The notes under the pieces were generated by a model. It was given only the letters and a program-made list of their open reading frames with translations, made no database searches and was not told where the DNA came from. From positions 1-25,081 of the IMG/VR virus record IMGVR_UViG_3300009155_000234: a DNA stretch of 25,081 bases, one strand, 5' to 3'. Positions 1 through 25,081 of this stretch are shown one piece after another; the stretch's first letter is position 1; every line of letters starts with the position of its first letter. This stretch comes from a virus. Made by a program: the position numbers and the translations under genes.

Positions 1-38
1 ACCGTAGGTTCCTGGTTCAAGTCCATGTGGGCCCACCA
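1..38 (+). tRNA. tRNA, 3' part only (cut by window edge)
   Basis: The end of a tRNA is visible. The T-stem/loop runs 11-27 (CCTGG, loop TTCAAGT, CCATG, one mismatch), followed by the 3' acceptor strand TGGGCCC, discriminator A35 and an encoded CCA at 36-38. Bases 1-5 would be the 3' half of the anticodon stem and 6-10 a short variable loop. The anticodon lies outside the window, so the amino acid cannot be read. It sits 9 nt before a second tRNA, as in a phage tRNA cluster. Confidence 0.75.
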
Positions 39-47
39 ACTATTAAG

Positions 48-123
48 GCCCGCGTATTCCAATGGTAGAGAAGGAAGACTTAAAATCTTCACAGTGTCAG
101 TTCGAATCTGACCGCGGGCACCA
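48..123 (+). tRNA. tRNA with UAA anticodon (Leu by anticodon), short variable loop
   Basis: The 7-bp acceptor stem GCCCGCG/CGCGGGC (48-54 with 113-119) is perfect, and CCA is encoded at 121-123. The anticodon stem GAAGA/TCTTC (74-78, 86-90) encloses the loop CTTAAAA, giving anticodon UAA, which reads UUA (Leu). The T-arm GTCAG/CTGAC with loop TTCGAAT is perfect. The D-arm is weak: TTCC pairs with AGAA or GAGA with at least one mismatch. The variable loop is only 5 nt, whereas bacterial tRNA-Leu normally has a long class-II variable arm. The fold is therefore clear but the charging identity is less so. It is not a stop suppressor, because UAA codons would need anticodon UUA. Confidence 0.8.
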
Positions 124-124
124 A

Positions 125-157
125 TTGACAAGCATCTATCCTATGCTATTATAAATA
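125..157 (+). promoter_or_regulatory. sigma70-like promoter overlapping a late-type TATAAATA box
   Basis: TTGACA (125-130) is followed after 16 nt by TATTAT (147-152). TATAAATA, the T4 late-promoter consensus, overlaps it at 150-157. The start codon of the next gene is at 179 with an AGGAG ribosome site between. The overlap suggests the gene could be read both early by host RNA polymerase and late by a gp55-type sigma, which is inference. Confidence 0.6.
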
Positions 158-178
158 ATAGGATAAGGAGTAAGGCAC

Positions 179-499
179 ATGAAGAAGATCGCCCTCGCTG
201 TAATACTGACCCTAACACTCGCAGGCACTGCTGAAGCTCAACATCGTGGCGGACACGGTGGCGGGTATGGAGGTGGTGGACATCATCACAGAGGTGGCGG
301 TGGTGGTTGGGTCGCACCCTTAGTAGGCGGTCTCATCCTCGGCGGGGCTATCTACGGACTTAGCCAACCTAGCTATGCGGCTCCTTACTATCCAGCTCCC
401 CCGCAATACAGAACAGAATGCCAGATCGTCCCCGTATATGATCGCTATGGCTACTTCCGTGGTGAACGCCGCGAATGCTATCAAGTTCCTAACTATTAA
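179..499 (+). CDS. Small secreted Gly/His-rich protein
   Basis: The 106-residue product starts with a convincing signal peptide (basic MKK, hydrophobic ALAVILTLTLAG, AEA-Q cleavage site near residues 19-21). A low-complexity Gly/His stretch follows at about 22-43 (HRGGHGGGYGGGGHHHRG), then a hydrophobic segment (about 45-60, VAPLVGGLILGGAIYGL) and a Tyr/Pro-rich tail with two cysteines in EC-QIVPVYDRYGYFRGERREC. The histidine cluster could bind metal. It most likely acts in or beyond the periplasm or at the envelope. AGGAG lies 8 nt upstream of the ATG. Similar Gly-rich exported proteins are common in proteobacteria, so a host origin is possible. No specific function is assigned. Confidence 0.75.
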   Translation: MKKIALAVILTLTLAGTAEAQHRGGHGGGYGGGGHHHRGGGGGWVAPLVGGLILGGAIYGLSQPSYAAPYYPAPPQYRTECQIVPVYDRYGYFRGERRECYQVPNY

Positions 500-501
500 G
501 C

Positions 502-529
502 TTGACAACCTCCTAAGACCTGCTATTAT
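502..529 (+). promoter_or_regulatory. sigma70-like promoter
   Basis: TTGACA at 502-507 and TATTAT at 524-529 are separated by 16 nt. This repeats the hexamers, spacing and GCTATTATA context of the promoter at 125-152. It drives the next gene, whose ATG is at 549 with GAGGAG upstream. Confidence 0.65.
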
Positions 530-548
530 AACAGCATGAGGAGCAAAC

Positions 549-782
549 ATGTTTAAAGCCTTAGCAATCGTCTTAGCTGTTACAGGCCCCGCTACTGCAC
601 AACAGAAGAACGTGGTGCTGTATGGTATGAACCAACAGCTGACTGAACAGAGCAGAGAACAAGAGCTCTGCGACTTCTACGATCTAAAGGACAGCAAAGG
701 AAAGCGGAAAGAAATCATCCGTTGTTATTGCTATGGTGCATCTTCTGATAAAGATATCTTAACAGTACGTAAAGGAATCTAA
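549..782 (+). CDS. Small exported protein of unknown function
   Basis: This 77-residue product begins with a short signal-peptide-like stretch (MFKALAIVLAVTGPATAQQ; possible cleavage after ATA). The mature part is polar and charged and has three cysteines, one at CDFYDL and two in CYCYG. They could form a disulfide in the periplasm. The GAGGAG ribosome site and the dedicated promoter at 502-529 support the start. I do not recognise the family. Together with the preceding gene it forms a pair of separately promoted, exported small proteins that could alter the host envelope early in infection; this is inference from the signal peptides and promoters only. Confidence 0.65.
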   Translation: MFKALAIVLAVTGPATAQQKNVVLYGMNQQLTEQSREQELCDFYDLKDSKGKRKEIIRCYCYGASSDKDILTVRKGI

Positions 783-783
783 C

Positions 784-930
784 ATGTTGCCAATGAAACG
801 TTATAACATAGTCATGGACTGCGGTGCAAGCTTATCAGTCATAGCCACAGGCTGCGCTAGAGCGTTAGAGATCGCAACGCAAGCAGGATGGATGCCCTGG
901 GATATACAGCACATTGAGGAACGAAGGTAA
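784..930 (+). CDS. Small hypothetical protein (48 aa)
   Basis: The ORF starts 1 nt after the upstream stop, with AAAGGA about 10 nt before the ATG, and its TAA overlaps the next ATG by one base (TAATG). The product is 48 residues (begins MLPMKRYNIVMDCG, ends IEERR) with two cysteines, an alanine-rich helix-like centre and WMPWD near the C-terminus. A second in-frame ATG at codon 4 is an alternative start. The family is not recognised. The tight coupling to neighbours on both sides is the main support for a real gene. Confidence 0.55.
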   Translation: MLPMKRYNIVMDCGASLSVIATGCARALEIATQAGWMPWDIQHIEERR

Positions 931-1220
931 TGGGCGGAGCATTCGCTGGCGCGATCCTAGTAGGTATTACCGCACACGTCTTAGCCGCATACAGCCCCGT
1001 CTTCCGTTACTGGCTATTCATTACATGGGGAGGGGGTCTGGTCCTGCTATTGATAAGCCCTAGTCTAGGCGCGGCATGGTGGCTATGCTGGATGGGCATA
1101 GCCCTGTTCGGGGGACTGTTCTTCCTCATGCTAGCATATTGGTGGCTGCTGTTAGGATGGGTGCTAGGATTCCTCATGTTCGCGCTACTGATCATAGGTA
1201 TAGGAGACTTAGTAGGATGA
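930..1220 (+). CDS. Small integral membrane protein
   Basis: The 96-residue product is almost wholly hydrophobic. Three or four membrane segments can be drawn at about residues 3-20, 26-46, 48-75 and 76-93, rich in Gly, Leu and Trp (for example WWLLLGWVLGFLMF). It starts one base inside the previous stop (TAATG) and its own stop overlaps the next ATG (ATGA), so it is translated as part of a coupled chain. Size and topology would fit a holin-like or inner-membrane-modifying phage protein, but no family motif was recognised and no lysis gene is visible next to it. Confidence 0.6.
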   Translation: MGGAFAGAILVGITAHVLAAYSPVFRYWLFITWGGGLVLLLISPSLGAAWWLCWMGIALFGGLFFLMLAYWWLLLGWVLGFLMFALLIIGIGDLVG

Positions 1221-1342
1221 TGATCACCGACAAGGTATGGATAGTTACACAGATAGACGCAGGGTGGATGCATCACAGTTGGGCTTATTGGGCGATAGAG
1301 AACACGGTAATGGTCAAGGCCATGGTGGTCTGGTCATTCTAG
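1217..1342 (+). CDS. Small hypothetical protein (41 aa)
   Basis: The ATG at 1217 overlaps the upstream stop as ATGA. A longer in-frame ORF begins at 1076 but lies inside the membrane-protein gene, so the coupled start is preferred. The 41 residues (begins MMITDKVWIVTQID) are rich in Trp, His and Met with a moderately hydrophobic C-terminus (MVKAMVVWSF). A hairpin terminator about 50 nt downstream closes this five-gene block. Function unknown. Confidence 0.45.
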   Translation: MMITDKVWIVTQIDAGWMHHSWAYWAIENTVMVKAMVVWSF

Positions 1343-1362
1343 GCCTGGGGTGGGGTGGTATA

Positions 1363-1382
1363 GTGTTGCAGTACTGCAACAC
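1363..1382. repeat. 20-bp perfect palindrome
   Basis: GTGTTGCAGT is followed at once by its exact reverse complement, giving uninterrupted twofold symmetry. It lies just before the terminator hairpin in the gap between the rightward and leftward gene blocks. It could be an operator for a dimeric protein, or the base of an extended terminator structure. Confidence 0.8.
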
Positions 1383-1388
1383 AATTTG

Positions 1389-1412
1389 AGCAGCGCATCC
1401 GCCGCTTTTTTT
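1389..1412 (+). terminator. Rho-independent terminator
   Basis: AGCAGCG (1389-1395) pairs with CGCCGCT (1400-1406) across a 4-nt loop with one A-C mismatch, followed directly by a run of seven T. It ends the 179-1342 block. The T-run is on the plus strand only, so it should not stop the leftward genes that end at 1523. Confidence 0.75.
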
Positions 1413-1522
1413 CACTCATGGGGTTGCAAAATCACCACCCAGAAAGCATAAGTACTCCATGGCAATTTTTTTTGCGACAAAATTTTTAAATCTGCGCCTA
1501 CTAGGTCGGGTACTGTAGATTT

Positions 1523-1849
1523 TTATCGTTTTATATATTGGTGGATAAACTGTTTAAAGTTATCGGAATTTTTTATTATTCTTCTCACCTGTATATGTCT
1601 TTCTTTAGGCAGTAGTTCACCTAAAGTCAATAGGATCTTATGGCTTAATACACTGCTTAGATTTACCTCGCTGCCATCTTGGAATACGATTGGTCTATTA
1701 CCCTGTCTATCGATATTCTTCATTAGTTGCATCTGGATATTAGCATCACCAAGGTCTTTACGGTTTCCAAAGTCATATACTGTTGGATCCACCCTCAACG
1801 ATTGTATAAAGCGAGATTCTGCTCGTTCTAAGATTTCTCTAATTTTCAT
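1523..1849 (-). CDS. Putative capsid-targeted internal protein (108 aa)
   Basis: The N-terminus MKIREILERAE resembles the 10-residue capsid-targeting sequence of T4 internal proteins (MKTYQEFIAE in IPIII): basic residue at 2, an aliphatic core, and a terminal Glu of the L-x-E type cut by the gp21 prohead protease. The rest is a mixed-charge, probably mostly helical protein of about 97 residues with no recognised domain. The start codon overlaps the stop of the 463-aa gene upstream (ATGA), so the two are co-translated and both products may be packaged. The N-terminal match here is the weakest of the four in the window. Confidence 0.6.
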   Translation of the reverse strand: MKIREILERAESRFIQSLRVDPTVYDFGNRKDLGDANIQMQLMKNIDRQGNRPIVFQDGSEVNLSSVLSHKILLTLGELLPKERHIQVRRIIKNSDNFKQFIHQYIKR

Positions 1850-3237
1850 ACGCCACCTTCTCCTATTGGATCTGTTATCACTACAGTATCGCCACGCTGC
1901 ATAAAGTTCCCACTATGCATATCCCAGTTCTTCATCCTGCTAAACTTTTGACTCATATCCTTAAACGTGTAGTATAGTTTAGGAAACTCTGCTTTTAGTT
2001 TAAATCCAGCGTGTAGTACCTGTGCTGGAGTGGGCCAAGGACCGTACATACTCCATACAAACCCCATAGCATCTTTGAAACCTTTATCCGTTAGTGGATC
2101 GAGTTTCTCCATCATAACGAATGCTGTTTGATTATCTACGCTCTTTATCATAGTAATCTTGGGTAAGTGTTCATTCTTCTTACTGTATGCTTTACAGTAC
2201 TCTGCCCATTTGAGATAGTTAGGGTTCTTATGGAATAGTTTGATAACCTCATTGGGACGACGTGGATGTTGGAATACTTCACCAAAGTATCCTCTGCCTA
2301 GCTGTACGGGTTTATATCCCATAGCCTTTATCTTATCTACGAACTGATCTATACGATCAGTATCTATTACATCATCGTCCTTACGTATAAATGTAGGATC
2401 TTTTTTCATAGCTGCTGCTTGTTTGTATATAGGGTGTTCTCTATAGCCAGTAAGTTCATCTAGCGCATCTGTGTGCAGTTCATTAGGATTTATATAGGGT
2501 TCCCATCCTTGTGCTATTAGATCATGCTTTATAGCGTAGTCCATAGCACGTTCACGATTAAGATAGTGTCCTTTATGATTAACGAATCCATCGCTAGCAG
2601 CTTCACCTTCTTCACCGTATTTACGTTCACCTGCCCTTATTACAGCGCCGTGGTTCTCGCCCTTTTTCCCTACGTGTATTCTACCCTTTACATCTTTATA
2701 TGCTGGTAGTAAGAATGGTTCTGATTCTGTTAATAGTTCATCTACATACTGTTCTAAAATTTCATCACCGAAATTTTGATTAAAGATTTCTTTTGGTATT
2801 GAACTTAATTTACCCATCCAATGAGATTTACCTCCCAGGAACCATTCAGGCTTGTCTGTAAAATATCCAAATTTTCCATATACTAATTGTAAACTATTAG
2901 TTGGTGTAACTAAAGGATTTTCAAAAGGTCTGTTAATTCCAAACTGTCTTACAGTAAAGTCAATAGCACTACCGTTAACTACAGGCATAATGTGTCCATC
3001 GCCTTGACCACTCTTACCTTTAAACTGTGGATTTTTTTTGATAAATTCAGCACTAGGTGGAGCCAATGAAATTACCAGTGCTGGAATTTTATTTTGTTCA
3101 GCCCACTGTACGAATGCTCTAGTTACTGTTTTACAATCGTGTTGTTTATATTTTTGCCCAACAGGACTGTCAACGAAAGACTGTATAATTGTTTGTAAGG
3201 ATGTTTCTGATTCTGTTAATAGTTCTTGTATACGCAT
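1846..3237 (-). CDS. Putative ejected multidomain protein: Cys-His-Asp protease-like and protein-kinase-like domains
   Basis: The 463-residue product begins MRIQELLTESE, like a T4 capsid-targeting sequence. Residues about 15-100 carry a possible Cys-His-Asp triad (C35 in HDCKTVTRAF, H82 in GDGHIMPVV, D93 in AIDFTVRQF) as in papain- or transglutaminase-like folds. Residues about 175-245 form a module (KGRIHVGKKGENHGAVI; GFVNHKGHYLNRERAMDYA) of a kind met in phage proteins. Residues about 295-460 look kinase-like: glycine loop LGRGYFGEVF, VIK, hinge FVMMEKL, catalytic NWDMHSGNFM and ITDPIG as the metal-binding Asp motif, nearest to ABC1/aminoglycoside-kinase style. ELLTESE recurs at 167-173, encoded by an exact 21-nt repeat, giving a possible second prohead-protease site between modules. 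The substrate is unknown. The overall idea of an injected effector is inference. Confidence 0.75.
   Translation of the reverse strand: MRIQELLTESETSLQTIIQSFVDSPVGQKYKQHDCKTVTRAFVQWAEQNKIPALVISLAPPSAEFIKKNPQFKGKSGQGDGHIMPVVNGSAIDFTVRQFGINRPFENPLVTPTNSLQLVYGKFGYFTDKPEWFLGGKSHWMGKLSSIPKEIFNQNFGDEILEQYVDELLTESEPFLLPAYKDVKGRIHVGKKGENHGAVIRAGERKYGEEGEAASDGFVNHKGHYLNRERAMDYAIKHDLIAQGWEPYINPNELHTDALDELTGYREHPIYKQAAAMKKDPTFIRKDDDVIDTDRIDQFVDKIKAMGYKPVQLGRGYFGEVFQHPRRPNEVIKLFHKNPNYLKWAEYCKAYSKKNEHLPKITMIKSVDNQTAFVMMEKLDPLTDKGFKDAMGFVWSMYGPWPTPAQVLHAGFKLKAEFPKLYYTFKDMSQKFSRMKNWDMHSGNFMQRGDTVVITDPIGEGGV
2719..2739 (-). repeat. Direct repeat copy B (internal ELLTESE)
   Basis: This 21-nt stretch is identical to 3205-3225. 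On the minus strand it encodes ELLTESE at residues 167-173 of the 463-aa protein, the same peptide that ends its N-terminal capsid-targeting-like sequence. Confidence 0.85.
3205..3225 (-). repeat. Direct repeat copy A (N-terminal ELLTESE)
   Basis: This is the partner of 2719-2739, encoding residues 5-11 of the 463-aa protein in the same frame. Confidence 0.85.
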
Positions 3238-3241
3238 CTTT

Positions 3242-3249
3242 TATTTACC
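3242..3249 (-). promoter_or_regulatory. Late-promoter-like box GGTAAATA, 4 nt from the ATG
   Basis: On the minus strand GGTAAATA is followed by AAAG and then the ATG at 3237. It shares six of eight bases with the T4 late consensus and has the same spacing to ATG as boxes before 3804, 6411 and 24345. No Shine-Dalgarno can be seen between box and ATG. Confidence 0.4.
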
Positions 3250-3250
3250 G

Positions 3251-3279
3251 TTGATCTACACTGTTTAGTATGTTATATT
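3251..3279 (+). promoter_or_regulatory. Possible sigma70-like promoter
   Basis: TTGATC (3251-3256) is followed after 17 nt by TATATT (3274-3279). The expected transcription start would fall on or next to the ATGs at 3280/3286, implying a leaderless message. The -35 match is poor (4 of 6). Confidence 0.3.
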
Positions 3280-3453
3280 ATGTGTATGGATTGGGATGAT
3301 CTTGAGCACATAGCGCATCTAGAGCGTGAAATACGAGTATTAGAGTCTCGACTACAGCCCAGCGATACGGGGCATATACACACAGCTATAAGTGTATTGC
3401 GGGAGCGTGTACGTGAGTTAAACAAACCTTTCGAGAAAGATCTAGTTGAATGA
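3280..3453 (+). CDS. Small coiled-coil-like conserved phage protein
   Basis: Starting at the ATG at 3280 (alternative 3286) the product is 57 residues: an acidic start ([15 protein letters not shown]), a helical heptad-like segment, then [17 protein letters not shown] and a second charged helix ending in PFEKDLVE. The DTGHIHT-aliphatic pattern between two helices is one I associate with small proteins of marine T4-like phages; the role is unknown. The longer ORF to 3226 would add a hydrophobic leader running into the region upstream of the 3237 gene and is less likely. Its stop overlaps the ferredoxin start (ATGA), so the two are coupled. Confidence 0.6.
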
Positions 3454-3788
3454 CCTATGTAGTTATGGATAATTGTATCAAATGCAAATATATGGATTGC
3501 GTGGAAGTCTGTCCAGTTGATTGTTTCTATGAAGGCGACAATATGTTAGTAATCAACCCTGATGAATGTATCGATTGCGGAGTTTGCGAACCCGAATGTC
3601 CAGCTGATGCCATACGTCCGGATACTATCGCGGATGCAGATAGTTGGATTAAGCTAAACGATCAGTATAGTCGCGTATGGCCCAACATCACGATCAAGCG
3701 TGATTCTCCCGTCGATGCTGATCTGTTTAAGGGTAAGCAGGGTAAGCTAGGGAAATATTTTAGTCCCGATCCTGGTCAGGGTGATTAA
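3450..3788 (+). CDS. fdxA: 7Fe ferredoxin (FdxA-type)
   Basis: The 112-residue product is a bacterial-type seven-iron ferredoxin, a soluble low-potential electron carrier. Cysteines at 9, 17 and 50 match the [3Fe-4S] ligands of Azotobacter ferredoxin I, and 21, 40, 43 and 46 match the [4Fe-4S] ligands ([26 protein letters not shown]). C12 and C25 match its two non-ligand cysteines. The C-terminal tail of about 50 residues ([15 protein letters not shown]) is also typical of FdxA. It is full length and shows no damage. The ATG overlaps the upstream stop. A radical-SAM gene follows 199 nt later; such enzymes need an electron donor, so this ferredoxin may supply it. That link is inferred from position. 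Confidence 0.92.
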
Positions 3789-3803
3789 CATTGTAAATAC
3801 ATT

Positions 3804-3917
3804 ATGTTACGTATCGTGTTTTATTCTTTCTTACTGTGTTTAACTGATTGGGGATTAGTCTTATGGTATCTACATGGCGTCGTGGTTTATATGAGTATGA
3901 TATCTATAATCTGCTAG
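3804..3917 (+). CDS. Possible 37-aa membrane peptide
   Basis: An ATG 4 nt after TGTAAATA (3792-3799) opens a 37-codon frame (begins MLRIVFYSFLLCL, ends SMISIIC) that is hydrophobic through most of its length, with one charged Asp at 15. It would span the membrane once or twice. There is no Shine-Dalgarno. The support is only the hydrophobic pattern and the upstream box, which matches the spacing seen before longer genes here. It could be chance in this 199-nt gap. Confidence 0.3.
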   Translation: MLRIVFYSFLLCLTDWGLVLWYLHGVVVYMSMISIIC

Positions 3918-3944
3918 TATTATAAAGTAAAAAATCTGCTTAAA

Positions 3945-3968
3945 AACCGCGCTACCGCTCTGCGGGTT
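3945..3968 (-). terminator. Possible leftward terminator
   Basis: AACC/GGTT and CGC/GCG pair with one bulged base and a 9-nt loop. On the minus strand the hairpin runs into TTTTT (plus-strand A-run at 3942-3946). It would stop leftward transcription entering from the 5705-6364 gene. The stem is short. Confidence 0.3.
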
Positions 3969-3974
3969 CTGGCT

Positions 3975-3982
3975 CATAAATA
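3975..3982 (+). promoter_or_regulatory. Late-promoter-like box CATAAATA, 5 nt from the ATG
   Basis: CATAAATA matches seven of eight bases of the T4 late consensus and is followed by CCACG and the ATG of the radical-SAM gene at 3988. If used as a late promoter, transcription would start at the ATG itself. Confidence 0.45.
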
Positions 3983-3987
3983 CCACG

Positions 3988-4965
3988 ATGTTTTATAAAG
4001 ACCACAAGATAGACAATATATCGTTAGACACACGCAGGGTCATCATAGACTGGGTATTGGGCAACTACTGCAATTATCAGTGTTCATATTGTTTTCCAGG
4101 GGCCAACACAGGCACGGATCGTGTACCGCCTTTAGATGACATCATGCGTAACAATGTACGTCATCTAGTATCAGAGTTACAGCGTAACAGTCCAGACCGT
4201 AAGGTATTGTTTACACTAAGTGGTGGTGAGCCTACCCTTTATCATGATATCGATTCTCTTATAGATTTTTTAAAGACATTAGGTGCTGTAGGCATCATAA
4301 CCAATGGATCGCGTACTATACGTTGGTGGGAGTCTAACGGTCCTAAATTTTACAGTGCTATCATATCTTATCACATGCACAAAGCTGAATATCAACACAT
4401 AGCCGACATATTAAACCTATTAATGAATAGGGTATGGTTAAGTGTGCATGTAATGGTTGATCCTGATCTGTTTAATGAGTCTATAGCAGTATACGATCGT
4501 TTAACAGAAGAATTCCGTAATAGACCGGTTAACATACAGATAAAGCTGTTACGGGATACGGGAACTAATAAATCTATCAGTTATAAGTCCAAGCACAAGC
4601 GTATTATAAACAGTATACCCTATCGTAAAGATGTAGTACCACCATTACCTGAGACTTACCGTGCTAGGATATTCATGGGATTTACCGATAGAGATCCAGT
4701 TCGATTTACTCCAAAAGAAGTTATTAATCTAACTGGAGACTTTACAGGATACGATTGTTGGGCCCACCATGAGTTCTTACAGATAGACAGCAAGGGTCGT
4801 ATGGGTAAGTTTACCTGTAAGCAGCAGTATAGCGATGCTGTTAGTATATACGATCTGTTATTTCCTGAGCAGTTTTCGTTATCTGCTGATCCTATAGTCT
4901 GTTCTACGGGCAACTGTGGTAATCTAGGTCTTTATCATACCACAAAGAAATTGGTAAATAAATGA
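3988..4965 (+). CDS. Radical SAM enzyme with C-terminal cysteine cluster
   Basis: The 325-residue protein has the [4Fe-4S]/SAM motif CNYQCSYC (C28, C32, C35) and the SAM-binding GGEP at 79-82 (LSGGEPTLYHDI), so it should cleave SAM to a 5'-deoxyadenosyl radical. Four further cysteines at 257, 277, 305 and 310 (CKQQ; VCSTGNCG) suggest an auxiliary cluster of the SPASM/twitch type found in enzymes that modify peptides or proteins. The start is preceded by CATAAATA and no Shine-Dalgarno. Its stop overlaps the start of the next gene (ATGA), coupling it to two tandem small proteins that could be its substrates. The ferredoxin upstream could be its reductant. Both links are inference. Confidence 0.85.
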   Translation: MFYKDHKIDNISLDTRRVIIDWVLGNYCNYQCSYCFPGANTGTDRVPPLDDIMRNNVRHLVSELQRNSPDRKVLFTLSGGEPTLYHDIDSLIDFLKTLGAVGIITNGSRTIRWWESNGPKFYSAIISYHMHKAEYQHIADILNLLMNRVWLSVHVMVDPDLFNESIAVYDRLTEEFRNRPVNIQIKLLRDTGTNKSISYKSKHKRIINSIPYRKDVVPPLPETYRARIFMGFTDRDPVRFTPKEVINLTGDFTGYDCWAHHEFLQIDSKGRMGKFTCKQQYSDAVSIYDLLFPEQFSLSADPIVCSTGNCGNLGLYHTTKKLVNK

Positions 4966-5330
4966 TGAGAGCAAAAGAGTTCATCAACGAAGATACACAT
5001 ACGTTACCAAAAGAACATGTTACTGCAATTCGTGGTGCAGTTACTATGCCATCGGGTAATATGAGTACAGGGTCGGCGTACCTTAACTATCGTTTTGGAT
5101 TGGCATTAGCAGGTGCTCCGGAGTTTCCAACTAAAGCTACCAATGATATCGGCGGTGATCCGCTATTAAGTACATACACTGATGAAGAACTAGAGATAAT
5201 CAACTATGCTGCTAAACAAGTAGGTGCTGGCAAAGTAAAACGTTTAAGCAGCAATCGCAGCACCGAGCTCGACAATACTAATAAACAAAGCATAATAGCT
5301 AAACCAAAACGCAACAAATTCGGTGTATAA
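4965..5330 (+). CDS. Small capsid-targeted-like protein, tandem copy 1
   Basis: ATGs occur back to back at 4962 and 4965; the second gives MRAKEFINE, which aligns with the neighbour's MRASEFVNE and with the T4 capsid-targeting sequence MKTYQEFIAE, so 4965 is preferred (4962 adds one Met). Copy 1 and copy 2 share the order N-terminal peptide, YRFG-aliphatic-A (about residue 41), a short acidic helix (DEELEIINYAAK versus DGDKEILDKAHK), and the C-terminal tail KPKRNKFGV versus KPKKNKYGV. The centre differs. A cut after INE by a prohead protease would leave about 112 residues. Function is unknown; packaging in the head is inferred from the N-terminus. Confidence 0.75.
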   Translation: MRAKEFINEDTHTLPKEHVTAIRGAVTMPSGNMSTGSAYLNYRFGLALAGAPEFPTKATNDIGGDPLLSTYTDEELEIINYAAKQVGAGKVKRLSSNRSTELDNTNKQSIIAKPKRNKFGV

Positions 5331-5701
5331 TGAGAGCCAGTGAGTTTGTTAACGAAGGTAAAGTAGTAGACAAAGGCAAGTTGGATGGTACTGCCGGGGC
5401 TACTATACCTAGCGCACAGAGTTATCCAGAGATATCCGGGCATTATTATGACATGTATCGTTTTGGTGTAGCTTCTGCGATGGCACCCGCCGATGATCAC
5501 CATGACTTTGCTAGACAGAGTGTAGGTCCGGAGATGTTTACTATACAGTATACAGACGGTGACAAAGAGATATTAGACAAGGCTCATAAGATAATGGGTG
5601 TTCGTCCTAAAAAACATACTAGCCAAAAGAGCGAAGAACCCAGTAATGTACACAGTGTTAGTCCTGTAGCTAAGCCGAAAAAAAATAAGTATGGCGTATA
5701 A
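5330..5701 (+). CDS. Small capsid-targeted-like protein, tandem copy 2
   Basis: The 123-residue product is a paralogue of the preceding gene, joined by a one-base TAATG overlap. It begins MRASEFVNEGK, consistent with a capsid-targeting peptide cleaved after VNE, has the shared MYRFGVASAM segment, and ends KPKKNKYGV. Between helix and tail it has a Ser/Lys/Glu-rich linker (SQKSEEPSNVHSVSPVA). The two copies are clearly divergent in sequence, pointing to an old duplication kept by selection. Similar proteins with an SPVA...KNKYGV tail seem familiar from marine T4-like phages. Role unknown. Confidence 0.75.
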   Translation: MRASEFVNEGKVVDKGKLDGTAGATIPSAQSYPEISGHYYDMYRFGVASAMAPADDHHDFARQSVGPEMFTIQYTDGDKEILDKAHKIMGVRPKKHTSQKSEEPSNVHSVSPVAKPKKNKYGV

Positions 5702-5704
5702 TTT

Positions 5705-6364
5705 TTAATCTAGAACTTTGTATCGTAGACTAAGTCCGGTCTTTTGTCCAATTTTCCACGGATCGAGCGTATCGGGTAGATTAGAGGTACAGTGTATTCT
5801 TCGATTATCAAATATAATCATACTACCTGGTTGGAATAGATAAGCCTCACCACTTAGCCCAAAGCAACATTCTTTTGGAAATCTAGATAAATGTGTACGA
5901 TGGAATTTGTCATCCACATCTTGGGCTGTTAGATTTTTTACAGGATATTCATACGGACACCCTTTTACTCCAGTATTGAATGTTAAGTATGGCACCGGTC
6001 TATTCATACTCCAAGTAACACTATCAAGTTCCCATACTTGATCAAATATAACTAGGCTAGCTTGTGGTTCTACGAATTCTAATGGTATGACTACATTAAG
6101 TGTATTATCAAGCCAAGTTTTATAATCAGTATGTAGGTCGTAGGACCAAATGTGTTTATAAAAATTACCCCCACGATATCCTCTACTTAATTTTCTACCA
6201 ATCATAGGCTCAACTATTTCTGCTATGAGATTAACTGTTTCTTCTCGAGGTAATACTTTATTCATATGATTATTTTCAACAAGCGATCCTGAGTGGTATT
6301 CATTTAATAACTCATTTATAAGTTCTAGGTTAATCGAATCAACAACTTGTACTGTATTAATCAT
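5705..6364 (-). CDS. 2-oxoglutarate/Fe(II)-dependent oxygenase
   Basis: The 219-residue protein has the iron-binding HxD at 78-80 (SYDLHTDY), a distal His at 191 in FDNRRIHCTSN preceded by PGSMIIF, and an Arg at 214 (GLSLRYKVLD) placed to bind 2-oxoglutarate. These are the hallmarks of the prolyl-hydroxylase-like cupin fold. The substrate cannot be inferred; family members in phages hydroxylate proteins, nucleobases or small molecules. The gene points left and lies between the tandem small proteins and the second radical-SAM gene. It starts at ATG 6364, after a purine-rich ACGGAAAAAATAA leader. Confidence 0.8.
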   Translation of the reverse strand: MINTVQVVDSINLELINELLNEYHSGSLVENNHMNKVLPREETVNLIAEIVEPMIGRKLSRGYRGGNFYKHIWSYDLHTDYKTWLDNTLNVVIPLEFVEPQASLVIFDQVWELDSVTWSMNRPVPYLTFNTGVKGCPYEYPVKNLTAQDVDDKFHRTHLSRFPKECCFGLSGEAYLFQPGSMIIFDNRRIHCTSNLPDTLDPWKIGQKTGLSLRYKVLD

Positions 6365-6398
6365 TTATTTTTTCCGTTATTATTTGGATATTTATCGA

Positions 6399-6406
6399 AA
6401 TAAATA
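6399..6406 (+). promoter_or_regulatory. Late-promoter-like box AATAAATA, 4 nt from the ATG
   Basis: AATAAATA is followed by TTGC and the ATG at 6411. It matches seven of eight bases of the T4 late consensus. No ribosome-binding site separates it from the start. Confidence 0.4.
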
Positions 6407-6410
6407 TTGC

Positions 6411-7625
6411 ATGGATAACAAAACATTTTGTGTAGCACCGTGGACTCATTATTCAACTTCATCATTAGGACATGGCCGTATATGTTGTCTTAACCATGAT
6501 GTTACTTGGGATCCTACTAAAAGAAAAGAAGCGTTTAACGACCCTCGGTTAATAGCAATTAAACAAGCAATGATAGCGGGCAATAAAGTTAAAGGATGTT
6601 CTAGATGTTATAGTCGTGAATTAGACGGGGGAGAAAGTCTTAGACAAATCTACAATTCTTCTATGATGAAATATCTAGATTTTGAAAAAATAAATGAACC
6701 CGAATATGAAGTCGGAGTTTGGTACGACCTTAATATAAGCAACAAATGTAATCAAAAATGTCGTATATGCGGTCCACAAAGCAGCACGGCTTGGTTTAAA
6801 GATGCAGATCAATTATTTGAAAAAGAAGCTTGGTTTAAAGAAAATGATTGGGATAAGAAATTTCAAAAATATATAGATCTACAAGGCGAGATCCCTACTA
6901 TTATCGAGTATATGAAGAAGGCGCCGGCGATTCAGAATTTAGAATTTAAAGGCGGAGAACCTCTGTACATCGATGGATATAAAATTCTAATGAGAAGGAT
7001 GATCGAAGAAAATATAATCGATAAGGTTAAACTTTTAACAGTAATCACAAATGGTACAGCCTATGATCCGGAAACATTATCATTGCTAAAACATTTTCCA
7101 AAAATTAATTTAATTTTAAGTATTGATGCGACAGAAAAATTACACGAGTATACTAGAGGCACCAGTATATCCTGGGACGATTGTAGAAGAAGTTGGAACA
7201 ATTTATATGATAATCTTATCAATAAATCTCCCAATAATAAATTTTCTATAAACAATGTGATTTACATTTATAATTCATTTAATCATCAAAAATTAAGAGA
7301 TTGGGTTGATGTTGAATTTGGTAAAAAAACTTTTATGAGTAATCAAACATTGTATCATCCTGAATACCTGGGTGTTAATATAATGCCACATAAATTAAAG
7401 AAAAGAGCAGCAAGCATCACTACAAATACATTGGTTAAAAATATATTTTCTAATTCTCCCGAATCTGTCGATCATTTGAAAGTTAATTGTCCTGCAGGTG
7501 TTGAATTTGATATCTATCTACAATCTTTAAGACATAGATTTAAAATTTTTACTAAGAGATTAGATACGCTTCGTGATGAAAATTTACTAGAAATAGTTCC
7601 TGAATTGTCTACTATGCTACAGTAA
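6411..7625 (+). CDS. Radical SAM enzyme with N-terminal twitch/SPASM-like domain
   Basis: From the ATG at 6411 the product is 404 residues. The N-terminal part has cysteines at 7, 25, 26, 63 and 66 (FCVAPW; RICCLNHD; GCSRCYSRE), the pattern of an auxiliary Fe-S domain, and comes before the radical-SAM core motif CNQKCRIC (C113, C117, C120) and GGEP (LEFKGGEPLYIDG). This order, with the twitch-like domain first, reverses the usual C-terminal placement but is known in phage-borne radical-SAM proteins. The frame stays open to a TTG at 6384, but the ATG is preferred and has an AATAAATA box 4 nt upstream. It is AT-richer than its neighbours. Its likely substrate is a peptide, protein or sugar; unknown. 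Confidence 0.85.
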   Translation: MDNKTFCVAPWTHYSTSSLGHGRICCLNHDVTWDPTKRKEAFNDPRLIAIKQAMIAGNKVKGCSRCYSRELDGGESLRQIYNSSMMKYLDFEKINEPEYEVGVWYDLNISNKCNQKCRICGPQSSTAWFKDADQLFEKEAWFKENDWDKKFQKYIDLQGEIPTIIEYMKKAPAIQNLEFKGGEPLYIDGYKILMRRMIEENIIDKVKLLTVITNGTAYDPETLSLLKHFPKINLILSIDATEKLHEYTRGTSISWDDCRRSWNNLYDNLINKSPNNKFSINNVIYIYNSFNHQKLRDWVDVEFGKKTFMSNQTLYHPEYLGVNIMPHKLKKRAASITTNTLVKNIFSNSPESVDHLKVNCPAGVEFDIYLQSLRHRFKIFTKRLDTLRDENLLEIVPELSTMLQ

Positions 7626-7642
7626 TTGCAGTTAGTTACCCC

Positions 7643-7659
7643 TATGCAATTTTTGCATA
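7643..7659. repeat. Short perfect hairpin after the radical SAM gene
   Basis: TATGCAA and TTGCATA form 7 bp around a TTT loop, 18 nt after the stop at 7625. The stem is AT-rich and no T-run follows, so it is a weak terminator candidate at best. It may serve as a 3'-end stabiliser. Confidence 0.45.
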
Positions 7660-7701
7660 CCTGATTTACGCTGCGATGCAACATTTTTTCTTGCGTTGCC
7701 A

Positions 7702-7709
7702 TATAAATA
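7702..7709 (+). promoter_or_regulatory. T4-type late promoter TATAAATA
   Basis: This is an exact match to the T4 late consensus, followed by CTG and an A/C-rich leader to the DUF1127 gene at 7750. It is the best-placed late promoter in the window: 40 nt from the ATG, with an AGGAGA site in between. Confidence 0.7.
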
Positions 7710-7720
7710 CTGTTACATTA

Positions 7721-7752
7721 AAACATAGACAAACACACAGGAGACAGTCATG
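7721..7752 (+). repeat. Leader copy 1 (A/C-rich with AGGAGA)
   Basis: The 32 nt up to and including the DUF1127 ATG match 8101-8133 at 27 of 33 aligned positions with one gap. The leader is A/C-rich and so unstructured, with a strong AGGAGA ribosome site 7 nt before the ATG. This suits a highly translated late gene. Confidence 0.7.
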
Positions 7753-7929
7753 TTACTAACATTTTTATCAAGCGTCAATGCTGCAATCAAGCGTTATTTT
7801 GAATACCGTAAGACAGTTTATGAACTCAATCAATTAACCAATCGTGATCTACGTGATCTTGGTATTGCCCGTTGCGATATTGAATTTATCGCACGTAAGC
7901 ATAGCACAGGAGCATTTAAAGTATCATGA
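7750..7929 (+). CDS. DUF1127-like small protein
   Basis: This 59-residue ORF has a hydrophobic-to-basic start (MLLTFLSSVNAAIKRYFEYRKT) and then the DUF1127 signature: YELNQLTNRDLRDLGIARCDIEFIARK, that is EL-x-x-L-x-[DN]-R-x-L-x-D-[IL]-G-[IL]-x-R-x-[DE]-I. It spans nearly the whole domain. In proteobacteria, above all Rhizobiales and Rhodobacterales, such basic small proteins are linked to RNA metabolism and to phosphate or stress responses. A phage copy under a late promoter is unusual and suggests host gene capture. It overlaps the next start (ATGA). The family call rests on the motif; the role in the phage is unknown. Confidence 0.8.
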   Translation: MLLTFLSSVNAAIKRYFEYRKTVYELNQLTNRDLRDLGIARCDIEFIARKHSTGAFKVS

Positions 7930-8003
7930 TCACACTTGTATTTTTATTAGCCGATGCTATGGAAAACCTTTATCACAATCTAGTAATAGGGAAATCAGCA
8001 TGA
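7926..8003 (+). CDS. Possible 25-aa peptide, coupled
   Basis: ATGA overlaps join this 25-codon frame to the DUF1127 gene before it and to the 33-aa frame after it. The peptide starts hydrophobic (MITLVFLLADAM) and ends polar (ENLYHNLVIGKSA). The two coupled junctions are the main support; the family is unknown. Confidence 0.4.
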   Translation: MITLVFLLADAMENLYHNLVIGKSA

Positions 8004-8101
8004 TCGCCGTATTAGTCAGTATCTATAACTTCATAATAGAATCCAGAACACGTCAAGTCGATGAAATGATTCGCACTGGACGTATTCCGAAATATTTCTA
8101 A
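8000..8101 (+). CDS. Possible 33-aa peptide, coupled
   Basis: It begins in an ATGA overlap and ends at 8101, just before the second A/C-rich leader. The product has a hydrophobic start (MIAVLVSIYNFII) and an amphipathic basic tail (ESRTRQVDEMIRTGRIPKYF), so it could be a single-pass or membrane-edge peptide. The frame remains open upstream to 7844, but that part is a shadow of the DUF1127 gene. The charged tail with TGRIP-aromatic looks conserved in style, but I cannot name a family. Confidence 0.5.
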   Translation: MIAVLVSIYNFIIESRTRQVDEMIRTGRIPKYF

Positions 8102-8133
8102 AACACAGTACACACACATAGGAGAAAATCATG
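8101..8133 (+). repeat. Leader copy 2 (A/C-rich with AGGAGA)
   Basis: This is the second copy of the leader at 7721-7752, ending in the ATG of the phasin-like gene, with AGGAGA 7 nt before the start. The two copies bracket the DUF1127 and two tiny ORFs. Confidence 0.7.
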
Positions 8134-8349
8134 TACTCAATCGACAACTATATCGACACTATTCAGAATACTAAAAAGACAGTCACTAAGCAATTAGTTT
8201 CTGACGAGACTCTACAGAATACTCTAGTTGGCATGATCGACGCACAGACAACCGTCGCTAAGACATTTACTAATGATCTCATTAAGAGCACAAAGCAGTT
8301 TAATGATAATGTCTGGTCAGTTATGAAGTCTTTTACTAAATCAGCTTAA
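8131..8349 (+). CDS. Phasin-like small helical protein
   Basis: The 72 residues contain no proline, glycine only once and no cysteine, and form an amphipathic helix nearly throughout (TIQNTKKTVTKQLVSDETLQ; LVGMIDAQTTVAKTFTND; LIKSTKQFNDNVWSVMKSF). Length, composition and the Gln/Thr/Val-rich helix with a C-terminal aromatic patch resemble phasins, which coat polyhydroxyalkanoate granules; the match is by character, not by a decisive motif. It has its own strong leader and follows the DUF1127 gene, so it is probably made in quantity late in infection. It could instead be a minor virion or scaffold-like protein. It converges with the next gene, overlapping by 4 nt at the ends. Confidence 0.55.
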   Translation: MYSIDNYIDTIQNTKKTVTKQLVSDETLQNTLVGMIDAQTTVAKTFTNDLIKSTKQFNDNVWSVMKSFTKSA

Positions 8350-8567
8350 TAGCGATTGTAAGAATCGATATCGCTAAACTTTAAATCAAATAGGAGCGCA
8401 CTGTTAGCGTCGGGGAATTTAACCTCAAATACGCTAACAATCGCTCCTGACCCTTCACGGAAATAACTATATTGGACTTTTATATCTTTTTGTGATATAA
8501 GCCAGTCATGTACTTCGCATTCGCGTTCCATTGGTAATGCAGTAAACTTATAAATCCTCGTTAACAC
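8346..8567 (-). CDS. Conserved-looking hypothetical protein (73 aa)
   Basis: The 73-residue product has an alternating hydrophobic pattern suggesting a small alpha/beta fold (MLTRIYKFTALPMERECEV, then GAIVSVFEVKFPDANSALLF). Its start lies 20 nt inside the 3' end of the helicase gene, so it is the last gene of the leftward replication block. Part of it (8392-8448) is covered by a long inverted repeat. I do not recognise the family. Confidence 0.6.
   Translation of the reverse strand: MLTRIYKFTALPMERECEVHDWLISQKDIKVQYSYFREGSGAIVSVFEVKFPDANSALLFDLKFSDIDSYNRY
8392..8448. repeat. Two-tier inverted repeat inside the 73-aa gene
   Basis: AGGAGCG (8392-8398) pairs with CGCTCCT (8442-8448), and TTAGCGT (8404-8410) pairs with ACGCTAA (8431-8437). 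A 5/4-nt internal loop separates the tiers and a 20-nt terminal loop closes the structure. It lies 43 nt past the stop of the rightward phasin-like gene and inside the last leftward gene, so either message would carry it near its 3' end. No T-run follows. Confidence 0.7.
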
Positions 8568-9960
8568 TTAGATTACCTAACAATTCTCTTAATTTACTAG
8601 ATCCAGTCTCAGCTCTGACTCTACCCATCTCTTTAATTGGATCTGCTTCCTCGCTTGATCTCGTTACAGTCGATCTACTTTTGATACTCTCTGCGATACG
8701 ATTACGACCACCATTTGGATTATATTCATCATCGCCTTCTTCGCAGTCTGTGATTCTCAGTGTATCCGGATCAAACGCTAGATCTACCTTCTGTCCTACG
8801 CCGCTACTACTACGTGTTTTCATGAACTGTATCTGATATCTTCCACGTTCGCGCATAGCTCTTGATGTAAAGATACCGATCACGTTATCTGCTGTTTGTA
8901 TCTTTGATAGCCCGCCTGAGATATGGCTGTGATCGAATTCTACTTCTTCAACTGCTGCTCTGTTTAACTGGCTTGCAGTTACAGTGATAGCACCGATCTC
9001 CATCGCAAAGTTTCTCAGTTCTTCACTAACATATTTGTCTTTGATAAACAGATTTTCTGGGCTGATCTTAATAGATATCGGCATCAATAGATCGAGATAA
9101 TCGATCAAGATAACATCGGGCGTGAGCCCTTTGCGTATACTATATTCTTTAACATATGCTCTTAGGTCGTTTACAGTTTTACCACTGGGCATATATTTTA
9201 CCTGTATCGCCCCGCTACGTTTACCTGCGACCCTAACTTTAAGTTCAACTTCGTCGATGCTTTTAAAGATTTCACGTGTAGTAATGCCAGTAATCATACT
9301 ATCTATACGCATACTAGTTAATGCTTCACTAAGTTCTAGTGTAATGTATAGTACATTGAGATTAGCTGTTGCAAAATTAACTGCTAAGTTCTGTAAGAAT
9401 AGACTCTTACCAGCACCAGATCCTCCGCAGAAGATATTAAGTTCGCCTCGATTAAAACCGCCATACAGTTTCTGATCAACTGCTTTCCATCCAGTGCTCA
9501 ACTGTCCATTATTATCTTTAAGTGCTAATAGTCTCGCCCTCGGATCATAGAAGTAATCAGTACCCATATCTTTAGCTAGACTGATCTGCACTGCTGCTTT
9601 GATTTTTGCCTCAACAGGACCGTATTCGCCTTTTTCTAAAAGATCAGCCGATTCGAGAATCGCACGTTCCAGTGCTTTGTGCCTACTAAATCTTTCAAAC
9701 TCGTCTAATAACCATTCGTAGTTCTCTTTTGGAATATCAGTACAGTCATTTAGTGACATACCAGTTTCTGCGCTAATGATTCTCAATTCAGGCATGACTT
9801 TATATTTGTCTACATAATTTTTTAAATTCTCTGCTACTGGTTGCAGTTTTCGATCGAAGTTTGCAGGATCAAAGATATTTTGACAACGTACAAATGTCTC
9901 AGCGTCTGCCAAGAACATCTCGAGATAGAGTTTTTGTATGTCGTAATTATAATCAGCCAT
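8548..9960 (-). CDS. 41: Replicative DNA helicase (T4 gp41-type, DnaB family)
   Basis: The 470-residue protein is a hexameric 5'-3' helicase that unwinds the fork with the primase encoded next to it. Seen: Walker A GGSGAGKS at about 179-186, Walker B VILIDYLDLL at about 283-292, and the DnaB-type segments ITLELSEALTSMRID and TASQLNRAAVEE. The N-terminal 130 residues match the helical DnaB/gp41 primase-interaction domain. The tail (residues about 405-470) is charged and likely flexible. Length fits T4 gp41 (475 residues). It overlaps the primase gene by 8 nt, so primase and helicase are co-translated, as suits partners in one primosome. Confidence 0.93.
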   Translation of the reverse strand: MADYNYDIQKLYLEMFLADAETFVRCQNIFDPANFDRKLQPVAENLKNYVDKYKVMPELRIISAETGMSLNDCTDIPKENYEWLLDEFERFSRHKALERAILESADLLEKGEYGPVEAKIKAAVQISLAKDMGTDYFYDPRARLLALKDNNGQLSTGWKAVDQKLYGGFNRGELNIFCGGSGAGKSLFLQNLAVNFATANLNVLYITLELSEALTSMRIDSMITGITTREIFKSIDEVELKVRVAGKRSGAIQVKYMPSGKTVNDLRAYVKEYSIRKGLTPDVILIDYLDLLMPISIKISPENLFIKDKYVSEELRNFAMEIGAITVTASQLNRAAVEEVEFDHSHISGGLSKIQTADNVIGIFTSRAMRERGRYQIQFMKTRSSSGVGQKVDLAFDPDTLRITDCEEGDDEYNPNGGRNRIAESIKSRSTVTRSSEEADPIKEMGRVRAETGSSKLRELLGNLSVNEDL

Positions 9961-10942
9961 TTTGTATTATATTACCTATCTTCTTTGTACGCAATCTTAT
10001 CTTTAGTTCGTTTGATTCTACAGCTTTAATTATGCTCACCATAGTAGCCAGTCTACCGTAACGTAACACAGCATCACCTGCATCTTTTACAGTTTCATGC
10101 CATTCGGGAAAGCTTACGCTCCAGCCTAACCTTATAGCATGTTCGATCATCTTTTCACCAGGTGTATCTTTGTCGGGCACTACTATCACCTGACGATCTA
10201 ACTTGTTAATCTGTTGCGCCTGTTCATCTGCAATTTCGTTAGTAAGCACTGCTACACCATCCAGTAGTATAGCATCAATACTTCCTTCGAATACCAATAC
10301 GAACTTCCTATCCCACCCTTGCCTATCTAGGTTAAACACGATATGTGGAGGATGTTCAGTTATATATTTAGGTTTACCATCTCCAAGTTTACGTCCAATA
10401 TATCCAACTATCTTACGTTCTACAGTTAACGGAATGATCATACGATCAACAAATCCTGGTTTATCGCTCCAGTAGAAATCGTAATCATCTAAGGTCATTC
10501 CTCTGCTATAGATATATTCCACGACTGGTATGACACGCTCGTCTTGTTGTATTAGATCTGTCGTGATCTTCTGCGTATTTTCGGGCATATCTCTAGGAAC
10601 AAAGCTAATAGGTTGTATGACTTTATCGCTAGCACCAGTTGCTTCGAGTTTCATGCATTCGAACGCTATACGATTAACTTGATCATCTGTAGCACCGAAC
10701 CACTGTAACAAACTACGCATACGGGCACCTAGATTACGCCCGGGTCTCCAACTAGCTTTCCATCCGCAGTTAAAGCAGTGATAGCTAGCACCGCCGTCGT
10801 CGGTCCTGATCAATCCTCCACGTTTTTTAGTATCTTTGCTCTCGCCATTGTGTACACAGCAAGGTGCATTGAAGCTTACCCACCCGTTAGGAGTTTGCTT
10901 CTTACGCGGCAATAGTGCGTAGAGTTCTTCATATACAGACAT
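9953..10942 (-). CDS. 61: DNA primase (T4 gp61-type, DnaG-like)
   Basis: The 329-residue protein makes RNA primers for lagging-strand synthesis. An N-terminal zinc-binding domain is visible (C28-x2-H31 and C56-x2-C59, in CCVHNGES and YHCFNCGWK). The catalytic TOPRIM fold follows with the acidic motif FVLVFEGSIDAILL (E219) and VVPDKDTPGE (D257, D259). The segment DRMIIPLTVERKIVGYIGRKL is the usual DnaG lead-in to TOPRIM. Length matches T4 gp61 (342). The gene begins 9 nt after the structural gene upstream ends, and overlaps the helicase downstream. Confidence 0.92.
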   Translation of the reverse strand: MSVYEELYALLPRKKQTPNGWVSFNAPCCVHNGESKDTKKRGGLIRTDDGGASYHCFNCGWKASWRPGRNLGARMRSLLQWFGATDDQVNRIAFECMKLEATGASDKVIQPISFVPRDMPENTQKITTDLIQQDERVIPVVEYIYSRGMTLDDYDFYWSDKPGFVDRMIIPLTVERKIVGYIGRKLGDGKPKYITEHPPHIVFNLDRQGWDRKFVLVFEGSIDAILLDGVAVLTNEIADEQAQQINKLDRQVIVVPDKDTPGEKMIEHAIRLGWSVSFPEWHETVKDAGDAVLRYGRLATMVSIIKAVESNELKIRLRTKKIGNIIQNG

Positions 10943-10951
10943 ATAAACATT

Positions 10952-11746
10952 TTAGCTTCTATAGATGATTTTGTCAACCGTGCCAGTATTAGTTAGGGAT
11001 GGCATTACACGAAAACGTACAGAAGTAAATACACCGTTAAAATTTTGGAATAGCAGAGTATCAAGTGCAGTGACCGTGATATCCATTAGATCACACCATT
11101 GATTTAGACCGTTAGTACCGTGTTCTAACGTTATCTGTATACTAACTACTCCATCGAAGTTTGTAGCGTAGATCGCTGTACTGTGTAATGCATTAGTGCC
11201 TTTATTATCTGGACGAGCATCTAGTGCAGATGTATACAGTGAATCATCTGGTTGTGGATAATTTAATGTTTGTGAGTTAACAAATTCTGTAACTACCTGA
11301 GATGGATATACTTGAGGGAACGAGTTTGATATTACTTCTACAGGAACACTCGCACCGTATTGGCTGTCTCCGTATAGGATAGTTTTAGTACCTGTCGGGC
11401 TTACTAGGTATGTGCTGTACATATAGTTTCCGCTCTTCACTGGCATTAGATCTCCCTCTGACAGTGTTAACGATACTAGTGAATTATCTCTACCCTGCAC
11501 CTCTTTAGAAACTTTACATACTAGTTCAGATGTATCTCGATCTAGCATTATCCAGTTTACTGTATATCCTACTACATCGATCGGTTTTTGATCACCATTC
11601 AACAGTTTTACTTCGAATGTGTTATCTATACCTTTATAAAGCTTAAGTGTTTTCGCATACATTTTTCTATATCCTGTGTTAAGAGTCACCAGATCTGTGT
11701 AAAGATACTGGATGTTTTTATATAAATACGCAGGCTGTTTAAGCAT
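10952..11746 (-). CDS. Putative virion/tail structural protein, BppU-N-like
   Basis: This 264-residue protein is beta-rich. Residues about 30-130 resemble the immunoglobulin-like N-terminal domain of phage baseplate/tail proteins (LKLYKGIDNTFEVKLLNGD, KPIDVVGYTVNWIMLD, LTLSEGDLMPVKSGNYMYS: a bounded gain, tilt and rate pattern often called BppU-N). The C-terminal half (ITLEHGTNGLNQWCDLMDI; FTSVRFRVMPSLTNTGTVDKII) looks like a second beta-sandwich. A CATAAATA box 19 nt upstream supports a late gene starting at 11746; an internal Met at codon 29 (MYAKTLKLYKG) with AGGAT upstream is a credible alternative start. Its place between replication genes is odd for a structural gene. Confidence 0.65.
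   Translation of the reverse strand: MLKQPAYLYKNIQYLYTDLVTLNTGYRKMYAKTLKLYKGIDNTFEVKLLNGDQKPIDVVGYTVNWIMLDRDTSELVCKVSKEVQGRDNSLVSLTLSEGDLMPVKSGNYMYSTYLVSPTGTKTILYGDSQYGASVPVEVISNSFPQVYPSQVVTEFVNSQTLNYPQPDDSLYTSALDARPDNKGTNALHSTAIYATNFDGVVSIQITLEHGTNGLNQWCDLMDITVTALDTLLFQNFNGVFTSVRFRVMPSLTNTGTVDKIIYRS
11721..11728 (+). promoter_or_regulatory. T4-type late promoter TATAAATA (rightward)
   Basis: An exact late-consensus box sits inside the 5' end of the leftward structural gene, 42 nt before the ATG of the rightward gene at 11771. With the leftward box at 11766-11773 it makes a facing pair. Confidence 0.5.
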
Positions 11747-11765
11747 GATTTTAGGACCCTTTTTA

Positions 11766-11773
11766 TATTTATG
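11766..11773 (-). promoter_or_regulatory. T4-type late promoter CATAAATA (leftward)
   Basis: Read on the minus strand, CATAAATA lies 19 nt before the ATG at 11746. It overlaps the ATG of the rightward gene at 11771. Confidence 0.45.
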
Positions 11774-12142
11774 ATTAATTTAACAGATAAAATCCAGGAT
11801 CAATTTCCATTTATAACTGTAATCACTTATGGTAATCACGAATATGTTGGAATAATAATAAATCAAGACAACAATATCACGAGTGTTTACGATTACAATC
11901 TGTTAAAGGTAGAAGATCATAAAAGAGTATTTTTAGAATTAGGCGAGGTTTGGTGGTGGGAATCAAATAGATTACTTCCAATCAACATATTTCTACGTAA
12001 GGAAATGGAACCGTTTCGTTACGCTATAAAAAATTTTAGTACTAAAGACGTATCTATTTTAATGGGTCCGGTAGTAAACTTAAACAATATAATACTCAAA
12101 CGTGTTAAACGCCGTAGCATACAGATGTTACGTAAGCGTTAA
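11771..12142 (+). CDS. Hypothetical protein (123 aa)
   Basis: This lone rightward gene within the leftward block encodes 123 residues, beta-rich at first (FPFITVITYGNHEYVGIIINQDNNITSVYDY, an SH3-barrel-like pattern) and then WWWESNRLLPINIFL and a strongly basic end (LKRVKRRSIQMLRKR). The basic tail suggests nucleic-acid contact. TATAAATA 42 nt upstream marks it as late. It converges with the next gene, sharing 4 nt. The family is not named, though the pattern suggests a conserved phage protein. Confidence 0.65.
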   Translation: MINLTDKIQDQFPFITVITYGNHEYVGIIINQDNNITSVYDYNLLKVEDHKRVFLELGEVWWWESNRLLPINIFLRKEMEPFRYAIKNFSTKDVSILMGPVVNLNNIILKRVKRRSIQMLRKR

Positions 12143-12648
12143 AGAATTTTTAAAAACCAAACGTAATTTGGCCCAACATCATAATAGTTAAACTGCTCGT
12201 TTACTGCTTGACTAACCCCTGGATAATCTATGTCGTGCCCACTCAATAGACCTCCCAACTTAATCTTCGGCTTATAATCAATGATATCATTCTTTACATA
12301 TTCGTATGAATGGTTAGCATCAATGAACACTAGATCTACGCTATCGTCGGGTATCTGTTTAGCAACATCATGACTGTAACCTCTTATGGGAATCAATCTG
12401 TCTTTATATTTTTCTTTAACATCTTTTGTATAGAACAGCGTAGTATCTGAGTCGATAGCATAGTATCGTTCTATACACTCGCAGTTATCTAAAAGATGGA
12501 ACGTGGTGCGTCCGTCTCTTACACCTACTTCTACTATGGTTTTATATTGATTTTGATTTATCGTATGTTGTAAGAAGTGTTTTCTATTCGATTTTCCTTC
12601 CCAATCGATAGTCATTGGAACTGATAGTCGATCTGTACGTTTAGGCAT
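12139..12648 (-). CDS. Class I SAM-dependent methyltransferase
   Basis: The 169-residue protein has the SAM-binding motif I (IVEVGVRDGRTT), the acidic residue ending beta-2 (YYAIDSD), and the motif IV-like DSVDLVFIDANHSYEYVKNDI typical of the Methyltransf_24 group, followed by LGGLLSGHDIDYPGVSQAV. Such proteins often act on sugars or small molecules. It overlaps the DnaE-like gene by 8 nt upstream. It is one of four methyltransferases in the window. Substrate unknown. Confidence 0.85.
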   Translation of the reverse strand: MPKRTDRLSVPMTIDWEGKSNRKHFLQHTINQNQYKTIVEVGVRDGRTTFHLLDNCECIERYYAIDSDTTLFYTKDVKEKYKDRLIPIRGYSHDVAKQIPDDSVDLVFIDANHSYEYVKNDIIDYKPKIKLGGLLSGHDIDYPGVSQAVNEQFNYYDVGPNYVWFLKIL

Positions 12649-13225
12649 ATTCCCAGCTCACTTGTTCACATATTAAGTTTAACTGTAACACTATAGCACA
12701 AGCATATGCGATAGCATGTGATTTTTTGAAGAAGTATAGATCACCCGACGTGGGTTTAATCCATACTACTTTCAAAATCGCATCCCAATCGTCGTAGTAT
12801 TCGAGATATCTTTTAGCGGGACGTATAATAGCTAGTACTGCTGCTAGCTGTTCGATGCTAGTAGGTTTTAATCTACGAACGATATTATAATGGTCTGAAA
12901 TATGAAACAGTTTTTCTACTATTTCTCTGTGTTCTAGCAAGTCCCACAGTGGCTCAGTATCTAACAGCTTTTTCAGATGATCTTCATCTTTAACACCATT
13001 ATACAGTCCAACATTTAGGAAATCTATTTTAAAGTAACCTCGAGATTCAGCAGCTTCGTATTCTATAGTTGTTAGATTAGTAAACGGGTCGTATGGAATC
13101 TCCTGGAAGTAAACACCTGTATTGTGTTTAACTTTTTCTTCTTTTTGTACTCGCATAGCGACTCGATGCTCAAGCACCTTAAGAGCAGTATTTCGATCTA
13201 AAAAATCTATATCAATATCGGGCAT
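12641..13225 (-). CDS. Miniature DnaE (DNA polymerase III alpha)-like protein
   Basis: In only 194 residues the protein keeps, in order, hallmark DnaE blocks: MPDIDIDFLDR at the N-terminus (E. coli PDFDVDF with catalytic D401/D403, here D5 and D7), HNTGVYFQEIPYDPFTN (compare the DnaE H-x-x-GV...P block), GYFKIDFLNVGL (compare KFDFLGLRTL, catalytic D555; here D68), LKPTSIEQLAAVLAIIRPAKR (compare P-SFEDL...ALYRPGP) and FFKKSHAIAYACA (compare FNKSHAVAYA). About 90 residues present in DnaE between the first two blocks are missing, as are the PHP, OB and tau-binding parts. It is unlikely to be a full polymerase. It is coupled to a 67-aa gene upstream. The homology is convincing; the role is unknown. 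Confidence 0.8.
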   Translation of the reverse strand: MPDIDIDFLDRNTALKVLEHRVAMRVQKEEKVKHNTGVYFQEIPYDPFTNLTTIEYEAAESRGYFKIDFLNVGLYNGVKDEDHLKKLLDTEPLWDLLEHREIVEKLFHISDHYNIVRRLKPTSIEQLAAVLAIIRPAKRYLEYYDDWDAILKVVWIKPTSGDLYFFKKSHAIAYACAIVLQLNLICEQVSWEYA

Positions 13226-13428
13226 TAGTGTTTCGTTGGTCCGGTGAATAATAGTGGTATTTGTGTTTTCATAAATTCAGCAAATTGTTTCATCTGTCGT
13301 TCGTCTCTAAATCCGTCAAATTTTATATAAACACAAGCATCGTCATCTAGTAGGAATTTGTAACTTAAATCGACTTCTTCAATAATATCTTCTATTGAAT
13401 GTAGTTCTAGGGAGTTATCAGTTATCAT
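13225..13428 (-). CDS. Small acidic hypothetical protein (67 aa)
   Basis: It is joined by one-base TAATG overlaps to the zinc-finger gene before it and the DnaE-like gene after it. The 67 residues are acidic in the first half (SIEDIIEEVDLSYKFLLDDDACVYI) and carry an amphipathic helix (RDERQMKQFAEFMKTQI) and a GPTKH end. The coupling suggests it works with one of its neighbours, perhaps as a small partner. Family not recognised. Confidence 0.6.
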   Translation of the reverse strand: MITDNSLELHSIEDIIEEVDLSYKFLLDDDACVYIKFDGFRDERQMKQFAEFMKTQIPLLFTGPTKH

Positions 13429-14165
13429 TAGATTTTAGCCTCCTTGATCATGTTTTTAACAAATTCAAGGTCTGACTTTTGTTTCTTAAACTTATCTGTC
13501 CAAAACACCACATCGATCATTGGACCAATAGTTTGAAGTTGCTCGTCAGTCATCTTCTTGAGTGATGCTACACCATTATCGGAATTTAGCAATATCCAAG
13601 GAGATACCTTGCCGTCCCGCACGTCATATGTTATCCTGTTCAGATTAGCATATGAGAAGTAGTGATTCCATTGGGCTGAGTTTTTTTCAGCCCAATCGCA
13701 CATTGTATTTATGGTTCTTTCGGCTGCGGATTCTACACCCTCATTACGAATTAGATCTACAACATACTTGTCATAGAGTTCTTCTCGACACCATTTATCT
13801 AGGGGAATATTACTACGTATAATCCAATCGATGTATTTGTCTGGATACAGCGGATTAACATTGCTCATAAAGCTACCAAACTTTACGAAAGCATTATAAT
13901 AAGCACTTTTACAGAAATCTTCGTATGTCTTTTCAGTCTTGTTACTTTGCGTTAGTTTGTAAAATCGATCATATACATAGAATCCGCTCTGTACTCTACG
14001 TTCATCTTTTTGCATATATCTGCGTTTAGGTTCACACATATGTACTGTTAGAGTTTTTTCTTTAACGAACCCTTTGTCGCAGAATCTACATGTATATGGT
14101 TTAGAGATCTTTGAGCTCCTTGTCTGACCAACCGATTTCTCTAGCAAGCTCTTTAAGTTCATCAT
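13428..14165 (-). CDS. Zinc-finger (CCHC-type) conserved phage protein
   Basis: The 245-residue product has a zinc finger near the N-terminus, YTCRFCDKGFVKEKTLTVHMC, with ligands C26, C29, H42 and C44, followed by a basic EPKRR. The rest is helical (YYNAFVKFGSFMSNVNPLYPDKYIDWI; LDKWCREELYD) with no recognised catalytic motif. I associate this architecture with proteins of marine T4-like phages near the clamp-loader genes, from memory. Its first 65 nt overlap the gene upstream in another frame; a shorter form starting at the second Met (14162) is possible. A DNA- or RNA-binding role is likely from the finger alone. Confidence 0.7.
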   Translation of the reverse strand: MMNLKSLLEKSVGQTRSSKISKPYTCRFCDKGFVKEKTLTVHMCEPKRRYMQKDERRVQSGFYVYDRFYKLTQSNKTEKTYEDFCKSAYYNAFVKFGSFMSNVNPLYPDKYIDWIIRSNIPLDKWCREELYDKYVVDLIRNEGVESAAERTINTMCDWAEKNSAQWNHYFSYANLNRITYDVRDGKVSPWILLNSDNGVASLKKMTDEQLQTIGPMIDVVFWTDKFKKQKSDLEFVKNMIKEAKI

Positions 14166-14571
14166 TTGTACTGATCTCCAATAAAGTTTCTATATCTGCA
14201 GGTTTTAATGTTGGGTAGACACTGTTTAATAGTTTAGCACGTTTACTGTTGTTCTTCTTTTTCTGAGACATTCCGAGCCATTCGTGGAAGAATATCTTTT
14301 CACCATCCCAGTTACACATACACAATAACTGCCAAGCTAGCTTAGGATGTTTTTGTATATCGCTCCAGTTCTTATTAAAGTATTCATTAACAGTTAGCAC
14401 GAAGTGTTCCATCTGTTCTCGATTACTTGTTTTTACGTTACTAATATATCGATTTAATATCCAGAATTCATTCTTAACGTTCTTGCGTTGTTCATCATCT
14501 AGTTCATCCCACATACTACGTGCGTTAAGATCAACTGCGGCTATAACTTCTTTAAGAGGTACTTTTGTCAT
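14101..14571 (-). CDS. Candidate clamp-loader small subunit (gp62-like) or unknown
   Basis: The 156-residue, mainly helical protein shows the features NRYISNV, then FVLTVNEYFNKNW, HPKLAWQLLCMC, FFHEWLG and YPTLKPADIETLLEISTNDELKELAREIGW. The order NR-x-x-S, NE, HP-x-L, F-x-x-W and a C-terminal helix pair recalls gp62 of T4-like phages, which joins gp44 to load the sliding clamp gp45. The similarity is weak, and neither gp44 nor gp45 is next to it here, which argues against. Overlaps of 20 nt with the gene before and 65 nt with the zinc-finger gene after show tight packing. Treat the name as a hypothesis. Confidence 0.4.
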   Translation of the reverse strand: MTKVPLKEVIAAVDLNARSMWDELDDEQRKNVKNEFWILNRYISNVKTSNREQMEHFVLTVNEYFNKNWSDIQKHPKLAWQLLCMCNWDGEKIFFHEWLGMSQKKKNNSKRAKLLNSVYPTLKPADIETLLEISTNDELKELAREIGWSDKELKDL

Positions 14572-14800
14572 CTTTTATAGTATAGTATATTAGGAGCATA
14601 TTATCAAGAGCTTTTTTGAGTGCAGGGTTACATTTGCTAAGTTTTTTAATATCGGAGATTTCTGCATACGTAAATAGATCAGGTTCTTTCTCGCTATGTA
14701 GCACTTTGTGCCAATTTCCGATTTTTCTTTTATATACGGTTCGTCCGCCGTCGGGGCTTTCGTATATAAACTCTTTTGATTTTATAGAGATTTCATCCAT
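14552..14800 (-). CDS. Small hypothetical protein (82 aa)
   Basis: A good AGGAG site precedes the ATG at 14800, inside the 3' flank of the methyltransferase gene. The 82-residue product starts with a beta-hairpin-like stretch (SKEFIYESPDGGRTVYKRKIGNW) and continues with two helices (FTYAEISDIKKLSKCNPALKKALDNMLLIYY). Its end overlaps the next gene by 20 nt. The pattern suggests a compact conserved protein; family unknown. Confidence 0.65.
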   Translation of the reverse strand: MDEISIKSKEFIYESPDGGRTVYKRKIGNWHKVLHSEKEPDLFTYAEISDIKKLSKCNPALKKALDNMLLIYYTIKDDKSTS

Positions 14801-14808
14801 TATAGCTC

Positions 14809-15468
14809 CTATTTGTATATCTTTTCTACAAACTTATATTTTCCGTGCCATATGTCGGGGGTGTCTTTCCAAACACCAGTAATTTGATCATCGATCCAAT
14901 GATCGTAATGCATACGGTCTTTGAACCACCAGAATAGATTTTGATCTTTCCATTCGTTAAAGTATCTCTTAAAAAATTGTCTATCTCTAGGATCTCTAAA
15001 AAATTTTGTATCGTAAAACATTTTTTTAGCCTTAGCTGGATTCGAAAAATTTAATCCGATAAAGCAGAATTTATCAGTATAAGATTCCAGTTCTTTAGCT
15101 ACCCAACCTAGATCATCATCGGGAATAGCACTTAATACTTGATTGCAAATAACACCATCAAATTTAGTACCTTTCGGTGGTGGTTCTTTAAATTGTTCTA
15201 TACAAGGATCGTATTTGTAAACTTTTACACCTAGCCATTCGTTGAATGTCTGTAATCGATCTTCTGACTCATATGGTAAAGGAGTAGTATATTGTAACCC
15301 TTTACCACAGCCATAATCTAGTATAGTTTTAGCATCATATCTAACTACTAGATCTTTGATCTGTTTTTGATACTTTATAGTATCTAGACCGGCCCAGCTT
15401 TTATTTTCTTTTTGGAACTTAGTTCCGGCTTCAACTGACTCATCATAATAACTAGATTTTAAACTCAT
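14809..15468 (-). CDS. Class I SAM-dependent methyltransferase, tandem copy 2
   Basis: The 219-residue protein has motif I TILDYGCGKGLQY at about residues 45-57 and an acidic beta-2 end (VYKYDPCIEQF), then FDGVICNQVLSAIPDDDL in the motif IV/post-I position. Its long C-terminal part is rich in aromatic residues (FFKRYFNEWKDQNLFWWFKDRMHYDHW), unusual for the fold and perhaps a substrate-binding cap. It overlaps the methyltransferase upstream by 4 nt (ATGA). Both share ILD-[FY]-GCGKG and Y-x-YDP or GYDP, so they are likely diverged paralogues. Substrate unknown. Confidence 0.8.
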   Translation of the reverse strand: MSLKSSYYDESVEAGTKFQKENKSWAGLDTIKYQKQIKDLVVRYDAKTILDYGCGKGLQYTTPLPYESEDRLQTFNEWLGVKVYKYDPCIEQFKEPPPKGTKFDGVICNQVLSAIPDDDLGWVAKELESYTDKFCFIGLNFSNPAKAKKMFYDTKFFRDPRDRQFFKRYFNEWKDQNLFWWFKDRMHYDHWIDDQITGVWKDTPDIWHGKYKFVEKIYK

Positions 15469-16019
15469 TTTTTGATTGTAACTCCATATTTTATTATTCT
15501 AATCTCAGGTCCTTTTTTAGGCTGTGTGACTCGATCGATTATACGTTTGTTATACATGGCTAAACCCAATACATCTTCTAACTTCTTTTCCCACCATTCG
15601 GGGGGTTCAACGATGAGATGTGCATTACGTCCGTCGCTTAATTGCTTTTTTGATAAATGACATGCTATCAGATGATACATTACCTTTCCACATCTATCGG
15701 CAAGATCAACTAGTGTTTCATCTAGTTTATCAGGTTCGATATGTTCGAGTACATCTTCTGAGAATATCATATCAACCTTATCGGGCAGTGTATTGTATGT
15801 TTCGTGTCCGGGATCGTAACCAAATACTTTAATATGTGGATATGTTTCGATTATTTTTTCAACGACAGTACCTTTACCACAGCCAAAGTCTAAAATACTT
15901 TTCACATCGTATGCTTCGATGCAACGTATCACTTCATCGGGTATTCTTACACCTCTTCCGAAATTTTCTCGGTTTTTGTGTAAATTCTTCATTTCTTTTT
16001 TATATTCTTCTGATATCAT
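15465..16019 (-). CDS. Class I SAM-dependent methyltransferase, tandem copy 1
   Basis: The 184-residue protein has motif I SILDFGCGKGTVVEKI, beta-2 end VFGYDPGHETY, and FSEDVLEHIEPDKL, the D-V-L-EH signature of the Methyltransf_11/23 type. It is followed by CHLSKKQLSDGRNAHLI and PPEWWEKKLED. It starts 1 nt after the stop of the 168-aa gene upstream and is coupled to its paralogue downstream. There is no target-recognition domain or DPPY-type motif, so DNA methylation is unlikely; small molecules or sugars are likelier. Confidence 0.85.
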   Translation of the reverse strand: MISEEYKKEMKNLHKNRENFGRGVRIPDEVIRCIEAYDVKSILDFGCGKGTVVEKIIETYPHIKVFGYDPGHETYNTLPDKVDMIFSEDVLEHIEPDKLDETLVDLADRCGKVMYHLIACHLSKKQLSDGRNAHLIVEPPEWWEKKLEDVLGLAMYNKRIIDRVTQPKKGPEIRIIKYGVTIKK

Positions 16020-16020
16020 T

Positions 16021-16527
16021 TTACATCAACTTTGCATATTGAACTATTTCACTTTGTCTACTTATCTCTTTCACAAAGTAAGCACAGGGCGGAGCATCGC
16101 CGTCGAATAAGGGTACGGTTAATAACTGGCCGTTACGCATCTTTGGGAAGTACCATTTGACATCCATATAAATGTTTATTATTTCTATATTACCAAAGTT
16201 AAATTTAAAATTAGATAATGGATTAAAGACGAAAGCATCAAACCCTCGATCAGTGAGACTTGTCATAGGTATCACTTCTAGATCATTACCGCTTTCTCTA
16301 CAACCAACGAGTATGGACCAGTCTAATGGCATCTGTATTTCGTGATCGTTTACTCTTAAAACTACAGCAGGTGCATTGAAACTTTCTAGAAATATCAGAG
16401 GTACGAAGAAGAAATCTGGCTCGTTTGGATTAGAATTATCTAACACAGAGAATCGCATATTGTCATCGACTTCGTCGGGTAGATTATTTAAATTGAATGT
16501 CTTATTATCGAGTGTGAGTATCTGCAT
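16021..16527 (-). CDS. Conserved-looking hypothetical protein (168 aa)
   Basis: This beta-rich 168-residue protein has an acidic N-terminal half (LPDEVDDNMRFSVLDNSN) and segments such as MPLDWSILVGCRESGNDLEVIPM, AFVFNPLSNFKFNFG and WYFPKMRNGQLLTVPLFDG. It begins 12 nt after uvsW, with the ribosome site AAGGAAAAACA that also precedes uvsW. The steady pairing beside uvsW hints at a core T4-like gene, but I cannot name it and no enzyme motif is seen. Confidence 0.65.
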   Translation of the reverse strand: MQILTLDNKTFNLNNLPDEVDDNMRFSVLDNSNPNEPDFFFVPLIFLESFNAPAVVLRVNDHEIQMPLDWSILVGCRESGNDLEVIPMTSLTDRGFDAFVFNPLSNFKFNFGNIEIINIYMDVKWYFPKMRNGQLLTVPLFDGDAPPCAYFVKEISRQSEIVQYAKLM

Positions 16528-16538
16528 TGTTTTTCCTT

Positions 16539-17987
16539 TTAGATATCCACTTTTGTAACAGCGAATGGATATTGTGCGTCTTTATAAAATTTCTTACGTT
16601 CTGTTAAATGTCTTTTAGCATACTTACAAGTACTGGTTATATCCCAAATTTGCACAAAATCTTTATCCTCAGCTTTTCTAATTCCTCTACCAATAGACTG
16701 GATGACACGAACAAAAGACTTACCAGGCTCCAAAAGAATAAGATTAAAAATACGGGGGATATTAATACCAACAGCAGCAACACCATAGGTAGCGATGATA
16801 ACTTTATTGTCGCTCGTTTTAATTTCGTCATATTCCTCTTTCCTGTTTTTTGTTTTAACAGCACCACTGATAAAAACGCTGTCAGGTATCTCGTCGATTA
16901 ATATTTTCCCAGTATCAATACGGTTAACTAATACAAGAGTATTTCCGGTAAGTGCGATATCTTTGATCTTATTTGCCATCCATGTCATACGTGTTGGATC
17001 AGATACTAGATACTTGTATTCGTCAGCATATGAGCGAAATTCTTTAACATCAGTAGTTTGCAAAATGCTAACGTGACATTGTGCAAGTACACCTTTTTCC
17101 TGTAATTGATGTGCAGTAACGTGATGTATAACGTCTCCAATACTGCAACGTATTGATTCAAATTCAAATTTTTCTTTAGGAACAGTGCCAGTTAATCCCC
17201 AACGGATTGGAGCATTGGCAAAGTTAATAGTTAATAGTTTTTTGAGAACATCTGCCTTTGCTTGATGTACTTCGTCGATGATAACGGCCGCCACGCCTTC
17301 GGTAAATTCAGCTAGAGTTAGTGCTTCAGTGTCGTGGCTTTTTTTATCTAATATATTGAGACTCTGCCACGTACATATTGTATGTGTCTTACCTAGTTCT
17401 TTGCGATCACCGTAGTATACTCCAACATCTAATCCGACATTCCTATAGTCTTCTTCGGTCTGTTCTACTAGGCTTTTGTTAGGAACGATTATCATTGATC
17501 GCCCGTATTTCTCACACAATTTACTCAGTGTAGCAGTCATGATAGTCTTACCTGCACCGGTAGCAACTTCTTGTAGGGCTTGCGGAGTTTTTAAGAAGTT
17601 GTTAACAACTTCGACTTGATCGTCACGTAGTCTTATTGGTTGTCCGGCAAATCTGTGTCCTGTGGGCCAACATAGATCTCCCCAAAACTCTTCGGTTATT
17701 TCTTCAAATTTGATAGCAGGATGATGCCTTAGATCTTCGACTTCTAAGTCGTAGTCCAACGATTCTAATATAGGCAATATGTCATTTAGTTGATTAATAT
17801 ATCCAGTTCCGCCGACTCCGAAAAAAGCCACAGTACCATCCCATCTGCCCAAACGATAGCTGGGCTGATACCGTGCCCATGGTACTTCAAATTTAAATTT
17901 ATTTGCTAGTTTGCGCCTAGCATTTAAATCGAGACCTTCAAATTTAATGTTTACTTCGTCTTTGATTATCAGCTTACAGGTCGGCAA
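16539..17987 (-). CDS. uvsW: UvsW RNA-DNA/DNA-DNA helicase
   Basis: The 482-residue superfamily-2 helicase has Walker A VATGAGKTIM at about 141-150, motif II IIDEVH at 236-241 (DEVH), motif III GLTGT, and motif VI QSIGRGIRK. Its first 100 residues, with YRLGRWDGTVAFF and a small DNA-binding fold, match UvsW rather than other SF2 helicases. In T4 UvsW unwinds R-loops and branched DNA and drives the switch from origin-dependent to recombination-dependent replication. It uses a TTG start at 17987, supported by AAGGAAAAAC 2 nt upstream of that codon, and overlaps the gene before it by 14 nt. Length fits T4 UvsW (503). Confidence 0.92.
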   Translation of the reverse strand: MPTCKLIIKDEVNIKFEGLDLNARRKLANKFKFEVPWARYQPSYRLGRWDGTVAFFGVGGTGYINQLNDILPILESLDYDLEVEDLRHHPAIKFEEITEEFWGDLCWPTGHRFAGQPIRLRDDQVEVVNNFLKTPQALQEVATGAGKTIMTATLSKLCEKYGRSMIIVPNKSLVEQTEEDYRNVGLDVGVYYGDRKELGKTHTICTWQSLNILDKKSHDTEALTLAEFTEGVAAVIIDEVHQAKADVLKKLLTINFANAPIRWGLTGTVPKEKFEFESIRCSIGDVIHHVTAHQLQEKGVLAQCHVSILQTTDVKEFRSYADEYKYLVSDPTRMTWMANKIKDIALTGNTLVLVNRIDTGKILIDEIPDSVFISGAVKTKNRKEEYDEIKTSDNKVIIATYGVAAVGINIPRIFNLILLEPGKSFVRVIQSIGRGIRKAEDKDFVQIWDITSTCKYAKRHLTERKKFYKDAQYPFAVTKVDI

Positions 17988-19176
17988 AGTTTTTCCTTAA
18001 CATTTCATTTTTATTAGTTGAATAGAATAATACCATTGGATGTGTATTAATATAATTTTGTGCGGTATAGTGTGCATAAAACGAATTAGCACTGACTATT
18101 ATTTTGAAGTTAATATTCAATTTATAGAGTATCTTTGGAACTTTATTTCTTATAAAAACGATTTTAGTATTTTCATCTAACAGATTATTAAGTTGATTAT
18201 TCTTAATAAATTCATTAAATTTTACATTCTCGGTACTACGGAATAACACACTAATCTCTGAATTATTTATACCCGAATCTTTCAAAGAATTGTACCAATC
18301 TTCTAAAGAAATATCTGATTTTTCATCATCATCGAGGATGATTAATGCCGGATAACTTTTCATATCAGCTAATGATTTAGCTATATCGTTATGTTTTATT
18401 TCAGAGTTTTTATGTACAAGAAATTTGTTTTTATCTTCTAATAATAATTTTTTAGTCAAGGGATCAACTGATGATGAATCTATTTTAGATTTTATTTTTT
18501 CACTGAGTGATATCTTCATTGTTCTAGCTAAAAACGAATCCTGGATAAGTTCATCTTTTTTGTTATCTTGGAAAAACTTCGATAAAAACTTATTGGCATT
18601 TTTTAAGAAGATACCGTCATCGTAATCCAATAAGGGCAGATAATTTTCTGGATTATCTTTTATCTGCCCTATCTCTTTTCCATAATCTAAAATATCTTGA
18701 TCTACAATAAATCCTTGATCTTGTAATTTTGATTCTAGTATTAATTTAGATACGACGTTTGTACTAAATGGAAATATATTTGCTTTAGTATTTTTATCAA
18801 AGGCGATTTTTTTAATATTAATCTGTGTTATTTCTTTATTAAGTTTGCGATCATATGGAAATTTTAAGAAGATAGATGCTTTACCTTCATATATCGATTT
18901 ATATAATCTCTTGGAATTATCAACTAGCCGGAAGCTATGTTTATAAACAGGATTCTCTAATAGATCAGAAACGTTTGAAATATAAGAAATCTTTTCTTTA
19001 TATTTTTCTAGAATCCTCACAGCAAGTCCTCCTTGATTAGCCGTTAGTGATAACGGTCTTTTTAGTTGAGCCGCTAGACTGTAGATTATTGTTTTGTCTT
19101 TTGATTCCAAAACAATGTTTGTACTGACAATATGTAAGATTAAATCTTCAATTGATGTTATAAACATATTATTCAT
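17974..19176 (-). CDS. Large AT-rich hypothetical protein before uvsW (400 aa)
   Basis: The 400-residue product is Lys/Asn/Asp/Ile-rich and markedly AT-rich compared with uvsW. The first 110 residues are alpha/beta (YSLAAQLKRPLSLTANQGGLAVRILEKY). The middle is helical and charged (LNKEITQINIKKIAF; FLSKFFQDNKKDELIQ). The last 130 are alpha/beta with LIILDDDEKSDISLEDWYNSL, SEISVLFRSTEN, KIVFIRNKVPK and FKIIVSANSFYAHYTAQNYI. The VLFRS stretch recalls a helicase motif, but no Walker A is present, so it is not an ATPase of that class. The 14-nt overlap with uvsW suggests joint expression and possibly joint function. No family recognised. Confidence 0.65.
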   Translation of the reverse strand: MNNMFITSIEDLILHIVSTNIVLESKDKTIIYSLAAQLKRPLSLTANQGGLAVRILEKYKEKISYISNVSDLLENPVYKHSFRLVDNSKRLYKSIYEGKASIFLKFPYDRKLNKEITQINIKKIAFDKNTKANIFPFSTNVVSKLILESKLQDQGFIVDQDILDYGKEIGQIKDNPENYLPLLDYDDGIFLKNANKFLSKFFQDNKKDELIQDSFLARTMKISLSEKIKSKIDSSSVDPLTKKLLLEDKNKFLVHKNSEIKHNDIAKSLADMKSYPALIILDDDEKSDISLEDWYNSLKDSGINNSEISVLFRSTENVKFNEFIKNNQLNNLLDENTKIVFIRNKVPKILYKLNINFKIIVSANSFYAHYTAQNYINTHPMVLFYSTNKNEMLRKNFADL

Positions 19177-19182
19177 AATAGA

Positions 19183-20043
19183 CTATTTGGTCCATGAAGT
19201 CAATGCTTGTGATAGTCGATCTAGTGGTATACCTTGAGAAATCTCATCTAAACTCCATTCATTGTATACTAGATCGTTAAGCCACTGTTCTCTGTCGGGC
19301 ATCTGAGGATTTTCTATATCAGCTAAGTTTAAATTACCTACCGGTGCTGCAAGACTATTAGGACCAACAAATGCAGGAACTCCATTTATTACGGCTTGCG
19401 AAGCGGGATTGCTGTTCCAATTTACTACTGCCCATGCAGACTGTAGCGCATTTTCAAAATCATATGAATCATATGTTCCGGGTATCTTTTGTGGGGTTTG
19501 TGATATTATGTTAATATGATTTTCTTCGTAATGTTGATTGAGCCTGGGGTGTGATCTCACTATAATCCTGCGATTAGATCTCTTGCGAATGTCTAAAATT
19601 ACACGATGTAGCCATTGATCGATAGGTGGCATATTTTCCCATTGCTGGCTCATAGTATGTTGGCAACATATCACTATATCTTTACCCTGTTTCCAAGGTT
19701 TCAATTTTATTCCTAGTTGCTTTCGTCGCCGATCGTCGTTGTTTGAAGGACCAAAGTACGCAGAACCATTGACTCCGTTAATTCCGATTTTCCACAAAAA
19801 TCCACGATTTAATCCACCAATTTCCAAAACAATTATTGGTTTATTTTTGTTTTTAAAGTAGTCCCAAACTGCTTGATTTTCTTTCATTCGACCATTCCAA
19901 AGCACCGACCATATGACTGCAACGTCAGCATTTAGGTTATGTTCAGACACTATCCAACCTCTGTCTTTGACAGAATTTGAAAAAGCTTCGAACACCGGTT
20001 TACTATTTAAAGCGCCAAATTTATTAAATGTACCAAATATCAT
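19183..20043 (-). CDS. Capsule-type glycosyltransferase-like protein (paralogue 1)
   Basis: Taking the ATG at 20043 the product is 286 residues (MIFGTFNKFGALNSK). The open frame extends to 20115 but would enter the coding start of the rightward gene and add an unlikely leader. Motifs KGKDIVICCQH-like (GKDIVICCQH), WLHRVILDIRKRSNRRIIVRSHPR, VVNWNSNPASQAVINGVPAFVG and LADIENPQMPDREQWL define a domain shared with the 21502 and 22379 genes. The HP and the N-[ST]-x-P-x-x-x-[AS]-x-x-x-G-x-P elements recall the KpsS/KpsC capsule-polysaccharide transferase group with a GT-B fold. It probably acts on a surface sugar in the cytoplasm. There is no clear ribosome site. Confidence 0.7.
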   Translation of the reverse strand: MIFGTFNKFGALNSKPVFEAFSNSVKDRGWIVSEHNLNADVAVIWSVLWNGRMKENQAVWDYFKNKNKPIIVLEIGGLNRGFLWKIGINGVNGSAYFGPSNNDDRRRKQLGIKLKPWKQGKDIVICCQHTMSQQWENMPPIDQWLHRVILDIRKRSNRRIIVRSHPRLNQHYEENHINIISQTPQKIPGTYDSYDFENALQSAWAVVNWNSNPASQAVINGVPAFVGPNSLAAPVGNLNLADIENPQMPDREQWLNDLVYNEWSLDEISQGIPLDRLSQALTSWTK

Positions 20044-20046
20044 TGT

Positions 20047-20054
20047 TATAAATA
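20047..20054 (+). promoter_or_regulatory. T4-type late promoter TATAAATA
   Basis: An exact late-consensus box in the 36-nt gap between two diverging genes. It lies 25 nt before the TTG start at 20080, with AAAGGAT between as ribosome site. Confidence 0.6.
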
Positions 20055-20079
20055 TAGCATCATTTAAAGGATAGAGCAA

Positions 20080-20889
20080 TTGAAGTATGCGGTAGTAACT
20101 ACATTTCATAAGCAAGGTTATGATATGTATGGTAAAAAAATGATACAGAGTTTTTTAAAAAATTGGCCAAAAGAAATCAATCTTTATGTTTATCACCAGG
20201 ATGTAATTCCATCAGAACGAGGCGACAATCTCATATTAATGGATTTAGAATCAACTTGTCCTGATCTAGTACGATTTAAAAATAAATGGAAGAATGATCC
20301 CAATGCTAGAGGCAATGTTGACGATAGTTCTGCTCATATTAAGTTAGCAAAAAGAGATAAAGTAGGATTCAAGTGGGATGCTATTAGGTTCAGTCATAAG
20401 GTTTATGCTATATTCCATTGTGCTAAAACCTGCGATGCTGATGTACTGTTTTGGATGGATGCTGATACAATATGTCATAGTCCCATTCCGTTTGACTTTA
20501 TACAATCAATGGCACCATCGACAACTGATCTAGGTTTCCTAGGTAGAGAAAATAAGTATAGCGAATGTGGTCTTTATAGTATGAATCTAAGAAGTAGCAT
20601 TTTACAAGAATTCTTAGGAAAGTTCCAATGGGTTTATGACCATGCAGAACAGGGTATTTTTACATTTAAAGAATGGCATGACAGTTTTGTATTTGATCGT
20701 GTTAGGGAAATGGTCACTTCGATGAAAGAATTTAATTGGAGTGAGGGGTTAATTAACGGTGAAGGTCACCCCTTAATTAATTCGCCTTGGGGTGCATATT
20801 TAGATCATCTTAAAGGAAAAAGAAAGATCTATGGAAAGAGCGAAAGAGCAGATTTAAAAGTAACAAGAACAGAGGATTATTGGCGATGA
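20080..20889 (+). CDS. GT-A glycosyltransferase
   Basis: The 269-residue protein starts at a TTG (20080), backed by AAAGGAT about 8 nt upstream and the natural N-terminus KYAVVTTFHKQGYDMYGKKM, a Rossmann-like first strand. The DxD motif WMDADT (D127-A-D129) binds a metal and a nucleotide sugar in GT-A enzymes. WDAIRFSHKVYAIFH before it and SECGLYSMNLRSS, EWHDSFVFDRV and HPLINSPWGAYLDHLKG after it are typical of a phage and bacterial GT-A group I recognise only by style. Its stop overlaps the FkbM gene (ATGA). Together they form a rightward pair lodged among leftward transferases. Confidence 0.8.
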   Translation: MKYAVVTTFHKQGYDMYGKKMIQSFLKNWPKEINLYVYHQDVIPSERGDNLILMDLESTCPDLVRFKNKWKNDPNARGNVDDSSAHIKLAKRDKVGFKWDAIRFSHKVYAIFHCAKTCDADVLFWMDADTICHSPIPFDFIQSMAPSTTDLGFLGRENKYSECGLYSMNLRSSILQEFLGKFQWVYDHAEQGIFTFKEWHDSFVFDRVREMVTSMKEFNWSEGLINGEGHPLINSPWGAYLDHLKGKRKIYGKSERADLKVTRTEDYWR

Positions 20890-21545
20890 AGCAAGTACAC
20901 AATTTTTGGTTTCCGGATTACGAAACACATTTTCCTAGAATGCTAGATAAAAGTATGCACAATACAGGCATTGCAAGGTATCAATGGCAAGCAAGAGAGT
21001 TTGCTATAAACTCATGTGAGCAGAAAAGAAATTGCATAGATATAGGGTCAAATGTTGGACTATGGAGCTGTGACTTAGTTAAACATTTTGAACAAGTAAT
21101 CGCTTTTGAACCTGTACAAGATTCTATTGATTGTTTTAAAAAGAATGTTTTAACTGACAATTATGTTATACATCAGGTAGCATTAGGTAATGAAGATTCA
21201 TTTATAGATATGAATATAGTAGAAGGTAATTCTGGACATAGTCACATAAATCCAGAATCAATCGGTAAGGGTAAGATTCCTCTAAAAACACTTGACAGTT
21301 TTAATTTCAAAGAAATAGATATGATTAAAATAGATGTTGAAGGATTTGAAGAAGAGATTCTTAGAGGTGCAGAAAACACTATAAAATCTAATAAACCATT
21401 GATGATCGTTGAACAACAGGACCATGGATACAAAAATGCAAAAGCTACATTACCATCGGTTCATATATTGCAGAGCTGGGGATATGTTGTTTTAGAACAG
21501 TTCAAAAAAGACTGGGTTTTAAAATACCGAGGCGTTCGCGCATAA
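20886..21545 (+). CDS. FkbM-family SAM methyltransferase
   Basis: From the coupled ATG at 20886 the product is 219 residues; a TTG two codons earlier is a poor alternative. Motif I NCIDIGSNVGLWSCDL, the beta-2 end VIAFEPVQDSIDCF and the FkbM hallmarks LDSF...IDMIKIDVEGFEEEILRGA and KPLMIVEQQ are clear. FkbM proteins commonly O-methylate sugars, which suits the transferase next to it. Its 3' end overlaps the oppositely directed gene at 21502 by 44 nt, so the two messages can pair. Confidence 0.88.
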   Translation: MKQVHNFWFPDYETHFPRMLDKSMHNTGIARYQWQAREFAINSCEQKRNCIDIGSNVGLWSCDLVKHFEQVIAFEPVQDSIDCFKKNVLTDNYVIHQVALGNEDSFIDMNIVEGNSGHSHINPESIGKGKIPLKTLDSFNFKEIDMIKIDVEGFEEEILRGAENTIKSNKPLMIVEQQDHGYKNAKATLPSVHILQSWGYVVLEQFKKDWVLKYRGVRA

Positions 21546-22413
21546 ATTTCCAAGCATCACCGGAACGGATTTCGTCTTCGTTCCAGTGACTTTGGCATAT
21601 ACGGTGTATCCAAGCATCGCGATCAAAATGTTCAGGATTTTCTATCTTATCAAGTGATGTATTACATATAGGATATGTTTGACTTCTATAAAATTTTGGA
21701 TCAGTAACAAAAGCTGGAACACCCTCAATTAAGCTAGCAACGCCTGGACTGCTATTAAATGTTACTGTAGCATGTGCTTTATCTAAATCTTCTAATATCG
21801 ATGCGCTGTTACTAATACGACATCTATTATCAACTCGTATAGTTTGTTGTCGACGATCGCCTGGATGTTTTCTAACCAATATAGGTCTATCGGTGTGTTT
21901 ACGTATTTCTGCTACGGTTTGATCTAACCAATTTTGTACATCAGTTCCGTCCATACTCCACCCGTCCACTCGTTGCAGGCATATAAGTATGTGTTTTCCT
22001 TTCCTATAGTCTCGCAACGCGATCCCAAGTCGCTGACTAATAGATCGCCATCGATCGCGAGATATCTTATTATCAAAGTAAAATCCTGTATCAGGAAAGA
22101 CATCATTTAAACTATATCTTAGATAATAATTCGCCAATCCGGCATTAGCAAATTGAAATAAATTACTGTCAATTATTATAGTATTTTGATTTGAATCTAA
22201 TACATCTCTGCGTAACTTTAAATGTGGAGAAGATATGTCCTGATGAACATATCCTTGTAATATAGCTACATCACTTTTTACTACAGTATGGTGATCAACA
22301 AATTCAATACTATCGCCGGAGACTGCTGCTCCGACGCCAAATGTTTTTAATATGGCAATTTTTATCTCGTTTTTATTTTTAGGAACTGCTGCTAGATAAA
22401 TCGCTATTTTCAT
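21502..22413 (-). CDS. Capsule-type glycosyltransferase-like protein (paralogue 2)
   Basis: The 303-residue protein shares with paralogue 1 the run KGKHILICLQRVDGWSM, VQNWLDQTVAEIRKHTDRPILVRKHPGD, TFNSSPGVASLIEGVPAFV and LDKIENPEHFDRDAWIHRI, ending WNEDEIRSGDAWKFMRERL. HP and the NSSP...G-x-P loop are intact, so it may be active. The first 100 residues (MKIAIYLAAVPKNKNEIKIAI; VDHHTVVKSDVAILQGYV) form the N-terminal Rossmann-like half. Its 5' end overlaps the longer transferase gene by 35 nt. It may transfer a sugar to a surface glycan or to another acceptor. Confidence 0.72.
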   Translation of the reverse strand: MKIAIYLAAVPKNKNEIKIAILKTFGVGAAVSGDSIEFVDHHTVVKSDVAILQGYVHQDISSPHLKLRRDVLDSNQNTIIIDSNLFQFANAGLANYYLRYSLNDVFPDTGFYFDNKISRDRWRSISQRLGIALRDYRKGKHILICLQRVDGWSMDGTDVQNWLDQTVAEIRKHTDRPILVRKHPGDRRQQTIRVDNRCRISNSASILEDLDKAHATVTFNSSPGVASLIEGVPAFVTDPKFYRSQTYPICNTSLDKIENPEHFDRDAWIHRICQSHWNEDEIRSGDAWKFMRERLGILKPSLF

Positions 22414-24016
22414 TTAAAATCTTCCAAGCGTATCCGCTTCTCATTTCTTCTTCAGTAAATTGACTGTATGCAAGATGTGCTGCCCATTCTTCTACTTCGT
22501 CTAACGAAGGTATGTATGGGGTTTCAATCTCCGAAAGAGACTGTTTACATAACGATTGTGCAGCGTTAGGTCCTAGTGTTATTGCTGGTTTACCAAAAAG
22601 CAATGCTTCAGTGGCTGCTATACTATTAAATGTAACAAGACAGTGTACATTTTTTTCTAATGCAGATTCCATTGTATCAGTAGTTATTCGAACAGCACGA
22701 CTTTGTTTTAATCTGATTACTATTTCTCTATCGGTGTGTTTTCTTAATTCAACTAATGTTTCTTCCATCCATTGATCGAGATCTAGATCGAAGAATTTCA
22801 TTACCTTTGCAGAAGGGGGGCATAGTAAAATATTTCTTCCAGATGTAAATTTCTTAGCTTTCCATCCAGTTGCAGTTAATCGGTCTCTTGATCTGTGTAT
22901 AACTGGACCAGTTGCTTGTAATGCATTTTTTGCAACTCGGTGATAGAGTTTTCGTCGTCCATTGCCGAAATATCCAGTATCAATATAATAGAAATCTCTT
23001 CCATTCTCCAGACATGAAAATATCTGCTTCCTCTTGGCAATTCCTCTGAGTATCACGGGTGTTTTTAAATTCTGTACCATATCCCATGTAGTGATCTGGC
23101 CACCGCTACCTAAAATAAAATTCTCTAAAATTGGATCAAAAACCATGGATTTTCTCTCATATCTAAACTCCGAATCAATCGCGCAAAGTTGTTCTACTTT
23201 TGCTAAACTTGTAACATTTCTACCAATTTCTTTAGCAGTATAGGGGTAGTATTCGTTTTTAGAATCAACCCTATACTTCAATATTTTATCAATGACTGAA
23301 TTTATTTCGTCGGGTAATCTGTCATACTTGTGGACGATTGGAGTTTTTTTTTGATAATCGTTCTTTTCTCGTTCCCAGTATGCACCGTACTCGCAATTCA
23401 TATAATTTTCAAACCAAGGACCACCTTCGGTATAGTGTATAGCCTTAGGTTTACCGTCGTTTGGTTCTTTATATACACCAACTAACCAGTTCCATTCGTG
23501 TGATATTTCGCCCACTTCGCTGTCGTCTAACCAGCTAAATCTATGGAGATATTTTCCAGTTTCAATGTTTACTAATTCTCGAGTTAATGCTTTATTGCTA
23601 GTATGTCCGCAGTTGATTAAAAATACACTGCTCCAATTTTTGCGAGGATAGACGTGTTGTACTTTTCCGTCCATCTTCATTCCTTCTTCGACTTTGTAGT
23701 CGTGATGTACACACATCACAGCATATTTGTCATCGGCTTGATCGAACAATTTTTTTATATCATCTAAAAAGATAATATCGCAATCACAGAATAAAGCCCA
23801 ACCCTCGTAATTCATTATTTCAGGTATTAGAAATCTAGTAAAAGTAAATTCAGTACTTGATAATGGATCAATATCTCTTGTATATAATCCAACTTTTCTT
23901 AAATCATCTTGTACTAAAGGAACAACATCTGCTCCATTTGACCGTGCTAAAATGCTGTGTTTACAAACCTGGTAAGCTATATCTTCTCTAGAATCCCAAC
24001 CGACAAAAATTTTCAT
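22379..24016 (-). CDS. Fusion: GT-A (GT8-like) domain and capsule-type GT domain (paralogue 3)
   Basis: The 545-residue protein starts with a GT-A domain of about 240 residues (MKIFVGWDSREDIAYQVCKHSI; FTFTRFLIPEIMNYEGWALFCDCDIIFL, DxD at D78-C-D80; SSVFLINCGH). From about 290 it carries the paralogue domain: SGRNILLCPPSAKVMKFFD, LDQWMEETLVELRKHTDREIVIRL, TFNSIAATEALLFGKPAITLG and MRSGYAWKIL. The HP seen in the other two is KQ here and the NS-x-P loop is NSIA, so this second domain may have lost activity and act in binding. GAGAGG precedes the ATG, which overlaps the cupin gene (ATGA). The Ser-rich end (DLSSSSS) lies in the overlap with the next gene. Confidence 0.78.
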   Translation of the reverse strand: MKIFVGWDSREDIAYQVCKHSILARSNGADVVPLVQDDLRKVGLYTRDIDPLSSTEFTFTRFLIPEIMNYEGWALFCDCDIIFLDDIKKLFDQADDKYAVMCVHHDYKVEEGMKMDGKVQHVYPRKNWSSVFLINCGHTSNKALTRELVNIETGKYLHRFSWLDDSEVGEISHEWNWLVGVYKEPNDGKPKAIHYTEGGPWFENYMNCEYGAYWEREKNDYQKKTPIVHKYDRLPDEINSVIDKILKYRVDSKNEYYPYTAKEIGRNVTSLAKVEQLCAIDSEFRYERKSMVFDPILENFILGSGGQITTWDMVQNLKTPVILRGIAKRKQIFSCLENGRDFYYIDTGYFGNGRRKLYHRVAKNALQATGPVIHRSRDRLTATGWKAKKFTSGRNILLCPPSAKVMKFFDLDLDQWMEETLVELRKHTDREIVIRLKQSRAVRITTDTMESALEKNVHCLVTFNSIAATEALLFGKPAITLGPNAAQSLCKQSLSEIETPYIPSLDEVEEWAAHLAYSQFTEEEMRSGYAWKILNENSDLSSSSS

Positions 24017-24345
24017 ATTATCCTCTCAATGTCTTCTTCATCACAATGGTCGCCCCATTGTATCTCTACTATTTTAAGTACAGTGTCGCCTTTATTTTCT
24101 AGCTGATGCCACTCGTTTATTTGTATCCAAGTGTGATGAAATTGTGGTATTTCTATTGATGTAACATCGGTACTTGCATTGATAGTATTAATAGTAGCAG
24201 TGCCTTCGGCTACAAACCAAAATTCATTTCTATGTTTGTGTCTTTGCATACTCAATCGTTGACCTGGATCAACACTTAGTTCTTTTACTTTAACATTGGG
24301 ATAATTTTTTAATACTTCCCAATATCCATATGTACGTTTTTCCAT
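24013..24345 (-). CDS. Cupin, mannose-6-phosphate isomerase type II-like
   Basis: The 110-residue protein matches the C-terminal cupin of type II phosphomannose isomerases: WEVLKNYPNVKVKELSVDPGQRLSMQRHKHRNEFWFVAEGTA with metal ligands Q34/H36, H38 and E41, then the second motif WHQLENKGDTVLKIVEIQWGDHCDEEDIERI with H80. The nucleotidyltransferase half present in ManC is absent, so this is the stand-alone form, likely to interconvert a hexose phosphate or act on a nucleotide sugar for the transferases it overlaps (ATGA at 24013-24016). GATAAATA precedes its ATG by 4 nt. Confidence 0.85.
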   Translation of the reverse strand: MEKRTYGYWEVLKNYPNVKVKELSVDPGQRLSMQRHKHRNEFWFVAEGTATINTINASTDVTSIEIPQFHHTWIQINEWHQLENKGDTVLKIVEIQWGDHCDEEDIERII

Positions 24346-24349
24346 GGAA

Positions 24350-24357
24350 TATTTATC
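24350..24357 (-). promoter_or_regulatory. Late-promoter-like box GATAAATA, 4 nt from the ATG
   Basis: On the minus strand GATAAATA is followed by TTCC and the cupin ATG. It would start the leftward glycan operon (24345 to 21502). Spacing is the same as at 3792, 6399 and 3242. Confidence 0.45.
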
Positions 24358-24378
24358 TACGTATATTATTCATAGGTG

Positions 24379-24834
24379 TCATAAAGAAGCATCTTCCATT
24401 CCAGCTACTCGTAGCTTAATAACATTGCTAAGTTGCCACTGTTTGATGTCGAGTGCTTTGATAATGCCTAACCATTTATTTCTTAGCAGAGCAAACTCGT
24501 TAATAATTTTTTCATAATCAACGACATCGCTCTCGCCGTCTACGTATTTTTCCACGTCTCTGCTACTGAGAGCTCTTTGATAATTCTCAAGATATTTCTT
24601 GAAGAACTGGCTACGTAGACGGCGGAGTTCGATGTTCAAGTATTCTAATATCGCTTCAATTTCTTGAAGTTGGTTGTAACGATGTTCAACGATGCCTGGC
24701 ATACTTGCCGCAGCTTTCTCGATATTTCCAGTAATCTTTACCTCCTTGCGAGCATCATTTAGCTCACTTTCAAAGAAAAGAATCGCATCTGGAATATTTG
24801 ATAGATCTTGGCTTACGGATGTGTACCAGGTCAT
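24379..24834 (-). CDS. uvsY: UvsY-like recombination mediator
   Basis: This 151-residue, almost wholly helical protein has long charged helices (QLQEIEAILEYLNIELRRLRSQFFKKYLENYQRALSSRDVEKYVDG split over residues about 55-101) and an end segment (NKWLGIIKALDIKQWQLSNVIKLRVAG) that fits UvsY of marine T4-like phages. UvsY loads the recombinase UvsX on single-stranded DNA coated by gp32. The length compares with 137 in T4. UvsY and UvsW often lie close together in T4-like genomes; here about 6.4 kb of glycan genes separate them. The similarity is by pattern and is not conclusive. Confidence 0.7.
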   Translation of the reverse strand: MTWYTSVSQDLSNIPDAILFFESELNDARKEVKITGNIEKAAASMPGIVEHRYNQLQEIEAILEYLNIELRRLRSQFFKKYLENYQRALSSRDVEKYVDGESDVVDYEKIINEFALLRNKWLGIIKALDIKQWQLSNVIKLRVAGMEDASL

Positions 24835-24837
24835 GTT

Positions 24838-25074
24838 TTACTCGTCATCATAATCGTAATCGTCGTCTTTGTCTTCCTCTTCATCGAGGTCGAGGAAAAC
24901 ACGGATAGCATCATCTAAGTGATCATCATGCCCGAGGGCCTCTGTTAGATTCTGCTCTGTAGCACCGTGATCGCTGAGAAGATCCACAAATCTTTCAGCT
25001 ACTACAGTTACTTGTTTCTTATCTGTATATTCTCTGAGAAGGTCCCACATCTCAACAATCAGTGCTTCATTCAT
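24838..25074 (-). CDS. Small acidic conserved phage protein (78 aa)
   Basis: The 78-residue protein has a helical N-terminal part (ALIVEMWDLLREYTDKKQVTVVAERFVDLLSDHG), an AI-rich middle (LTEALGHDDHLDDAIRVFLDL) and a strongly acidic tail (DEEEDKDDDYDYDDE) like those of single-strand-binding-protein partners or DNA mimics. It lies 3 nt before the UvsY-like gene and is likely co-transcribed. I believe such a gene commonly sits by uvsY in marine T4-like phages. Function unknown. Its ATG is 7 nt from the window end, so upstream control cannot be seen. Confidence 0.7.
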   Translation of the reverse strand: MNEALIVEMWDLLREYTDKKQVTVVAERFVDLLSDHGATEQNLTEALGHDDHLDDAIRVFLDLDEEEDKDDDYDYDDE

Positions 25075-25081
25075 GCTAAAA

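What the first reader, a model, noticed from the sequence alone, without database searches (positions are those of the whole stretch)
12641..13225. A 194-aa miniature DnaE retaining all three catalytic aspartates
PDIDIDF (D5, D7), the H-x-x-GV block, KIDFLN (D68), KPTSIEQLAAVLAIIRPA and KKSHAIAYA follow one another in DnaE order while the PHP, much of the fingers and palm, OB and clamp-binding parts are gone. T4-like phages use gp43 (family B), so a C-family remnant beside replication genes is unexpected. Keeping the active-site residues in such a reduced protein suggests selection, perhaps as a decoy, a clamp-loader or polymerase-exchange factor, or a reduced nucleotidyl transferase.
Basis: partly seen in the sequence, partly recalled or inferred. 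Interest (0 to 1): 0.8.

Follow-up and report, generated by a model that had tools for sequence, protein, structure and literature searches.

The report
Half of a split phage polymerase
The 194-residue protein is not a lone degenerate polymerase: it is one half of a stripped-down bacterial-type DNA polymerase that large phages encode as two separate genes, described from genomes in 2021 but not, as far as I could find, tested in the laboratory.

Summary
The ORF is real (window 12641-13225, minus strand, 194 aa) and belongs to a large phage family under purifying selection (phrog_11778; at least 597 IMG/VR candidates, 63 phage records). It is homologous to DnaE; its predicted fold covers E. coli DnaE ~400-781. 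All are invariant in the 84 sequences compared.

The missing upstream palm is not lost. In all 11 phage genomes examined, a second ~175-aa gene elsewhere (phrog_11127) carries the GRGS half and stops at the residue matching E. coli ~393, where this protein takes over. Across 50,697 phage records the halves almost always co-occur, beside a family B polymerase. This is the 'split minimal Pol III alpha' of Iyer et al. 2021 (PMC7824862); I found no biochemical test.

Best reading: the catalytic/fingers subunit of a two-chain minimal C-family polymerase. The partner is not in this 25-kb window, so it is inferred here. New side observation: many IMG/VR contigs carry this half plus a single-chain, PHP-less ~550-aa DnaE after the helicase gene.

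The parts
12641..13225 (-). C-terminal half of the split minimal DnaE (194 aa, phrog_11778): D3/D5/D68 = E. coli D401/D403/D555; H34-x-x-G37; R135-P136; K168/H170 = E. coli K758/H760 (putative steric gate)
13225..13428 (-). 67-aa ORF immediately upstream, overlapping the ATG (TAATG); homologues at 9 of 102 related loci
13428..14165 (-). conserved neighbour, 245 aa, phrog_11058, weak C2H2-like zinc finger; present at 99 of 102 related loci
14101..14571 (-). conserved neighbour, 156 aa, phrog_11758; present at 96 of 102 related loci
12139..12648 (-). class I methyltransferase (Methyltransf_24), overlapping the 3' end of the DnaE half; a local insertion here (hits at 4 of 102 loci), not part of the conserved system
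11771..12142 (+). convergent 123-aa gene, phrog_11637, on the opposite strand just downstream in 96 of 102 related loci
10952..11746 (-). conserved virion-structural-like neighbour (86 of 102 loci)
9953..10942 (-). gp61-type DNA primase (weak Toprim/DnaG-N hits), conserved neighbour (89 of 102 loci)
8548..9960 (-). gp41/DnaB-type replicative helicase, conserved neighbour (74 of 102 loci; 61 of 63 with enough flank)
16539..17987 (-). UvsW-type helicase upstream, conserved neighbour (84 of 102 loci)

Best explanation
The protein is the C-terminal subunit of a two-chain, minimal C-family (DnaE/Pol III alpha-like) DNA polymerase. It supplies the catalytic aspartates (D3, D5, D68) and a shortened fingers domain with the steric-gate histidine (H170). 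A separate ~175-aa protein encoded elsewhere in the phage genome supplies the first half of the palm with the GRGS loop that holds the incoming triphosphate. The two chains are expected to pair non-covalently and rebuild one Pol-beta-type palm, giving a small, probably distributive polymerase that works beside the phage's gp43-like family B replicase, for example in repair, gap filling or primer hand-off near the gp61/gp41 primosome. Shown: homology, fold, retained residues, exact complementarity of the split, co-occurrence of the halves in relatives, conserved gene order. Inferred: heterodimer formation, catalytic activity, the precise role, and the presence of the N-half in this phage, whose genome is known only as this 25-kb fragment.
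For: C-half: phrog_11778 E=2e-70; AF2 model pLDDT 91.7 aligns over 189 residues to Taq DnaE 461-838 (Z 9.9, 4.0 A) and over 188 to E. coli DnaE 400-781 (Z 9.0, 4.2 A). N-half: PF07733 matches in 11 of 11 members; profile hits E. coli DnaE at E=1e-7, ending at residue 393; AF2 pLDDT 91.2, residues 85-178 align to E. coli 279-393 and Mtb 307-413, Z up to 12.3. The break is at one place: 59 of 64 IMG/VR N-halves end exactly 3 residues after the conserved Glu (...EFLK/R), and most C-halves begin 1-8 residues before the first catalytic Asp. All 11 phage genomes examined have both halves plus a PF00136 family B polymerase. Among 50,697 phage records C occurs in 63 and N in 61, essentially the same records. 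Of 11 IMG/VR records of 180 kb or more, 10 have both halves and family B. D3, D5, D7, H34, G37, K66, D68, R135, P136, K138, H170, Y174 invariant in 73/73 and 12/12; N-half G144, G146, R147, G148, S149 invariant in 64/64 and 11/11. dN/dS < 1 in all usable pairs (median 0.20 C, 0.43 N). H170 matches the putative steric gate H760 (PMC8485763). Published independently as a split minimal Pol III alpha (PMC7824862).
Against: No direct evidence of a complex or of activity. The N-half is not in the window. The thumb, the finger segment containing E. coli 'RRAMGKK' (709), the beta-clamp motif and the OB/tau parts are missing, so DNA binding and processivity are unexplained. Sequence-only similarity of the C-half to cellular DnaE is weak (E=0.02-0.8; hhalign probability 6.5% against a single target sequence). 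One 191-kb IMG/VR record has N without C, possibly because it is a fragment.
Confidence: 0.78

Rival explanations
1. The two halves form a complex that is not a polymerase: a nucleotide- or DNA-end-binding accessory (polymerase exchange, primer-terminus sensing, or another nucleotidyl transfer) that keeps the active site for metal and dNTP binding.
For: Thumb, clamp-binding and OB parts are missing; a full family B polymerase is present in the same genomes; the genes sit in the primase/helicase neighbourhood.
Against: Besides the Asp triad, the GRGS loop, the RP motif and the steric-gate His are invariant, which suggests use of dNTPs in templated synthesis.
Confidence: 0.2
2. Stand-alone decoy or inhibitor that mimics DnaE and binds host Pol III partners.
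For: DnaE mimicry; dedicated phage gene.
Against: The beta-clamp motif, OB, tau-binding and PHP parts that contact host Pol III partners are absent. Active-site residues are the most conserved positions, and the partner half co-occurs.
Confidence: 0.03
3. Degenerate relic of a captured host dnaE, drifting to loss.
For: Large deletions relative to DnaE.
Against: Invariant catalytic residues in all 84 sequences compared, dN/dS well below 1 (caveat: dS partly saturated), conserved gene order in about 100 loci.
Confidence: 0.01
4. Two halves of a polymerase joined by split-intein trans-splicing, as in cyanobacterial DnaE.
For: Split dnaE genes joined this way exist in cyanobacteria (own knowledge), and an intein was reported in family B polymerase genes of the relative MIJ3 (PMC6892783).
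Against: The N-half stops within a few residues of the break and the C-half starts 1-20 residues before D3, so there is no room for intein fragments.
Confidence: 0.01

Closest known systems
Split minimal DNA polymerase III alpha of 'group 2.2' jumbo phages (Iyer et al. 2021, PMC7824862); PHROGs 11127 (N) and 11778 (C)
   Same: Same two genes in the same kind of phage, far apart in the genome, beside a family B polymerase; N part NTP-binding, C part metal- and template-binding.
   Different: The window is a fragment with only the C-half in hand; no difference in the C-half itself was found.
Bacterial DnaE / PolC (C-family replicases; E. coli, Taq, Mtb, G. kaustophilus structures)
   Same: Pol-beta-type palm, Asp triad, KxDFL, RP motif, KSH steric-gate helix; same order and fold.
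   Different: Two chains; no PHP, thumb, clamp-binding or OB domains; shortened fingers.
Single-chain PHP-less phage DnaE (~550 aa, phrog_405-like, e.g. L094:16954-18606)
   Same: Palm and fingers with intact motifs, phage-encoded, in the same gene neighbourhood in many IMG/VR contigs that also carry this C-half.
   Different: One chain, longer palm-to-fingers region, extra C-terminal segment; not present in this window.
CBB_328 and similar 'truncated Pol III alpha' annotations in RaK2-like phages (PMC5259590)
   Same: CBB_328 (172 aa) fits the size of the N-half of the same system.
   Different: Described there as a truncated polymerase without recognition of the second half.

Membership tests
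Split minimal Pol III alpha of group 2.2 jumbo phages | C-terminal protein with metal-binding Asp and template-binding part, no other DnaE domains | tested here: met
Split minimal Pol III alpha of group 2.2 jumbo phages | Separate N-terminal NTP-binding (GRGS) protein in the same genome | tested here: inconclusive
   Met in 11 of 11 phage genomes and 10 of 11 large IMG/VR records; absent from this 25-kb fragment, which cannot decide.
Split minimal Pol III alpha of group 2.2 jumbo phages | Accompanied by a family B DNA polymerase | tested here: inconclusive
   Met in relatives; none recognised among the window proteins scanned, as expected of a fragment.
Split minimal Pol III alpha of group 2.2 jumbo phages | T4-like gp41/gp61/UvsW gene context | tested here: met
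C-family DNA polymerase (DnaE/PolC) | Catalytic Asp triad (E. coli D401, D403, D555) | tested here: met
   D3, D5, D68
C-family DNA polymerase (DnaE/PolC) | GRGS phosphate-binding palm segment | tested here: not met
   Not in this chain; in relatives it is on the partner chain
C-family DNA polymerase (DnaE/PolC) | PHP, beta-clamp-binding and OB domains | tested here: not met
   ORF ends after the KKSHAIAYA helix; model aligns only to E. coli 400-781
C-family DNA polymerase (DnaE/PolC) | Pol-beta-type palm fold | tested here: met
   AF2 model, Z 6.5-9.9 to DnaE and PolC chains over 180-190 residues
C-family DNA polymerase (DnaE/PolC) | DNA polymerase activity | not testable with these tools
   needs biochemistry

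The most novel reading that the evidence does not exclude
In a marine-type phage lineage the C-half coexists with a single-chain PHP-less DnaE encoded just downstream of the gp41 helicase, and no N-half or family B polymerase was found in those records. There the C-half may have been re-used, for example as a partner or regulator of the single-chain enzyme, so that the family would include phages replicating with C-family enzymes and no gp43.
Probability: 0.15. Interest if true: 0.75.

Novelty: new member of a known kind. Interest (0 to 1): 0.45.

Why it matters
If active, it would be among the smallest C-family polymerases and one whose active site is assembled from two gene products, a natural test of the minimal parts needed for Pol III catalysis and of why phages with a gp43-like replicase keep a bacterial-type one. 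The idea is published but, as far as I could find in the papers searched, untested. The invariant residues, the exact split and the availability of cultured phages (RaK2, 121Q, PA5oct) make it directly testable.

Tried and rejected
Chance ORF: rejected (family of hundreds). Decoy, relic and split intein: rejected, see rivals. Search for the N-half in the window: none. Fused N+C minimal protein among the fetched loci: none; the only ORF matching both profiles belongs to the longer single-chain DnaE family. Family A polymerase in relatives: none over cut-off. Cellular origin: genome-contig hits are 11 contigs, all in metagenome-assembled genomes, read as mis-binned phage contigs; no isolate. Larger records of the single-chain lineage, to see whether N-half and family B are absent: not found, so that question stays open. 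hhalign against a single E. coli DnaE gave only weak support for the C-half although the fold comparison is clear.

Full report
OBSERVATION. The ORF is at window 12641-13225 on the minus strand (194 aa, ATG). It starts at an overlapping stop/start (TAATG) with a 67-aa ORF and its 3' end overlaps a methyltransferase gene. PHROG scan: phrog_11778 'DNA polymerase', E=2e-70 over almost the full length; the general DnaE family phrog_405 only at 2e-4. Pfam shows only a sub-threshold finger-domain hit. Against PDB sequences the best match is M. tuberculosis DnaE1 with three collinear stretches at E=0.02. A 73-sequence alignment (A3) gave an AlphaFold2 model with pLDDT 91.7. Foldseek ranks DnaE chains first, and VIA-align places 180-190 of 194 residues on DnaE and PolC: Taq 461-838 (Z 9.9, 4.0 A), E. 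coli 400-781 (Z 9.0, 4.2 A), G. kaustophilus PolC 971-1299 (Z 9.8, 3.5 A).

RESIDUE MAPPING. E. coli numbering was computed from the MG1655 dnaE gene. PDFDVDF starts at 400, so D401/D403/D405 = window D3/D5/D7; KFDFL gives D555 = D68; FNKSH gives K758/H760 = K168/H170. The catalytic residues D401, D403, D555 and the presumptive steric gate H760 are as named in PMC8485763. D3, D5, D7, H34, G37, K66, D68, R135, P136, K138, H170 and Y174 are invariant in 73/73 and 12/12 sequences.

THE OTHER HALF. Searching 11 phage genomes with the DnaE family found, besides this family, a second small ORF matching DnaE positions ~360-430 in every genome. These are 170-213-aa open frames, PHROG phrog_11127 and Pfam DNA_pol3_alpha in 11 of 11. 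Their profile hits E. coli DnaE at E=1e-7 and ends at residue 393. The AF2 model (pLDDT 91.2) aligns residues 85-178 to E. coli 279-393 and Mtb 307-413, Z up to 12.3. So the N-half ends at ~393 and the C-half begins at ~400 in the same reference chain. In 59 of 64 IMG/VR N-halves the protein stops exactly three residues after the conserved Glu. The GRGS loop is invariant in all 75 sequences. The first ~80 residues of the N-half have no assigned counterpart here.

CO-OCCURRENCE AND SELECTION. Independent tblastn searches of 50,697 phage records found the C-half in 63 and the N-half in 61. I compared the printed lists: apparent C-only records are a 109-kb partial record and two Alishewanella phages, one of which (Slicko, 141 kb) has a divergent N-half by HMM. 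Lists were cut at 60 rows, so a few records are inferred. Of 11 IMG/VR records of 180 kb or more, 10 carry both halves and family B polymerase. All 11 phage genomes have family B (PF00136) and none has family A over cut-off. Pairwise dN/dS is below 1 for all usable pairs (medians 0.20 C, 0.43 N; many dS values near saturation).

NEIGHBOURHOOD. In about 100 related loci the order is conserved: phrog_11758, phrog_11058 (weak zinc finger), C-half, convergent phrog_11637, structural-like protein, gp61 primase, gp41 helicase, with UvsW upstream. The methyltransferase next to the gene in the window is a local insertion (4 of 102 loci).

PRIOR ART. Iyer et al. 2021 (PMC7824862) state that group 2.2 jumbo phages carry a minimal DNA Pol III alpha split into two proteins encoded by distant genes beside family B, likely to reconstitute a complete enzyme. 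The window protein is a new member. A survey of marine jumbo phages found PF07733, the domain of the N-half and of DnaE generally, in about half of its cluster of largest phages (PMC9123017). Literature searches covered only open PMC papers.

MECHANISM. Shown: homology, fold, retained residues, complementary split, linkage of the halves, conserved primosome-side gene order. Inferred: the two chains pair and the GRGS loop of one faces the Asp triad of the other, making a small dNTP-using polymerase. Without thumb, clamp motif or OB it is probably distributive, suiting short repair or gap synthesis or primer hand-off beside the family B replicase. A non-polymerising complex cannot be excluded.

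SIDE OBSERVATION. Four loci fetched with this family (L069, L080, L094, L103) also hold, ~6 kb downstream, a single-chain PHP-less DnaE of ~550 aa. A search with it gave 308 IMG/VR candidates; 21 of 26 such loci with more than 7.5 kb upstream also carry the C-half. Ten of ten tested IMG/VR records have the C-half but no N-half or family B; these are 42-101-kb fragments, so absence is not proven. The 17 positive records included only two with the single chain, and those had no N-half.

VERDICT. The interpretation as a stand-alone reduced factor is replaced by 'half of a split minimal polymerase', which is published.

Noticed in passing
L094:16954-18606 and L222-L301 (IMG/VR contigs): A single-chain, PHP-less DnaE (~550 aa, intact active-site motifs) lies just downstream of the gp41 helicase in many contigs that also carry the split C-half; no N-half or family B polymerase was found in those (partial) records.
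   Followed up: partly
L006 (Alishewanella phages Slicko01/Slickus01, 141 kb): The split polymerase also occurs in phages below the 200-kb jumbo limit; the N-half there is divergent and is annotated only as hypothetical protein.
   Followed up: partly
window 12139-12648 (-): A Methyltransf_24 gene is inserted between the DnaE half and its usual convergent neighbour and overlaps the 3' end of the DnaE ORF; two further methyltransferase-like ORFs lie at 14809-16019 (by eye, not scanned).
   Followed up: no
window 3450-3788, 3988-4965, 6384-7625 (+): A 4Fe-4S ferredoxin (Fer4 + DUF3470) and two radical SAM proteins in a phage fragment.
   Followed up: no
window 19183-24345: A run of possibly glycan-related ORFs (glycosyltransferase family 8-like, mannose-6-phosphate isomerase-like cupin) and several large ORFs without Pfam hits.
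   Followed up: no
L003:15073-15567 (Atu_ph07 FDI40_gp074): The RefSeq gene start of the C-half is too far downstream and cuts off the catalytic DxD; the match begins at about L003:15001.
   Followed up: no
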